From the IMG/VR virus record IMGVR_UViG_3300033148_004150, positions 1-50,965 of that record: a stretch of DNA of 50,965 nt. One strand, 5' to 3'. The notes beneath the pieces are model-generated. The model was not told the origin of the DNA. It was given only the letters and a program-made list of their open reading frames with translations, and did not search any database. The translations under genes and the position numbers were made by a program. This document shows, piece by piece, positions 1 through 50,965 of the stretch (positions are counted from its first letter, which is position 1; each line of letters opens with the position of its first letter). Source of the DNA: a virus.

Positions 1-114
1 ATTCTTTATCGAAGTGGAGCAAGTGACTGGAGATTTTATGATACTGCCGATAAGGCAAATGCAGTTGATGTTGGATATGTTGATGGTTCTAATAATTTAC
101 ATTACAATAAGCTC
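1..114. repeat. Terminal direct repeat, left copy (circular overlap)
   Basis: Bases 1-114 are identical to 50852-50965. Both copies lie inside the tail-fibre reading frame and joining them keeps the frame open. The repeat is therefore best read as the overlap of a circular or circularly permuted assembly; the unique genome length is then 50851 bases. A true short terminal repeat inside a fibre gene would be very unusual. Confidence 0.95.
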
Positions 115-1581
115 AATGGGACTTGGGCATCAACTGCGGCTGGTATCGGAAAATATGTGGCTTATTGGATAATCGCTACAAATAATCAGGATTATCCAAT
201 TGTTGCCATTATGGGGCAACGAATTGATACAACGTTAAATAATGCAAAAGATAATAATGTATACTCTGGTCTTTCTATTGCTGGACTATATTTTCAAGAA
301 ATATCTGTTCTTGCGCGAGTTATTGTAAAAGCAACTGCCGGTGGCGTATATTATACAATTGAAGATATACAGGATCTTAGGGCTTCAGCTTCATTTGGTA
401 ATATAACAAGTCCTTTGATTTCCGATCATGGTGGACTCGCAGGCTTGGGTGATGATGACCATACTATTTACCTCTTGGCGGATGGCACAAGAGCACTTAT
501 GGGGAATTTAACCGTTGATGCCGCGGTGACTATAGATGGCCGTGATTTAAGTATTGATGGTGCAAAACTTGATGGAGTAGAAGATAATGCGGATGTGACA
601 GATGCAACGAATGTCGAAGCGGCCGGTGCGGCAATGGCAGGTGGAGCCTTCCATGATGGATTTAGTGATTTTGTGGCAGCGGAGCATGTAGATCATACTG
701 GCGTTACTTTGGCGGCGGGAAGTGGCTTGACGGGCGGTGGGGATATTTCAACTAATAGAACCTTTGCTTTGGACATTAACGGCTTAACTGGAGAGTCGGC
801 TATTGTGGCTGCTGATACGATTCCATTTTATGATGTCACAGCAAGTGACAATAGGAAAATTACGTTTGCAGAACTTGAGGCTGCACTTGGCGCTGGCGGG
901 GCCGATGAAAAAGTTAAGGTAGATGCTGCTGCTACGGCAGGTTATCTTGGGGCTGCCTCTAATGATGGTGTGTTGCGGACTAGCACGGGGCTTAGTTATG
1001 CTGATGGTGGAGATTTCGTGACATTAGGATTGTCACATCTAGGAATTGAATCCTTAACTGATCCAGGTGCCGATAAGATTATGTTTTGGGATGATAGCGA
1101 GGCGGCTATTAGATGGTTGACTGTTGGCGCGGGATTAGTTTTGTCTGGTACTGATCTTACTGGAGGTTTCGCAACAAAATGCAGAGCAACTCCTTCAGTT
1201 GAGCAGGATATTCCTACAAATGATTATGCAAAAGTTACATTGGATGTAGAAGATTATGATATAGGTGGAAATTTCGCAAATAGTACATTTACTGCCCCTG
1301 CTGATGGATATTATTTAGTAATTGTAGGTTCTAGGTTGCACCAGTATATAGCATCAGGTAAAAATTTTCAAATTGCAATTTTTGTAAATGGAGTTGTAAA
1401 AATAACAACTCTTGCTAATGCTTTTGGGACATTAGACGCGCCCTTGAGGGGGAATCTTTCTGATATTATATATTTAACTGCAACTCAAACTGTAGACTTC
1501 CGCGTGCGGCATACACATGGTTCAAATAGGAAAATATCAGCAGGAGTATATACTTATATGACAATTCATAGGTTAAGTTAA
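1..1581 (+). CDS. Tail fibre / receptor-binding protein, C-terminal part (continues from 49835)
   Basis: This is the 3' part of a gene that starts at 49835 and crosses the circular join; the whole protein is 865 aa. The frame is open from base 1, so the GTG at 157 is internal and not a start. Visible features are a DDDHTIYLL motif near base 455 (a repeat also found twice in the N-terminal part), glycine- and alanine-rich stretches, a GSGLTGGGDIS segment typical of trimeric phage fibres, and a compact beta-rich C-terminal domain (about 390-474 of this part) that could be the receptor-binding head. It is followed at once by the next structural gene. The role as a fibre is inferred from motifs and position. 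Confidence 0.85.
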   Translation: MLYRSGASDWRFYDTADKANAVDVGYVDGSNNLHYNKLNGTWASTAAGIGKYVAYWIIATNNQDYPIVAIMGQRIDTTLNNAKDNNVYSGLSIAGLYFQEISVLARVIVKATAGGVYYTIEDIQDLRASASFGNITSPLISDHGGLAGLGDDDHTIYLLADGTRALMGNLTVDAAVTIDGRDLSIDGAKLDGVEDNADVTDATNVEAAGAAMAGGAFHDGFSDFVAAEHVDHTGVTLAAGSGLTGGGDISTNRTFALDINGLTGESAIVAADTIPFYDVTASDNRKITFAELEAALGAGGADEKVKVDAAATAGYLGAASNDGVLRTSTGLSYADGGDFVTLGLSHLGIESLTDPGADKIMFWDDSEAAIRWLTVGAGLVLSGTDLTGGFATKCRATPSVEQDIPTNDYAKVTLDVEDYDIGGNFANSTFTAPADGYYLVIVGSRLHQYIASGKNFQIAIFVNGVVKITTLANAFGTLDAPLRGNLSDIIYLTATQTVDFRVRHTHGSNRKISAGVYTYMTIHRLS

Positions 1582-2856
1582 ATGTCTGGTGCCTACGTTG
1601 CAAAACCTGCTGTTGTTGTTCCGTCCCCAGAGGGTCCGCCAACTGTCGATGATGTTCCTCCGGGCTGGGACTTAGATTGGCCGTTTCCGGGAGTAACAGA
1701 TACCGAGTGGCCAGGAATAGATCCTGATCCATTCTTTCCTGCACCGCATCCGCCAGGGTACGAGCCTGATTATTCGCTTGTGATGACGGCAACTGAAGAG
1801 ATAGCGCCGGATGGCACTGCGGCAGTAACAGGTTCATTGCGAGATCACAACACCTTTGCAACTAACGAACCGACGCCTATCATCTGGACAGCAACGATTA
1901 CCAGTAGTCCAACTCGGCAAATTAATCTTCGATTTTCTGGCGATGAAGAATATGCTTCAAGTCTTTCATCGGATTGTGCTTTTGAGACGTATTGGGGCGC
2001 AACACCTAACATTGAATTTGAGCTTACAGATGAAGATGACGGTGGCACGGTAACGCTGACTGGCACGAGTTCAATTGGTGGGATAATTGTTACAGAGACA
2101 AAGGAGATTGCAATAGTAATAGAAGCAGCTATTGTGTTCTACGGCAAGGCGTATGTACCAATTGGATATGATGGTGAAGTTTCTCCTGCTGAGGGAGCTA
2201 CATTCATTGCGAGAATTGGAGATGACGAAGAAGGGTGGGTAGAAAAAGATTCTGGCATTGTGGCGGCAGATGGAAGTTGGCGTGCCGAATTGGAACCTAC
2301 TGGCGAAAATCAAGGACCACCTAGTTCCGTCTTGATAATTTTCTCTAAAGATGGTTTTGAGAAAAGTATATTTGAGGGTTTTGTTGAGATTGGCGAATAT
2401 GAACAAGATGTCACTTTCCAGCCGAAAATAACATTCACTGCTTCATTCGATTGGACGGGTGGATGGAACCCCGAAACTGATCCACTCAAAACACTTGGAA
2501 TTTTGCTTCGAGAGCCTGGTGGAGGTTCTAATTGCTTTCTTACCGTGGATAATGTAGGAAATATAACATCTTCCATTGCCAGACCACTTGAAATATCAAT
2601 TACCGAGACTAAGCCAAGTATAATAAGCACAATAGAACATTTGCACTATAGGGATTGGCAAGTAAATCTTAATAATACATTTAGTGCAGGAGAATTTTTT
2701 GTAACTGCACAATTAAATGTATATATTTGGGGTGAACTTGTTGCAACGCATAGCAAAACTCAAAGTGGAAGTGGCGGTGTAATGCGTGGTGCATCTGGTC
2801 CACCTTGGCTTTGGATAGATGAAGATTCCGGTATAGTAACTGTACTTAATCCTTAA
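1582..2856 (+). CDS. Structural protein with Ig-like / beta-sandwich domains, probable fibre accessory
   Basis: A 424 aa protein whose ATG follows the fibre stop directly. The N-terminus (about 1-65) is rich in proline, tryptophan and aspartate. The middle and C-terminal parts look like repeated beta-sandwich modules: a bacterial Ig-like segment at about 70-175 (TGTSSIGG, ITETKEI), a carboxypeptidase-regulatory-like segment at about 185-270 (AADGSWRAEL, FSKDGFEKS), and a further beta-rich domain. No enzymatic motif is visible. Position between the fibre and the internal virion proteins suggests a second fibre or a surface decoration protein. The family was not recognised by name. Confidence 0.7.
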   Translation: MSGAYVAKPAVVVPSPEGPPTVDDVPPGWDLDWPFPGVTDTEWPGIDPDPFFPAPHPPGYEPDYSLVMTATEEIAPDGTAAVTGSLRDHNTFATNEPTPIIWTATITSSPTRQINLRFSGDEEYASSLSSDCAFETYWGATPNIEFELTDEDDGGTVTLTGTSSIGGIIVTETKEIAIVIEAAIVFYGKAYVPIGYDGEVSPAEGATFIARIGDDEEGWVEKDSGIVAADGSWRAELEPTGENQGPPSSVLIIFSKDGFEKSIFEGFVEIGEYEQDVTFQPKITFTASFDWTGGWNPETDPLKTLGILLREPGGGSNCFLTVDNVGNITSSIARPLEISITETKPSIISTIEHLHYRDWQVNLNNTFSAGEFFVTAQLNVYIWGELVATHSKTQSGSGGVMRGASGPPWLWIDEDSGIVTVLNP

Positions 2857-2873
2857 CAAATAGGAAAAAAACA

Positions 2874-3563
2874 ATGGCACAATTTGGTGGTCCACTTTTT
2901 GGATTGACAGGGTGGCAAAGACGCCTGGGGGAAGCGCAACTTGAAAGGGAAAGAAAAGCAAAGAAAGAGAGGGAATTAGAACATCAAAGACAAATGGAAT
3001 TAGTGAATCCCCCTCCACCGGAGCTTCCGAGCGAAGCGGCTATTGGAATGCAGCGGCTTGTTGAGTCATATAATCAAGCCTATGGTGCAGCTAGGCAAGC
3101 CAACGAAGCTCGTTATCAGCAAATGCTAAGGATTGCCAGAGGTGAAACAGCACGTCAAGCTGGAGTGCAACAACGAATGCTAGGCGCTGTTGGTCAAGAA
3201 ACCGGACAACGGGCGGCTGACATTCGGGCGGCAGGTGCCAGTAGAGAAGCTGATATTATGCAGCAACTTGCTCGCCAAGGCATGGCTGGGACTACAGTAG
3301 CACCAACCATGCGAGCGGGAGTAGGCCGAGAGACAAGTGCGGAACTTAATCGCTTATCTGATTTAATGCTTCAAAGGAAATTGGGAGTTATGGGGCAAAT
3401 GGCTGCGCCTCGGCGCGGGACTGAACTTGGAATTATGGAGCGCAGGACGGATGCTTATCCTAACCTAGGGGCTTTAACAAGTGCTTTCGGGGCTGTTGGC
3501 GAAGGCTATGGTGGTCCTGGAATGTCGGCGATGTTTAGTGCTCTCAGTAAAATACGACAATAA
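2874..3563 (+). CDS. Coiled-coil virion protein, probable ejection (internal) protein
   Basis: A 229 aa protein, rich in Ala, Gln, Arg and Glu, with long predicted helices (about 20-160) and a glycine-rich C-terminus. It is the first of three helical proteins ending with the 1318 aa protein at 4807. Three consecutive internal virion proteins of rising size between fibre and lysis genes is the arrangement seen in short-tailed phages such as T7 (gp14, gp15, gp16) and P22. The assignment rests on composition and order only. A weak AGGAAAAA site precedes the ATG. Confidence 0.65.
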   Translation: MAQFGGPLFGLTGWQRRLGEAQLERERKAKKERELEHQRQMELVNPPPPELPSEAAIGMQRLVESYNQAYGAARQANEARYQQMLRIARGETARQAGVQQRMLGAVGQETGQRAADIRAAGASREADIMQQLARQGMAGTTVAPTMRAGVGRETSAELNRLSDLMLQRKLGVMGQMAAPRRGTELGIMERRTDAYPNLGALTSAFGAVGEGYGGPGMSAMFSALSKIRQ

Positions 3564-3574
3564 GGAGTATTATT

Positions 3575-4810
3575 GTGCCAATCGAAGTAAGACATGGGCC
3601 ATCACCTGGCATGGAAGCTCTTGCTGGTTTAATGGGTGGCGTGGGGCGTGCTGCTATATCAGAAACAGAAGCTCGCCGTATAGGTGGACGCCAAATAGCA
3701 GCGCAAGAAGCGCAAGCAGCCAGGCAAAGAGAACAAATTGAGGCGCAGCAGGCAGCACAAGCTGCGCAGCTTGCAGCCCAACGTGCTGCGCAAATAAGAC
3801 AAATTGAGGCACAAGCTGACCGCCAAAAGGAAGCTGCCGATACTGCTTATGCTCGCACTGCCCTTGCCGCTGGATTGCAAGAGAAGATTCAGGAGCAACA
3901 GTTTGATAATCAAATGGCGAAGATGCAAGAGGCTGCACGGCTTCAGGCTCAGCAATGGGATTATCAATACACTGCCAAACAACGACAAGAAATTGCAAGA
4001 TTAAATGAAACCGATCAATTAGTAGAAACAAATCCAGAGTATGCTGATATTAGAGATCAATGGAGAATTATATCTCTTCAAAAACGAGCGGGGATTACCC
4101 CTAGAGCAATACCGGCTAATCCAAATAAACCAGTTTATCCAGAAGGCGTAGGGCCTGGGATATTAACAAAAGAACCTGATGGTTCAACAACTACAATAGA
4201 TCAATATGGACAAAAGAAATTGATTCAACGATACGATCAAAGTCCTGAATATCTTGAAAAGAAACTTCAAATGGAACTAGAAGCAAGGAAGGTAGAGTTA
4301 CAAAGGAAACATGAAGCAGAACGATTAAAGCAAGAAATTAAGTGGGCAGGAGAGAAGGTTCCTATTATGCAAGAAGCTGAAGAGGGTGGGTTCTTGGGCT
4401 GGGGGGCTCAAGAAGCTGGTCAAATTGGTGAACGGTATCGTACACCGGAGGAAGTTAAGACTTTATCGGAGTATTTCTTTGGTCCACGGCCGCCGACAAA
4501 TGCAGAACTTGAAGAAGAATTACGAAGGCGAGTAGAAGCGCGAAAACAAGCTGGAAATTCCATAGAAATACAAAAGCAAGTGGAAGATTCTAATTGGGCA
4601 GAACGTTATGAAGCAGGCGGCATAAAAGTCACAGAAGCCGACAGGCGATTGCCATCTAAAGCCGGGAAAGCACAGGCATACATTCGTCATATGATTCCTG
4701 GGAAATATAGAAGCACTGAAGAAATGCCCCCGGAAGTGCATCAGGCTTTTATGGAAGCTAGTCGAATTTTGCAAAATTATTATCAAGCTGTAGCGGAACA
4801 GGAAAGATGA
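3575..4810 (+). CDS. Long coiled-coil protein, probable ejection (internal) protein
   Basis: A 411 aa protein starting at GTG 3575, chosen because AAGGAG lies 8-13 bases upstream. Residues about 25-150 form an almost unbroken Ala/Gln/Glu/Arg helix with strong coiled-coil character, and about 210-270 a second one. The C-terminal 100 residues are mixed. It overlaps the next gene by ATGA. Like its neighbours it is probably packaged in the virion and delivered with the DNA, by analogy with internal proteins of short-tailed phages. No catalytic motif is seen. Confidence 0.65.
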   Translation: MPIEVRHGPSPGMEALAGLMGGVGRAAISETEARRIGGRQIAAQEAQAARQREQIEAQQAAQAAQLAAQRAAQIRQIEAQADRQKEAADTAYARTALAAGLQEKIQEQQFDNQMAKMQEAARLQAQQWDYQYTAKQRQEIARLNETDQLVETNPEYADIRDQWRIISLQKRAGITPRAIPANPNKPVYPEGVGPGILTKEPDGSTTTIDQYGQKKLIQRYDQSPEYLEKKLQMELEARKVELQRKHEAERLKQEIKWAGEKVPIMQEAEEGGFLGWGAQEAGQIGERYRTPEEVKTLSEYFFGPRPPTNAELEEELRRRVEARKQAGNSIEIQKQVEDSNWAERYEAGGIKVTEADRRLPSKAGKAQAYIRHMIPGKYRSTEEMPPEVHQAFMEASRILQNYYQAVAEQER

Positions 4811-7800
4811 TGTTTGATTCAGATCCACAGATACTTGAATTTCTTAGGGAATTTACGCCGCCCCCTAAGTTACCGGAAGTTGACAAAGATGTTCAAGCGA
4901 CAGTTCAGAAGGTGATGGAGCAATATCAGAAGCGGCTGGAAAGAAAAACTGCCGAAGAGGCTGGGGAAGCAGCGAAACAAGAAGCTGCGCGCCGGGAACT
5001 TGAGGGATCTATTCTTCCTAGCTGGAGGGCATATGGCGTTGCGGCTGGTGCTCCTATTGTTTCATCTATAGCTCGTTTAATTGGTAAGGGTGAATATGCC
5101 GATGAAGCAATTCGTGCCGCGGCGCGAATTGAACAAGCTGCACGCGAAAGAGAAAAGGGGGGTATTGTACCAGATATTCTCCAGAGTGGGGCTCGTGGCG
5201 CAGGAGCATCCCTAACGACAATGATCCCGGCCGCCACCATAGCTGGACCGTATGGTGCAATAGCTGTTGCCACTAGTCAAGAAATTAATAAATCAATTAC
5301 CGGAGGGAAAGATGCTGGTCTGAGGGGACGTGAGCTTGCTGAATATGCAATTACCCAGGGAGTATGGGAAGGTTTACCGGCTGCGGTGATGCAACGACTT
5401 GGGCTGGGTGGTGTCGAAAGTATGGTCAGCAAGAAAGCTGTTCATGCAGGATTGAAAGAGGGATTGAAAAGACTTGGAATATCGGCAGCACATGAATTGC
5501 CGGAGGAACTTACTACTTTCCTTGGGCAAAGTCTTACTGATTGGCTTTATAATGTTGAGTCACCTACTGCTGAAAGTCTAAAACAAGGTGCTGCGGAAAC
5601 GACAGTTCAAACGCTCATTACTGTGGGATTCGGTGGGGTCCCCGGTATTGCTCGTTCAATTGAAGCTGGAAAGATCATAAAAACTACACAGGAAATTCAA
5701 AATTACGCAAAAGAAGGCAAGATTCCATCTCGTAAGACTTTTAGGCGGAAATGGGGCCTTGCCCCTGAAATTGGGGGATCTCGTGCTCAGCGCCGGGCAT
5801 TTATTCGGGAAGTAGCCAAGCAAGGGGAAGCCCCTCCGGGGGGGGTGGAGCCGGAGGCGGCCGTGCCGCCTGTGGTCCCAGAAGGCCCAGAAGGCACGAT
5901 TCCGGCTCCTGTCGTTGCTGCTGAGCCGCCTGGAGCTGTCGAAGGCATAGAAACTGCCCCGAAGCCGGAAGCCGTTACGGAGGCCCCCAGGGCTGCTGAA
6001 ATGCCGCCAGAAATGCAGAAACTTGCCGAAGATGCTGGTGCCCCTCCAATTGACCCTGTAAATCCACCCGTAGAAGATCAAACAACTGCCCTCAATAAAG
6101 AGGGGGGCGCGAAAATTCGTGAATTTGTAAATCTTCCAGCGTTAAGTGACGAGGCTATTCAGACATGGGATTCTGTAATGGAGAGAGTTGCCGTAGAGAA
6201 AGCTGACGAAAAAGCTTTAGATACGGCTACGGAAGTTATGCGTATGCGCCGACAGGTTACAACTTATGAATATGGAGCAATGGCGCTAAAGGTTCATAAG
6301 CTATTAAATGATTTGGAATCTCAACAAACAAAACAAGCTAAAGCTGCCGAAGCTGGAAATAAATTCGGGCATAAAAAAGCTTCCATACAAATTGAAACCA
6401 TTACTGGACAACTTGATCTCCTGACTGAAGCAGCCAGGCATTCCAGGCGCGAAGTTGCCAGGGCTCTTTCGATTGGCCAAATGCGATTAAGTCGTGAAAG
6501 TTTTGATACTGCCGATATTATTAAGCGAATGCAAGGTGTACGGGGGCCCGGAAAAAGACTTGCCAAGAAGCAATTGGCTGAAGCCGCAAGGCGTAGTAAG
6601 CGATATGCTGATTTAGAGAAACAAGTTGCTGAGTTGCAGGAAGCAGACCGAATAAAAGATGAACAATTAGAAGCAGCCCTTGCTGGAAAAGTTCTAAAAG
6701 CGTATAAACCACGAAGAAAAATTGGCAAGGGCATTCGCGAGAGGGCAGTTGCCGAGCGAGAGGACATCAAAAAGCGCATTAGGCAAATGGGCCTACGTGT
6801 TAATGATATTACTGGTGTTACAGCAGAAGGAACTTATTTGATTGGTAGATTGGGAATTACATACATTAAAGAAGGCGCCGGTACTCTCATTGAGGTAGCG
6901 GAGCGACTTCGGGCTGATTTGCCTGATTTAAATCTTACTCAATCGGATGTAAATCAGGCGCTCATTGCGCGCAGCCCGAAGGAAGTGGCTCGTGCCAAGA
7001 GGAAGAATAATAAACAAGTTAGGCAGCTAGTGTCAATGGCAAGAATGCATGTTGAATTAGAAGGCTTAGCGAGAGGCGTTGATTTGGCGGTAAAGAGAAA
7101 AAAGGCGGAGGTTCCGGCAGAAGTTAAGGCACTCAAGAAAAAGCTCACTGAAGCGAGGCTAAGATTCTATGCATCAGATATTGAAGCTGCCAGGAAAGAG
7201 AGAGCCATAGAAACTGTTAATCGCCTACAGGATCAACTTAATAATGGTTTAACGCGAATTAAAGAAGTGCCAAAAGAAATACCGCCTGAACTTGCAAATC
7301 TTCAGGATCAAGCTAGGCAACTTAGAATAGAGATAGGAGTTGATGCTGCATTAGCAAAGGCCCGGGAGACAAGGCAGCAAATCAAGGAAGGTACATATAT
7401 CCCTCCACCTAAGAAAATTAAGAAACCCGTCAATAAGGAACTTGAACGTAAGCAGATTGAATTAGCTAAAGAACGCCGTGAAATTCGCCATATGATTGCC
7501 GATGCCGCCCCCTGGGGCGTTGTGAAAGTAGGGAAAGAAATTGCCTTTACACTAAAGGCCCTCAAGGCTACGAGTGATTTCTCTTTTGTTATGCGGCAGA
7601 ATATGTGGCAAGTATTCAGCCATCCTATCCTAGCGAAGAGAGCATTTGTGCCAGCCATGAAGGCATTCTTTTCCGAATACAGCGCCGATCAAATCAACAA
7701 TGCCATTCGGAATTCCGAGAATGGATTTTTATATGAACAAGTTGGACTTGCTGTCCTGGATGGCGAGTCACAAGATCAGGCACAGCGGTCGGAAGTATTT

Positions 7801-8763
7801 AGAGCAAGAGTAATTGAGCGGATTCCTGGAATAGGCCACATAATCCGGGCCTCTGGCCGCCATGCTGCGGCCTTTAGTAATTTAATGCGAACTAGTGCAT
7901 TCGATCAATTTGTAGATAATCATCCAGAAGCTACGCAAGAACAAATGCGAGCATTTGCTGATTATCTTAATGTCTCAACTGGACTCGGTAATCTTGGGAG
8001 GGCTGGTGCAATAGGAGATGCCTTGCAACTTGCTTTCTTCTCTCCGAAATTCGCTGTGAGTCGAATACAAACTCCCTGGGCGTTAGTGAAATACCGAAAG
8101 ATGCCCGGCGTCCGAAGTGCGATTGCTAAAGACATGGTAAAAGTTGTTTCGACTGGTATGATGGTATTATTGCTTGCTGATTTAGCTGGTTTTTTTGATG
8201 TAGAATGGTTAGATCCTGAAGATCCAGATTGGGGTAAGATTCGGATTGGCAATCATAGAATTGATATTTGGGCTGGTTTTCAACAACCGGCAAGATTGAT
8301 TGCCCGTATTGCAACTTCCCCTGCCGGGTTCAAGGAAGATGTAGAAGGTTTTTTTGGCGGTAGACCGACAGATCCATTGGAAGTTGCAGGGCGCTTTGCT
8401 GCATTTAAATTTGCGCCTATCATTTCGGTGCCAAGAGAATTATGGACACGCAGAACGGCAGTTGGCGAAAAGGTGACTCGATTGGAGACATTGGCCAAGC
8501 TCCCGATTCCAATGATAGCCGAAGATATATGGGATGCTTGGAGGGAATCTGGTATTCCAGCCGGGGCAGCCATAGCTCCCTGGGTGTTGTTAGGCGGGGG
8601 GGCAGCAACCTATGAAGATAGTGAATCTGCCACTCGCCGAAGAATTAAAAGACTTCAAAAGAGGGGAAAATTCAGTGAAGCCGAGAAACTTTTCTGGAAA
8701 TGGAACCAAGAAAATGCTAAGGATCAAATTTCCAGGAAATGGTTCTTGAGCACTAAGAAGTAG
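4807..8763 (+). CDS. Very large polyvalent internal virion protein (1318 aa)
   Basis: The largest gene of the genome. The N-terminal region (about 60-290) has several hydrophobic, glycine/alanine-rich helices that could insert in a membrane, followed by a Pro/Ala/Glu-rich linker (about 340-430). A long charged coiled-coil region rich in Lys/Arg/Glu spans about 460-900. The C-terminal region (about 930-1290) resembles C-terminal domains of phage polyvalent proteins, with conserved-looking NLMRTSAFDQFVD and FFSPKFAVSRIQTPW segments and a hydrophobic helix near 1125-1145. Membrane helices plus long helices plus position suggest an ejection protein that forms a DNA channel. No lytic transglycosylase or protease motif could be identified by eye. 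Confidence 0.7.
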   Translation: MMFDSDPQILEFLREFTPPPKLPEVDKDVQATVQKVMEQYQKRLERKTAEEAGEAAKQEAARRELEGSILPSWRAYGVAAGAPIVSSIARLIGKGEYADEAIRAAARIEQAAREREKGGIVPDILQSGARGAGASLTTMIPAATIAGPYGAIAVATSQEINKSITGGKDAGLRGRELAEYAITQGVWEGLPAAVMQRLGLGGVESMVSKKAVHAGLKEGLKRLGISAAHELPEELTTFLGQSLTDWLYNVESPTAESLKQGAAETTVQTLITVGFGGVPGIARSIEAGKIIKTTQEIQNYAKEGKIPSRKTFRRKWGLAPEIGGSRAQRRAFIREVAKQGEAPPGGVEPEAAVPPVVPEGPEGTIPAPVVAAEPPGAVEGIETAPKPEAVTEAPRAAEMPPEMQKLAEDAGAPPIDPVNPPVEDQTTALNKEGGAKIREFVNLPALSDEAIQTWDSVMERVAVEKADEKALDTATEVMRMRRQVTTYEYGAMALKVHKLLNDLESQQTKQAKAAEAGNKFGHKKASIQIETITGQLDLLTEAARHSRREVARALSIGQMRLSRESFDTADIIKRMQGVRGPGKRLAKKQLAEAARRSKRYADLEKQVAELQEADRIKDEQLEAALAGKVLKAYKPRRKIGKGIRERAVAEREDIKKRIRQMGLRVNDITGVTAEGTYLIGRLGITYIKEGAGTLIEVAERLRADLPDLNLTQSDVNQALIARSPKEVARAKRKNNKQVRQLVSMARMHVELEGLARGVDLAVKRKKAEVPAEVKALKKKLTEARLRFYASDIEAARKERAIETVNRLQDQLNNGLTRIKEVPKEIPPELANLQDQARQLRIEIGVDAALAKARETRQQIKEGTYIPPPKKIKKPVNKELERKQIELAKERREIRHMIADAAPWGVVKVGKEIAFTLKALKATSDFSFVMRQNMWQVFSHPILAKRAFVPAMKAFFSEYSADQINNAIRNSENGFLYEQVGLAVLDGESQDQAQRSEVFRARVIERIPGIGHIIRASGRHAAAFSNLMRTSAFDQFVDNHPEATQEQMRAFADYLNVSTGLGNLGRAGAIGDALQLAFFSPKFAVSRIQTPWALVKYRKMPGVRSAIAKDMVKVVSTGMMVLLLADLAGFFDVEWLDPEDPDWGKIRIGNHRIDIWAGFQQPARLIARIATSPAGFKEDVEGFFGGRPTDPLEVAGRFAAFKFAPIISVPRELWTRRTAVGEKVTRLETLAKLPIPMIAEDIWDAWRESGIPAGAAIAPWVLLGGGAATYEDSESATRRRIKRLQKRGKFSEAEKLFWKWNQENAKDQISRKWFLSTKK

Positions 8764-8786
8764 GAGAAAAATAATCATAAAGGGGC

Positions 8787-8815
8787 TTGTCATATCGACT
8801 GTGGCATGGTAAGAT
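8787..8815 (+). promoter_or_regulatory. Promoter for the lysis-like cassette
   Basis: TTGTCA (8787-8792), 17 bases, TAAGAT (8810-8815). The bases just before the -10 box, GGCATGG, are the same as in the promoter at 33185 and give a TGn extended -10. It lies between the end of the 1318 aa gene and the holin-like gene. Confidence 0.6.
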
Positions 8816-8855
8816 AAAGAAAATGAATTATTTTCTTGAACCTCTGGAGGATGCA

Positions 8856-9101
8856 ATGGGAATTTTGCAAGACATTAGGAATGAACGAATTGCGGCTGGT
8901 AAGCTTGTAGTTGGCAAGGGATTGCTCCGAAGCAAGACATTTTGGGTGAATACTCTTGGCGGCCTGGCGACTGTCTTGAGTGCGGCTGGTGGCATTTCCT
9001 TTTTGCCATCTTCTTTCGCCCCTTGGATTGCCGGTGGATTGGCTGTTGTGAATGTAATTCTGCGAGTTATTTCCAATAAGCCAATTGTTAGTGTAAAGTA
9101 A
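8856..9101 (+). CDS. Small membrane protein, holin-like
   Basis: An 81 aa protein. The ATG at 8856 is preferred over upstream starts because GGAGG lies five bases before it. The N-terminus is charged; about 30-50 (TFWVNTLGGLATVLSAAGG) and 54-72 (FAPWIAGGLAVVNVILRVI) are two hydrophobic segments, followed by a short basic tail. The pattern of a segment followed by NVILR and a short tail is common in small phage holin-type proteins. It is the first gene behind its own promoter and lies ahead of a lipoprotein protease and a second small membrane protein. Holin function is inferred. Confidence 0.6.
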   Translation: MGILQDIRNERIAAGKLVVGKGLLRSKTFWVNTLGGLATVLSAAGGISFLPSSFAPWIAGGLAVVNVILRVISNKPIVSVK

Positions 9102-9155
9102 AGAATAAAGCGTTGCAGCTAATTATTTTTCCAGTTTCAACAAGGAGAATATGTA

Positions 9156-10133
9156 ATGAAAAAGTCGCTAGGTATTATTTTTGCTTTCTTTTTTCTTATG
9201 GGCTGCGAAAAGGAAGCTCCGCCAGAATTGCAACCTCCAGTAAAATCCCCTGGGATTGATATTGAAATTTCTCCGCCAGTTGGACCTGGGCTTGATATTG
9301 AAATTGTCCCGCGACCCGAAAAGCCGAAGCGCCCCCGATGGTCTGTTGTTGACCCAAGAAAGGCTAATTGTAGTGATTATTTGAGGTCGGCTTGCCGCGT
9401 TCGCGGTGGTGGTTCTGGCGGTTCCGGTGCTTGCTTTAAAATCGACAATGAATATGTCTATGTTCTCACATGTCGTCATGTTGTCGGGAGAACAAAAGAA
9501 TTTATTGTTGAATTTTGGCTTGACGGAAAAATTACTGGAAAATACAGGGGAGAAATTTATAAAATTCTGAAGGTTGATTCTGCCGTTATTGTTATTCCAG
9601 TTAAAGCCTTCAAGGAAAATGAACTTCCGGTTGCAATTCCAATTTCCACTATTGGCCCCAATAAGGACCAATCTTTTATGACGGTTGGCTGTCCTGGATT
9701 AAGTTGGCAAACTCTAGTCGAAGGGCATATCATTAAGATGAATCAAAATAGCGGACAGAGTTTTCAGTTTATTCCGCCCCCCAAGGGTGGACGATCTGGG
9801 TCTGCAATTTTCCAAGATGGGAAAATTGTTGGTGTTCTTTGGGGCGCAACAAAAACTGAAGGTTATGGTGTCAATAGTAAAGATTTGAATGTTCTTACGC
9901 AACCAAGTAATTTTTATTTCACGGCAAGTTGGTGTCAATACTGTCAAGAAATGAGTTCTGTAATTGAATCCCTGAAGGCAGAAGGTGTTGATATTCAAAC
10001 TGTTGATTATGACCTTAATACTGCTTTTGCTGAATTATATGAAATTAATAGCTTGCCTGCATATGTCAATGCGCAGGGCGAAACAACCTCTGGTGTGAAA
10101 ACTGCCGAGGAACTTCGGGAGTTTTATCGGTAA
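9156..10133 (+). CDS. Lipoprotein: trypsin-like serine protease fused to thioredoxin domain
   Basis: A 325 aa protein with a lipoprotein signal peptide (basic KK, hydrophobic core, lipobox LMGC with Cys17), then a proline-rich linker with a twofold G-[IL]-DIEI repeat (about 33-55). Residues about 70-240 look like a chymotrypsin/trypsin-fold protease: His108 in TCRHVV, Asp141 in KVDSAV, Ser214 in GGRSGSA. Residues about 250-325 form a thioredoxin-like domain with active site CQYC (260-263) and a cis-Pro candidate in SLPAY (Pro301). The lipobox predicts export and membrane anchoring. It sits between two small membrane proteins in a cassette with its own promoter and terminator, so a role in lysis or in envelope modification is inferred. 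The start is supported by AAGGAGAATATGTA before ATG. Confidence 0.8.
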   Translation: MKKSLGIIFAFFFLMGCEKEAPPELQPPVKSPGIDIEISPPVGPGLDIEIVPRPEKPKRPRWSVVDPRKANCSDYLRSACRVRGGGSGGSGACFKIDNEYVYVLTCRHVVGRTKEFIVEFWLDGKITGKYRGEIYKILKVDSAVIVIPVKAFKENELPVAIPISTIGPNKDQSFMTVGCPGLSWQTLVEGHIIKMNQNSGQSFQFIPPPKGGRSGSAIFQDGKIVGVLWGATKTEGYGVNSKDLNVLTQPSNFYFTASWCQYCQEMSSVIESLKAEGVDIQTVDYDLNTAFAELYEINSLPAYVNAQGETTSGVKTAEELREFYR

Positions 10134-10369
10134 TGTATATTCCGGCTTATGGCACACTTCTGGGAGTTTCAATGTTTCTGGTGGCTGATGCGCCAGTGGA
10201 TCTCCCCACTATCACTCCCCAGATGCTCCAGGGCGGCGCTCTGGCGATCCTCGGCGGGACAGTTTTCTATTTACTCACCAAGACCTTCCCTGCTTTCCTG
10301 AGAGCCCTGAAGGATCAGAGAGATGCCTTTTTGGCGCATCTCAATGAACGAGATCGCCGCGCAGATTAA
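10133..10369 (+). CDS. Small membrane protein, second holin-like or spanin-like protein
   Basis: A 78 aa protein that overlaps the stop of the protease-thioredoxin gene by one base (TAATG). It has two hydrophobic segments (about 5-20 and 33-50) and a charged, helical tail (KDQRDAFLAHLNERDRR). The size, topology and location before a strong terminator fit a phage holin or a small lysis accessory protein. No family was recognised, so function is inferred from neighbours. Confidence 0.6.
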   Translation: MYIPAYGTLLGVSMFLVADAPVDLPTITPQMLQGGALAILGGTVFYLLTKTFPAFLRALKDQRDAFLAHLNERDRRAD

Positions 10370-10400
10370 CAGCCATTTTTACTGCGCCTTCTTTCCATTG

Positions 10401-10425
10401 AGCCGTCCACTGGGGCGGCTTTTTC
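10401..10425 (+). terminator. Rho-independent terminator after lysis-like cassette
   Basis: Eight-pair stem AGCCGTCC / GGGCGGCT (one G-T pair) with a four-base loop, followed by TTTTTC. It closes the cassette that began at the 8787 promoter. Confidence 0.85.
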
Positions 10426-10445
10426 TTGAATATCCGGTTTTTCGA

Positions 10446-10474
10446 TTGACAATGAATTTGAATCATTGTAAGAT
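10446..10474 (+). promoter_or_regulatory. Promoter of the replication/recombination operon
   Basis: A perfect TTGACA (10446-10451), 17-base spacer, TAAGAT (10469-10474). It lies directly after the terminator at 10401 and upstream of about 25 co-directional genes. The same TTGWCA-17-TAARAT layout recurs at 8787 and 33185. Confidence 0.7.
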
Positions 10475-10492
10475 GGGTATGTTCGCTATTTG

Positions 10493-10590
10493 CTCGCGGT
10501 GATTGACTTGAACGAAAGTCGCTCCAGTAGGCATCCGGTGGAGCCAGCCGGGACGGAGAGTTGGTAGCTACGAGTCCAACTCACCGCGAG
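10493..10590 (+). ncRNA. Cloverleaf-like structured leader RNA
   Basis: A perfect 10-pair closing stem CTCGCGGTGA (10493-10502) / TCACCGCGAG (10581-10590) encloses three hairpins: GACTT/AAGTC (10505-10509/10516-10520), GCTCC/GGAGC (10521-10525/10540-10544) and GTTGG/CCAAC (10560-10564/10576-10580, extendable to seven pairs at the cost of the closing stem). This is a four-way junction with tRNA-like order but without tRNA loop sequences. ATTTTT follows the closing stem, so it may act as an attenuator or as a free RNA. The first protein gene starts about 40 bases later. Confidence 0.55.
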
Positions 10591-10632
10591 ATTTTTGAAT
10601 ATAATATACAACAAAAGGTAAAAAGTGATGTC

Positions 10633-10788
10633 GTGAGTGAAAAAAGTTTCGGAGAACGCCTCAGTGACGGCTGGCGATTGCTAAGTGATGATTTCGGTGA
10701 ACAAGATAACGATAAATTCGTTACATTTGAAGATGATTTACATGACTATCTAGACGAAGAAAAAGATTCCACAAAAGAGGAACTGTAA
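10633..10788 (+). CDS. Small acidic protein, first gene of the replication operon
   Basis: A frame open from 10561 to 10788. Its upstream part overlaps the structured leader, so the GTG at 10633 is taken as the start, giving 51 aa. The product is very acidic with a DDLHDYLDEEKD stretch and no recognised motif. It abuts the ATPase gene directly (TAAATGG). Small acidic phage proteins in this position can be DNA mimics or regulators, but nothing in the sequence proves that. Confidence 0.5.
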   Translation: MSEKSFGERLSDGWRLLSDDFGEQDNDKFVTFEDDLHDYLDEEKDSTKEEL

Positions 10789-11586
10789 ATGGCTTATGAT
10801 TTAGCTTCATTATCCAATGAAAAACGAGTACGAGCGCCACGAATTATTTTGCTCGGGGAACAGAAGATAGGCAAGAGTACATTTGCTGCCGGTGCAGATT
10901 CCCCGGCTTTCTTGCCAATAATGGGCGAAGAGGGAATTGATGATCTTAATCCACAGCCATTTGCACCCCCGGAACCTTGTGATTCATTAGCTGATGTTAT
11001 GGGGTGGCTTTATGCTTTCGGCCAAGATAAGCATCCCTATCAGACTGTAGTAATTGATTCCGTAAGTACACTAGAACCGATCATCCATGCGGAAATATGC
11101 CAAGAAGCTAATGTGAAGAGCATTAACGAAGGTCCATTAGGCTTCGGTACTGGCCTTGACAAGGCGGGAGTCATATGGCGACAAATTACAGAGGTTCTCG
11201 ATGCGCTGCGAACTCATAAAAATATGACTTCTATTTTAGTTGGCCACGTAGCAGTAAGACGCTTCGATGATCCAAATGGTGAATCTTACGATCAGTATCA
11301 ATGGGACATTCACCACAAGGCCGCCAATCTCCTTTATCGCTGGGCTGATTGCATTCTCTTCTGTAATACAAAAGTTATTGTGACCCATGAGAAACTTGGA
11401 TTTCACAAAGATAACGTAAGGAAAGTTGGAAGAGATATAGCCCCTGGCTCTCGTTTCTTATATACTCAGAAACGCCCATCACACCCTGGCGGAGGAAGGG
11501 GCGTGTATGGACATTTGCCTTATGAATTGCCCTTGAGTTGGGGTAATTTCCGCGATGCTGTTGCAAAAGCAATGAAAGGACAATAA
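10789..11586 (+). CDS. Phage RecA-like/AAA ATPase (Sak4-like)
   Basis: A 265 aa protein. Walker A is GEQKIGKST (23-31), Walker B is VVIDS (about 84-88), and a later ILVGHV segment fits the sensor strand. The short P-loop ATPase of this length with an N-terminal Walker A directly after a short lead is typical of the phage AAA_24/Sak4 group, RecA-like NTPases that work with a single-strand DNA-binding partner in recombination. The partner is probably the DUF669-type protein at 12125, three genes downstream. Operon context with helicase, nuclease and primase supports a DNA role. Confidence 0.8.
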   Translation: MAYDLASLSNEKRVRAPRIILLGEQKIGKSTFAAGADSPAFLPIMGEEGIDDLNPQPFAPPEPCDSLADVMGWLYAFGQDKHPYQTVVIDSVSTLEPIIHAEICQEANVKSINEGPLGFGTGLDKAGVIWRQITEVLDALRTHKNMTSILVGHVAVRRFDDPNGESYDQYQWDIHHKAANLLYRWADCILFCNTKVIVTHEKLGFHKDNVRKVGRDIAPGSRFLYTQKRPSHPGGGRGVYGHLPYELPLSWGNFRDAVAKAMKGQ

Positions 11587-11587
11587 G

Positions 11588-11848
11588 ATGGAAGTACCTA
11601 CGTTTTGTGTTGAACTTACAGAAGGGGCCAAGGAAAAAACACTAGCCGACATTCCAGAATGGACTTTAGCTGAATGTATTTACTCGCATAATGCATATTC
11701 GGTTATGCGATTTAGAATTGGAGATTATGCATATAGCGCTGATGTAAAAGGAGAAAAACCAATTAAGCAATCTTTGTCGTTGACAAAGGAATACACCATA
11801 AAAAAAATAATTGGTCAAATCATTGTAAGTGAGCAGAAAGGACAATAA
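11588..11848 (+). CDS. Small unknown protein, copy 1 of a tandem pair
   Basis: An 86 aa protein beginning MEVPTFCVEL, starting one base after the ATPase stop, with AAAGGACAATAAG before the ATG. It closely resembles the protein of the next gene: VPTFCVEL, EKTLADIPEWTLAEC, RFRIGDYAYSAD and KKIIGQIIV are shared in order. The sequence suggests a small mixed alpha/beta domain with a beta-rich middle. Function is unknown; location within the ATPase-SSB block suggests a recombination or replication accessory. Confidence 0.75.
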   Translation: MEVPTFCVELTEGAKEKTLADIPEWTLAECIYSHNAYSVMRFRIGDYAYSADVKGEKPIKQSLSLTKEYTIKKIIGQIIVSEQKGQ

Positions 11849-11849
11849 G

Positions 11850-12110
11850 ATGAAAGTACCTACGTTTTGTGTTGAACTTCCAGAAAAGGCTAAGGAAAAA
11901 ACACTAGCTGACATTCCAGAGTGGACTTTAGCTGAATGTGATTATTCGTATAATATGCATTCAATTTTGCGATTTAGAATCGGAGATTATGCATACAGCG
12001 CCGATGCGAAAAAAGAAAAACCAATGAGGCAAAATTTAGCAAAGGTATACACCGTAAAAAAAGTAATTGGCCAAATTGTCGTGAATGATTTAATAACCGC
12101 ATCACTCTAA
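11850..12110 (+). CDS. Small unknown protein, copy 2 of a tandem pair
   Basis: An 86 aa paralogue of the preceding gene. The ATG at 11850 is chosen because the same AAAGGACAATAAG ribosome binding site precedes both copies; the duplication evidently included this site. The two proteins share most of their residues over the full length and differ mainly in loops and at the C-terminus. A recent tandem gene duplication is the simplest explanation. Function unknown. Confidence 0.75.
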   Translation: MKVPTFCVELPEKAKEKTLADIPEWTLAECDYSYNMHSILRFRIGDYAYSADAKKEKPMRQNLAKVYTVKKVIGQIVVNDLITASL

Positions 12111-12124
12111 TGAAAGGTTTTGAC

Positions 12125-12670
12125 ATGAGTAATGATCTTTCGGCTTTTTTTGGTGGCGCTGCATTTGTACCCGCTCAGCATGAAGCCGCAACTGACATTG
12201 ATGTTTATCCACCTGGTAAATATCCGGTATTAATTAAGAAAGCGGAGGTAAGGGAAACCAAGAAGGGGAATGGCCATTTCATTGCACTTGAACTTCAAAT
12301 CCTGGATGGTCCTCATAAGGGCCGAATACTTTTTGATAATATCAACATTGATAATCCGAGTGAACAATGCGTAGAAATTGGTATGCGTACTTTTTCTGCG
12401 CTGGGGCGAGCCATTGGCCTTCAGGCTATTACCAACACAGATCAACTCCTCAATCAAATAGTTGTTGCACATGTTAAAGTCAAAGACAATCAAAATAATG
12501 TGCGAACATATTCTGGATCGACCGCGCCTCCAGTCGCCCCCACTACAGTTCCCTCGCCTCCCACATCTCCAGTTGCTTCACCAGCAATCAATCCAGAGCC
12601 TACCCCCTTGCCGCTGTGGCAAGGGGAACAGCGACCAGTACCTTCACAAAAACCCCCCTGGGAACGATAA
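12125..12670 (+). CDS. DUF669-type single-stranded DNA-binding protein
   Basis: A 181 aa protein starting at ATG 12125 (AAAGG seven bases upstream). The N-terminal MSNDLSAFF, then a beta-rich domain with YPPGKYPVLIKKAEVRETKKGNG and LFDNINIDNPSEQCVEIG, matches the pattern of the phage DUF669 family, which is linked to SSB-like function. The C-terminal 50 residues are a low-complexity Pro/Ser/Ala tail ending in PPWER, like the flexible acidic or proline tails of SSBs, although an acidic tip is absent. It probably works with the RecA-like ATPase at 10789. Confidence 0.8.
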   Translation: MSNDLSAFFGGAAFVPAQHEAATDIDVYPPGKYPVLIKKAEVRETKKGNGHFIALELQILDGPHKGRILFDNINIDNPSEQCVEIGMRTFSALGRAIGLQAITNTDQLLNQIVVAHVKVKDNQNNVRTYSGSTAPPVAPTTVPSPPTSPVASPAINPEPTPLPLWQGEQRPVPSQKPPWER

Positions 12671-12693
12671 AAGGCTAACATTAGGTTGTCGTG

Positions 12694-12960
12694 ATGAAGC
12701 CCGATCATATCAATGCCTGCTTTGAATTAGTTGCGGGAATCTTAATTATTTTCAATGTAATAAAGATCTACCGCGACAAGAAAACACGCGGCGTATCTAT
12801 TGTACCGCTGGCCTTCATGGTCCTGTGGGGACTTTGGAATTGCTATTTCTATCCCTACATAGGGGTAATGTGGTCTTTTTGGTGTGGTATTATTTGCACC
12901 ATAGTCAATGGCATTTGGATTTCGCAGATGCTTTACTACAGAAAACAGGAGTCTAAATAA
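12694..12960 (+). CDS. Small multi-pass membrane protein, PQ-loop/SWEET-like
   Basis: An 88 aa protein with three hydrophobic segments (about 8-24, 33-54, 58-79). The loop KIYRDKKTRGVSIVPLAF followed by WGLWNCYFYPYIG is similar in pattern to the K-T-x-G-x-S-x-x-P loop of PQ-loop/SemiSWEET proteins. Small phage membrane proteins with a WNxxYYP motif are common in metagenomic phages but have no known role. GTG 12691 is an alternative start three bases upstream. It overlaps the next gene by one base (TAATG). Confidence 0.7.
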   Translation: MKPDHINACFELVAGILIIFNVIKIYRDKKTRGVSIVPLAFMVLWGLWNCYFYPYIGVMWSFWCGIICTIVNGIWISQMLYYRKQESK

Positions 12961-13433
12961 TGACAATTAACACAGATAATTCCTCCCCCCCGCCGCCACC
13001 TCCACCCCCGCAGCCTAAATTAACGCCAGCCCAAGAGGAAGCAGCAAAACTTTATGTTCTTTCGGTAAACCTTCGTGCTGCAAAAGATGCAGAAAATGCC
13101 GCCAAGGCTAACCGCATTGCAATCGAAGAAATGATTGCAGCCCTTGTCCCCGGTCCAGATGTTGGCCAAGTAACTGCCAAAGTCAAAGATGGATCGAAAC
13201 TTGTTGTTACGCGAGGTTTCAATTACAAGGCTGACTTAGACGGAATCAGGCAAGCTATGGCAGGTAATACATTGCCATGTCCTATCAAATCAAAAACCAC
13301 CCATCAACTTGATGTTGCTGGTTACGAATGGTACAAGAAAAACCACCCTGATGTTTTCTCGTTACTTACTCAACATGTTACTGTCACGCCTAAGAAGGTA
13401 AGTATTGCCTTAAAATCCGCAGGCGGAAATTGA
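12960..13433 (+). CDS. Conserved-type phage protein with proline-rich N-terminus
   Basis: A 157 aa protein. Residues 10-18 are a polyproline run, about 25-65 a helical, Ala-rich segment, and the remainder a mixed domain ending VTPKKVSIALK. The helix followed by a small domain whose last strand carries KKVSIxLK is reminiscent of small phage proteins found beside Cas4-like nucleases and DUF669 SSBs; the exact family was not established. A role in recombination is suggested only by location, between the SSB-like protein and the nuclease. Confidence 0.6.
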   Translation: MTINTDNSSPPPPPPPPQPKLTPAQEEAAKLYVLSVNLRAAKDAENAAKANRIAIEEMIAALVPGPDVGQVTAKVKDGSKLVVTRGFNYKADLDGIRQAMAGNTLPCPIKSKTTHQLDVAGYEWYKKNHPDVFSLLTQHVTVTPKKVSIALKSAGGN

Positions 13434-13462
13434 TACTTTCAATGATATAAGGGGAAATCATA

Positions 13463-13750
13463 GTGATAGACAAGGAATCTTACTTTGAAACAATCGAACT
13501 ATTGAATCGCGGTAAACGTGCCGAAGCAATTTTAATGGAACGTGATCGCCAAGATGAACTTTGGGGCAAGCAGAATCATTCACTCTCGGAATGGATGGTG
13601 ATTCTCGTGGAGGAAGTTGGCGAATTAGCTGATGCTATAAGTGCTAATATTTTTTGTACAGATGTATCTAAAAAAAATTGGCGCGAAGAAGCTGTCCAAG
13701 TTGCGGCTGTAGCTTTGGCGATGCTTGAACAATATCAAGAGGAAGAATAA
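13463..13750 (+). CDS. MazG-like nucleotide pyrophosphohydrolase
   Basis: A 95 aa protein starting at GTG 13463 behind AAGGGGA. It has the short MazG-like core: ERDRQDELWG, then helix WMVILVEEVGELADAI containing the EExxE metal-binding motif, and EEAVQVAAVALAMLEQY as the second helical pair. Such enzymes hydrolyse (d)NTPs to monophosphates and pyrophosphate. Phage homologues are thought to clean nucleotide pools or lower the host alarmone signal. A second, more distant MazG-fold protein (DUF5664) lies at 21738. Confidence 0.8.
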   Translation: MIDKESYFETIELLNRGKRAEAILMERDRQDELWGKQNHSLSEWMVILVEEVGELADAISANIFCTDVSKKNWREEAVQVAAVALAMLEQYQEEE

Positions 13751-13765
13751 TAAGAGGATAGATGG

Positions 13766-15100
13766 TTGACTGATATTGCACAATATCTCCCGAAGCAATC
13801 TAAGACCGTGGCAGCTATCTTAGCTTGCTATAAGAAAGCTGGCGATGATAGCCACATGAGTAAAACTCTTCCCATATCGCTAATTGGCCATCCATGTGAA
13901 CGGTATCTGTGGTATATTTTTCGGCAATGCTGCAAACCAAAATTTAGCGGCCGGATGTATCGGCTCTTCGCAACTGGACAGCTTGAGGAAACTCGCTTCG
14001 TCAAAGACCTCCAGGACATCGGTTGTGTAGTTGAAGTTTTTGACGAAAAAACAAATAAGCAATTCAAAGTAACGACTTTTGGCGGGCACTTGAAGGGCTA
14101 CCTGGACGGCTGTGCTCTCGGTATTCCTGAAGCTCCGAAAACTTGGCATGTACTTGAATTCAAGACGCATAATGCCAAATCTTTTCGGGATCTTATCAAG
14201 AAGGGAGTCATGCACGCACAGCGAAAGCATTATGCCCAAATGCAAATTTATATGCATTTAACTGGCATGAAGCGAGCACTGTATTTGGCTAAAAATAAAG
14301 ACACTGATGATCTTTATTCGGAACGTATTCGATATGATGAATACGAGAATGAATTGCTTATGGAAAAAGCAAAACGAATCATTTTAGCGTCAACACCACC
14401 TGATCGAATCTCTAATCGGCCTGATTACTATCAATGTAGCTGGTGTGATGCAAAGCAAATCTGTTGGGGTTCAGACGACAATAGCCCTGCATTGTCAGTT
14501 CCATCCCTTTCTTGTCGGCATTGTTGTCATGCAACGCCGGAAATAACAGAAAACAGCGAAGGGCGCTGGGTGTGTGCGAAAGATGAAGGTTATGTTTCTG
14601 ATGGGCAATCTTGTAAGTGTAAATCTCACCTCATTCTCCCAGGGCTCATTTCTTTCGCGGAACCAATTGATTATGGGCAGGATGGTAACGGCAAAGACTT
14701 CATTGAATTCACAAATAAGGATAAAACGACATGGAAAACTGGGCCCGCATACGGCTGCTACAGCAGCATAGAGCTAACCGAAATTCCAGTTTCATTATTG
14801 GCGAACGGGATGATACAAGGCGCCAAAAAAATCTTTGGGAGCACTGTAACAGAATGCGAACAGGATATTTTAAATCGCTACCCAGAGGAAGATTCGAGGA
14901 CCATTTGGAAGGGGCCAACTGAAGCTTTAGGTAGAGCATGGACACTAACATATGATGAGGATCTAACGAAGCTAAAGCCTATTGCTCGATTTAATAATCC
15001 ATTCGCAAAACCAGGATACGACTCAGCCGAATTAGAGGGTGGACGTGTTGTAATTGTTTGGGATAATGGCACGGCAGAAATCAGAGAGGGAGTGGAATGA
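13766..15100 (+). CDS. Cas4/RecB-like PD-(D/E)XK nuclease with zinc-ribbon segment
   Basis: A 444 aa protein starting at TTG 13766; the ATG at 13762 runs into a stop. Nuclease features run in order: GHPCERYLWY (Cys near the N-terminus), GGHLKGYLDG (motif with the metal-binding Asp), WHVLEFKTHN (E-x-K), and HYAQMQIYMHLTG (QxxxY). A CSWCDAKQICWG segment around residue 230 is like the C-terminal Cys cluster of Cas4-type enzymes. This is followed by a second Cys-rich stretch (CRHCCHATPE ... CAKDEGY) and a C-terminal domain of unknown type. A role in recombination or DNA end processing with the helicase downstream is likely. Confidence 0.8.
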   Translation: MTDIAQYLPKQSKTVAAILACYKKAGDDSHMSKTLPISLIGHPCERYLWYIFRQCCKPKFSGRMYRLFATGQLEETRFVKDLQDIGCVVEVFDEKTNKQFKVTTFGGHLKGYLDGCALGIPEAPKTWHVLEFKTHNAKSFRDLIKKGVMHAQRKHYAQMQIYMHLTGMKRALYLAKNKDTDDLYSERIRYDEYENELLMEKAKRIILASTPPDRISNRPDYYQCSWCDAKQICWGSDDNSPALSVPSLSCRHCCHATPEITENSEGRWVCAKDEGYVSDGQSCKCKSHLILPGLISFAEPIDYGQDGNGKDFIEFTNKDKTTWKTGPAYGCYSSIELTEIPVSLLANGMIQGAKKIFGSTVTECEQDILNRYPEEDSRTIWKGPTEALGRAWTLTYDEDLTKLKPIARFNNPFAKPGYDSAELEGGRVVIVWDNGTAEIREGVE

Positions 15101-15246
15101 TGAATTTAACCTACCGACAACGATGGGTCAGGGGATGGTTAGAAATTGGTTCTGGATTAGTGCAAATTGTTTCCCTGGGAAAATGGTCGCCAGCGTGGGT
15201 GGCGAATTGGACCATGAAATGTTTCTTGCGGAATTTTACTTCGTAA
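15097..15246 (+). CDS. Small Trp-rich protein (49 aa)
   Basis: A short gene starting with ATGATG inside the stop of the nuclease gene (ATGA overlap). The product is MMNLTYRQRWVRGWLEIGSG followed by LVQIVSLGKWSPAWVANW and a short basic end. The pattern of a basic start, GLVxIxSLG and a WxPxW core resembles tiny conserved phage proteins, probably a membrane-associated or amphipathic helix. It fills the gap before the helicase exactly, which supports it as a true gene. Function unknown. Confidence 0.65.
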   Translation: MMNLTYRQRWVRGWLEIGSGLVQIVSLGKWSPAWVANWTMKCFLRNFTS

Positions 15247-15250
15247 TACA

Positions 15251-16864
15251 ATGTTAGTGCTGAGGCCCTATCAAACCGAAGCCCTTGAGGCTCTTCATTC
15301 GCATATTTGCGAAAAAAATACAAATCCATGTGTAGTAATTCCAACTGGCGGTGGCAAATCAGCATTGATTGCATGGGCCATTAAGGAATGGAAAGAACAT
15401 GCACCGCACTTCCGTTGTATTATTTTAGCGCACCGGAAGGAATTAATTGAACAAAATATGGCAGAACTTCAGGCTTTGTATTCTGACTCTGATGTGGGTA
15501 TTTTCTCTGCCGCCTTGCAACGACGCGATTACGATGCGAGTATTCTCTATGCCTCTATTGATTCTGTATTCAAACGCGCCGGTGAATTTACGCCCTGGGA
15601 TGTAATTATGGTTGATGAAGCCCATCGTATTCCATTTAGCGGCGAAGGAAAATATCGGACATTCATCAATGAAAGCCAAAAATACAATCCAAGAGTGAAG
15701 GTAATCGGCTGGACTGCTACGCCTTTCCGTATGGCCGGTGGACGAATTTGCCATAAAGATCATATTCTTAATGAAGTTTGCTACGAAGCTAAAGTTACTG
15801 ATCTCATAAAGGATGGTTACCTATGCCCGCTACGTTCAAAAGTTGGTGTAACGCAGCCGGACTTGAAGAGTGTCAAACGCAATTCCGGGGGCGATTACAT
15901 ACTGAAGGGGCTTGCGGAAATTACGAACCGCGAGAAGATCGTTTCCAGCGCAATTGCGGAAGCTGTACGCATAATCCAAGCGGAGAATCGAATTTCCGCT
16001 ATCTTCTTTTGTGTAGACATCGAACATTGCAAGAAGGTATCCCTTGAACTTCGTAAGCATGGGATTTATGCTCCATTTGTCACAGGCAAAACAAAACAAC
16101 AAAATCGTGATCGAATAGCCAAAGATTTTAAGGCAGGTAAACTTCGGGCCATTTGTAATGTCAATGTCTATACGGAGGGATTTAATGCTCAGTGCATTGA
16201 TTGTATTGTGCTCTTGCGGCCCACTTTGTCGCCAGGTCTCTATTCGCAAATGGTGGGTCGCGGCTTGCGTTGTCACCCATCAGTTACAGATTGCTTGGTA
16301 TTGGACTTCGCAAATTGCATTGAGGAACATGGCCCCATTGATCTCCTTAGTGGAGCACCTACGATCATGGCAACATGCCAAGTATGCCGCGAATCTTTCT
16401 CAAGAGCAATTAGATGCTGTCCTGCTTGCGGCTGGGAGATACCCAAACAGGAAATTGAGCGGCTTGAATTAGTTGAAAAGGAAAAACGACTTCACGGCAC
16501 TAAGGTCTCCAAGAAATCTGTCTTATCAAGCGAACCAGAAACTTACAAAGTAGATGCTGTTCATGTTAATCGGCACCGGAAAGAGGGAAGTCCAGATTCA
16601 ATTCGGATACAATATCGCTGCGGATTATCCATGTTCAGGGAATGGATTTGCCTCGATCATTCGGGATATGCCGGGCAACATGCGCAAACTTGGTGGAGAC
16701 AACGATTTGAAGTAAAAAAAAGAGGCAAAAAGCAAACTGTTGATGATGCACTAGAGAATTTATTTCTAACACAAGAACTCCTTGAATGGACTAAGACGAT
16801 TACTGTAAAGCGAAAAGGGAAATACTTCGAGATTATTAAATATAATCAACCCTTGGGAATATAG
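15251..16864 (+). CDS. Superfamily 2 DNA/RNA helicase with C-terminal zinc finger
   Basis: A 537 aa protein. Motif I is PTGGGKS (31-37), motif II DEAH (122-125), motif III TAT (155-157), and motif VI near QMVGRGLRCHP. After the helicase core a four-Cys cluster (CQVCRESF ... CPACGWE, about 377-397) follows, then a basic C-terminal domain that includes WRQRF, a pattern common in phage SF2 helicases of the DEAD/ResIII group. It probably unwinds DNA at the replication fork or during recombination with the nearby primase and nuclease. The ATG at 15251 has only a weak ribosome site and may be coupled to the small gene before it. Confidence 0.9.
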   Translation: MLVLRPYQTEALEALHSHICEKNTNPCVVIPTGGGKSALIAWAIKEWKEHAPHFRCIILAHRKELIEQNMAELQALYSDSDVGIFSAALQRRDYDASILYASIDSVFKRAGEFTPWDVIMVDEAHRIPFSGEGKYRTFINESQKYNPRVKVIGWTATPFRMAGGRICHKDHILNEVCYEAKVTDLIKDGYLCPLRSKVGVTQPDLKSVKRNSGGDYILKGLAEITNREKIVSSAIAEAVRIIQAENRISAIFFCVDIEHCKKVSLELRKHGIYAPFVTGKTKQQNRDRIAKDFKAGKLRAICNVNVYTEGFNAQCIDCIVLLRPTLSPGLYSQMVGRGLRCHPSVTDCLVLDFANCIEEHGPIDLLSGAPTIMATCQVCRESFSRAIRCCPACGWEIPKQEIERLELVEKEKRLHGTKVSKKSVLSSEPETYKVDAVHVNRHRKEGSPDSIRIQYRCGLSMFREWICLDHSGYAGQHAQTWWRQRFEVKKRGKKQTVDDALENLFLTQELLEWTKTITVKRKGKYFEIIKYNQPLGI

Positions 16865-16874
16865 GAGCATCACA

Positions 16875-17255
16875 ATGAGAATTGCAACGACTAAAATTTA
16901 CCATAAATGCACCAAAGTATCTCTTTTCTCAGGTGATATTGCATTTTACCCGAAAGTAAAAGTAAATGCAGCAAATAGGATGTACATTGATTGGTTGAAT
17001 GATTTGAACATTCCAGATAATGCCCAAGGTATATCCTTGGAATTACATAGTACACCAATACGAGATTCTGTGCCTGTATCGGTAACGCGAATATCTTATT
17101 ATGATGATGAAGAATTCGTTTTGACAAGAAAAAATATGGGAGATTCATGTATTTTTAGCAATGAATTTCAGAAAAAAGATATAAAGAGAATTAGGCATTT
17201 TATAAATCCCAATGAAAAAAAGGAAATGTACTTGTTGGTATATTATTATAAATAG
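16875..17255 (+). CDS. Hypothetical protein
   Basis: A 126 aa protein behind AGGAGCATCACA. It is slightly basic, with mixed beta strands and loops, and has no recognised motif. It lies between helicase and PrimPol genes in the same orientation with almost no spacing, so it belongs to the operon. The A/T-rich coding is heavier than in its neighbours, which may mean a more recent arrival. Confidence 0.6.
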   Translation: MRIATTKIYHKCTKVSLFSGDIAFYPKVKVNAANRMYIDWLNDLNIPDNAQGISLELHSTPIRDSVPVSVTRISYYDDEEFVLTRKNMGDSCIFSNEFQKKDIKRIRHFINPNEKKEMYLLVYYYK

Positions 17256-17257
17256 AA

Positions 17258-17521
17258 ATGATTCAATTCCACATAATGGACGAAATTCTTAAACATCACG
17301 ACAAAATGACAAATGCGGCTGACATAGGATGGTGCATAGATTTAGCAGTACATGCATCGGAAAAACATAATGATTTGAAATTTTGTGATGTTGTATTAGT
17401 AACTGGAGAAGAATCGCAAAGGAGAAGTGAGCAATTGCTTTTTTGGATGCCCTACAGGAGAATTAAGGGGTGGCTTAAACACCTTGGATATTTAATGGAA
17501 CATTTATCGAAAGTAATATGA
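17258..17521 (+). CDS. Hypothetical protein
   Basis: An 87 aa helical protein with ATG at 17258, no clear ribosome binding site, and an ATGA overlap with the PrimPol gene. A second ATG at 17276 is possible. It contains WCIDLAVHASEKHND and a tryptophan near the end (RIKGWLKHLGYL). No family recognised. The tight coupling to PrimPol suggests a replication accessory, which is inference only. Confidence 0.55.
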   Translation: MIQFHIMDEILKHHDKMTNAADIGWCIDLAVHASEKHNDLKFCDVVLVTGEESQRRSEQLLFWMPYRRIKGWLKHLGYLMEHLSKVI

Positions 17522-19794
17522 CCCAACTCCTTAAATATGCCTTGAAATACATCGAACTTAGTTGGAAGATTTTTCCAATAGTTCCACGCCAAAAAGTGCC
17601 CTTAACGGCACATGGCGTCAAGGATGCTTCCTCAGATACTAATCAAATTCGATTATGGTGGGAGAAATGGCCAAATGCCAATATTGCAGTTGCATGTGGC
17701 CAAATAAGTAGCATATACGTCATTGATGTAGATGTAACTGAAGCAGGCGATATAAATGGTTACGAATCATTAGAAGAATTTCCACCACTTCCTGAGACAA
17801 TTGTACAGGCAACTCCACGGGGTGGCTTCCATGCCTTCTACCGGACAGACAATCCCCCAGCCAACCGAAATAGTTTCCGACCGGGAATTGATATTCGCGG
17901 CGATGGATATTATGTAGTAATCGCCCCTTCCGTCCACCCCAATGGGGGGCAATACTTCTGGAAAGAAGATCATTCCCCTTGGGAAATCGAGCCAGTTGAG
18001 TTCCCGGAATTCATGCGGCCAACCACCAGGGCGCCGTGGGCAAAGCCAATATCCTTGCGGGCACCTGCTGCGGCTCCTGTGGCGCCCGCTGCGGCCGATG
18101 TTCTCCAGAGAGCAAGTTTATACTTAGCTGAATGCGAACCGGCCGTACAGGGCTGTGGCGGCCACGATAAGCTCCTCTGGGCGGCCGTGGCAATGGTTCA
18201 TGGATTTTTGCTAACAGATGACCAGGCATTTGACATTCTTGCGAGGGAGTATAACCCCCGCTGCGTACCGCCTTGGGACATTAGCATGACCAAAGATGGT
18301 CGGGACTTCAGGCGAAAAGTTACAGAAGCCCGAAAACTTATGCCTGATAAGCCACGCGGTTGGTTACTGAATGATTCTACTTATATGCCAACGCCATTGA
18401 TTCCGATTGACGTTAAGCAATTGATAGCTGAAAAACAATCAACATTTAAAGAAATTTCAATTACATCTAATTCAACAGAAGCGCATGAAATTGAATTTCT
18501 AACTCACCCCACTGGATTGCTTGGGGATATTTGTAAATGGATCAATACAACAGCCATCAGGAAACAGCCACTTCTTACTTTGGCTTGCGCATTGACATTC
18601 TGTGGTGTTTTATTTGGCCGTAAAGTCCGCGATTCCCTGGGAAGCCGCACAAACCTTTATTGCATGGGAATAGCGAAATCCTCAGCAGGGAAAGCTCATG
18701 CCCCCAGTCAAATTCGCAGACTTTGTGAAGCAGCCGGTTGCCGGGACCTTCTGGGCGGTGATGATGCCGCTTCAGATGCAGCCATTGAAGAGCGCATCCA
18801 AAAGAACCCCGCCTGTCTCTTTCTCTGGGATGAAATCGGACATTTTCTATCACATATTCGATCAGGTATTAGCCAACACCATACACGAATTATTCCATTG
18901 TTAATGAAACTTTATTCCGCTGCCGGAAGTGTATATAAGGGAAAAGAGTATTCTGATTCGGATTTGCAACGAACTATTATTCAACCTTGTTGTTGTATTT
19001 ATGGCACATCTTCGCCAGAACGATTCAGTTCTGGTATTTCTCCAGAAGAACTTCAAGATGGATGGCTCAGTCGATGTTTAGTATTCCGAACAGATACTAA
19101 ACCCGAAAAAGACAGAAGCAATTGCGATGCACTTATCCCACAAGACATAATAGATCAAGTCAGTAAATGGCATAATCGTCAAATTGGTGAGATAGATAAC
19201 AAGAATATCGAAGCCTTCATAGCTTATCATGGAGATATTGGAATATCTTACCAGCAACCACCACAACAAATAGTTGTCCCGGGAACATCCGAAGCTGAAG
19301 ATATTTTTATTTCTTTCGATAATGAATGTACTGAATTTGGAAAAACTATTCCAATTTTAGATTGCTTATGGTCAAAAGGAGAAGAAAATGCAAGGCGCAT
19401 AGCTTTAATTGTGGCTGCAAGTGAAAATTTTAATACTCCATGCATTACTGGTTCTATCGCTGATTATGCCTGTCGACTTATACGATATTTGTTAGTAAAT
19501 TTCGGAAGAGATACAGTACCGACAATTGTCACTTGTCAAATAGATGCACAGAAACAAAAACTCCTGAAAATAATTAACCAAGAAGGCGTTAATGGATGTC
19601 CTAATCGTATCCTGACTCAACGAGCACGATGGTCGAATAAAAAGCAACGCTCAGCTTTACTTGCTGACCTTATCGAGGCAGAGGAAGTCATAATGCAGAT
19701 AAAAGACGGCAAAAAAGCCCCTTCTTTTTGGACTGTTGAAAATTATCGAAAATATTTAGCACAACAAACAGAAGAAAAGTTAAATGACTCCTGA
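17518..19794 (+). CDS. Bifunctional primase/polymerase (PrimPol) fused to DUF3987-like domain
   Basis: A 758 aa protein. Residues about 1-170 are an archaeo-eukaryotic primase domain of the Prim-Pol type: IFPIVPRQKVPLT, WPNANIAVACG, the metal motif VIDVDV (Asp70, Asp72), GGFHAFY (His105) and IAPSVHPNG. The region about 320-640 matches the pattern of DUF3987, a helicase-like domain found in plasmid and phage primases, with GIAKSSAGKAHA in place of a standard Walker A and LFLWDEIGHFLS as the Walker B. The altered P-loop may affect ATP use. It is probably the replication initiator and primer maker, and no other polymerase is seen. Confidence 0.85.
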   Translation: MTQLLKYALKYIELSWKIFPIVPRQKVPLTAHGVKDASSDTNQIRLWWEKWPNANIAVACGQISSIYVIDVDVTEAGDINGYESLEEFPPLPETIVQATPRGGFHAFYRTDNPPANRNSFRPGIDIRGDGYYVVIAPSVHPNGGQYFWKEDHSPWEIEPVEFPEFMRPTTRAPWAKPISLRAPAAAPVAPAAADVLQRASLYLAECEPAVQGCGGHDKLLWAAVAMVHGFLLTDDQAFDILAREYNPRCVPPWDISMTKDGRDFRRKVTEARKLMPDKPRGWLLNDSTYMPTPLIPIDVKQLIAEKQSTFKEISITSNSTEAHEIEFLTHPTGLLGDICKWINTTAIRKQPLLTLACALTFCGVLFGRKVRDSLGSRTNLYCMGIAKSSAGKAHAPSQIRRLCEAAGCRDLLGGDDAASDAAIEERIQKNPACLFLWDEIGHFLSHIRSGISQHHTRIIPLLMKLYSAAGSVYKGKEYSDSDLQRTIIQPCCCIYGTSSPERFSSGISPEELQDGWLSRCLVFRTDTKPEKDRSNCDALIPQDIIDQVSKWHNRQIGEIDNKNIEAFIAYHGDIGISYQQPPQQIVVPGTSEAEDIFISFDNECTEFGKTIPILDCLWSKGEENARRIALIVAASENFNTPCITGSIADYACRLIRYLLVNFGRDTVPTIVTCQIDAQKQKLLKIINQEGVNGCPNRILTQRARWSNKKQRSALLADLIEAEEVIMQIKDGKKAPSFWTVENYRKYLAQQTEEKLNDS

Positions 19795-20170
19795 ATTAGT
19801 CATTATTATTCTCCCGTTGCCTCCGAAGATATTGCAGCCAAATTGTACAATTGCTACAATTAACAGTCGATTTATGAAAGCGGCAGCAACCAAGAGATAC
19901 AGGCGCATGGCAAGAGAAGCTGTGGAAGCAGAGCAAATTGAGACAATGCCGTGGGGGAAGGCATCAGTCCAAGTTGTATTTTATTTTAAAACTAATCATC
20001 GGCGAGACCAAGATAATGCTATGGGAAGTCTCAAATCAGCTTATGATGGTATTGTAGATGCTGGTCTCGTGGAGGACGATGATTATGAACATATGAAACG
20101 AATATCACCTATATTTAAAATTGATCGTAATCATCCAAGGGTAGAGTTTATCATTGAAAGACTTAAATGA
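19784..20170 (+). CDS. rusA: RusA-like Holliday junction resolvase
   Basis: A 128 aa protein, the usual length for RusA. It has RRDQDNAMGSLKSAYDGIVD and then AGLVEDDDYEHM, the core with the conserved acidic residues that bind metal. The N-terminus LPLPPKILQPN is the usual opening strand. The start overlaps the PrimPol stop by 11 bases. RusA family enzymes cut Holliday junctions as homodimers and help resolve replication and recombination intermediates before packaging. Confidence 0.85.
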   Translation: MTPELVIIILPLPPKILQPNCTIATINSRFMKAAATKRYRRMAREAVEAEQIETMPWGKASVQVVFYFKTNHRRDQDNAMGSLKSAYDGIVDAGLVEDDDYEHMKRISPIFKIDRNHPRVEFIIERLK

Positions 20171-20427
20171 TTCCGATTGAAAAAGAAATACAAATTCGCC
20201 TCATGCTAAAGAAGGGATTATCTACCAGAATGATTGCACGAGAAATCGGGGTAGCACGGCAAACTGTTGAAACAATTAAATCCCTACCGAGGCTCAGAAG
20301 GCGCAGGAAACCATGTACTATACTCCCCAAGAATAGGCCACGTAAATGTTCAACGTGCGGAGGAATGGTGAAAATTTGGCCATGTCTTTTATGCCACCCG
20401 GAAATTGGTGATTACGATGAAAAATGA
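20167..20427 (+). CDS. Helix-turn-helix protein with C-terminal zinc ribbon
   Basis: An 86 aa protein with ATGA overlap. Residues about 5-38 form a helix-turn-helix of the resolvase/sigma type (KKGLSTRMIAREIGVARQTVETI). A basic RRRRK segment follows, then a CSTCGGMVKIWPCLLC Cys cluster that can bind zinc. DNA binding is likely. It may be a regulator of the operon or a recruitment factor. The helix-turn-helix resembles that of the probable small terminase at 33400. Confidence 0.7.
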   Translation: MIPIEKEIQIRLMLKKGLSTRMIAREIGVARQTVETIKSLPRLRRRRKPCTILPKNRPRKCSTCGGMVKIWPCLLCHPEIGDYDEK

Positions 20428-20444
20428 ACCCCAAGGAGAATGCG

Positions 20445-20699
20445 ATGAAACGCAAACCAGTTAATCAACTTATCAAAGAAGCAATGCCAGTGAAGCCAAC
20501 AAAAAATTGGGTAGATAAATTATCTGTTACAGATCGAGTCTATTTGCAGCATGTTGTAGAGGAAATAATTGCAAATCCAGAAGTTGCTTTGAGCGCTGTA
20601 GCTAAGGCCCTCATTGCTGAACTCAAAATTGCTCGTGGTGTTACCACTGTAACTCATACCCTTAGAGAGATGATTCGTAATGCCCAGCAAAAAGCGTAA
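20445..20699 (+). CDS. Hypothetical small helical protein
   Basis: The frame is open from an ATG at 20424, which overlaps the previous stop, but the ATG at 20445 has AAGGAG six bases upstream and is preferred, giving 84 aa. Residues about 25-75 (WVDKLSVTDRVYLQHVVEEI, VALSAVAKALIAEL) look like a small helical bundle similar in style to DNA-binding modules. It overlaps the following gene by 20 bases. No family is recognised. Confidence 0.65.
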   Translation: MKRKPVNQLIKEAMPVKPTKNWVDKLSVTDRVYLQHVVEEIIANPEVALSAVAKALIAELKIARGVTTVTHTLREMIRNAQQKA

Positions 20700-21738
20700 C
20701 GCAAAGAAACTTGTTAATGATGCTCAAATTGCATCTACTGATTTAGCTTTAGCTAAAGCCACTACTGAAGCTGCGCGATGGAAGCGCAAGTGGAAAGATG
20801 CAGTGGCAACGGCTGCGTCCCTGGAGGAACAGATGGAACTCCTGATTGGAATTCAAGGAACTCCAGCTATCCAGAAATTTGAGCAACTCAAAAAAGGGGG
20901 ATCTCGTGGCGTTGCCGTTGTCGTACCGGCTACTGATTGGCATGTCGAAGAGCGAGTGTCAAGGGAAGCTACCAATGGCAAAAATGAATTTAATCTCTCC
21001 ATAGCGGAGGCCAGAATTAAGAGATTCTACCAAAAGATCCTGGAGCTGATTGATTGGCAACGTAACCTGGCACCAGTTAAGGAACTCTGGCATCCGCTTT
21101 TGGGTGATTTAATGTCTGGATATATCCACGAAGAACTCATGGAATCCAATTCATTAAGTCCAACTGAAGCGTGTTTATTCCTACAGGAAATGATTTGCTC
21201 CGGCATTGATCTCTTACGACGCGAAGTGAAATTGCCAATTATCATCCCAACATGCGTTGGCAATCATGGTCGAACAACTCCACGAAAGCGAATTAAAACC
21301 AGCCATAAGAACAGTTACGAATGGCTACTATATATGACCTTAGCGAAATACTACCACGCCAATAAGGCATCTCCCTGGTGGATAGTCGGAAAAGGCTATC
21401 ATAATACCCAAGAAATTATGGGACGGAAGGTTCGTTTTCATCATGGCGATGGACTTCGCTATCAGGGCGGAATTGGTGGTATTTCAATTCCAGTTAATAA
21501 AGCCGTGGCCCAATGGGATAAAGTACAAGTTGTTGATTTTGACATCTTTGGTCACTGGCATACGTTTCTTTCGCACTATCCAAAATGGGTATCGTGTGGC
21601 TCCCTTATGGGATATTCAGAATTTTCTGTGGAGATTAAGGCAGAATTCCAACATCCCACGCAGACCTTCATAGTAATTGATCGTGATTATGGCATGACCT
21701 TGGCAACTCCAATTTTCCTTGAGAAAGCAGGTAAGTAA
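20680..21738 (+). CDS. Calcineurin-like metallophosphoesterase
   Basis: A 352 aa protein with all dimetal motifs in order: ATDWHV (Asp86, His88), VGNHGR (GNH, about 197), FHHGDG, and FGHWHT (GHxH) near 290. The N-terminal 70 residues are a basic coiled coil. Metallophosphoesterases of this type in phages are thought to act on DNA, RNA or nucleotides; the SbcD/Mre11 group cuts DNA ends. The presence in a replication operon fits a DNA-directed activity, but the substrate is not visible from sequence. The start overlaps the prior gene. Confidence 0.8.
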   Translation: MPSKKRNAKKLVNDAQIASTDLALAKATTEAARWKRKWKDAVATAASLEEQMELLIGIQGTPAIQKFEQLKKGGSRGVAVVVPATDWHVEERVSREATNGKNEFNLSIAEARIKRFYQKILELIDWQRNLAPVKELWHPLLGDLMSGYIHEELMESNSLSPTEACLFLQEMICSGIDLLRREVKLPIIIPTCVGNHGRTTPRKRIKTSHKNSYEWLLYMTLAKYYHANKASPWWIVGKGYHNTQEIMGRKVRFHHGDGLRYQGGIGGISIPVNKAVAQWDKVQVVDFDIFGHWHTFLSHYPKWVSCGSLMGYSEFSVEIKAEFQHPTQTFIVIDRDYGMTLATPIFLEKAGK

Positions 21739-22124
21739 TGAATTCTTCTACTAATGAATCTGGTAAAATTAGAACTTTTGAGACTGGTGCTACACGTGAT
21801 ACTGAAGATGGTAAGTTTGATTACGAAGGCTTCTTGAGTTCACTGACACTTCGCAGGTATGCTGAATATATGCACAAACATCGGAAGCAATCCGATGGCA
21901 AGATGCGAGCTAGTGACAATTGGCAGAAAGGTATTCCACTAACTGCCTATATGAAATCGCTATGGAGACATCTGGTTGATCTCTGGACTGCCCATCGTGG
22001 AGATCATTGGCATAGCGGCGATAGGGAGGAAGCTCTTTGTGCCATCATCTTTAATGCTTCTGGATATTTGCATGAATTGCTGAAAGCAAAACCACAAAAA
22101 GGATTAACTAATGATTCCCACTAG
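21738..22124 (+). CDS. DUF5664-type dATP/dGTP diphosphohydrolase-like protein
   Basis: A 128 aa protein overlapping the phosphoesterase stop by one base. The order SDNWQKG, MKSLWRHLVDLW, HSGDREEALCAIIFNASGYL is the pattern of the DUF5664 family, all-alpha MazG-like enzymes that hydrolyse purine deoxynucleotides. The motif ligands W-RH and D-E-A are in place. Together with the MazG-like enzyme at 13463 and the nucleotidase at 22111 it would reshape the dNTP pool. No PurZ gene, which would point to a diaminopurine genome, is present. Confidence 0.65.
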   Translation: MNSSTNESGKIRTFETGATRDTEDGKFDYEGFLSSLTLRRYAEYMHKHRKQSDGKMRASDNWQKGIPLTAYMKSLWRHLVDLWTAHRGDHWHSGDREEALCAIIFNASGYLHELLKAKPQKGLTNDSH

Positions 22125-22782
22125 AATTTTTCTTGATCTCGATGATGTATTGAATCAATTCACAATGTATGCCTTGGCGCATGTTGGATGCAATATTGAT
22201 CCAACGTCTTTCGATAATTTCAAGCCGGAATGGGGCTTTGATATTATCAAGGCAGCTAATGCATTGCACCCAATAGGCCCACAATTTACATTAACTTCAT
22301 TCTGGAGTTGTTTTGGGCGTAATGATTGGGCAAACTTACCAAAATCGGCTGAGTTTGACTTACTATTGGATAGTTGCGAGCGGTTAGTTGGCCGAGACAA
22401 TATCTGTATTCTTACTGCTCCAATTCTTGATCCTGATTGCGCAGCAGGTAAAATAGAATGGATTTACAAACATTGCCCGAAATGGTTGCATCGGCAATAT
22501 CTCATTGGCCCCTGTAAGTATATGTGTGCTCGATCAGATGCTTTATTGATCGACGATTCCGGTGCAAATGTTGATACATTTCGGGAACATGGTGGCCAGG
22601 CAATTCTCGTACCTCGACCGTGGAATAAATCGCATGGAGTTAATGCCATAGAATATCTCAAGCGAGCTTTTACTTGTCTTTACTTCAAGAAAAGCTATCC
22701 TTTCTATCCCAGAGAAATTGATACCTTTCAATATCACCAAGATGATCTTGTTAGATTTATAGCCGAAGGTCACATACCATGA
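22111..22782 (+). CDS. HAD-family 5'(3')-deoxyribonucleotidase-like protein
   Basis: A 223 aa protein. HAD motif I is FLDLDDVLNQF (Asp9, Asp11), motif II ILTAPI near 95, and motif IV LLIDDSGANVDTF near 146. The spacing and the DSGANVD signature are like the NT5C deoxyribonucleotidase family, which removes phosphate from dNMPs. In this operon it probably completes nucleotide salvage or degradation started by the two MazG-fold enzymes. Overlaps both neighbours, which implies coupled translation. Confidence 0.75.
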   Translation: MIPTRIFLDLDDVLNQFTMYALAHVGCNIDPTSFDNFKPEWGFDIIKAANALHPIGPQFTLTSFWSCFGRNDWANLPKSAEFDLLLDSCERLVGRDNICILTAPILDPDCAAGKIEWIYKHCPKWLHRQYLIGPCKYMCARSDALLIDDSGANVDTFREHGGQAILVPRPWNKSHGVNAIEYLKRAFTCLYFKKSYPFYPREIDTFQYHQDDLVRFIAEGHIP

Positions 22783-23102
22783 GTCTTACTCAAGCTCAAA
22801 AATGGCTGCGAACTATTAACTGGCTGCGTCGGGAGTGGCCTGCACGCTATCCAGTGAAAGTAAGATCAATGCCACTCAAGGGTCTTTCTGGAGATAGCTC
22901 CTTTCGGGCACGGCAATTCAGAATCCGAATTAACCGTAAAAAATCATATTCAGAACGAATTGATACAATCCTACACGAATGGGCCCATGTATTAACATGG
23001 TTTGGAGCAGGGCGAGCAGAGGACCACAGCGATGAATGGGGCTTGTGGTATGCGAAGCTTTGTCGTGCTTGGGATAAGTGGAATTATGAGGAGACAAAAT
23101 GA
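22779..23102 (+). CDS. SprT-like zinc metalloprotein
   Basis: A 107 aa protein with HEWAH (66-70), the HExxH zinc-binding and catalytic motif, and EDHSDEWG (His83) as the likely third ligand. The spacing fits the SprT/Spartan-like family, whose larger eukaryotic members cleave DNA-crosslinked proteins. Phage versions are short and uncharacterised. It overlaps the previous and the next gene by ATGA. Protease activity is suggested by the motif but not proven. Confidence 0.75.
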   Translation: MSLTQAQKWLRTINWLRREWPARYPVKVRSMPLKGLSGDSSFRARQFRIRINRKKSYSERIDTILHEWAHVLTWFGAGRAEDHSDEWGLWYAKLCRAWDKWNYEETK

Positions 23103-23266
23103 GCAATAACATCACGAATAACCCTGAACTTTCAACTGCACTATGGCTTTACACTGGGCAGCGGCCTACGGCGCATTGCATTAAATGTAAAAAATCATTC
23201 AAGGCAGTACGTCGATGCGCGGAAGATTTTATCCACTGCGTAAAATGCCGGAAGGCAACAGCATGA
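23099..23266 (+). CDS. Small zinc-finger protein (55 aa)
   Basis: A short gene with ATGA overlaps at both ends. It encodes a protein with HCIKCKKSF and FIHCVKC: two CxxC pairs about 17 residues apart, the layout of a zinc ribbon. The end is basic. The exact fit between SprT-like and the following gene supports it as real. Function unknown; probably a nucleic-acid-binding or adaptor zinc ribbon. Confidence 0.7.
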   Translation: MSNNITNNPELSTALWLYTGQRPTAHCIKCKKSFKAVRRCAEDFIHCVKCRKATA

Positions 23267-23628
23267 AAGACCCCTGGATATGCCCAATATGCAACGGAGA
23301 AATGATTAAAGGCAGGGAGCACAGTCAATATTTAACCTGCCCACGAGGGCACGGCAGACTTCACCAGGCCCCGCGCATTGAAGATTTCCCGCTGGCCTCG
23401 CGCGCAATTTGCCGTAATACACTATCTGGCATTGGTAATGGAGTTTTCCCGCATACTAAGCTTTTCTGGATTAGTGGATGGCCGGGATTTTGGAGATATA
23501 TCCCATACGCACACAAAACGGCCTTGGATAAGCGCCCGGGGCCGGATGTGGTAATTGCTGGTGTTCGTACTAAAAGGGAAGGGATTCAAGCCAGGGCCTT
23601 CAGGCGGGCGGGGAGGGGGAGAAAATGA
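23263..23628 (+). CDS. Hypothetical zinc-ribbon protein
   Basis: The frame is open from 23215, but the ATG at 23263 overlaps the stop of the small zinc-finger gene (ATGA) and is taken as the start, giving 121 aa. It begins MKDPWICPICNGEM, with CPIC and later CPRGHG forming a zinc ribbon in the first 35 residues. The rest is basic, ending RRAGRGRK. It may bind nucleic acid. No family recognised. Confidence 0.65.
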   Translation: MKDPWICPICNGEMIKGREHSQYLTCPRGHGRLHQAPRIEDFPLASRAICRNTLSGIGNGVFPHTKLFWISGWPGFWRYIPYAHKTALDKRPGPDVVIAGVRTKREGIQARAFRRAGRGRK

Positions 23629-23840
23629 CAGAAAATGACATTCGTAAAGCGGCCAATAAGCTACTTGGCAAAGAAGGCAAGGATTGGAGACTTGAATCAG
23701 GGACCGATGGGCAAAAATATATCATTTTTGAGCAACTTATTCCCGTGTGGAAACGTGTAGATTTTCATTTGCAAGAAAATTTCAGCAATCCGGCGGAAAG
23801 GATACGGGAAGCAATTGATTGGAAACTTTCTTTTTCCTAG
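23625..23840 (+). CDS. Hypothetical small protein, last gene of the replication operon
   Basis: A 71 aa protein behind a GGGGAGGGGGAG ribosome site and overlapping the previous stop. It has a helical N-terminus and a DWRLESGTDGQKYIIFEQL strand pair. Its stop codon TAG shares CTAG with the stop of the convergent recombinase gene (23837-23840), so the two operons end on the same four bases. No terminator is seen at this junction. Confidence 0.65.
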   Translation: MTENDIRKAANKLLGKEGKDWRLESGTDGQKYIIFEQLIPVWKRVDFHLQENFSNPAERIREAIDWKLSFS

Positions 23841-24565
23841 GGGTGTATAGGTTCCAAATTTGGATTACCAGAAATTGGATCAGCCCAATAAGCCTCACGT
23901 TTAATGATCTTCCGAACAGTACGAGCACTCCAGGGCTTACCGCGACAGGGACCAAGATTATTATCAAGCTCTTCGGCAATTTGCTTAGATGAAAATCCAT
24001 TTCTTGAAAGCTTACACGCTTCCAGAATTGCTCTATGCTCTTGTTCACAAAGTACAAGCCGCTTAGGATCATCCGGGTCTTTTCGCCATCCAATCGGGAT
24101 TTTGCCGGTAGTTCGTTCGCCGTTCTTGCGCTTACGATCAAGGCCCTGTTTTGTACGTAGACGAATTCTGTCTCTTTCATAAGCCGAGAAAGCTGCCAGG
24201 ATGTTTTCCAGGAGCTTTCCTTCTGGTGTCGTGCCAATTGGTGAACCATTGGCATATTCGATTGTGGCACCGGCTTCGGCTATCTGTTGGCGGATAGTCA
24301 GGTTCACTAACATATCGCGGGCAAGTCTGTCGCTGCTGTCCACTACGAAAACATTACCGGGCTTCAATCGTTCAAGTGCCTCCTGGAGGCCATGCCGCTC
24401 CAGGAGGCCGCCGGAAATATTCTCATCTGCATAGGGAATCCACCATTTGTAGCCCTTCCGATTGCAATATGCGATACACCGCCCTGCTTGCTTCTCACAA
24501 GAGTCACAGTCCTTGGCGTTTGGGCGAGGGCTAAATCTCGTATAAATGATTGCTTGTTTTGTCAT
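23837..24565 (-). CDS. Serine recombinase (resolvase/invertase family)
   Basis: A 242 aa protein. The N-terminal catalytic domain has YTRFSPRP with the nucleophile Ser12, VDSSDRLARD and AAFSAYERDRIRLRTKQGL, the usual order of the resolvase fold. After it, a short C-terminal part (about 180-235) with RNGFSSKQIAEEL and SARTVRKIIKR looks like a helix-turn-helix, so the length is that of a resolvase with an extended DNA-binding end and not of a large serine integrase. A CDSCEKQAGRC insertion follows the catalytic Ser. It may resolve multimers, invert a segment or integrate; no recognisable repressor or att site was found beside it. Confidence 0.85.
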   Translation of the reverse strand: MTKQAIIYTRFSPRPNAKDCDSCEKQAGRCIAYCNRKGYKWWIPYADENISGGLLERHGLQEALERLKPGNVFVVDSSDRLARDMLVNLTIRQQIAEAGATIEYANGSPIGTTPEGKLLENILAAFSAYERDRIRLRTKQGLDRKRKNGERTTGKIPIGWRKDPDDPKRLVLCEQEHRAILEACKLSRNGFSSKQIAEELDNNLGPCRGKPWSARTVRKIIKREAYWADPISGNPNLEPIHP

Positions 24566-24741
24566 AGGGAATTTTCCTCTTGTAAATCTTGGACTTTAGC
24601 CATAATAAGCAGCAGTTTATCGGCAAAGAAGGGATATGTCTTACGCAGTCTTTCTTCCAAATCACCAATGTCCAATTCAATCTCAAAAAGCTTTGTGTCT
24701 AAAGTGTTATTCTTTTCTGCGGGTTGATCTTTTGTATTCAT
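24562..24741 (-). CDS. Small coiled-coil protein upstream of recombinase
   Basis: A 59 aa protein. The ATG at 24741 is chosen because CAGGAG lies about nine bases upstream; an earlier in-frame ATG lies within the preceding zinc-protein gene. The sequence is helical and acidic (IELDIGDLEERLRKTYPFF) with coiled-coil character. It overlaps the recombinase start, so it is translationally coupled and may be a partner of the recombinase. No family recognised. Confidence 0.55.
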   Translation of the reverse strand: MNTKDQPAEKNNTLDTKLFEIELDIGDLEERLRKTYPFFADKLLLIMAKVQDLQEENSL

Positions 24742-24910
24742 ATGTCTTTTCTCCTGTTTGACGGCCTTGCGCTTTTGTGCGTACATAGTAGCAAAATTCA
24801 CAGAGATATTCTTGAATTGGCCCAGTTTTCTCAAGTTTTACATGCGGCCGTTTGCCTTTGCCATATCTGGCATCGGCTGTGCTGTTAATGCAATTACAGA
24901 GTAGAATCAT
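24707..24910 (-). CDS. Small zinc-binding protein, copy 2 of a tandem pair
   Basis: A 67 aa protein. The ATG at 24910 overlaps the stop of the upstream paralogue. It has MILLCNCINS and DARYGKGKRPHV, then YLCEFC: two Cys pairs that form a zinc site. It is related to the product of 24907-25074, which has MILPCFCECS, GAKYQSTKYG, and YRCTICG in the same order. Cys-rich small proteins with an ARYGKGxRxH pattern are common in phages and are uncharacterised. Confidence 0.65.
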   Translation of the reverse strand: MILLCNCINSTADARYGKGKRPHVKLEKTGPIQEYLCEFCYYVRTKAQGRQTGEKTYEYKRSTRRKE

Positions 24911-25074
24911 TTCATTTTCTCCCTTCCGCATATCGTACAGCGATATTTGATAGTATGATTGGTTCCCTTGGCTTTATTGTGTACACGCATATTTTTGCCG
25001 TACTTGGTACTTTGATACTTAGCCCCTTGCGTATTGCCATCGGGACTACATTCACAAAAGCATGGCAAAATCAT
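24907..25074 (-). CDS. Small zinc-binding protein, copy 1 of a tandem pair (55 aa)
   Basis: A short gene with ATGA overlaps on both sides. The product runs MILPCFCECSPDG, GAKYQSTKYGKNMRVHNK and ends YRCTICGREKMK. It has two Cys pairs (CFCEC, CTIC) that can bind zinc, and aligns with the next protein over the whole length, so the pair arose by duplication. The GGGAG of its last codons serves as the ribosome site of the next gene. Confidence 0.65.
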   Translation of the reverse strand: MILPCFCECSPDGNTQGAKYQSTKYGKNMRVHNKAKGTNHTIKYRCTICGREKMK

Positions 25075-25286
25075 CTTCTGTCCTTTCCGTAAAGTGGGTG
25101 TGAAAGTTCCGAAAATGCCCGCAGAATGGCATCGCGCCTACTGGGCATACATAGTGCAGGAGTCGCCATCATGCGAAGAATAGAGGAAAGATGCTTAGCT
25201 GTCTGTGGAGTGAAGTTAAGAGTTTCCAGGCGCTTTTGAGCCTTTCGCCGGAGAAGCTCTTCGGGGTTGGTTGTGCGTTTTGCCAT
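25071..25286 (-). CDS. Hypothetical small basic protein
   Basis: A 71 aa protein, basic at the N-terminus (KRTTNPEELLRRKAQKRLE) with helical character. The stop overlaps the start of the zinc-protein gene by ATGA. Its own start lies 71 bases inside the end of the upstream 118 aa gene, a larger overlap than elsewhere; a later ATG near residue 39 would reduce it. No family recognised. Confidence 0.5.
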   Translation of the reverse strand: MAKRTTNPEELLRRKAQKRLETLNFTPQTAKHLSSILRMMATPALCMPSRRDAILRAFSELSHPLYGKDRR

Positions 25287-25572
25287 TAGTTGATTTTCGC
25301 CGTGGTGAATCTGAAGTTATAAACTCTGGTTCATTCTCATATTTAAGGAATCGTTTGATTTCGCGTAAAGCATCTTTTGCTTCTATGCGAGTGGTGTATG
25401 GCCCACAATCCTCAATTCCCCTTTGGGGATCGCCAATAATCCACCAGGCTCCCTCGCGCTTAACTATCTGCATGTTCAGTAAAGTCTCCAAGTGCCTTGG
25501 GGCTTTTGCTGGGAAAGTTCCCCCGGAATTGATTATGCGTTTTATTGTCAGCCAGCCTCGCGCTTCATGCAC
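25216..25572 (-). CDS. Hypothetical protein with winged-helix-like N-terminus
   Basis: A 118 aa protein behind CCTAGGTGC. Residues about 1-75 (TIKRIINSGGTFPAKAPRHL, MQIVKREGAWWII) have the helix-helix-wing pattern of a winged helix. The last 35 residues are basic and low-complexity and are read in the region shared with the next gene. DNA binding is plausible but unproven. Confidence 0.55.
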   Translation of the reverse strand: MHEARGWLTIKRIINSGGTFPAKAPRHLETLLNMQIVKREGAWWIIGDPQRGIEDCGPYTTRIEAKDALREIKRFLKYENEPEFITSDSPRRKSTNGKTHNQPRRASPAKGSKAPGNS

Positions 25573-25764
25573 CTAGGGCAGACATGAGTCGGACAGGCCG
25601 ATTCGACTCGGCTCGGTCACTGTACCATCTATGTGGTGCCGATAGCCCACTGCCGCCAATATAATAACAACTCTTGCGGCTTTGCTACTGCCCGAAGCCC
25701 CCTTTTGGGGCGACAGAAAATCTGCATTGCTCAATCTCTGACTGGCAATGCTGAAAAGACACAA
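25573..25764 (-). CDS. Doubtful small reading frame filling a gap
   Basis: A 63 aa frame between the 117 aa and the 118 aa genes. It has no clear ribosome site and its composition is not clearly protein-like; a hairpin (GCCCCC TTTT GGGGC, near 25696) and a GAGTCG/CGACTC inverted repeat (near 25588-25610) are visible instead. If it is not a gene, this 157-base gap is a non-coding spacer. I keep it with low confidence because genes here are otherwise contiguous. Confidence 0.25.
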   Translation of the reverse strand: MCLFSIASQRLSNADFLSPQKGASGSSKAARVVIILAAVGYRHHIDGTVTEPSRIGLSDSCLP

Positions 25765-26084
25765 TCGTCAGCACAAGGCTCTGACGCATGAACGTTAGCG
25801 TGGGGCCCATTGCAAAGTTTTACTAAGTCTCCAATATCACTTGACGTAAGGCCCCGACGATTGTATCTCTTCAATGGAACATTCAGCTTGCGAAGCCGAG
25901 TGGCTTGTGAACGCACCTTTTCAATACTCCAATCCATTCTTTCGGCTACTTCAGCAATCGAAGAGCACTCTTGATACGTGCTGACGAACTTTCTCAATTC
26001 GTCAACAGTAACACGCGACCGGGGCGTAGTGGTTTTCCGGGGCGTAGTGGTTTTCCGGGATACAGTGGTTTTCCGAGACGACAT
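25731..26084 (-). CDS. Helix-turn-helix protein with repeated basic N-terminus
   Basis: A 117 aa protein behind GGAGG. Residues about 2-22 are a threefold basic repeat K-T-T-x-x-R encoded by 18-base tandem repeats. Residues about 25-75 (VDELRKFVSTYQECSSIAEVAERMDWSIEKVRSQATRLRKL) hold a helix-turn-helix of the kind seen in small phage regulators. The basic arm could contact the DNA backbone. It is probably a DNA-binding regulator, which is inference. Confidence 0.6.
   Translation of the reverse strand: MSSRKTTVSRKTTTPRKTTTPRSRVTVDELRKFVSTYQECSSIAEVAERMDWSIEKVRSQATRLRKLNVPLKRYNRRGLTSSDIGDLVKLCNGPHANVHASEPCADDCVFSALPVRD
26019..26072. repeat. Three 18-base tandem repeats inside a coding region
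   Basis: Copies at 26019-26036, 26037-26054 (identical) and 26055-26072 (three differences). They encode the repeated basic arm of the 117 aa protein. Confidence 0.9.
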
Positions 26085-26133
26085 AGCTCATACCTCCAAA
26101 GTAAAATGATTGCCCGCTTAGGTAATTTCGCGC

Positions 26134-26274
26134 TCATTCTCCCAACGCTGTCAGGAAATCTTCAGCTTGTTCAATTACTTCCCTGGTTTCCTCTTCTAAG
26201 TCGTCCATGTTCAATTCGCAGCAATCCAAAAGGGAGCGAATGATTGTGTAGCTTCTGACTTCGTAGCTTTCCAT
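26134..26274 (-). CDS. Small acidic helical protein (46 aa)
   Basis: A short gene with CAGGAGTTATC before its ATG at 26274. The product starts MESYEVRSYTIIRSLLDCCE, then a strongly acidic helix (MDDLEEETREVIEQAEDFL). It stands alone between the terminator at 26334 and the 117 aa gene. The strong ribosome site and clean fit support it as real. Function unknown. Confidence 0.6.
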   Translation of the reverse strand: MESYEVRSYTIIRSLLDCCELNMDDLEEETREVIEQAEDFLTALGE

Positions 26275-26333
26275 GATAACTCCTGGTGAATAAAAAGTAA
26301 AGAAAAAAACACTTTACTGTGTGGTTCAAGAGA

Positions 26334-26374
26334 AAAAAGACACTCCGCCCGGCAGGGAGAAACCGGGCGAAGTG
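26334..26374 (-). terminator. Rho-independent terminator in the minus-strand array
   Basis: On the minus strand a 12-position stem CACTTCGCCCGG / CCGGGCGGAGTG with a 10-base loop, followed by TCTTTTTT. It lies directly after the 230 aa gene and divides the array into an upper (26.4-31.8 kb) and a lower (23.8-26.3 kb) part. Partial read-through or a second promoter would be needed for the recombinase block. Confidence 0.85.
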
Positions 26375-26387
26375 GGGGGGCGGGAAA

Positions 26388-27080
26388 CTAGGCGTGTTTC
26401 AGGGCGGCTTGCATGGCGGCGGCTATATCTACTCCCTTGGACTCAATTTCAGTCGATCCAAGTTTGGGGCATTCTGACTTGTGAATCCAGAGTGAAAAAG
26501 CACAATCGAATTGACCTACGCCGTCAATATCAAAAACAAAGCGGCGAATCCCCTGCTTCCGAAGGCTTTCAGCGATGACCTTGGGATCATCACTCTGGCC
26601 GGGATAGAATCCATTCTCATATTCTTTGTCGATTTTCACGTATCCATGTTCCCCCAGATCAAGGGCTAGGGTATTGGCGGCTTTCGGGTTGTCCTCTAGG
26701 TATCCCAAATAATCTTCTGGGGCATCTAGTACACAAGTTTGGCAGTATAGGCCCGTTCCATTTTCTGCCCAGTAGCTCGGAGTCCAACCGTAGGAATTAG
26801 GTTGTATTCGGACTAACCCTCCACATCCCATACAAGCACGCCATTCGTCATACCACTCCAATTCTGCCCCTAGTTTTCCCAGAATGACTCCAATACGAGG
26901 CATAAGAAGATCTTCTTTCGGAATGGGCTCGTCCCAACTTCGGGGATTCCAGTCGCCGGTCACAATCAATCCCGATTTCGGATCGGTATACCCTGGTTCG
27001 GCATAGCCATTGAAATGAACCTGAAAATCACACCCCTCGGCATAATTGTAGAGAATCTGTAGTATCGTGCTAGTGTCCAT
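26388..27080 (-). CDS. Conserved-type phage protein with zinc site (230 aa)
   Basis: The ATG at 27080 is chosen because TGGGAG lies nine bases upstream; a longer frame begins at 27122. The protein starts MDTSTILQILYNYAEGCDF, has NWNPRSWDEP, then a four-Cys arrangement (CMGCGG near 85, CQTC near 118) for zinc and a C-terminal alpha/beta domain with FVFDIDGVGQFD. The WNPRS segment and the Cys pairs recall proteins seen in other metagenomic phages. No function is known. It is the last gene before the terminator. Confidence 0.65.
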   Translation of the reverse strand: MDTSTILQILYNYAEGCDFQVHFNGYAEPGYTDPKSGLIVTGDWNPRSWDEPIPKEDLLMPRIGVILGKLGAELEWYDEWRACMGCGGLVRIQPNSYGWTPSYWAENGTGLYCQTCVLDAPEDYLGYLEDNPKAANTLALDLGEHGYVKIDKEYENGFYPGQSDDPKVIAESLRKQGIRRFVFDIDGVGQFDCAFSLWIHKSECPKLGSTEIESKGVDIAAAMQAALKHA

Positions 27081-27084
27081 CGTG

Positions 27085-27444
27085 TTATTCTCCCAGTTGT
27101 GAATCACAGCCCCATAGGTCACAGTCCCAGTACCACTCTGCCCACAGTTTAGCTACTTCTCCGCCCTCTTTCAGTGCCTCCCGAACATACTCAACACCAC
27201 TGGCTGTCAACTCATTTTCCAGCCAGGCCCCGATCTTTTGACCGTCGGAAAGTTCGATTGCGTTCAGGCAGTTCGATCCCGCTGCACAATGTCGCGGACA
27301 ATCTGCCGGTCCGCCTCCGTCCGGGTACGGGCCCTCAGAGGTGAGGATTTCCCCGCAATTTTCGCAGTAAAGATCACCCATGTAAACGTAGACATTCACG
27401 GCTGGCTCCCTTCGGTATATTGTCCACTTTCGGTAGACATTCAC
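27085..27444 (-). CDS. Conserved-type phage protein with Cys/His cluster, duplicated start
   Basis: The GTG at 27444 overlaps the stop of the upstream gene (GTGA), giving 119 aa. A second GTG at 27399 with the same upstream GGGAGCCAGCC site gives 104 aa, because a 45-base stretch with both the ribosome site and the start is tandemly duplicated. The core has MGDLYCENCGE, GPYPDGGGPADCPRHC, SNCLNAIEL, then VEYVREALKEGG. The Cys/His spacing suggests one or two zinc sites. This is a family I know from phages without function. Confidence 0.65.
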   Translation of the reverse strand: MNVYRKWTIYRREPAVNVYVYMGDLYCENCGEILTSEGPYPDGGGPADCPRHCAAGSNCLNAIELSDGQKIGAWLENELTASGVEYVREALKEGGEVAKLWAEWYWDCDLWGCDSQLGE

Positions 27445-27477
27445 GGCTGGCCCCCTTTGGTACATTGTCCACTTTCG
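27388..27477. repeat. 45-base tandem duplication covering a start site
   Basis: Units 27388-27432 and 27433-27477 agree at 42 of 45 positions. Each contains a ribosome binding site and GTG start on the minus strand, and 45 is a multiple of three, so both starts are in one frame. Confidence 0.9.
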
Positions 27478-27623
27478 ATAAGGGCCTCTGCCATGCGTCC
27501 GTAGTGCCCTTGTAGCCTCCAGGCCAATCCACTGTCGATAAGGTATTGGAATCCCTCCACAACCTCTTCGTCAGAAAGGTTGCCCTCTTCATAATTCACA
27601 ACGAACTCTGCTGGATAAAACAT
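27441..27623 (-). CDS. Small conserved-type phage protein (60 aa)
   Basis: The ATG at 27623 follows AAAAGGGAGAGAATT. The protein begins MFYPAEFVVNYEEGNLSDEE and continues VVEGFQYLIDSGLAWRLQGHYGRM, a compact helical sequence that I recognise as a common small phage protein without known function. The upstream extension of the frame overlaps the gene before and is rejected. The end of the gene lies inside the 45-base duplication. Confidence 0.7.
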   Translation of the reverse strand: MFYPAEFVVNYEEGNLSDEEVVEGFQYLIDSGLAWRLQGHYGRMAEALIESGQCTKGGQP

Positions 27624-27658
27624 AATTCTCTCCCTTTTACGTTGTAGATACCCCATGC

Positions 27659-27829
27659 TTAACAGAACGTAACTCGTGCTACCCCTTTGGACAGCGTACA
27701 AATCTGTGGCCGCAAGGCTCTGCCGTTAGTGAAATGCCACCATACTTCGGCAAGCGTGAGCGGACGACGGAGGGTAACGGTAATCTCTTTCCCGCCGCCT
27801 TCGACAATCAACGTGTGTGCAAGGTTCAT
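27659..27829 (-). CDS. Small hypothetical protein (56 aa)
   Basis: A short gene starting at ATG 27829 with AGGGAGAAAGTT directly upstream, the array-type ribosome site. The product has LIVEGGGKEITVTLRRPLTL and then AEVWWHFTNGRAL, a beta-hairpin plus helix pattern. It overlaps the stop of the upstream gene by ATGA. No family recognised. Confidence 0.65.
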   Translation of the reverse strand: MNLAHTLIVEGGGKEITVTLRRPLTLAEVWWHFTNGRALRPQICTLSKGVARVTFC

Positions 27830-27990
27830 AACTTTCTCCCTAACTGAAATTGAGGGTTATAGTAAATAGTCCACCACAGCCACACGAAGCATTTCCTATA
27901 CTTCCCCAAAAAAAGCCCCCCCATAATGCACTCCCACCATATCGGGTCCAACTTGGGACGTAGCAAGCTTTGCGTGCATTTGATTTTCAT
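27826..27990 (-). CDS. Small Trp/Cys-rich protein (54 aa)
   Basis: The start ATG 27990 overlaps the previous stop (ATGA) and is preceded by TTAAGGGAAAAGCC. The product has PIWWECIMGGLFLGKYRK and then FVWLWWTIYYNPQFQL. The stop overlaps the next start by ATGA, so its coding end also carries the next ribosome site. Its end, FQLGRKL, matches FQLREKP of the upstream gene, a trace of a shared duplicated linker. Possibly membrane-associated. Confidence 0.6.
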   Translation of the reverse strand: MKIKCTQSLLRPKLDPIWWECIMGGLFLGKYRKCFVWLWWTIYYNPQFQLGRKL

Positions 27991-28214
27991 GGCTTTTCCC
28001 TTAACTGAAACGTGATTGAAAACTTCCAGAAGTAAAACACAAGTTGCCGATGGGAATGATAGTAGTCGATACTGACTATCCCCAAATCAAACCATTGGCA
28101 ATAACCAACGTGAATAATTCTGAATCTACGCCAAAATGGTCCGCAAGGGTCATAATTGAACTTCACGACTTTCCCCCTCTTGGTGTTTTTTGGAGATTTC
28201 GTTATAGACTTCAT
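27987..28214 (-). CDS. Small basic aromatic protein (75 aa)
   Basis: ATG 28214 overlaps the upstream stop and is preceded by GGAAGAG. The N-terminus is basic (KSITKSPKNTKRGK), then WRRFRIIHVGYCQWFDLGIV and HRQLVFYFWKFSITF, a run of beta strands rich in aromatics. Small aromatic-rich strand proteins of this sort are common in phage accessory regions. Function unknown. Confidence 0.6.
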   Translation of the reverse strand: MKSITKSPKNTKRGKVVKFNYDPCGPFWRRFRIIHVGYCQWFDLGIVSIDYYHSHRQLVFYFWKFSITFQLREKP

Positions 28215-28945
28215 AGCTCTTCCAGTCCGATAGTCTCGCCAGTCAAAAGATGGTAAATGGCCTTTTGCTTGTACTCTTTTCCCTTCTGGACGGCAGTTGA
28301 TTTATAGGCGTAAAGCTCGGTATGGTCAAGGTAGGCGATGTTTTCGTATGGGTGATACCATCCGCCAAAAAAACCGACATTTATCGGATGACGGTCAAGG
28401 TAGGCTTTCAATTCGTCGATAGAAGGTTGACCAGGAAACTTCTCTTCGCACCCTGGAACAGACACAGCCCAAAAGTTACCGGAAACAGACTTACCATATT
28501 CGTCAAGGGTAAAGCCACCTTCGCTCAGCAGCAATCCCTTCGCTACAATAGCAAGCTGCCTATGGGAAAGTTCTTTTGGCCCTGCATTTTCAGCGGGCGG
28601 AGGCAAAGGCTTAGGCGGTGGAGTCGGCACCTTGACCGCCCAGCAAGGCAAGGCCCCGTCAATCTGTTCCTCAGCCAATCGCACTTCTGCATCTGGCGAT
28701 AAACCCACAAGCCGCCGGGCTCGCTGTGCAGTACGGGCATAGACATACGACCAGTGATCTTGTTTGGTACTCATAATTTTGCCTTTTTTGTTATCAGTAG
28801 GAAATACAGTGACATCCTCAACGTAGGATGCCTTGCCAACGCCATTATCAAGATAATCACCACCTTGCTTGATAGCGTCTTGCTCATCTTCGGCATCCCG
28901 AAGAATTACCGATCCGTCGTCAAACCGGACAAGATAACGCTTCAT
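28211..28945 (-). CDS. Array protein: A-domain fused to B-domain plus C-terminal domain
   Basis: A 244 aa protein from ATG 28945 (GAGGAG upstream). Residues about 1-45 (RYLVRFDDGSVILRDAEDEQDA) are an A-domain, as found alone at 31078 and in 30665. Residues about 60-105 (SYVYARTAQRARRLVGLSPDAEVRL, CWAVKV) are a B-domain, as in 29233 and 30165. A proline linker and a unique domain (about 120-244, FWAVSVPGCEEKFPG, GGWYHPYEN) follow. An ATG at 28774 marks the old start of the B-part, so this looks like an in-frame fusion of two array genes. Function unknown. Confidence 0.65.
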   Translation of the reverse strand: MKRYLVRFDDGSVILRDAEDEQDAIKQGGDYLDNGVGKASYVEDVTVFPTDNKKGKIMSTKQDHWSYVYARTAQRARRLVGLSPDAEVRLAEEQIDGALPCWAVKVPTPPPKPLPPPAENAGPKELSHRQLAIVAKGLLLSEGGFTLDEYGKSVSGNFWAVSVPGCEEKFPGQPSIDELKAYLDRHPINVGFFGGWYHPYENIAYLDHTELYAYKSTAVQKGKEYKQKAIYHLLTGETIGLEEL

Positions 28946-28982
28946 AACTCTAGCTCCTCTTTGCATTGTGAGTATTGGCCCC
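28946..28982 (-). repeat. Array linker copy (divergent)
   Basis: Minus strand: GGGGCCAATACTCACAATGC then AAAGAGGAGC before the start at 28945. It matches the linker described at 31297. Confidence 0.6.
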
Positions 28983-29219
28983 TTACGCTTCGATTGCAAC
29001 TGCCGGGCAGTCAAGGGCTATTGCCGGTCCGCCAATGTCGATACCATTCGGCAGTGGATTACTGTCAATATCTACCCAAGCTGGGCATTTCGTACAGTCT
29101 CCCTGTTGGGTTCCGTCTGGATAATTGCTGAATACTGCCTTTTGCCACCTTATGGTATGCCCCCGCTTGCCGGCACTTTTTGTAGCACGAGTTCTCAGGT
29201 CATCTAGTGACTGACGCAT
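28983..29219 (-). CDS. Small Cys-containing array protein (78 aa)
   Basis: ATG 29219 behind AAGGGGGGAAGAATC. The product has KRGHTIRWQKAVF, then CTKCPAWVDIDSNPLPNGID and IGGPAIALDC. The CTKC pair and the last Cys could bind a metal. The NGIDIGGPAIALDC end is familiar from uncharacterised phage proteins. It is separated from the next gene by a 37-base linker. Confidence 0.65.
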   Translation of the reverse strand: MRQSLDDLRTRATKSAGKRGHTIRWQKAVFSNYPDGTQQGDCTKCPAWVDIDSNPLPNGIDIGGPAIALDCPAVAIEA

Positions 29220-29232
29220 GATTCTTCCCCCC

Positions 29233-29730
29233 TTAGCTGATAGGTTTGCGTTGGTATAGACCCGAGCGAAAGTTTTCCAGGTCGGTAATCATGGACAGTA
29301 GAATCATCGGACCCTTGCTGCCCATGTACGAAGTCTCCCCAAGCCACGGGATAATCCGTTCTAAGGTGTAAATGATAAACTTCACTTCGGTATCGGTCCA
29401 ACTTTCGCTATTCCTGCTTAGCAGGCGGCCAATTTCCCGGAAATTTTCAGGTGACAAGTCAGTGATTGACTCTTCACTGCACTCCGAACAAGCTCCCGGG
29501 TAAATGGCTTGCTGGTCGGAAATAGTATCTCCAAGTTGAACTGCCCAGTAGGATAGACCCTCATAAGCTGTTGCCTTTACTAGTTCCACCTTACTATCAG
29601 GCGGAGCATCACAAAGCTTCCTTGCCTTCTCTGCCGTGCTGGCCCAAACGTACATGCACTCCATATAAGATAAAGTCCCGTCTGTTGATACTTCCAGTGA
29701 CCTTACTTTACTGTCAGGTTGGCGGCTCAT
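29233..29730 (-). CDS. Array protein: B-domain, Cys pair, C-domain (165 aa)
   Basis: ATG 29730 behind AAGGGAGAAAGTT, overlapping the upstream stop by ATGA. Residues about 26-66 are a B-domain (YVWASTAEKARKLCDAPPDSKVEL, WAVQL). About 75-90 has CSEC. About 95-160 is a C-domain (SWTDTEVKFIIYTLERIIPWL, GPMILL) shared with the protein of 30165. The B and C parts are therefore found twice in the array in the same order. No enzymatic motif is visible. Confidence 0.65.
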   Translation of the reverse strand: MSRQPDSKVRSLEVSTDGTLSYMECMYVWASTAEKARKLCDAPPDSKVELVKATAYEGLSYWAVQLGDTISDQQAIYPGACSECSEESITDLSPENFREIGRLLSRNSESWTDTEVKFIIYTLERIIPWLGETSYMGSKGPMILLSMITDLENFRSGLYQRKPIS

Positions 29731-29990
29731 AACTTTCTCCCTTCACAATTGCACTCCGGGCAGATTCCAAAGTGAGTTTGCCAGTCCATTACACTATCTC
29801 CGTATCGGTTGAACGATAGCCCGTCTGGAACAGGTTCGATTGCCCGCTCAAAAGACCGAACCTCTTCTGTATCGGTCCACCCGGGTGGGAAGTCGGCGAT
29901 TCCGTCGTATTGGACATCGCAAAGCCTACACTCCAGCCGAATCTTACCTGCATCACTCCAGTAAGGTTGCGATTCAGATTCTTTGCTCAT
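29727..29990 (-). CDS. Array protein: zinc-ribbon D-family, copy 1 (87 aa)
   Basis: ATG 29990 behind AAGGGAGAAAGTT. It has IRLECRLCDVQYDGIADFPP, GWTDTEEV, and CPECNCEG near the end. The two CxxC pairs suggest a zinc ribbon, and the order IRLxCxxC, ADFPPxWTD, THxGxCPxC is shared with 31566-31790. The last codons CEGRKL also encode the ribosome site of the next gene. Confidence 0.65.
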   Translation of the reverse strand: MSKESESQPYWSDAGKIRLECRLCDVQYDGIADFPPGWTDTEEVRSFERAIEPVPDGLSFNRYGDSVMDWQTHFGICPECNCEGRKL

Positions 29991-30168
29991 AACTTTCTCC
30001 CTTCACTTTCTCTACTCTGATTGCACTACCATGCCCTGCATTACGCACCGCAGCAGCAGCTTGCTTTACCGAAGTAGCACGTACAGTCCAACGGCGTTCC
30101 ACAATATCAGGCTTACTTCTACCGGGTAGCAAAACTGAAATTGTAGTTATAACTTCGTACAGACTCAT
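29974..30168 (-). CDS. Small array protein (64 aa)
   Basis: ATG 30168 behind AAGGGAGAAAGCC, chosen over a start 36 bases upstream within the previous gene. The product is MSLYEVITTISVLLPGRSKP, then a basic strand and helix (RRWTVRATSVKQAAAAVRNAG). The layout strand, helix, strand resembles the A-domain (for example 31078), but weakly. It overlaps the next gene by 17 bases. Confidence 0.55.
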   Translation of the reverse strand: MSLYEVITTISVLLPGRSKPDIVERRWTVRATSVKQAAAAVRNAGHGSAIRVEKVKGESYEQRI

Positions 30169-30623
30169 GGCTTTCTCCCTTGTGCTGTTTTCCCAAAAAG
30201 CCAACCAGGGGGGTAGTCGGCTACTTCATTTTCTGCGTTATCCTCCCGGAGGGCTAACATCCCGCGGAAACTTGCTAACTCTATGCCCAGCGGGCCAGTA
30301 ATCCCCGTAGAGGCATACTTTGCCCCCTCTAGCCACGCTATGATCCGTTCCAGAGTATAAATGACAAGCTTCAACTCTGCGTTAGTCCAACTTCCACTTA
30401 CCATGTTTCGTCCGGTGTCAAGTAAGTAGCCGGCCCGATGGAAATCCTCTGGCGATACGTGAGGCTCCGCTGAAATCTGAACTGCCCAGCGGGGCGGAAC
30501 TCCACCTTTCGCTGCCTTCTCCAGTCTTACTTCGCTGTCAGGCGAGACGTGGCAAAGCTCCCTTGCCTTTTCTGCCGTGCTGGCCCAAACGTATGCCCAC
30601 TTCTGGGGTTGTTCCTCGTACAT
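30165..30623 (-). CDS. Array protein: B-domain plus C-domain (152 aa)
   Basis: ATG 30623 behind AAAGGGAGAAAGCC; a longer frame to 30668 would run into the upstream linker. Residues about 8-50 are a B-domain (YVWASTAEKARELCHVSPDS, WAVQI), about 55-130 a C-domain (SWTNAELKLVIYTLERIIAW, ITGPLGIELASFRG). The tail carries DYPPGW, like the ADFPPxW motif of the D-family. It is a clear paralogue of 29233-29730, with the Cys pair lost. Confidence 0.65.
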   Translation of the reverse strand: MYEEQPQKWAYVWASTAEKARELCHVSPDSEVRLEKAAKGGVPPRWAVQISAEPHVSPEDFHRAGYLLDTGRNMVSGSWTNAELKLVIYTLERIIAWLEGAKYASTGITGPLGIELASFRGMLALREDNAENEVADYPPGWLFGKTAQGRKP

Positions 30624-30657
30624 GGCTTTCTCCCTTTGCATTGTGAGTGTTAGTCCC
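30624..30657 (-). repeat. Array linker copy
   Basis: Minus strand GGGACTAACACTCACAATGC then AAAGGGAGAAAGCC before ATG 30623. See the linker at 31297. Confidence 0.7.
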
Positions 30658-30664
30658 GTGAGTG

Positions 30665-31081
30665 TCAACTTCCAAGATAACGCCGAGTCCAGAAGTCGGG
30701 GTCGCCCAGCCTAACGTCTTTCGCTTCCGCAGCCGTGAGTGTGGGCCAATTAAAGCCGTAGTAGTTGCCGGTATCATACAGTACATCCTCTAGCAGTTGG
30801 CAACAGACCGCCTTGCAGGCTGGCTTTATGTCATCAAGTAGCAATTCGTTCACCCGATTACGTAAATCATCAACTGCGATTGTCTTTTGACGGCTCATGG
30901 TTTTCTCCCTTGCAGGTAACATTACTCCCACGCAGTCTATTCTTTCGACGAAATCCAACGCCTTATCGACGCCGAAATCATCAAGATACTCTGCCCCCTT
31001 ACTGGCTGCCTCTTGCTCGTTTTTGGCGTTCCGTAGGATAGATGATCCATTATTGAACCAGATTTGGTAGCAGTTGTTCAT
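30665..31081 (-). CDS. Array protein: A-domain joined to second module, with internal start
   Basis: A 138 aa frame from ATG 31081 (AAGGGAGAAGGCC upstream). Residues about 1-48 form an A-domain (YQIWFNNGSSILRNAKNEQE, DDFGVDKALDFVE). A full array-type ribosome site AAGGGAGAAAACC and ATG at 30898 lie inside the same frame, so a 77 aa product (starting MSRQKTIAVDDLRN) may be made separately. Its second part has CKAVCCQLLEDVLYD and ends DFWTRRYLGS. Either a recent in-frame fusion or a deliberate two-product gene. Confidence 0.6.
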   Translation of the reverse strand: MNNCYQIWFNNGSSILRNAKNEQEAASKGAEYLDDFGVDKALDFVERIDCVGVMLPAREKTMSRQKTIAVDDLRNRVNELLLDDIKPACKAVCCQLLEDVLYDTGNYYGFNWPTLTAAEAKDVRLGDPDFWTRRYLGS

Positions 31082-31296
31082 GGCCTTCTCCCTTCTACAA
31101 TAAGCAATCTGCCCTTAACGTCCCTGATTGCAACTTCGCTTAAACGCTCTATCGACTTAATAGACTCCACTGCCCAGTAGTCAAGTTGCTTGTCTGCCCG
31201 AATGTAAGCTTTGCCTTGGCGTCTTGCATCTTTTTTGTCTTTGGCTTCCCGTGTGATAGCCTTCCCATCATTAAACGTGATTCGATAACGGTTCAT
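31078..31296 (-). CDS. Array protein: stand-alone A-domain (72 aa)
   Basis: ATG 31296 behind CGAAGGGAGAAGGCT. The product has MNRYRITFNDGKAITREAKD, KKDARRQGKAYI, then WAVESIKSIERL. The opening strand RYxxxFxDGxxIxR followed by a helix with AxxxxDAxxQG is the A-domain found in 28945 and 31081. The stop overlaps the next start by ATGA. Function unknown. Confidence 0.65.
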   Translation of the reverse strand: MNRYRITFNDGKAITREAKDKKDARRQGKAYIRADKQLDYWAVESIKSIERLSEVAIRDVKGRLLIVEGRRP

Positions 31297-31330
31297 AGCC
31301 TTCTCCCTTCGTGTTGTGAGTGTTAGCCCC
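31297..31330 (-). repeat. Array linker (reference copy)
   Basis: Minus strand: GGGGCTAACACTCACAACAC followed by GAAGGGAGAAGGCT and ATG. The core ACTCACAA plus ribosome site recurs before the starts at 31790, 31518, 30623 and 28945, and shortened forms with AAGGGAGAAAGYY precede at least six more genes. Confidence 0.8.
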
Positions 31331-31518
31331 TACTTCCGATAGTTTCCACCTAGCCGCGTAAGCATATCGTTGGCCAGATGCCAAGTATCAAGCACCATTC
31401 GTCCCTCATCTTCTGCCAGTGTATTGGCAATACGCCGCAAGTCTGGTATCACAATGTCTTGAACATCTACGGGTCTGCGATGATCGGCACCAGCAACAGT
31501 TTCGATAATTACGGTCAT
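31330..31518 (-). CDS. Small array protein (62 aa)
   Basis: ATG 31518 behind CGAAGGGAGAAAGTT; the upstream extension lies in the linker and is rejected. The product is MTVIIETVAGADHRRPVDVQ followed by a helical region (LRRIANTLAEDEGRMVLDTW). No motif recognised. It is flanked by full linkers on both sides, so it is a clean single cassette. Confidence 0.6.
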   Translation of the reverse strand: MTVIIETVAGADHRRPVDVQDIVIPDLRRIANTLAEDEGRMVLDTWHLANDMLTRLGGNYRK

Positions 31519-31544
31519 AACTTTCTCCCTTCGTGTTGTGAGTG
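31519..31544 (-). repeat. Array linker copy
   Basis: Minus strand CACTCACAACACGAAGGGAG then AAAGTT before ATG 31518. Confidence 0.75.
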
Positions 31545-31565
31545 ACGTACACAAGACCACTAAAG

Positions 31566-31790
31566 TTAAGCGGGTGAGCCAAGTCTGGCATTGGCAAAGT
31601 AGTGTTTCTCGCAACCTTCCTCAATGCACACTGGACAGGCTCCCAAGTGCGTAGCTGGCCGGGAAAGCACTATCTCGGGGATAATATCCTCTGACTGGAC
31701 TTTCCTTACGTCGGTCCATTCGGGCGGGAAGTCGGCAGTGTGCTGAATCCCGCAGAACTTGCATTGTAGTCGAATCTCTTGACGGCTCAT
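31566..31790 (-). CDS. Array protein: zinc-ribbon D-family, copy 2 (74 aa)
   Basis: ATG 31790 behind GAAGGGAGAAAGTT. It has IRLQCKFCGIQHTADFPPEW, TDVRKV, and THLGACPVCIEEG, a paralogue of 29727-29990 with both Cys pairs kept. The C-terminal part (EKHYFANARLG) is repeated in a decayed copy exactly 300 bases upstream at 31870. As first intact gene of the array it lies nearest to the promoter at 31993. Confidence 0.65.
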   Translation of the reverse strand: MSRQEIRLQCKFCGIQHTADFPPEWTDVRKVQSEDIIPEIVLSRPATHLGACPVCIEEGCEKHYFANARLGSPA

Positions 31791-31824
31791 AACTTTCTCC
31801 CTTCACGTTGTGAGTGGTAGCCCC
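31791..31824 (-). repeat. Array linker copy
   Basis: Minus strand GGGGCTACCACTCACAACGT then GAAGGGAGAAAGTT before ATG 31790. Confidence 0.75.
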
Positions 31825-31869
31825 ATCACTCAATTCTACATTACACCTGGTCGGATGCAAGTAAAACTA

Positions 31870-31919
31870 ACGGGCGGGCTAAGCCTGGTATTGGCAAGGT
31901 AGTATTTATCACCACCTTC
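31870..31919 (-). pseudogene. Decayed copy of the D-family zinc-ribbon gene
   Basis: These 50 bases match 31570-31619 at 40 of 50 positions, without gaps. They encode EGGDKYYLANTRLSPP, against EGCEKHYFANARLGSP in the intact gene. The upstream Cys pairs and the start are lost. It is followed by a linker, as a true array gene would be, so it is the remnant of a former first cassette. Confidence 0.65.
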
Positions 31920-31992
31920 CCCATAGCCGATACCAACAGGTTTCTATCACTTGCAGTATTTAGTGATATTGCCTGTCGCCCGTACATAGTCA

Positions 31993-32020
31993 ATTATATA
32001 TCATATTCGCCGGAACACAA
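31993..32020 (-). promoter_or_regulatory. Promoter candidate for the minus-strand array
   Basis: On the minus strand TTGTGT (32020-32015), 16 bases, perfect TATAAT (31998-31993). The -35 box is poor, so it may need an activator. It is the only clear candidate upstream of the array. Confidence 0.45.
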
Positions 32021-32303
32021 GTGAAATCCAGAGTCGTCACTGATGATTATCAGGTGCATGGCCTAGTTATACTGTCCAGGGTGAATTAGATGCGATTATG
32101 CCGATTACGGGTGAATCTGCCAAAATGGCAGCCACCACGTCGCGTCTAACGTCGATTCAGAGGGTCGACCCTGTTTTGATACCCCCAGAATCCGCAGCTT
32201 GTCGTATGCAAGCCGTCCAGTGGCGAAGGGTAGTGATTGTGGTTGAGTGGACGAATGAGCGTGAGGCGTGGCGTGTGGGGCTAGGGCGAGGACAGGAGTG
32301 AAT

Positions 32304-32340
32304 GGAGTGGAGTGAGTGGAGTGAGTGGAGTGAGTGGAGT
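32304..32340. repeat. Nine-base tandem repeat GGAGTGAGT
   Basis: About four units of GGAGTGAGT run directly into the G-quadruplex motif at 32341. Low-complexity; not a CRISPR. Confidence 0.85.
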
Positions 32341-32359
32341 GGGTGGGTGGGGGCGGGGG
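32341..32359 (+). promoter_or_regulatory. G-quadruplex motif
   Basis: GGGTGGGTGGGGGCGGGGG has four G-runs with one-base loops, a very stable G-quadruplex type. It lies in the non-coding control region between the divergent operons. Confidence 0.6.
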
Positions 32360-32463
32360 CTATTGCGCTTGGGTCAGACCCTTGAAGTGCGCGTCGATTT
32401 TGGATTGATATACATTATACTCTTGCAGACCGTTCTGGCCCGACCGACACGGTTAGACCGGAC

Positions 32464-32490
32464 AAAAAACCCTATTTTCTAAGGGTTTTC
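32464..32490. terminator. Bidirectional terminator-like hairpin
   Basis: AAAACCCT / AGGGTTTT, eight pairs with an eight-base loop. The minus strand has a six-T run after the stem, the plus strand four T. It could insulate the array from the iteron region. Confidence 0.55.
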
Positions 32491-32535
32491 GTGCCGTGGG
32501 GGGGCCCCATTACTTCTGAAATCCGAACCACACCC

Positions 32536-32565
32536 CCCGCCCCCGATGACGCCGCCGGGGGCGGG
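32536..32565. other. GC-rich inverted repeat
   Basis: CCCGCCCCCG / CGGGGGCGGG, ten pairs with a ten-base loop. There is no T-run, so it is more likely a structural or protein-binding element than a terminator. Confidence 0.6.
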
Positions 32566-32713
32566 TAGCCCCTCTCTGCCGCCACACGAAAATCTCAATC
32601 CACAACACTATTTACATCTGGAAAACCAGATATAGTAATTTTTGGTGTTATACCACTTTCACACGCGCGCACATTACATGGAGTAAGATGATAAACTAAG
32701 TAATGATTAAATG

Positions 32714-32786
32714 GGTGGTATGTATCCGCTAGGTGATATATATCCCCTAATTCGATGTTGCCATAAATAACGGGTGGGATATACCC
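32714..32786. promoter_or_regulatory. Operator-like repeats GGTGRTATRTATCC
   Basis: Copies at 32714-32727, 32732-32745 (18-base spacing) and a looser one at 32773-32786; a related palindrome TGGT-GTTAT-ACCA lies at 32643-32655. Repeats of this size suggest a binding site for a dimeric regulator. Confidence 0.5.
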
Positions 32787-33121
32787 TACTAACCCGAAGT
32801 AGTTTTGTTGAAAATGATGTTGCAAACAGAAAAAACAACCCCAAATGGTAGGCTACATAAAGCAAAACTCCCTATACATATCGGAGTTATCTGACCTCCC
32901 CCTAGCGATGGAGACAATGTTGCGATGTTGCTAAGGGATCTGAGACCTTAAAGACTATAATCTAATAGGGGGATTGACAAGAAAAAGAACAGACTCCGCA
33001 ACATGCAACATTCTATAAAAAGAGAGAGAGAGAGAGAGAGAGAGTGAGTATATATAGGGAATTATATCTGGCCCGCCCCCCATTAGATGTTATTTGCAAC
33101 ATTCTAACAACAGCCCAACAT
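32754..33121. repeat. Iteron-like ATGTTGC / GCAACAT sites
   Basis: ATGTTGC at 32755-32761, 32817-32823, 32917-32923 and 32925-32931; the inverse GCAACAT at 32998-33004, 33005-33011 and 33096-33102, plus CCAACAT at 33115-33121. Four sites point one way and then three or four point the other, around about 32965. This layout suits a replication origin, a packaging start or a regulatory complex. No protein gene is supported in this stretch. Confidence 0.55.
33021..33044. repeat. (AG)12 microsatellite
   Basis: Twelve AG units next to two GCAACAT sites and an A/T-rich stretch. A site of easy strand opening or slippage. Confidence 0.95.
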
Positions 33122-33184
33122 TCTCTGGGCATTTTAGCCCTCAGAAAATTTTGTTATATATTAAAATGAAAATTCAGAAATCTC

Positions 33185-33213
33185 TTGACATCTATTGGAC
33201 GGCATGGTAAATT
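33185..33213 (+). promoter_or_regulatory. Promoter of the packaging/structural operon
   Basis: Perfect TTGACA (33185-33190), 17-base spacer ending GGCATGG, TAAATT (33208-33213). The spacer end GGCATGG is the same as in the promoter at 8787. Transcription starts just before the structured RNA at 33227. Confidence 0.7.
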
Positions 33214-33226
33214 AGAAGATGAAGTC

Positions 33227-33357
33227 ACGGCGGCAGCGTGGAGTGGACATGCAGCGTTTGTTGTGGTAAGCGTCGATGGGGACTCGCAACCCAGAACCCG
33301 CCCCATCTTGCGAGCATGGGGTTAATCATCGAGCCGGTCTCAAGTCCGGTCCGCCGT
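33227..33357 (+). ncRNA. Structured 5' leader with possible pseudoknot ahead of terminase genes
   Basis: An outer stem ACGGCGG (33227-33233) / CCGCCGT (33351-33357) encloses about 117 bases. Inside, GATGGGG (33275-33281) pairs with CCCCATC (33301-33307), and CTCGCAA (33283-33289) with TTGCGAG (33308-33314): the two stems cross, as in a pseudoknot or a two-state switch. A third option pairs CCCCAT (33301) with ATGGGG (33316-33321). A CCGG...CCGG hairpin follows at about 33334. It may be a riboswitch-like leader or a free RNA; no known class was recognised. Confidence 0.5.
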
Positions 33358-33399
33358 TGGCTTCTTTTTATTATGAAATAGATAAAGAAAAAGAAAACA

Positions 33400-34188
33400 A
33401 TGCATTTAAAAGCTAAACTTAATGATAAACAACGTGCCGAAGTAGTTAAACGATATACTTTTGGCGAAACTCAAGCAGCACTTGCCAAGGAATTTAAGGT
33501 AAGTATTTCGACTATTGGAAAAATTATTAAAAAGGCTAATGCTGGTAGACCTATGAAAACTAAGCAGGGACCGCGAGCTACACCGGCTGCCGCAATAGTC
33601 CAATTCGCTAAAAGAGCGAGATCAATTCTTTGGCGTCAAGAAAGTGGAGTAGTTAAGAAGTCTTATGATAAATGGAAGCAAGCTGTTGAGGAATTAAAGA
33701 AGAATGGAGGTTATACACAACAGCAAGCAATTGTTCAAGTATCAAAAGATTTCCCTTGTTTGAGGCGTTTATTTAAAGAATACAATGTTAGTGATTTCGA
33801 TCCTAATCCAGATTCACATCCGACAGTTGAAAATTGGGGCCAAAAATCTGTAGATGATATTGAATGCGAAGGCAAGAAGCAAAGTCATAGGCAAAATCTT
33901 ATGTGGGCAATTGAAGCTGCCGGAAAATATCTACGGACTGATATTACACCGTCCAAGGCTCCTAATGATGCTGCGTATTACCTTTATCGCCAGGCCATTG
34001 AGGAACCAAAGGACTTCCTTGGGAAATTTACTCAAATAGAATCTCGTGCAGATGATGAAGGGGAAAGGCAGCGCCGCTCCAGAGAAAAGGGGCAACGGAG
34101 TATTAGTGAAATCGAAGAGATGCTTGCTGAACTTGATAATAATTCCGGTGGGATTCCACCTTACACTGGAAATTTAGAGGAGAGTTGA
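33400..34188 (+). CDS. terS: Probable terminase small subunit
   Basis: A 262 aa protein. An N-terminal helix-turn-helix (DKQRAEVVKRYTFGETQAAL, KVSISTIGKIIKKANAGRP) is followed by a basic helical middle and an acidic C-terminal part (SISEIEEMLAELDNN). Position upstream of the large terminase, DNA-binding N-terminus and oligomerisation-type helices suit a small terminase subunit, which selects the viral DNA for packaging. It could also be a plain regulator; the helix-turn-helix is of a common recombinase-like kind. Confidence 0.6.
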   Translation: MHLKAKLNDKQRAEVVKRYTFGETQAALAKEFKVSISTIGKIIKKANAGRPMKTKQGPRATPAAAIVQFAKRARSILWRQESGVVKKSYDKWKQAVEELKKNGGYTQQQAIVQVSKDFPCLRRLFKEYNVSDFDPNPDSHPTVENWGQKSVDDIECEGKKQSHRQNLMWAIEAAGKYLRTDITPSKAPNDAAYYLYRQAIEEPKDFLGKFTQIESRADDEGERQRRSREKGQRSISEIEEMLAELDNNSGGIPPYTGNLEES

Positions 34189-34337
34189 TAATAATTAAGA
34201 AATTGATGATTACCGCTAACAAAAGAGAGCGAGCTTTATGGATTGCTGCCGAAAGATTATCTAATTTTGAAGAGGGGCAAGGGGAAATTTTTAGTGATTT
34301 ACTTAAAACTGCCGAGGAGGAAAGTGACAGTGACTAA
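34185..34337 (+). CDS. Small protein (50 aa)
   Basis: Starts at TTG 34185 overlapping the previous stop (TTGA), with GAGGAG a few bases before; an ATG at 34206 gives 43 aa. The sequence MITANKRERALWIAAERLSN then FEEGQGEIFSDLLKT is a short helical, charged domain. It fits exactly between its neighbours. No family is recognised. Confidence 0.55.
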   Translation: MIIIKKLMITANKRERALWIAAERLSNFEEGQGEIFSDLLKTAEEESDSD

Positions 34338-34422
34338 ATGGGATTATTTCGCATGTGTGATTGTGTATTTAATGGTAATGGGTATAGCTTGTTGTTACGC
34401 TATATCATTTGCAACTAATTAG
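34330..34422 (+). CDS. Tiny membrane peptide (30 aa)
   Basis: GTG 34330 has GGAGG eight bases upstream. The product has one hydrophobic segment (FACVIVYLMVMGIACCYAIS) with a short polar end, so it would span the membrane once. It overlaps the end of the gene before. It is short and supported mainly by the ribosome site and the clean hydrophobic segment. Confidence 0.4.
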   Translation: MTKWDYFACVIVYLMVMGIACCYAISFATN

Positions 34423-34443
34423 GAAGGTATTTCGGGGCAGATT

Positions 34444-36255
34444 GTGAAAACTCCGTTTATCCACCATGTCCCAACAGGGATGTTGGAGAATCTTAAATGG
34501 CGTTCTGCCGTTCATAAGCGAGTAATGGAGGAGCCTGGATACGCTAAAGTTATCTGGGATGCTTGTGCCATTGATCCGCTCTTTTACATTTGCGGATTTG
34601 GTTACACTTATGATCCTCGTTGCGAACCTTTCGCAAAACTTCCATTCATTCTGTATCCTTTTCAACGTGAAGGCTTGTTGAAAATCATTGATGCTATCAA
34701 CAAGCGTGATTTACTTGTTGAAAAATCAAGGGATACTGGCGCAAGTTGGATGTGTATTCTTGCTTTTGAGTGGCTATGGCATTTTTTCCCATTGAAATCT
34801 TTCTTAATGGGATCACGAACAGAAGATTATGTTGATAATACTGAAAATCCTAAGTCACTTTTTTGGAAACTGGATTTCTTCCAAGACAACCTTCCAACGT
34901 GGCTTATGCCAAATGGATTTAACCGAGCGGAACATCGCCGGAAACTACACCTTATCAATCCAGAAAATGGTAGTGTAATAGATGGGGAAAGCACCACTGG
35001 ACAATTTGCTCGTGGTGATCGTCGTACTGCGATTTTTCTTGATGAGTTTGCGGCAGTAGAATTCGGGCATAAGGTATTACCTGCCACGAGAGATGCAACT
35101 AGAAGTCGAATCTTTAATTCAACTCCATTGGGAATTAACAATGCCTTTTATGATGTTAGCCAAACCAATATCGAGAAACTTCGATTTCATTGGACGGAAC
35201 ATCCAGAGAAAAGGAAGGGTCTTTATACAACAAATGAAAATGGCCATCTTGTAATTCTTGATAAAGAGAATTATCCGAAAGATTACAAGCCAATCTTAGA
35301 TGGTAAACTTCGTTCGATTGCATATGATTACGAAGAATCACGCTCTTCTCCGCGCGAGATGGCTCAAGAATGGGATATTGATTATCTCGGATCTGGAGTG
35401 CAGTATTTCGATTCTGATCGTATCCAGATTGCTATTCGTACATATTCCAGACCACCAATAGTCATTGGAGATTTGGAGTATGATAGCGTTACTGGAGATC
35501 CTATTAGATTCAGGGAAAATGAGAATGGCCATATTCACCTCTGGTGTTTACTTGATAAGGACGGTAATATACCAAGGGAGCATAAAGCAGTGCTTGGTGC
35601 CGATGTATCAGCGGGAACTGGTAGTTCTAACTCATGCCTGTGTGGATATGATGCCATTACGAATGAGAAAATTCTTGAATATACTAGCCCGTATATTCGC
35701 CCGGAAGAGTTTGCCAAGCAAGCGGTAGCTATTGCTCGCTGGATGGGGGGTGCATACCTTATCTGGGAAAGTAATGGCCCAGGGCGTCAGTTTGGATCGC
35801 GGGTTATGGATCTTCGATATAGCAACATTTATTTCCGCAGGCGAGAGGAAGCTATCGGAAAGAAAATATCGCAGATTCCTGGGTGGGCATCATCCAGAGA
35901 GACGAAACTTGTTCTCTTGGGGGATTATCGTTCAGCAGTCGAAAAGGGAACATGTGTTAATCGTTCCAAGCAGGCACTTGAAGAATGTTTTGAATATATT
36001 CACGACCCAAAGGGGGGCGTTTCACATTCACGGGCAGATGATAAATCTGATCCATCAGGCGCAAGAGATAATCACGGCGATCATGTCATTGCTGATGCCC
36101 TGGCGTGGCGTGGGATGATTGAACGAAAAAATACACCTAAATCTAAAAAGCCTAATATCCCTGTTGGGTCATTAGCATGGCGCATGGCACAACGCAAGGC
36201 AATGAAATCGGAATCAGGACAACAACTTCTCAGGAGTGAGGGATGGCGATGGTAG
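34444..36255 (+). CDS. terL: Terminase large subunit
   Basis: A 603 aa protein starting at GTG 34444. The ATPase domain has a Walker A-like motif LVEKSRDTGASW (91-102) and a Walker B AIFLDEF (196-202). The C-terminal nuclease domain has ADVSAGTGSSN with the first metal Asp near 390, WESNGPG near 440, and DNHGDHVIADALAW near 555. These are the usual large-terminase landmarks: ATP-driven DNA translocation into the prohead and cutting of the concatemer. The gene overlaps the portal gene by 13 bases. Circular permutation of the assembly suits headful packaging. Confidence 0.95.
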   Translation: MKTPFIHHVPTGMLENLKWRSAVHKRVMEEPGYAKVIWDACAIDPLFYICGFGYTYDPRCEPFAKLPFILYPFQREGLLKIIDAINKRDLLVEKSRDTGASWMCILAFEWLWHFFPLKSFLMGSRTEDYVDNTENPKSLFWKLDFFQDNLPTWLMPNGFNRAEHRRKLHLINPENGSVIDGESTTGQFARGDRRTAIFLDEFAAVEFGHKVLPATRDATRSRIFNSTPLGINNAFYDVSQTNIEKLRFHWTEHPEKRKGLYTTNENGHLVILDKENYPKDYKPILDGKLRSIAYDYEESRSSPREMAQEWDIDYLGSGVQYFDSDRIQIAIRTYSRPPIVIGDLEYDSVTGDPIRFRENENGHIHLWCLLDKDGNIPREHKAVLGADVSAGTGSSNSCLCGYDAITNEKILEYTSPYIRPEEFAKQAVAIARWMGGAYLIWESNGPGRQFGSRVMDLRYSNIYFRRREEAIGKKISQIPGWASSRETKLVLLGDYRSAVEKGTCVNRSKQALEECFEYIHDPKGGVSHSRADDKSDPSGARDNHGDHVIADALAWRGMIERKNTPKSKKPNIPVGSLAWRMAQRKAMKSESGQQLLRSEGWRW

Positions 36256-37997
36256 CAAAAATGAAAAATCCATTTAATAAAATTCAATTTGAGCGCTTAG
36301 ATAAAAGTATTGAGTGGTCAAATAGGATGCTGGAATTTACTCGCAGAGAACGAAAAAATGCAATCAGAGAATTTGTTGGTAAACACTATTCCAGCAGTGG
36401 TGCATCTAAGCCAGTTCCGGTAAATTTCCTGAAGTTGGCTGTCAACATTTTCGTTCGTTTACTTGCTGCACGTGCTCCGAGAGTTCTCATTTCAACGCAG
36501 AAGATTGAGCTGAAACCTACAGCGGCAAATTTAGAAATTGCAGTTAATCAAATTCCGAAGGAAATTAACTTACAAAAGACGCTGAAGCGCTTGGTGATTG
36601 AGGCATTGTTTTCTCTTGGAATAGCTAAGGTTGGCTTGCATTCTGTTGGGAAAGTTCTCGGCCACGATGTTGGTGCTCCATTTGTCGATGTCGTTACATT
36701 GGATGATTTAATTATTGATATGACAGCCAAACATCTTGATTACATACAGTATATTGGAAATAGTTATTGGCTTGATTATAAAGATGTAATGGAATCCAAA
36801 TGGTTCCCGAAGGGGAGTGTTGATGGGCTTAAGCCAGATGAATATACGACACTTAATGAAGCCGGAGAAGAAAGAGCGGAGAGTATTTCAATAGATAACG
36901 ACGCGCAACTTTATAAGGATCGGATAAAGTTACGCGATGTATGGATTCCTAGTGAAAAAATCATGGTTACTTATGCAGTCAAGGAAAAGCGAAGGCTGAA
37001 AGTAATTGATTGGAAGGGGCCGGATCGTGGGCCTTATTCTATTCTTGGATTTGATAAAGTCCCTGGAAATCTTCTCCCACTTCCTCCGGTTGCTACTTGG
37101 ACTGATTTGCATGAGCTTGGGAATGCTCTTTTCAGGAAACTTGCCAGTGAAGCCAAGGCACAGAAAAATGTGCAAGGTTTCCAGGGCGGTCAAGAAGATG
37201 ACGTGAAAGCTTTCAAGGCGGCAGTTGATGGCGATGGAATCATGTACAATGGAGCAGAACCCAAACTCCTCAAAGCCGGTGGTGTTGATCCAACTAGCTT
37301 AGCATTTTATTTAACAGTAAAAGATCAAGGTTCATATTTCGGTGGGAATTGGGATTCACTTGGTGGTCTTTCGCCGCAAGCAAAAACGCTTGGGCAAGAC
37401 AAGCTACTTAGCGAAGCATCAAGCGCTCAAATGCGCGACATGGCTGCTGAAGTTGTGGATTTTGTAAAAGAAATTTATACATCATTAACTTATTACGAAT
37501 GGCACGATCCAATAAGAAGGCGGCAATTAGAGAAAACAATTACCGGAACTGACTTTAATGTTGTTGTCCCGTGGGATCGTAGTTCACGTCGCGGTAAGTT
37601 GGATATGTACGATCTCGATATTGATGTATATAGTCTCCAGGATGATTCACCTGGGCTTAAATTTCAGAAACTTGGAATAATACTTGAGCGATTTGTATTT
37701 CCACTTATGCCCCTTCTCCAACAACCTAATGGCATATTAAATGTCCAAAGAATTTTACATGATATTGCTAAGTTTGCAGATTTCCCGGAAATGAATAATT
37801 GGTTTCAGTTTATGCTGGAAGAGCAACCTACTACTGGTGAAAATGCCAAATTACCATCAAATACCACGAGAACTGTTGAGCGGATAAATCGGCCTGGAGC
37901 CACTGAGGAAGGGAAAAATCAAATTCTCCGACAGGCCCTATTGGGTGGACGGCCCCAGGTAGATGAAACGGCTGCAATCGGTCGTCCAACCGGGTAA
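36243..37997 (+). CDS. Portal protein
   Basis: A 584 aa protein directly after the large terminase. It has the portal-like order: an N-terminal helical part (NRMLEFTRRERKNAIREFVG), a beta-rich middle with IDMTAKHLDYIQYIG and DVWIPSEKIMVTY, a long helix near 320-360 (LFRKLASEAKAQKNVQGFQG), and SLGGLSPQAKTLGQDKLLSE near 380. The C-terminal part is acidic. It forms the dodecameric channel of the head vertex and the docking site for the terminase. The family is inferred from the pattern and the location. Confidence 0.85.
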   Translation: MAMVAKMKNPFNKIQFERLDKSIEWSNRMLEFTRRERKNAIREFVGKHYSSSGASKPVPVNFLKLAVNIFVRLLAARAPRVLISTQKIELKPTAANLEIAVNQIPKEINLQKTLKRLVIEALFSLGIAKVGLHSVGKVLGHDVGAPFVDVVTLDDLIIDMTAKHLDYIQYIGNSYWLDYKDVMESKWFPKGSVDGLKPDEYTTLNEAGEERAESISIDNDAQLYKDRIKLRDVWIPSEKIMVTYAVKEKRRLKVIDWKGPDRGPYSILGFDKVPGNLLPLPPVATWTDLHELGNALFRKLASEAKAQKNVQGFQGGQEDDVKAFKAAVDGDGIMYNGAEPKLLKAGGVDPTSLAFYLTVKDQGSYFGGNWDSLGGLSPQAKTLGQDKLLSEASSAQMRDMAAEVVDFVKEIYTSLTYYEWHDPIRRRQLEKTITGTDFNVVVPWDRSSRRGKLDMYDLDIDVYSLQDDSPGLKFQKLGIILERFVFPLMPLLQQPNGILNVQRILHDIAKFADFPEMNNWFQFMLEEQPTTGENAKLPSNTTRTVERINRPGATEEGKNQILRQALLGGRPQVDETAAIGRPTG

Positions 37998-38111
37998 ATC
38001 CTTATTCCGGGGGGGTGGCCAATTTGCTTGTGGTAATTATGCTGATGGTGTGTAAGGTAGAGAGTATGGGGCCAAAGGAAAAGCGAATGTTGTTTGGAGG
38101 TAGCAGAAAAA

Positions 38112-38510
38112 TTGCCAACATATTGCTATAGGACTGAAAGTGGTGATATTCTGGAGCGTGTATTCCCTATGGGAAGGGCGCCAGAAGCGATTACTTTTTA
38201 TCCCAGTGAACTCGGGGAAGGAAAAGGAGTTGCAATTCGTGATTATGGGGCCGAGGGTGTGACGGGGACTGTCGTTGGGACTTTAAATCCCACGAGGGCC
38301 AATCAAAAACCAAAGCGTCCCTGGCCGATGCAACCATGCGTTGCATCGGGGGTCCATCCGAATCAGGCGCAAGAATTGCGAGATTATCTTGCGAAGCGCG
38401 GTTGCCCGACGGAGGTGACGAAAGATGGCGATCCAATTTATACTTCTGCCGCTCACAGGAAGAAAGCGTTAAAAATTCGTGGATTTTACGATAAAGCCTC
38501 ATTTGATTAA
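38112..38510 (+). CDS. Hypothetical protein between portal and scaffold
   Basis: The start TTG 38112 follows GGAGG by 11 bases; an upstream TTG at 38094 would place GGAGG inside the gene. The product, 132 aa, starts MPTYCYRTESGDILERVFPM and has a basic, Pro-rich C-terminus (HRKKALKIRGFYD). The opening resembles small zinc-ribbon-like phage proteins (MPTYxY) but has too few Cys. The 114 bases before it contain no clear promoter. Confidence 0.6.
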   Translation: MPTYCYRTESGDILERVFPMGRAPEAITFYPSELGEGKGVAIRDYGAEGVTGTVVGTLNPTRANQKPKRPWPMQPCVASGVHPNQAQELRDYLAKRGCPTEVTKDGDPIYTSAAHRKKALKIRGFYDKASFD

Positions 38511-38524
38511 CCAAGGAGAGAAAA

Positions 38525-39514
38525 ATGCCGAGTGACGAATTGATTGCTGAGATTGAAAAGGCCGCCGAAGAAATAGACATCAATGAGACTATTGATAAAG
38601 AAGAGAAAGTTGCCCAGGAAACTGCCGATGCTTCTGTTCAATCTGATGAAGAAAAGGCTGCTGCCGAGGTAGCTGAAGTTGATGATGCTGCCGCACAGAA
38701 GGTTATTGAAGATGAAAAATTTGCCCAAGAGAGTGCCGGTGAGGAAGGTGCGGCTGCTGAGGCGGCCGGGCAAGAAATTGCCAAAAATGCAATTAGCGAT
38801 GAACTTTTAGAGCGAGCATTGGATGTTGATATTTCAATGGCTGATGCACGCAGCCTTCCACTTGAGTCGCTTGAGCGAATTATTGAAGCAAGAGAAAGGA
38901 CTATTGCTGCTGAGATTGAAGCTGAGGAACGAGCAAGTGTCGATGTGCAATCGAAGGAAGCTGAAGATCCTTTTAGTGATTTCCCGAAACTTGATCCAGA
39001 AGTTCACGATACTGATGTAATTAAATCATTTGAAAAAGTGATGGAGATTACTAAGCAGCAATACGAAACAATCCAGGCACTACAAAGACAACAAGAAGAT
39101 ATATCGCTGGCTACCCAAGCAAGAGAGGCTGCTGAAGTTGAGAAATGGTTTGATAAGCAAGTTGCTGGACTTGGTGAAGAATTTTCGGAGGCTCTTGGTG
39201 TAGGTGATTACAGATCACTTAGCCAAGGAAGTTCGCAATATGCAAATCGTGAGAAAATTGCAAATCAATTGAGTGTATTACTTTCTGGCTATGCAGCCCA
39301 AGGGCTGGAAGCGCCACCGCGAGAGGAATTATTTAATACGGCCGCAAGGCTTGTCCTCCACAAGGAATATCAAGCAATTGACAATAAGAAACTTGCTAGT
39401 GATCTTGAAAAGCAGGCTTCGCAGCATATTCAACGTGCAAGTGGTCGGCAAGTTTCCAGCGCACAATCGCCCGAGGATGAGGCAGCAGCATTATTGGACG
39501 AAAAGTTTGGTTAA
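38525..39514 (+). CDS. Scaffold-like acidic protein
   Basis: A 329 aa protein, strongly acidic and Ala/Glu-rich in its first 200 residues, with long coiled-coil helices (KVMEITKQQYETIQALQRQQ near 175) and a small C-terminal helical part. Position between portal and major capsid protein plus composition are those of an internal scaffold, which guides capsid assembly and leaves before DNA entry. No protease motif is present. RBS CAAGGAGAGAAAA precedes the ATG. Confidence 0.7.
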   Translation: MPSDELIAEIEKAAEEIDINETIDKEEKVAQETADASVQSDEEKAAAEVAEVDDAAAQKVIEDEKFAQESAGEEGAAAEAAGQEIAKNAISDELLERALDVDISMADARSLPLESLERIIEARERTIAAEIEAEERASVDVQSKEAEDPFSDFPKLDPEVHDTDVIKSFEKVMEITKQQYETIQALQRQQEDISLATQAREAAEVEKWFDKQVAGLGEEFSEALGVGDYRSLSQGSSQYANREKIANQLSVLLSGYAAQGLEAPPREELFNTAARLVLHKEYQAIDNKKLASDLEKQASQHIQRASGRQVSSAQSPEDEAAALLDEKFG

Positions 39515-39536
39515 TTCTTAAAGAGAGGAAGAAAAG

Positions 39537-40133
39537 ATGAAGAGATGCACTAAATGTGGCGTAGAGAAAGAAGAGAGTGAGTTCCCCAGGGGAAGTTACA
39601 TCAAGAAAGATGGAACTAAATCATTAGACAGTTGGTGTAAGACTTGCCGAAATGAATATCAAAAAAAGTATTCAAATAGACAGAAGCGATATGCTGAAAG
39701 GAATAAAGAAAAAATTAGTATGAAAATGAAGTGTGCTTATAATTCCAATCCAGAGGCATATAGGGAAAAGACAAGAAAGTGGCGTGAAGAAAACAAAGAT
39801 AAGATGAAGGAATATAATCACAAGTGGCATGAAAATGCGGATCGGTTTAAGATTGCCTTGCAAAGTTCCCGGAGGGCTGCAAGGAATGGTGGATATGAAC
39901 CCTGTAATGCAACTTTAGAGGAAATTAGAGAAGCATATACAGGACGATGTGCGGTCTGTGGGGTCCCGGATATAGAATGTACGGGGAAATTCCATATGGA
40001 TCACGACCACGAAAGTGGGAATTTCAGAGGTTGGCTTTGTGGAAATTGCAATAAAGGAATTGGTTTCCTAAGGGATTCCGAGGAGCTATTGATTAATGCT
40101 TTGCATTTCTTGATGAATTGTAAAGTTAAGTAA
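39537..40133 (+). CDS. HNH/endonuclease VII-type nuclease, probable homing endonuclease
   Basis: A 198 aa protein. The N-terminus has CTKCGVEKEESEF and CKTCRNEYQ, a zinc ribbon. A charged coiled-coil basic middle follows, and then a recombination endonuclease VII-type core: CAVCG (138-142), HMDHDH (153-158) and CGNCN (168-172). The basic middle with NREKT/KRRE repeats suits DNA contact. It is inserted between scaffold and capsid genes, the usual place for free-standing homing endonucleases, and its A/G-rich coding differs from its neighbours. A role in spread of the gene itself is likely. Confidence 0.85.
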   Translation: MKRCTKCGVEKEESEFPRGSYIKKDGTKSLDSWCKTCRNEYQKKYSNRQKRYAERNKEKISMKMKCAYNSNPEAYREKTRKWREENKDKMKEYNHKWHENADRFKIALQSSRRAARNGGYEPCNATLEEIREAYTGRCAVCGVPDIECTGKFHMDHDHESGNFRGWLCGNCNKGIGFLRDSEELLINALHFLMNCKVK

Positions 40134-40162
40134 CAGACAATTAACAGCAAAAGGGGTAGATA

Positions 40163-41206
40163 ATGTCAATGCAGTTCGCCGAGATCGACGACGCTGTCGT
40201 TTTAACCCAGAAGCACTTGATTAAACGTGGAGCATTTGTTGGACTTCAAACAGATCTCCAAGATCATGTCGCGGTACGTGAGCTTTGGAAAGGAAGAAAC
40301 AAGAAAGTTTTTGTTGGTGGCGATCCTTGGACATTTGATGCACAGATTGACCACAATCATAGCACTCGTGCTGTGGCTTTGTATGAAACTGATGGAAGTG
40401 CCGTTGTTGATACGATGATTGAGGGTAAGGTTTATTGCCGACACCTCAATGCTCATTATGTTTACGATCAACGAGAAAAAGCATTCCAGAGAGGCGGTCA
40501 TGCGATTGTTGATTATATCAAGACGAAATATATCGGCATGATGATGTCTTTCTTTGAGTATCTTGAAGAAACGCTTTGGAGCAATCCGGCTGATGATGGT
40601 AAGACACCTTTTGGAGTTGCACATTACGTGACGCGAGCGGATGGCGATGGTGATTTTGTCGGCCCGGAAGCCGAAGGCTGGGCGGCCGGCAAGTGTAACA
40701 TTCTCTATGCCGACCAGCCGCGGTGGCGTAACTGGGCGGCTCGATATGTTGCTATCAGTAAGGAAGATCTCATTCGTAAAATGCGCCTTGCGGCTCGCAA
40801 GACGAAGTTTCGTTCGCCTATTTCTCATACTGAACCTACGCTAGGTGGCATGAAGAATGGTGTCTATTGCAATAGCGATGTGATTGGGCTTATGGAGGAA
40901 ATTCTTGAGGATCAGAATATGAACCTCGGGAATGATATGGCCAGCAAGGATGGCCGTGCTCATTTCAAGGGTACGCCAGTCACTTATGTTCCGTATTTGG
41001 ATAATGATAATACGGAAGATCCAGTTTATTTGCTTGATTGGAAGTGGCTGGGCCTTGGTGTTTTGGCTGGTTGGGAAAATCAATTGACTGCGCCTTATAT
41101 GGTTCCAAATAGGCACCTCGTTCGGCGAGTTGATTTGGATGCAAGCTTGAATTTGGCCTGCACGAATCTTCGTCGTCAGGCTGTTATTTCTAAGGCACCT
41201 GCATAA
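40163..41206 (+). CDS. Major capsid protein
   Basis: A 347 aa protein behind AAAAGGGGTAGATA. It sits downstream of portal and scaffold and shows the pattern of a phage capsid protein: an N-terminal arm, an extended beta-rich middle with DHNHSTRAVALYETDGSA, helix-rich stretches, and a C-terminal part with GTPVTYVPYLDND and VRRVDLDASLNLACTNLRRQA. The last part is the region expected to form the inner ring of hexamers. The assignment relies on context, length and general pattern, not on an exact family match. Confidence 0.8.
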   Translation: MSMQFAEIDDAVVLTQKHLIKRGAFVGLQTDLQDHVAVRELWKGRNKKVFVGGDPWTFDAQIDHNHSTRAVALYETDGSAVVDTMIEGKVYCRHLNAHYVYDQREKAFQRGGHAIVDYIKTKYIGMMMSFFEYLEETLWSNPADDGKTPFGVAHYVTRADGDGDFVGPEAEGWAAGKCNILYADQPRWRNWAARYVAISKEDLIRKMRLAARKTKFRSPISHTEPTLGGMKNGVYCNSDVIGLMEEILEDQNMNLGNDMASKDGRAHFKGTPVTYVPYLDNDNTEDPVYLLDWKWLGLGVLAGWENQLTAPYMVPNRHLVRRVDLDASLNLACTNLRRQAVISKAPA

Positions 41207-41252
41207 GTCGAAATTTACTTTAACAATAATACTTTCTTGAGAGGAAGAAAAA

Positions 41253-42056
41253 ATGGGCGATGTTTCTGTGAATGGTCCCACTAAGTTGGCTCCTACCATT
41301 TCTAAGTGGGTTTGGTATGAAAGTAATGCTGCACTCAAGCAAGGTGAAGCAGTTTGTTATAACTTCGATTATGGTACTGGTACGGATTCTGATGCCCGGC
41401 GCTATAATCATGTTGAGACTCCCAGCACAACGAACGCCCAGTGGTTTGCTGGGGTGGCCGCGAGAGCCTATTCAGCTAAATCTGGCGGGCAATTGATTGA
41501 AATTTATGTGCCTGGCAGTGTGTGCTTGATTCGTCTGGGTGCTGCTGCTGCCAGCACTACAGTTGGCGTTGGGCTTGTTACGTTTGATGTAACTTCTGGT
41601 TACGAGGGATATTTTCGTTATGAAGGTCTCCCTGGTGAAGGTTCTGCCGTACCACTTGAGGAAACTACTACTGGCACGAATCAGACATGCCTAGCGAAAC
41701 TTCAGACTGGTCCGCCTAGTGGTGGCGTTGAGGTTGTGCAAATTGTAGATGACACTGCTTTTGTTGCTATGGTCGGCGGAACAACTCTATTGGTTGGTGC
41801 CGTTTGCGGTACTGGTGCTGCGGAGGAAGATATTGCCGATGGGACAATTGAGGGCCTGCGCAAGAAGTTTGAGGTTATTACAACTGCAATTACCACAAAC
41901 GAAGCAGTAGTAAATATTGCAGGCGACGATGGCATTACGCTTGCTGGTGGGGCTTTGGCTAGTCTTACTTTCGGCGCTATTGGTGACCAATGCGTATTGG
42001 CATGGACTGGTGGCACTTGGCGAAATATGGCTAGTGTTGGTGTTGTTGAGGCGTGA
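41253..42056 (+). CDS. Head decoration / structural protein
   Basis: A 267 aa protein just after the capsid gene, with a good ribosome site (GAGAGGAAG). It is beta-rich, Gly/Ala/Thr-rich and low in Cys, with WFAGVAARAYSAKSGGQLIE and a C-terminal GGALASLTFGAIGDQCVLAWTG. The position and composition are those of a head decoration or capsid-stabilising protein. No enzymatic motif. The family could not be named. Confidence 0.65.
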   Translation: MGDVSVNGPTKLAPTISKWVWYESNAALKQGEAVCYNFDYGTGTDSDARRYNHVETPSTTNAQWFAGVAARAYSAKSGGQLIEIYVPGSVCLIRLGAAAASTTVGVGLVTFDVTSGYEGYFRYEGLPGEGSAVPLEETTTGTNQTCLAKLQTGPPSGGVEVVQIVDDTAFVAMVGGTTLLVGAVCGTGAAEEDIADGTIEGLRKKFEVITTAITTNEAVVNIAGDDGITLAGGALASLTFGAIGDQCVLAWTGGTWRNMASVGVVEA

Positions 42057-42159
42057 TAGTTGCGGATTGTGTTTTAACACTTTTTGCAATAAGACGAAAA
42101 ATTCGCGGGTAATACTCCACGGGGTAACCCTGGGAATTGTAAAATACGGGTAGGGCAGC

Positions 42160-42194
42160 GGGTCGGGTGGAGTTTCTCTTCCTCCACCCGGCCC
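42160..42194 (+). other. Strong hairpin upstream of a small gene
   Basis: GGGTCGGGTGGAG / CTCCACCCGGCCC, 13 pairs (one G-T) with a nine-base loop and no T-run. It lies between the decoration gene and the 73 aa gene and could slow ribosomes or protect the mRNA end. Confidence 0.6.
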
Positions 42195-42216
42195 ACCCGT
42201 GGATTTGGAGATATAT

Positions 42217-42438
42217 ATGAGAATAGCATTTTCAAAATGGCCATCTAAGGTAATGAAGAGTAAATGGAGAGTTAGTGAATCTCTTAGAAATCCAACAGCA
42301 ATTATTTCAGAGGCAACTGGTCATAATTTTATAGATGTTGGATGTGAAGGATTTGAGGGAAGTGAAAAAAATATTGCTATAGAGCGCGAAGTAGCTGAGC
42401 ATATAGTTGAGTTGCATAATTCCCAGTTGGGGAAATAA
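42217..42438 (+). CDS. Small hypothetical protein (73 aa)
   Basis: ATG 42217 with GGAG six bases upstream, preferred over an earlier GTG. The sequence has a basic start (FSKWPSKVMKSKWRV), then NPTAIISEATGHNFIDVGCE and a helical C-terminus. It overlaps the next gene by one base. Function unknown; location suggests a head-completion or structural accessory. Confidence 0.55.
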   Translation: MRIAFSKWPSKVMKSKWRVSESLRNPTAIISEATGHNFIDVGCEGFEGSEKNIAIEREVAEHIVELHNSQLGK

Positions 42439-43226
42439 TGGCCGAGTCATCACTTTCAGTTGGGCTTCCTGAATTGAAACAGGAAGTGGGATATTTTTTG
42501 GGCCACGGCCGAGGCGGTGTTGCTTTCGCTGATTGGGCTGCCAGAACTCCCGATCCAACAGACGAAGTAGAGGCTATTGTTCAGGCAGGAATAAGACGTG
42601 TTTACTATCCACCAGGGAGCAATGGCTATGAATGGTCGTTCCTTCGGCCAACGGCAACTTTAGCAATTATAGCTGGCACAGGTGATTATGATTTGCCAGA
42701 TAGCTATCATCGACTTATAGGTGATTTGCATTATCCAGCCGATGAAAATCGCAATGCCATAGTAATAGTGTCACTTGGCACTATATTAGAAATGAGGGCA
42801 CGTGATGATCGAAGTGATTATCCGGCATATGCAGCCATTCGATCCAAGGCATTCGATGCCACCACTGGACAGCGTAGTGAAATTCTTTTCTGGCCGAAAC
42901 CAAGTGCGGATAAAACACTCACATATTCCTTTGAGGCTTATAGCGGCAAATTGACGGATGCAGCACCGTATCCACTCGGCGGAATGTATCTTGCTGAGCT
43001 TTATATTGAAAGTTGCTTGGCTGTTGCCGAGCAACGCATGAACAATGAGGCAGGACTACATACTGCGGCATATCAGACATTGCTTGTAGATGCAATTGCG
43101 AGAGATAAAAAGAAAAGCGCAAGGTATTTTGGGCAGATGGGGCATTATGAGCAAGCATACGAACCTGTACGGCATGGCGATACAGGGGGAACATATCCGT
43201 TGACTTATGGGGGGGTGGCTATCTGA
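42438..43226 (+). CDS. Head-tail adaptor-like protein
   Basis: A 262 aa protein. The N-terminus (SLSVGLPELKQEVGYFLGHG) and the later WSFLRPTATLAIIAGTGDYD, LPDSYHRLIGDLHYP form a helical plus beta mix; VDAIARDKKKSARYF near the end is a further helix. The position between capsid and tail genes and the size are those of a head-completion or adaptor (neck) protein. The family was not recognised. It overlaps the next gene by one base (TGATG). Confidence 0.6.
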   Translation: MAESSLSVGLPELKQEVGYFLGHGRGGVAFADWAARTPDPTDEVEAIVQAGIRRVYYPPGSNGYEWSFLRPTATLAIIAGTGDYDLPDSYHRLIGDLHYPADENRNAIVIVSLGTILEMRARDDRSDYPAYAAIRSKAFDATTGQRSEILFWPKPSADKTLTYSFEAYSGKLTDAAPYPLGGMYLAELYIESCLAVAEQRMNNEAGLHTAAYQTLLVDAIARDKKKSARYFGQMGHYEQAYEPVRHGDTGGTYPLTYGGVAI

Positions 43227-43879
43227 TGCCGTTCGTAAGTAAGAAACAGAGGGAGTATCTTTGGGCTAGGCATCCAGAAATTGCTAAGCGATGGACAGAG
43301 AAATATGGCTCATCCATACGAAAGAAGGAAGATAATCCTGGGGGGGAGGCGGACTTTCGGAAATGGTATGCAGGTCACGCAGCCAAGCTAGGGCTTAATC
43401 CAGATCCAGATGCACCCCAGCATCATTACGATTATCGCGCGGCTTATCGTGCGGGGGCAAAACCGGATGCGAGTGGACATTGGCCATCAAAATATAAGCG
43501 TGAGGGGCATCCTCGTTTAATTATCAATGGTATTGATACGCGAACAGGACGACTAGCAATGCCGAACGAACGTAAGACAGGAAGAAATGTATTATCATAT
43601 TACGCGAGGGCCCTCAAAAGAAAGGGCATGAGGCCGTTGACGGCAAGAGAAAGGGAAAAGCAAGAAGCAGAGCGTAGGCGATTAGCGGAGCGACGTAAGA
43701 TTGAAAGTCATTACGAAGGTGGTAGGCGTCGTACTGCTGAAAAGAAGCCACCCCCTACGCCTAAGACGCCAGCGCAGATACGAAGTGAAGAAGCGACTGA
43801 ATTTCGGAAGAAATTTGAATTGCCTGGACTCGGGGCGCTTAGGGAAGCATTAACTCCAAGGAAAAAGAAAAAGCTATAA
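43226..43879 (+). CDS. Basic structural or DNA-binding protein (217 aa)
   Basis: Starts MPFVSKKQREYLWARHPEIA and has repeated Lys/Arg runs; the middle carries HWPSKYKREGHPRLIINGID, and about 130-190 is a strongly charged helical region with many Arg/Glu (EREKQEAERRRLAERRK). The opening motif is known from many small phage proteins. Very basic, so DNA contact in the virion is plausible. No enzymatic motif seen. Confidence 0.6.
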   Translation: MPFVSKKQREYLWARHPEIAKRWTEKYGSSIRKKEDNPGGEADFRKWYAGHAAKLGLNPDPDAPQHHYDYRAAYRAGAKPDASGHWPSKYKREGHPRLIINGIDTRTGRLAMPNERKTGRNVLSYYARALKRKGMRPLTAREREKQEAERRRLAERRKIESHYEGGRRRTAEKKPPPTPKTPAQIRSEEATEFRKKFELPGLGALREALTPRKKKKL

Positions 43880-43880
43880 T

Positions 43881-44180
43881 ATGATTGATACACATACATT
43901 TACCACAACTGCAAGTGAAGAAATTATTGCGGCTGATGCGCATCGTGACCATATAACAATTCAGATGCAATCTTCCGGGACTCCAGTGTATCTTGCATTC
44001 GGAGAGTCTGCTGTTGATGCAACTGGAATTTGCTTACTTTATCCAGGTTGCTCTGTGAGGGTAACTGGTGCCAAAGCGAGATTGGCCGTGAATGGAATTG
44101 ATGCTACTGGCAGTGCTATTGTTGGCATTGAGACTACAGAGGATGTTGAGTATCGTCCTGGTTCCTATATTTGGTTCTAA
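43881..44180 (+). CDS. Small beta-rich structural protein, copy 1
   Basis: A 99 aa protein beginning right after the previous stop. It has EEIIAADAHRDHITIQMQSS, VYLAFGESAV and GAKARLAVNGI, and a paralogue follows directly (44184). The conserved order IIAAD-xRDxxTxQ, VYLxFGExAV, VRVxGAKAxLAV, IETxxxxEYR is shared. Beta-sandwich architecture is likely. Such pairs fit head-fibre or tail-adaptor components. Confidence 0.6.
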   Translation: MIDTHTFTTTASEEIIAADAHRDHITIQMQSSGTPVYLAFGESAVDATGICLLYPGCSVRVTGAKARLAVNGIDATGSAIVGIETTEDVEYRPGSYIWF

Positions 44181-44183
44181 GAT

Positions 44184-44528
44184 ATGTCTGCACATGCATG
44201 GAGTATTGGCGCTGGAGAAGTAGATGTATCCAAGGAGATAATTGCTGCCGATGAATATCGTGATGAGTTGACTGTGCAATTAGTGTTCCAAACATTAACT
44301 GGTGCAGATATAGTATATTTGGGATTTGGCGAAGATGCTGTTACCGGGGAGGGAATTGCTTTAGGCGGGCAGGGGGATTCAGTGAGAGTATTGGGGGCGA
44401 AAGCAAAGTTAGCTGTTAATGCAATATGTGATGCCATAGTTTCTGGCGGCATTGAAACATACACAAGTTTGGAATATCGTCATACCAGAGATTATCCGGC
44501 ATGGTATCACGATAAGCCACAGACATAA
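44184..44528 (+). CDS. Small beta-rich structural protein, copy 2
   Basis: A 114 aa paralogue of the gene before, with the same order of motifs (KEIIAADEYRDELTVQL, VYLGFGEDAVTGEG, VRVLGAKAKLAVNAI, GGIETYTSLEYRH). The two genes are three bases apart. A duplication with later divergence is the natural explanation; the two may form a mixed oligomer in the virion. Confidence 0.6.
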   Translation: MSAHAWSIGAGEVDVSKEIIAADEYRDELTVQLVFQTLTGADIVYLGFGEDAVTGEGIALGGQGDSVRVLGAKAKLAVNAICDAIVSGGIETYTSLEYRHTRDYPAWYHDKPQT

Positions 44529-44576
44529 TGATATACTAGATGCAACTTACGGAGGGCCTTCTGGCGAATAATCTCA

Positions 44577-46862
44577 TTGGATGAAAGTTTCACTTTCCAC
44601 TTAAAGGGGCTTAATGAAATGCTACAACGTATTGCAAAGCTTTTGCGTATTCAACCACCCGTAATAGACAATCGAGGGCTCCTGTGGGCTTCTGGGGCTA
44701 CAGTTCCGACATTGGGGTCTGATGGTTATCAGACTGGATGCATTTTTGCACATACCGATGGTGGTGATGGGACTTCTCTTTATGTGAATGAAGGTTCCGT
44801 TACGTCATGTGACTTCACGGCAGTTGATACTGCACCCGGCGAAGATGCTGGACAAATTATTTTTTCAACAACCGCCACGGCGCCATTGATTGATATTAAT
44901 GGTTCTTACGACGATCAGTTCATTGAAACTGGCACATACAGCAGTGAGGCCGATAATGGTATCGTATTAAGCTCCACCAACACCAGGCCGGTGTCATTCT
45001 TGTTTGATGATAGTGGCTCAGATTTGACAGGTGGGAATTATCGTGCTGTTCTATCTCGTATTTTATTGACGGTTGACCAAAGCGCTTGTACGATCAATGC
45101 GATTCGCGGTCAACTCAAAATGCTGGATCTTGTTGATGTGGCTACTGGCATCTATGCACCCGTCCAGGGTTATCTTGAAATGGCGGGAACGCATGTTATA
45201 AAGGCTGATGCCACATTCTCGTGCTTTTCGGCCAGTATGGAAATTGGCACGAGTATGACCGTCAATAATGACGGAGAAGCGGCTGGCATTCATGTTGAGA
45301 CAACTGGCGCTGGTACAATTACCAATAATGGTACTTGTGCTGGCATCCTTATTGACAAGGCAACGGGCGCCGCTGATTGGCCAGTTGGTGTCAGAGTGCT
45401 TAATAGCACTACGGGTTTGAGTGTTCATAGTTCAACGGTTGGCTTGAACTTTACGGGAGTTACATCTACTTGCATTTATGTCACGGGCGTTGGCACTACG
45501 ACAAGTCATGTTATTGATGTAGTTGACGCCTATGCCGGTAAGGTCATTGAGACTGGTTCATATTCAAGTTCCGCCTCTAAGGGCGTTACGCTTGTGGCTG
45601 CAAATAATCGACCAGTTTCGTTTTTGTTTGATGATGCTGGATCGGCCCTTGCTGGCGGTGATTATCGTGCGGTACTTTCTAGGATTTATCTTTCGGTTGA
45701 CCACACTAATGCAGCAACGCTTAATGCGATGCGAGCGCAAATTGTAGTGGCAGATGACAAAGACATTTCCAATGCTGGTTCTGTAACTTCACCATTTACT
45801 GCATATTTTGAATTGGCTGGTACTGCCAATCGAAATGTGGATGGCCACGTGGCTTGTATGCGTGCGGCCCTTGAAGAGGGCGCCTCTGGCACGACGACTA
45901 TCGACATCAATCTCTGCGGTGTTGAGGCTACGTTGAATTCAACGCGAACTTATGCTGGCAGTGGTTATCTTGCGGCTTATGCTGCGAATATCTCTGGTGG
46001 AACTTCTTTGTGGCAGTATGGGGTGTATCTTGAATCCGATGCTATACTTACTGCCGGTATTTATTTAGGCTCTACTGCGGCTGGCATTCTTGCTGCCGGT
46101 ACTATTCCGACTGTCTTGAGTGTCCAACATGTCGGTACTACATCAAGTCATGTCATTGACATGATTGATGCTTACACTGGCATGGTTATTGAGACTGGCT
46201 CATTTTCAAGTTCCGCCTCCAAGGGTATTACGCTTAGTGCATCCAATACTCGGCCGGTTTCGATTCTTTGCGATGATGGCGGCGCGGCTATGACTGGTAA
46301 CATTAGGGGGCTATTGTCCCGAACTGTTGTTGCTGCTAATCACACTGGGGCGTTATCACTGGCGTCAATTACCGGCCAGGCCAAACTGGTCGGCGATGTC
46401 GATTTTGATGGTGATTATCTGTGCGGGCTGCATGGCTACTTGGAGATTGCTGGCACTAGTAATTTCGGGCTTAACGAAGTGCGGCACGCTGGTTGCGCGG
46501 TGCGGGCTCGTGTTGAGGTGGCTGGGAGTATAGAAGTAGAGACGGCCGGAACGTACTTGGCTGGTGTATTTGCTGAGTTGAATACTACTGGTGCATATAC
46601 TGTCACCGAGACTGGTGTATTGGCTGCTTTTGTGGCTGCTTCTACTGACCAGCGTAATGATCTTTGGGGTTCGGCGCTGTATATCGACGGTGCCGACAAT
46701 GCCCTTGGGTTTAATGCTGCCGATGCATCGTACACCAATGGCATTAAGGCTGTTACTAAAACGCCAACAGGAAATACCTCTCACTCTATACGAGTTGATA
46801 TTGGTGGTACTCCCGGTTACATTCCAGTATATGATGATGAAGCATTTAATGCTGACGACTAA
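44577..46862 (+). CDS. Three-repeat structural protein, probable head/tail decoration or adhesin
   Basis: A 761 aa protein. The frame starts at TTG 44577; ATG 44619, with AAAGGGG upstream, is an alternative giving 747 aa. Three internal repeats of about 205-215 residues begin near bases 44900, 45520 and 46160. Each has IETGxxSSxAxxGxxL, then TRPVSFLFDD or RPVSILCDD, then RxLLSR. The N-terminus includes GCIFAHTDGGDGTSLYVNEG. Beta-rich, Gly/Thr/Ser-rich composition suits an exposed virion protein, possibly binding host or capsid surfaces. Confidence 0.7.
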   Translation: MDESFTFHLKGLNEMLQRIAKLLRIQPPVIDNRGLLWASGATVPTLGSDGYQTGCIFAHTDGGDGTSLYVNEGSVTSCDFTAVDTAPGEDAGQIIFSTTATAPLIDINGSYDDQFIETGTYSSEADNGIVLSSTNTRPVSFLFDDSGSDLTGGNYRAVLSRILLTVDQSACTINAIRGQLKMLDLVDVATGIYAPVQGYLEMAGTHVIKADATFSCFSASMEIGTSMTVNNDGEAAGIHVETTGAGTITNNGTCAGILIDKATGAADWPVGVRVLNSTTGLSVHSSTVGLNFTGVTSTCIYVTGVGTTTSHVIDVVDAYAGKVIETGSYSSSASKGVTLVAANNRPVSFLFDDAGSALAGGDYRAVLSRIYLSVDHTNAATLNAMRAQIVVADDKDISNAGSVTSPFTAYFELAGTANRNVDGHVACMRAALEEGASGTTTIDINLCGVEATLNSTRTYAGSGYLAAYAANISGGTSLWQYGVYLESDAILTAGIYLGSTAAGILAAGTIPTVLSVQHVGTTSSHVIDMIDAYTGMVIETGSFSSSASKGITLSASNTRPVSILCDDGGAAMTGNIRGLLSRTVVAANHTGALSLASITGQAKLVGDVDFDGDYLCGLHGYLEIAGTSNFGLNEVRHAGCAVRARVEVAGSIEVETAGTYLAGVFAELNTTGAYTVTETGVLAAFVAASTDQRNDLWGSALYIDGADNALGFNAADASYTNGIKAVTKTPTGNTSHSIRVDIGGTPGYIPVYDDEAFNADD

Positions 46863-46875
46863 TTGAAATTTCAAT

Positions 46876-46920
46876 CCCGGCGGCCCCTTGGGGCCGCTGG
46901 GTTTCCTTTTTTATTTTTTA
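46876..46920 (+). terminator. Rho-independent terminator
   Basis: CCCGGCGGCCCC / GGGGCCGCTGGG, twelve positions, tight loop, followed by TTTCCTTTTTTATTTTTTA. Ends transcription after the three-repeat protein and may reduce expression of genes downstream. Confidence 0.85.
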
Positions 46921-46942
46921 TTTCACAACAGGAGAAAGACTT

Positions 46943-47410
46943 ATGCTGCTAGGTCAAGTATTTCAGAGTATTGTTGCATGGCAAAAGTTGTCTGCTATTC
47001 CACTCAAGCCCAAAATCGCTTATGCCATTCTCAAGTATACCAGGAAGGTAACGGATGAACATGCACTCGCTGAAAAGCAGAGAGTGGCACTCATTCACGA
47101 AATTACCGGAACCAAGGATGGCGAGGAAGCAAAGATTGAGCCGAATACGCCGGAGTTCTCTGAATATGTAACTCGGTTCAATGAAATTATGGCAACGGAA
47201 TCAGATCTTGAACAAATTGACATGGATCTTGAGGATGTGGTTAATGCTCTGGATGATAAGGATGAGGCGCTTTCTGTTTCAGATTTGGCGATGCTTGAAC
47301 CATTTTTCCATTCTTATTGGAAAGTGGAAGGTCCGCCGGAAGATGAAAATGAAGCGGCTAATCACAGGTATCACGAAGCGCTAAAAGAAGCTGCGGGGGG
47401 AACTTCATAA
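46943..47410 (+). CDS. Small helical structural protein (155 aa)
   Basis: ATG 46943 behind CAGGAGAAAGACTT. An N-terminal hydrophobic stretch (LLGQVFQSIVAWQKLSAIPL) is followed by acidic helices (TESDLEQIDMDLEDVVNALD). It lies between two terminators, so it is a single-gene unit. It may be a tail or chaperone protein. No motif identified. Confidence 0.6.
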   Translation: MLLGQVFQSIVAWQKLSAIPLKPKIAYAILKYTRKVTDEHALAEKQRVALIHEITGTKDGEEAKIEPNTPEFSEYVTRFNEIMATESDLEQIDMDLEDVVNALDDKDEALSVSDLAMLEPFFHSYWKVEGPPEDENEAANHRYHEALKEAAGGTS

Positions 47411-47431
47411 GCCGGTTTGATATAAATACTT

Positions 47432-47474
47432 CCCGGCGGTCGAGTCGCTAAGCGTCGCGGTCGTCGGGTTTTTT
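47432..47474 (+). terminator. Rho-independent terminator
   Basis: CCCGGCG / CGTCGGG (seven pairs, one G-T) with an internal GC-rich loop, followed by TTTTTTC. Ends the single-gene unit 46943-47410; the large tail gene begins 12 bases further on. Confidence 0.8.
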
Positions 47475-47486
47475 CTTGGAAAAGAT

Positions 47487-49838
47487 ATGGCAAATAAAAA
47501 ACGAAGGATGCGCATTTCCTTTCCTCTTGGGGGGCTTGATCGGCGTGCAAGTTTTCGGCAGCAGCCGCCTTACACTACGCCTTCTTGTCTTAATGTCCGT
47601 CCTGTAGCTACACTAGAAAATCGAGAGCGTGGCGGCAGTCGTCCAGGCTTAACGAGATCACATTTTGATATTCTAGGCTGGGATGGTGCCGAGGGGCATA
47701 GTGTTCGTTTTCTGGCGCCTATGATATTGGCCCTCGGCGACAGCTTTACGGCTTGGTCGGATACATTTGGCGGTTCCAGTTTGGAAGAGGCATGGACACA
47801 AGCTGCCTGGGCTACTGATGTTCCCAGTATTCTTCAGCAGATGGTCTCAGTGGATACGAGCGTAGCTGATGCGGCAGTGGTACGGGATGCCTTGGCGATT
47901 GATTCTGCGGAAACATACACGGTCGAGATGTTTATTGCGCCGTGGAATGGAGAATATCATGGTGAATATCGGCTATACTTCCGCATGGATGATACAGACC
48001 CAAACATAGAAGATGAAGGTGTTTGGGTTAATCTTATAATGACTGGATCAACTGGTACTTATAGTGGTACATTGAAATCAGTTATCGGTGGAGTTACTAC
48101 TTCCTATGCGCTTACGGGCGGTAGTTTGGGAAGTGCATGTCCGGGATGGCTTATCGCAACAATAACTGGCGATACCATTTCGGTATATTTGAATAATCAA
48201 ACACTCATATCTCAGGTTGTTCCTACAAGCCACACTGGATTGCGAGTTGGTTTTGGAATGGAATGTACTGAAGCTGGGGGGCTGTGCTTGGCGAATGTAT
48301 TTCGGGTTCAGTATTATTCGACAGGGAGCGTTCCTTCACTCCGCACGATGCTAGTTGCTTCCTCAAATGGCAATATCTACAAGGAATATCGCTATGGTCG
48401 AATGTCGGCTGTAGCTACTGATCTGACTGTTCGTAGCGATGTGGGTTTGCAGGCAGTGCAGAGTGGACAGAAACTTTACATTGCCGATTATGGATTGCGA
48501 ATTACCGGAACCGATGGAACTGTCGCGGGAGTAAATTTAGATGCCGCCGGCGTGGCTGATTGGACTGCTCATAATATCGACGCGGATGATGATGTAGTTG
48601 TTATCTCAAATGTCGGTGGAGCAACAGTAGCAGGAACCTATGAAATTGCGAATTTCAATGCCAATCAAGTTGCATTAACTGAAGCGCCTGGTGATGGAAC
48701 ATGTACATATAGAATCGAGCGAGCGCCGAAAATATATGATCCTTCTGCTGATACACTTTCGATTCTTATGGCAACTGAGGGGCAAGTACCTTCTGGGTGC
48801 CCATTGATTTGCCGATACAACGATAGAATTGTTATGGGCGGCGCAGATATTGCACCTCATGTTTGGTATGCGGCTCGTCAAGGCACTGAAACTGATTGGG
48901 ATTACTCCCAGGAAGATAGTCAGCGGGCGGTAGCAGGGCCAGCAAGCGAGGCTGGAGTTCCTGGTGAAGCGCTAACGGCACTTATACCGCATAGCGATGA
49001 TTACTTAATTCTTGCTTGTCGGAATGAATTGTGGCGGATGCGCGGTGATCCAGCTTATGGTGCAAGCAAGGATGCCTTGAGTCGTACTATTGGCATTGTG
49101 GGCAAGGATGCATGGTGCTGGGGGCCAGCGGGGGAGTTGATCTTTTTGTCCCTGGATGGTATTTATATTCTTCCGCCGGGTGGTGATTCAAAGCCCATCT
49201 CTATGTCGCGGGAGGTATTGCCACAAGAACTTCTAAACTTTGATCCAAATACAACGACAGTTTTGTTGGAGTATGATGTACAGGATCGGGGCGTACATAT
49301 TTTCCTTACACCAGATTCATCAAATGAACGAATTCATTGGTGGATGGATTGGGAGCGAAAGACTTTTTGGCCTTTTGTGTTGACTAATAATCACGAACCA
49401 ACGGCAACTTGTGCTTTACGTGCTACGGCCATTGAAGATTCGGCTGTCATTCTTGGTGGTCGTACTGGTGTATTGCGGCGTTTCAATAAATTGGCGGAAA
49501 CTGATTGTGGCATTGCTTTTACAACTTATGTAAATGTTGGGCCCATTCCCCTGGCTCCAGATGGGATGGTTGGAACTTTAATGTCGCTTGATGCAGGTAT
49601 AGCCGAAGATGGTGGCGATGTAACATGGAGTGTCCATCCAGCCTTAACTTTTGAGGCGGCAGCTACAGCTTCAGCGCAAGGAACAGGAGTTTGGGTTGCG
49701 GGACTTAATGCCACTGTGTACCCAGGCGGGCGCGGGCAGGCATATATGTTGAAGATTACTGGATCAGCCGGACGAAAATGGGGTTTTGAGCAGATTGTGT
49801 CTGCGGTTCAGGAAAGTGGAAAGAGGAGAATAGTATGA
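47487..49838 (+). CDS. Large tail/neck structural protein (783 aa)
   Basis: Starts at ATG 47487 with GGAAAAGAT before it. The N-terminus MRISFPLGGLDRRASFRQQP then PYTTPSCLNVRP and RGGSRPGL is a signature of a phage structural family I know from uncharacterised genomes. About 70-260 is beta-rich and lectin-like (YTVEMFIAPWNGEYHGEYRL); from about 430 (RYNDRIVMGGADIAPHVWYA) the chain looks like a beta-propeller-type repeat. It overlaps the fibre gene by ATGA. Probably a tail-hub or tubular protein of a short tail. Confidence 0.7.
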   Translation: MANKKRRMRISFPLGGLDRRASFRQQPPYTTPSCLNVRPVATLENRERGGSRPGLTRSHFDILGWDGAEGHSVRFLAPMILALGDSFTAWSDTFGGSSLEEAWTQAAWATDVPSILQQMVSVDTSVADAAVVRDALAIDSAETYTVEMFIAPWNGEYHGEYRLYFRMDDTDPNIEDEGVWVNLIMTGSTGTYSGTLKSVIGGVTTSYALTGGSLGSACPGWLIATITGDTISVYLNNQTLISQVVPTSHTGLRVGFGMECTEAGGLCLANVFRVQYYSTGSVPSLRTMLVASSNGNIYKEYRYGRMSAVATDLTVRSDVGLQAVQSGQKLYIADYGLRITGTDGTVAGVNLDAAGVADWTAHNIDADDDVVVISNVGGATVAGTYEIANFNANQVALTEAPGDGTCTYRIERAPKIYDPSADTLSILMATEGQVPSGCPLICRYNDRIVMGGADIAPHVWYAARQGTETDWDYSQEDSQRAVAGPASEAGVPGEALTALIPHSDDYLILACRNELWRMRGDPAYGASKDALSRTIGIVGKDAWCWGPAGELIFLSLDGIYILPPGGDSKPISMSREVLPQELLNFDPNTTTVLLEYDVQDRGVHIFLTPDSSNERIHWWMDWERKTFWPFVLTNNHEPTATCALRATAIEDSAVILGGRTGVLRRFNKLAETDCGIAFTTYVNVGPIPLAPDGMVGTLMSLDAGIAEDGGDVTWSVHPALTFEAAATASAQGTGVWVAGLNATVYPGGRGQAYMLKITGSAGRKWGFEQIVSAVQESGKRRIV

Positions 49839-50965
49839 GTCGTATTCCTCATGGTCATAGTCCGATTGAACTTCGCCAAGCAATACAGCGCATGGAGACG
49901 CGAGTATCTGGTGGCGTAGATCCAGGGCACAGCCATACTGGCGATAGTCTTTCAGACATTGACATTTCGGCTGATACAAATTTAGCTGCAACAGCGCCTA
50001 TTGTTTTAACTGGAGATACGCTTAGCTTGAATCAGCCTGGCGTAGATCATGGATCAATTGGGGGGCTTGGTGATGACGATCATGCAATTTATCATACAGA
50101 TGCCCGTGGGGATGCTCGATATTTTCGAGAAAATGAACATCTTGCAAGTAGTGCTGGGGCCGCCGATGCAGGAAAGCCTATTGTATTAGATGCAGCCGGA
50201 CATATTGATGCCACAATGATTAACGATGGTGACATTGACCACGGCTCAATAGGCGGGCTGGGCGATGATGACCATACTATTTATTCTCTTGTAGATGGTA
50301 CGCGACCTTTCACCGGAGTAATTGGCGGTATTGGTTTCGCGCGAACTGGATGGCCATTAGTGCCAGATGTTACATTGTCATTTGACGATGGAACTCTTAC
50401 TTTTACTGTAACTGATGGCGGTAGTGCTTATTACTATATAAATGGAATAAAATATATTCTTAATGGTAATAAGACTGTCACAATAACTGATACGGAGGGA
50501 TTGTGGTATATTTATTTTGATGGTGCTACTCTTACTGCATCACAGGTTGCATGGGTTATTGCAGAAAGCAATAAAGCGCTTGTTTCATATTTGTATTGGG
50601 ACGCAACTAACAATAAATCATTTGGTGTAGGATATGAATTGCATGGATATGTTATTAGTGCTGCCATGCATAGTATGTTACATCATACTGTAGGGGCACG
50701 CTGGCAGAATGGATTATTGGTTTCCGATGCAGGGAGTGAACAAATAAATATCAGTACAGGTATTTTTTATGATGAAGATCTCATATTGACTATTACTGAT
50801 GGTGCTGGTGGGGCCGCTTTTGAACAAGTGCTTTCACCTGCTGAAATTCCAATTCTTTATCGAAGTGGAGCAAGTGACTGGAGATTTTATGATACTGCCG
50901 ATAAGGCAAATGCAGTTGATGTTGGATATGTTGATGGTTCTAATAATTTACATTACAATAAGCTC
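49835..50965 (+). CDS. Tail fibre / receptor-binding protein, N-terminal part (continues at 1)
   Basis: Starts at ATG 49835 (ATGA overlap; AGAGGAG upstream) and runs open to the end of the window, then from base 1 to 1581. The first 60 residues are a helical attachment part; then two GGLGDDDH repeats (DHGSIGGLGDDDHAIYH, DHGSIGGLGDDDHTIYS) that recur as a third copy in the C-terminal part. The DHGSIGGLGDDDH motif is well known in phage tail fibres and fibre-like proteins. It probably recognises the host surface. Confidence 0.9.
   Translation, partial: MSRIPHGHSPIELRQAIQRMETRVSGGVDPGHSHTGDSLSDIDISADTNLAATAPIVLTGDTLSLNQPGVDHGSIGGLGDDDHAIYHTDARGDARYFRENEHLASSAGAADAGKPIVLDAAGHIDATMINDGDIDHGSIGGLGDDDHTIYSLVDGTRPFTGVIGGIGFARTGWPLVPDVTLSFDDGTLTFTVTDGGSAYYYINGIKYILNGNKTVTITDTEGLWYIYFDGATLTASQVAWVIAESNKALVSYLYWDATNNKSFGVGYELHGYVISAAMHSMLHHTVGARWQNGLLVSDAGSEQINISTGIFYDEDLILTITDGAGGAAFEQVLSPAEIPILYRSGASDWRFYDTADKANAVDVGYVDGSNNLHYNKL
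50852..50965. repeat. Terminal direct repeat, right copy (circular overlap)
   Basis: Identical to bases 1-114. See the entry for the left copy. Confidence 0.95.

Follow-up and report, generated by a model that had tools for sequence, protein, structure and literature searches.

The minus-strand array of small genes in this phage is built from four kinds of homologous protein block in different combinations, and a repeated start leader precedes its genes. We hypothesize, with about even confidence, that the array is an accessory operon of cassettes in which the leader serves at once as starter, recombination joint and fusion linker. Phage genomes are rich in small proteins without relatives, and the origin of these proteins is an open question. 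Here parts, putative joints and products can be read in a single operon, and relatives offer matching cases, which provides a concrete and testable view of how new small phage proteins may form.

Genome and operon

The window is the whole IMG/VR virus record IMGVR_UViG_3300033148_004150 (50,965 bases), which represents a mid-sized (about 50 kb), tailed, uncultivated phage. The terminase large subunit is encoded at 34444, and its identity to terminases of named phages is ~24-25% among the matches listed. A Sak4-like annealing protein (10789), a Cas4-domain exonuclease (13766), a helicase, a primase and a serine recombinase (23837-24565) are also encoded. The annotated phage collection contains no DNA match to the region between 25 and 34 kb, which holds the array. 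For comparison we used 54 records (1.28 Mb) from a large environmental group, found via terminase and primase searches.

The operon comprises 16 small genes on the minus strand, from 31790 to 26388. An earlier note on this DNA had counted seventeen genes; that number does lie in the interval, but g17 (26134-26274) is outside the operon because a strong terminator comes after g16. The features, from 5' to 3' on the minus strand, are as follows.

31861..31923, minus: remnant of a third D-type gene (its 3' end), immediately 5' of g01 (local alignment)
31788..31820, minus: long-form start leader before g01; copies before g02, g03 and g05, and a partly degenerate copy at g10
31566..31790, minus: g01, D block, zinc-ribbon-like, 74 aa; homologous to g07
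31330..31518, minus: g02, 62 aa; searches for relatives gave none
31078..31296, minus: g03, A block alone, 72 aa (pairwise alignment)
30665..31081, minus: g04, A block plus a second body, joined in frame via the leader, internal ATG 30898 (alignment, leader score)
30165..30623, minus: g05, B + C, 152 aa (pairwise alignment)
29974..30168, minus: g06, 64 aa, crosses the g07 leader in the second frame (frame reading)
29727..29990, minus: g07, D block, 87 aa (pairwise alignment)
29233..29730, minus: g08, B + C, 165 aa (pairwise alignment, structure model)
28983..29219, minus: g09, 78 aa; relative in record G048, E 1.6e-17
28211..28945, minus: g10, A + B + C-terminal domain, 244 aa, internal ATG 28774 before B (alignment, frames)
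27987..28214, minus: g11, 75 aa at most, with GTG 28166 as an alternative start; relative in record G045
27826..27990, minus: g12, 54 aa, stops on the ATGA of the g13 leader (frame reading)
27659..27829, minus: g13, 56 aa, accessory family F0
27441..27623, minus: g14, DUF7417, 60 aa (Pfam E 3.4e-18)
27388..27477, minus: tandem duplication of 45 bp (93%) covering the g15 leader and start, in frame (repeat listing)
27085..27399, minus: g15, 104 aa, accessory family F6
26388..27080, minus: g16, 230 aa, last operon gene (phrog_35561, 5e-18)
26341..26374, minus: terminator with a 13-bp stem and then a run of T, 3' of g16

From the positions of leader and Shine-Dalgarno sequence, two initially assigned starts were replaced: TTG 29014 of g10 by ATG 28945, and TTG 30668 of g05 by ATG 30623.

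Homologous blocks in different combinations

The array proteins (18 in total) were aligned all against all, with 300 shuffles per pair and correction for about 150 tests. The A blocks of g03, g04 and g10 are homologous (P 4e-10 to 1.5e-8 from shuffled alignments), as are the B blocks of g05, g08 and g10 (P 3e-7 or lower) and the D blocks of g01 and g07 (P 4e-11). The C block is shared by g05 and g08, in which the combined score of B and C is 202 (null 29 +/- 5). No further homologous pair among the 18 proteins remained after correction. Judged by these alignments, A (three copies), B (three), C (two) and D (two) are true homologues that have been combined differently. The earlier note had placed the same blocks at the same positions, in varied combinations, and had named an all-against-all comparison as the check; the comparison recovered exactly the pairs it claimed, each with a shuffle P of 3e-7 or lower, and chance does not account for the similarities. 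Two further segments, VADYPPGW in the tail of g05 (P 8e-4, uncorrected) and YPGACSECSEES in g08 (P 2e-3, uncorrected), are only suggestive as candidate D remnants.

The duplicated blocks differ at 52-85% of synonymous sites, and dN (0.26-0.50) is well below dS. Purifying selection has therefore maintained both copies. The blocks are constrained and of considerable age, so these are not fast-changing proteins. The description of the system as rapidly changing thus holds for the turnover of gene content, but not for the duplicated blocks themselves.

A repeated start leader

The earlier note did not mention that the array genes share a start leader. The leader (long form CACTCACAAYRYGAAGGGAGAAAGYYATGA) stands before g01 to g08, and less exact copies stand before g09 to g15. 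A 17-mer of it occurs in near-identical copies: with three or fewer mismatches allowed, there are 10 sites in the window against 0.2 in shuffles. All 10 are on the minus strand between 27.6 and 31.8 kb, that is within the array, each ends in a start codon, and none is on another gene of the phage. The leader proper is GAAGGGAGAAAGTTATG, preceded by the A/C-rich stretch CACTCACAAC, and conservation is not confined to the Shine-Dalgarno core but takes in CACTCACAA and also the bases adjoining the ATG. Four matches to the exact leader pattern were retrieved from IMG/VR, none of them repeated and none related, and we judged them to be chance occurrences.

Likeness between leaders does not depend on the family of the body that follows (14.9 of 30 positions match before unrelated bodies, and 13.0 of 30 before related ones). 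In g01 (D), g08 (B + C) and the internal start of g04, not only the leader but also the first four codons, ATGAGCCGYCAA, are common, despite the unrelated bodies.

These properties bear on a rather unlikely explanation, in which the array is an ordinary accessory region where a few tandem duplications occurred long ago, the leaders are strong ribosome-binding sites that have converged, and the two fusions are accidental losses of stop codons. The age of the duplications and the purifying selection on them agree with such a region, as do a number of fusions within frame chance and the lack of strong genome-specific leaders in most relatives (both described below). It does not readily account for ten near-identical 17-mers that are confined to the array, for likeness over 30 bases with a 5' part beyond the Shine-Dalgarno sequence, or for similar junctions in two relatives, G026 and G027.

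Reading through the leader

The three frames of the leader encode GRKL*, with the stop on the ATGA, KGESYE, which is open, and REKVM, also open, which continues in the frame of the gene that follows. The leader is thus free of stops in two of three frames, and an upstream block therefore either stops on the ATGA or reads into the next gene. Five genes (g03, g05, g07, g11 and g12) end on the ATGA in the first frame, and g06 reads through in the second. In g04 and g10, the A block meets the leader in the third frame and continues into the block behind it. The varied order and joining of blocks arise because the frame in which the upstream block meets the leader differs. At the g04 junction the leader scores 13.4, inside the range of true starts, and at the g10 junction the score is 5.0, corresponding to a degenerate copy. 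Both g04 and g10 are thus fusions that run exactly through a gene-start leader with the internal start kept. Two fusions are no excess over the one-in-three chance of frame, and we do not claim selection for fusion.

Two traces of change are consistent with recombination at leaders: the 45-bp tandem duplication of the g15 leader and start, and the D relic upstream of g01, which aligns over 63 bases to the 3' end of g01 with a score of 54 (shuffle maximum 26).

Proposed mechanism

In the proposed model, a cassette would be a small protein block headed by the leader (A/C-rich stretch, strong Shine-Dalgarno sequence, ATGA), and each gene would be strongly translated from this leader. Its repetition could also make the leader a joint: unequal homologous recombination between leaders would duplicate, delete or re-join blocks. 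We infer that the recombination joints are the leaders, and that the reaction is carried out by enzymes of the phage; the Sak4-like annealing protein and the Cas4-domain exonuclease could perform it. Where a leader is read through, it would become a short linker, giving the head-body fusions g04 and g10 with their internal starts, and both the fused and the internal product would be made. If the leader is the joint, the sites of new fusions would be predictable and many array genes would make two products. In the nin region of lambdoid phages, conserved short boundary sequences at gene borders have been proposed as recombination joints among small genes. As an argument against a role as joint, the sameness of the leaders could be held by selection for translation.

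Comparison with known systems

In the passages cited, the start-associated sequences (SAS) of Cluster K mycobacteriophages are over-conserved repeats of non-structural genes, placed at the ribosome-binding position (PMC3203893), and SAS-type sequences are also described in Cluster EF Microbacterium phages (PMC7302621). Like SAS, the leader is a short over-conserved repeat at the ribosome-binding position, a few bases from start codons that are mostly ATG. It has one orientation, stands only before small non-structural genes of different families, and is missing from the other genes of the phage. The Cluster K consensus, GGGATAGGAGCCC, is not found in the leader, which reads GAAGGGAGAAAGTTATG. 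With the same placement and a different sequence, the leader is therefore SAS-like in its working and does not belong to the SAS family. Extended SAS (ESAS) add 17-bp imperfect inverted repeats just upstream, where the leader has its A/C-rich stretch instead; the repeat listing of the window contains no inverted repeats of the ESAS kind at the leader. In addition, the leader is tied to block duplication and read-through fusions, for which the cited SAS passages contain no description.

The likeness to SAS raises the alternative that the leader is a regulatory site, at which a bound phage or host factor switches the translation of the whole set, with the shuffling left to illegitimate recombination. 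Conservation beyond the Shine-Dalgarno core and next to the ATG would be expected of such a site, and SAS show equal placement and over-conservation in the cited part of the Cluster K study (PMC3203893). We consider this reading plausible but unlikely: taken alone it leaves the leader-coded fusions, the tandem duplication of a leader and the shared first codons unexplained, and ESAS-like inverted repeats are lacking. Regulation of this kind is compatible with the cassette explanation.

Recombination between short repeats has been proposed to explain the gain and loss of a small gene in Cluster O mycobacteriophages, in which the gene lies between short direct repeats and genomes without it carry a single repeat (PMC4351075, in the passages cited). 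That 17-bp repeat is a dyad untied to gene starts, and fusions of protein blocks are not described in those passages. Domain mosaicism, in which one protein fragment is found with varying partners among related phages (PMC10684548), also applies to the array, where homologous blocks are joined to unrelated partners. According to the cited passages, it mainly concerns tail, lysis and replication proteins, whereas here the proteins are tiny and the junction is the gene-start leader. We found no description of the combination of start leader, joint and read-through linker in the literature, as represented by these passages.

Related phages

No significant relatives of the A-D blocks were found in IMG/VR (searches with the g08 protein, a B profile and an A profile), among annotated phages, or in the 54 fetched records with unfiltered profiles. 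Searches with g10 match elsewhere by its C-terminal domain only, which occurs without A and B in record G006 and alone in phage phiKSUM.

Many members of the group have a similar set of small genes in the accessory region next to the terminase, with shared families in differing combinations. The families of g13, g14, g15 and g16 are present in 10, 7, 5 and 4 genomes, respectively, the window included. Half of the predicted open reading frames in these regions are unique, a count that includes spurious frames from mechanical gene calling. Across 33 regions, 7 of the 13 intragenomic paralogue pairs are in the window. In the accessory regions, leaders are more alike within than between genomes (the observed value was reached in 0 of 300 permutations, and in 21 of 300 for a structural-gene control), and strong genome-specific leaders are found in 3 of 18 tested regions (G026, the window and G033).

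G026 and G027 carry one head (E 5e-6 and 2e-6) on different bodies, with in-frame leader-like sequence between head and body, and the body of the G027 protein is free-standing in G026 with its own leader ahead. The relatives thus show other orders and fusions, and not the single fixed order without fusions that the earlier note had set against its own idea; its proposal of duplication, in-frame fusion and recombination of blocks draws support from these cases, from the paralogy within the array and from the two leader fusions. As a tentative extension, the leader may act across the phage group as a joint comparable to those in exon shuffling, with each junction able to give both a fusion and a free body. 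The data contain no close relative of the array, and no exchange endpoint exactly on a leader was seen between close relatives; the sole indel of the near-identical G005 and G051 falls in a decayed gene.

That indel (G005 4620-4800, G051 10225-10345) separates phages that are 99.5-99.6% identical and lies within a decayed copy of the g16 family, which shows that gene loss is ongoing in the accessory region. In an accessory protein of G042 (2549-2998), the first 11 residues, MGTTTQPDWEL, match the start of one G033 gene and the rest matches another (G033 accessory region 2337-3399), a further case of an exchanged gene start.

The serine recombinase and the replication block

In the window, as in several relatives, a resolvase-domain recombinase is encoded at the far end of the minus-strand gene set. 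This enzyme could in principle shuffle the cassettes in a programmed, shufflon-like manner. We regard such diversification as highly improbable: the array repeats are direct, imperfect and located on start codons, the blocks are old and constrained, several relatives have no recombinase match, and no strong inverted repeats were found at the replication-block boundaries tested, those of the window.

The orientation of the replication block, from sak4 to p22779 (window 10789-23102), was compared in the window and in G007, G008, G012, G013, G027, G033, G034, G039, G045, G047, G048 and G053. The block has the direction of the terminase in the window, G013, G047 and G048, and the opposite direction in G007, G008, G012, G027, G034, G039 and others. 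An inversion of ~12 kb has occurred in this phage group. The serine recombinase keeps with the minus-strand accessory genes whichever way the replication block points.

Structure models and possible function

The genes with A-D blocks have no Pfam or PHROG match, no significant fold match, and no match in PADLOC, a library of defence and not of counter-defence families. The earlier statement that the proteins lack a recognised motif is accurate for these genes, but g14 (DUF7417, Pfam 3e-18) and g16 (phrog_35561, 5e-18) do belong to known families. A homing or enzymatic function was rejected for lack of a family match. In the model of g08 (mean pLDDT 64), B is beta-alpha-beta-beta and C consists of three helices; Foldseek matches of this model to LOV-histidine kinases and meganucleases were discarded as low-score noise. 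The array proteins may be early host-directed factors, but these searches gave no positive evidence for the anti-host or anti-defence role that the earlier note had suggested.

The model of g10 (mean pLDDT 51, about 70 for A) has T7 Gp2 (probability 0.95, TM 0.65 by target, E 0.64) and the RNA polymerase interacting protein YkzG as its top PDB matches, with E-values of 0.6-0.8. If the A block were a Gp2-like RNA polymerase inhibitor domain serving as a shared docking head, the array would be a kit for transcription takeover. The modelled strand-strand-helix-strand order of A is in line with this idea, and the g08 model, which has B and no A, fails to retrieve Gp2 or YkzG. The E-values (0.6-2) are nevertheless at chance level, the fold is small and simple, the model is weak and there is no Gp2 sequence match, which makes this assignment doubtful.

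Additional observations

A 7.7-kb contig (L118, JAOZHP010000014.1) in a Bathyarchaeota MAG encodes a terminase 61% identical to that of the window phage. The contig is either misbinned or a clue to the host; mis-binning is likely, and the contig was not counted as evidence on the host.

The gene g18 resembles a D5-like transcriptional regulator (phrog_323) and contains three 18-bp tandem repeats, SRKTTTPRKTTTPR (26019-26080). In G012, a 96-bp intergenic repeat (47037-47132 and 47582-47676, 84%) precedes two accessory genes and holds a G+C-rich stretch with apparent dyad symmetry. A stretch of ~1.5 kb (31930-33400) that separates the divergent array from the terminase side of the window is without convincing genes; it contains a 9-bp tandem repeat, GAGTGGAGT (32296-32346), and a CT-rich run near 33020-33045, and is a possible promoter or origin region.

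What the first reader, a model, noticed from the sequence alone, without database searches (positions are those of the whole stretch)
33227..33357. Crossing stems in the leader of the terminase operon
GATGGGG/CCCCATC and CTCGCAA/TTGCGAG interleave, and ATGGGG at 33316 offers a third partner for CCCCAT, all inside an outer ACGGCGG/CCGCCGT stem. This is a pseudoknot or a multi-state switch placed between a strong promoter and the packaging genes. A packaging-related RNA is one option.
Basis: partly seen in the sequence, partly recalled or inferred. Interest (0 to 1): 0.65.

Follow-up and report, generated by a model that had tools for sequence, protein, structure and literature searches.

The report
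Odd tRNA-like RNA before phage terminase
The predicted crossing stems lie in the oversized side arm of a 131-base RNA built like a transfer RNA with an unusable anticodon arm, placed just before the DNA-packaging genes of an uncultured phage, at a spot where several related phages also carry tRNA genes, many of them with abnormal anticodon arms.

Summary
The two crossing stems are linked by 1 and 0 nt, have pair probabilities of 5e-4 and 1e-5, and crossing 7-mers occur in about 3% of 131-nt stretches of this genome. A tRNA profile that ignores the anticodon arm gives one hit in the whole window, exactly 33227-33357 (30.4 bits); 207 Mb of shuffled sequence reached 26.3 bits at most. Rfam tRNA and default ARAGORN reject it. 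No relative carries this sequence, but phages of the same terminase family have tRNA genes at the same place (Pro, Glu, Met), and about seven of ten tRNA-like elements there have abnormal anticodon arms (C33 for U33, a 13-nt loop, an extended arm); 40 of 40 bacterial control tRNAs have U33. Best reading: a tRNA-derived, probably non-decoding RNA at the head of the packaging operon. Its function (processing signal, nuclease decoy, or relic) is undecided.

The parts
33185..33213 (+). promoter-like site TTGACA-17-TAAATT with TG before the -10 box; inferred start about 33220, some 7 nt before the RNA
   Evidence: 10 of 12 matches; not above chance in the region by count
33227..33233 (+). acceptor stem, 5' strand ACGGCGG
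   Evidence: 7 of 7 Watson-Crick, pair probability 0.95
33236..33252 (+). D arm GCGTG-GAGTGGA-CATGC with G18G19-like GG, after a 2-nt spacer CA (33234-33235)
   Evidence: (0.98)
33254..33273 (+). anticodon-like arm GCGTTTG-TTGTGG-TAAGCGT; no 7-nt loop with U33 in register
   Evidence: 0.85
33274..33332 (+). 59-nt variable arm closed by CGATG/CATCG (33274-33278 / 33327-33331)
   Evidence: 0.94
   Evidence: pair probability 0.0006; constrained energy -45.5 against -50.9
   Evidence: pair probability 0.00001; constrained energy -42.9
   Evidence: 0.99
33333..33350 (+). T arm GCCGG-TCTCAAGT-CCGGT, 8-nt loop (canonical TTCAAGT plus one C), stacked with 0 nt on the acceptor
   Evidence: (0.98)
33351..33357 (+). 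acceptor stem, 3' strand CCGCCGT; T at 33358 in discriminator position, no encoded CCA
33400..34188 (+). terminase small-subunit-like protein (N-terminal helix-turn-helix); gene starts 42 nt after the RNA
   Evidence: role inferred from position before TerL
34444..36255 (+). terminase large subunit
   Evidence: phrog_2, E 1e-18

Best explanation
33227-33357 is a tRNA-derived, non-canonical tRNA-like RNA at the head of the late (packaging) operon. Inferred: it is transcribed from the promoter about 40 bp upstream, keeps the elbow contacts (GG with the T loop), is cut out by RNase P and 3' tRNA processing, and does not decode. Most likely use: a tRNA mimic whose excision sets the 5' end of the terminase mRNA and/or which meets host tRNA-targeting factors; the pattern of abnormal anticodon arms in relatives fits such non-decoding or anticodon-nuclease-evading roles.
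For: MFE is a complete cloverleaf with spacers 2/1/0. Generic cloverleaf descriptor: exactly one hit in the window, this one. Profile from 34 bacterial tRNAs, all acceptor, D and T positions scored: 29.6 bits against a maximum of 0.3 among 2,305 chance cloverleaves. Anticodon-agnostic scan: one hit in the window on both strands, 30.4 bits; 207 Mb of shuffles: 5 hits of 18 bits or more, maximum 26.3; in the relatives essentially only tRNAs score. Synteny: tRNA-Pro about 30 nt before TerS (L093), tRNA-Glu (L050), tRNA-like with 13-nt anticodon loop about 24 nt before TerL (L259), tRNA-Met before a TerL homologue (L074), two in L162. Abnormal anticodon arms in many of these; 40 of 40 control tRNAs have U33.
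Against: Rfam tRNA (RF00005) gives no match even at E 10 and default ARAGORN none. U8, A14 and A21 are not conserved (C8, G14, C21), the T loop has 8 nt, no CCA. No homologue of this RNA in any relative, so no covariation test. Folding energy is not exceptional. Most relatives (about nine in ten) have no tRNA before the terminase. Transcription, processing and function are untested.
Confidence: 0.62

Rival explanations
1. A dead tRNA gene: a phage-borne class II or class I tRNA that acquired an insertion in its variable region and is decaying, without present function.
For: Lost invariants, insertion in the T loop, irregular anticodon arm; degenerate tRNA-like elements also in L157 and L108; most relatives do without.
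Against: All stems are still fully paired (7, 5, 6, 5 and 5 pairs), which free decay would break early; promoter-like site directly in front; recurrence of aberrant tRNA-like genes at the same place.
Confidence: 0.22
2. The reader's pseudoknot or multi-state switch in a leader that regulates or assists packaging.
For: Strings present and crossing; 1.5% of shuffles; lies before terminase genes.
Against: Linkers of 1 and 0 nt; pair probabilities 5e-4 and 1e-5; crossing 7-mers in 3% of stretches of this genome; not conserved in relatives.
Confidence: 0.06
3. An intron-containing tRNA-Ala(UGC): ARAGORN in intron mode joins CATGC and GCATG around a CTTGCGA loop after removal of 54 nt.
For:: canonical loop CTTGCGA with U33, same ends 33227-33358.
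Against: Needs a lowered threshold; 15% of shuffled regions give such a hit; takes the D-arm strand for the anticodon stem; no G3:U70; intron not in a usual place.
Confidence: 0.04
4. A twister-type self-cleaving ribozyme (the T arm resembles twister P4).
For: Best Rfam hit below threshold: Twister-P5, 19.8 bits, E 0.07; CCGGUCUCAAGUCCGG against CCGGUCcCAAGCCCGg.
Against: Far below the gathering score of 37.6; the P1 and cleavage-site part is skipped in the alignment; no UAA before the P2 strand.
Confidence: 0.02
5. A DNA-level signal (terminase binding site) or an ordinary leader with a chance cloverleaf.
For: Inverted repeats before a helix-turn-helix TerS; generic cloverleaf descriptors hit 0.7-0.8 times per shuffled strand.
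Against: Profile score far above all chance cloverleaves; the conserved DNA element of the family lies about 700 bp upstream, not here.
Confidence: 0.06

Closest known systems
Phage-encoded tRNAs with anticodon-loop mutations (van den Berg et al. 2023, PMC10264068)
   Same: tRNA-derived genes in phages whose anticodon loops deviate from the host's; proposed to withstand host anticodon nucleases
   Different: There the tRNAs are canonical cloverleaves with changes in the loop; here the whole anticodon arm is irregular and the variable arm has 59 nt
Class II tRNAs (Ser, Leu, Tyr) and tRNA-Sec
   Same: Cloverleaf with a base-paired long variable arm next to a 7/5 acceptor/T domain (class II)
   Different: Variable arm several times longer, 8-nt T loop, no canonical 7-nt anticodon loop, U8/A14/A21 missing
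Allo-tRNA and selC* tRNA-Cys (reviewed in PMC7609411)
   Same: Naturally occurring tRNAs with non-canonical cloverleaves and long variable arms
   Different: Those have longer acceptor and anticodon stems; here the acceptor/T domain is the standard 7/5 and the anticodon loop is not usable
Viral tRNA-like structures and tRNA mimics (reviewed in PMC5723415)
   Same: tRNA top half kept, decoding end altered, possible non-decoding role
   Different: Those reviewed are in RNA virus genomes; this is a DNA phage gene, function untested

Membership tests
canonical tRNA (Rfam RF00005) | match to the covariance model | tested here: not met
   no match at E 10 in the window; none in 33100-33500 at E 10
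canonical tRNA (Rfam RF00005) | 7-bp acceptor, 2-nt spacer, D arm, 1-nt spacer, anticodon arm, T arm of 5 bp with 0 nt to the acceptor | tested here: met
canonical tRNA (Rfam RF00005) | D-loop GG, T-loop TTCRA, G53:C61 | tested here: met
   met with one extra C in the T loop; 0.00018 per shuffled strand, profile 29.6 bits
canonical tRNA (Rfam RF00005) | U8, A14, A21 | tested here: not met
   C8, G14, C21
canonical tRNA (Rfam RF00005) | 5-bp anticodon stem, 7-nt loop with U33 | tested here: not met
   6-7 bp stem with 8-6 nt loop, no U33 register
canonical tRNA (Rfam RF00005) | aminoacylation and decoding | not testable with these tools
   needs the RNA
class II tRNA | base-paired variable arm of 10 or more nt | tested here: met
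   59 nt closed by CGATG/CATCG, pair probability 0.94; 10 nt criterion from PMC7609411
H-type pseudoknot | loops long enough to span the stems | tested here: not met
   linkers of 1 and 0 nt beside two 7-bp stems; steric argument by inference
twister ribozyme (RF02684) | P1 with the U-A cleavage site and the conserved L1 nucleotides | tested here: not met
   skipped in the alignment, 19.8 bits against 37.6
tmRNA | tRNA-like domain plus tag frame | tested here: not met
   ARAGORN tmRNA mode none

The most novel reading that the evidence does not exclude
A family of phages associated mainly with Planctomycetota and Verrucomicrobiota keeps non-decoding tRNA mimics (intact acceptor, D and T arms, broken or enlarged anticodon arms) at the head of the packaging operon, as RNA-processing punctuation for the terminase mRNA or as decoys for tRNA-targeting defence.
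Probability: 0.3. Interest if true: 0.75.

Novelty: new variant of a known kind. Interest (0 to 1): 0.5.

Why it matters
What phage tRNAs are for is an old question; codon compensation and escape from anticodon nucleases are the main answers. tRNA-like genes whose decoding end is broken while the acceptor/D/T half is intact cannot serve codon compensation, so this phage family separates the hypotheses. The element is also invisible to standard tRNA finders, so similar genes are probably missed elsewhere; an anticodon-agnostic tRNA profile found it at once.

Tried and rejected
Rfam, whole window and 19 relatives at gathering threshold, locus at E 10: only a sub-threshold twister. Phage GenBank records, blastn with short words: only A-rich chance matches. 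blastn of the RNA against about 150 fetched relatives' loci: nothing. The 16-mer AAGTCCGGTCCGCCGT in IMG/VR: 13 contigs, no more than chance would give for a collection of that size (size judged by inference). Intron-tRNA reading: 15% false-positive rate. Generic cloverleaf descriptor alone: not significant (0.7-0.8 per shuffled strand).

Full report
Setting. The window is an IMG/VR virus record of 50,965 bp. The terminase large subunit is 34444-36255 (PHROGs E 1e-18), preceded by a helix-turn-helix protein at 33400-34188 in the small-subunit position and followed by a weakly recognised portal. Relatives of TerL and TerS are numerous in IMG/VR. Those in GTDB genomes lie mostly in Planctomycetota, Verrucomicrobiota and Lentisphaerae assemblies, so the host is probably of that kind (inference).

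Observation. Three perfect 7-bp pairs in 131 nt are found in 0.8% of shuffles, a crossing pair in 1.5%; but 3.0% of all 131-nt stretches in this window hold a crossing 7/7 pair. The energy is not exceptional (z -0.86). The crossing by itself is therefore weak evidence of anything.

The crossing stems probably do not form together. GATGGGG and CTCGCAA are separated by one base and their partners CCCCATC and TTGCGAG are contiguous, so one strand would have to span a full helix with 0-1 nt. In the partition function the two stems have pair probabilities of 5e-4 and 1e-5, and enforcing them costs 5.4 and 8.0 kcal/mol. The alternative hairpin CCCCAT/ATGGGG has 0.99.

What the fold is. The minimum-energy structure is a complete tRNA cloverleaf: acceptor ACGGCGG/CCGCCGU; two bases; D arm GCGUG-GAGUGGA-CAUGC; one base; anticodon-like arm GCGUUUG-UUGUGG-UAAGCGU; a variable arm of 59 nt closed by CGAUG/CAUCG; T arm GCCGG-UCUCAAGU-CCGGU joined to the acceptor without a spacer. 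All arms have pair probabilities of 0.85-0.98.

Is it more than chance? A bare cloverleaf descriptor has one hit in the window, this one, but shuffled windows have 0.7-0.8 hits per strand, so geometry alone does not decide. Requiring GG in the D loop, TCRA in the T loop and G53:C61 lowers this to 0.00018 per strand, but those features were chosen with the hit in view. A profile was therefore trained on 34 tRNAs from bacterial genomes of the relatives' hosts and all acceptor, D and T positions were scored, favourable or not: the element gets 29.6 bits, while the best of 2,305 chance cloverleaves in 2,948 shuffled windows gets 0.3. A scan that ignores the anticodon arm finds exactly one hit on both strands of the window, 33227-33357, 30.4 bits; 207 Mb of shuffled sequence gives 5 hits of 18 bits or more, maximum 26.3. 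In 1.8 Mb of relatives the same scan returns little besides tRNAs.

It is not a normal tRNA. Rfam's tRNA model and ARAGORN at default settings reject it. U8, A14 and A21 are replaced, the T loop has one extra base, no CCA is encoded, and the anticodon arm has no 7-nt loop with U33. ARAGORN's intron mode offers a tRNA-Ala with a 54-nt insert, but 15% of shuffled regions do the same. A sub-threshold twister match rests on the likeness of the T arm to twister P4 and lacks the cleavage-site part.

Comparison with relatives. No relative carries this sequence, so covariation cannot be tested. But the place is a tRNA place: L093 has tRNA-Pro about 30 nt before the TerS match; L050 tRNA-Glu between the conserved GGGGGCCCCAT element and TerS; L074 tRNA-Met before a TerL homologue; L162 two tRNA-like genes; L163 one on the other strand; L259 one about 24 nt before TerL; L270 one at the end of a frame upstream of TerL; L157 and L235 weaker ones. 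Of 10 default ARAGORN tRNAs in 126 distinct terminase loci, 5 lie within 2 kb upstream of TerL; about 100 of those loci have at least 1 kb of upstream sequence, so most members have no recognisable tRNA there.

Anticodon arms are often abnormal in these genes: C33 instead of U33 in L050, L093, L163 and, further downstream, L107; a 13-nt loop in an otherwise regular cloverleaf in L259; an extended arm in L162 2461-2550, which otherwise scores 60.7 bits; degenerate arms in L157 and L108. All 40 control tRNAs have U33. L162 2291-2362, L270, L074 and L054 look normal. The control set is bacterial; phage tRNAs at large were not sampled.

Mechanism. Shown: tRNA-like architecture and sequence, position, recurrence of tRNA genes at that position, abnormal anticodon arms. 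Inferred: transcription from TTGACA-17-TAAATT with a leader of about 7 nt, tRNA-type folding, removal by RNase P and 3' processing, no decoding. Either the excision matters (a defined 5' end for the terminase mRNA) or the product matters (a mimic that withstands or occupies tRNA-targeting host factors). Anticodon-loop changes in phage tRNAs have been proposed to confer resistance to host anticodon nucleases (PMC10264068), and phage tRNAs can evade retron defence (PMC11555353). A relic without function remains possible (0.22).

Verdict.

Noticed in passing
window 32497-32545: A noncoding element GGGGGGGCCCCATTACTTCTGAAATCCGAACCACACCCCCCG is shared with relatives upstream of TerS (invariant GGGGCCCCA in 13 aligned loci); a cos/pac candidate, function untested.
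   Followed up: partly
L050 3685-3759, L093 188-264, L163 6224-6295, L107 14092-14163: Phage tRNAs of this family with C33 in place of the near-universal U33; 40 of 40 bacterial control tRNAs have U33.
   Followed up: partly
L259 5889-5965, L270 1590-1660, L074 180-256: Met-type tRNA-like genes just before TerL or inside the 3' end of the frame upstream of it, so that the tRNA is also read as C-terminal codons of that frame in L259 and L270.
   Followed up: no
L162 2240-2551: A cluster of tRNA genes and tRNA pieces before the terminase, one with an extended anticodon arm.
   Followed up: partly
L024 1135-2008 and L025 178-1042: About 900 nt of noncoding DNA before TerS conserved at 71% with many small indels between two phages.
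   Followed up: no
L054 13419, L107 14092, L108 about 13994: A second tRNA site about 7 kb downstream of the TerL start in three relatives.
   Followed up: no
window 31300-31870: Repeated stretch ACTTTCTCCCTTCGTGTTGTGAGTG between small minus-strand genes.
   Followed up: no
L069: A TerL 61% identical lies in a contig binned as Bathyarchaeota; more likely a misbinned phage contig than an archaeal virus.
   Followed up: no
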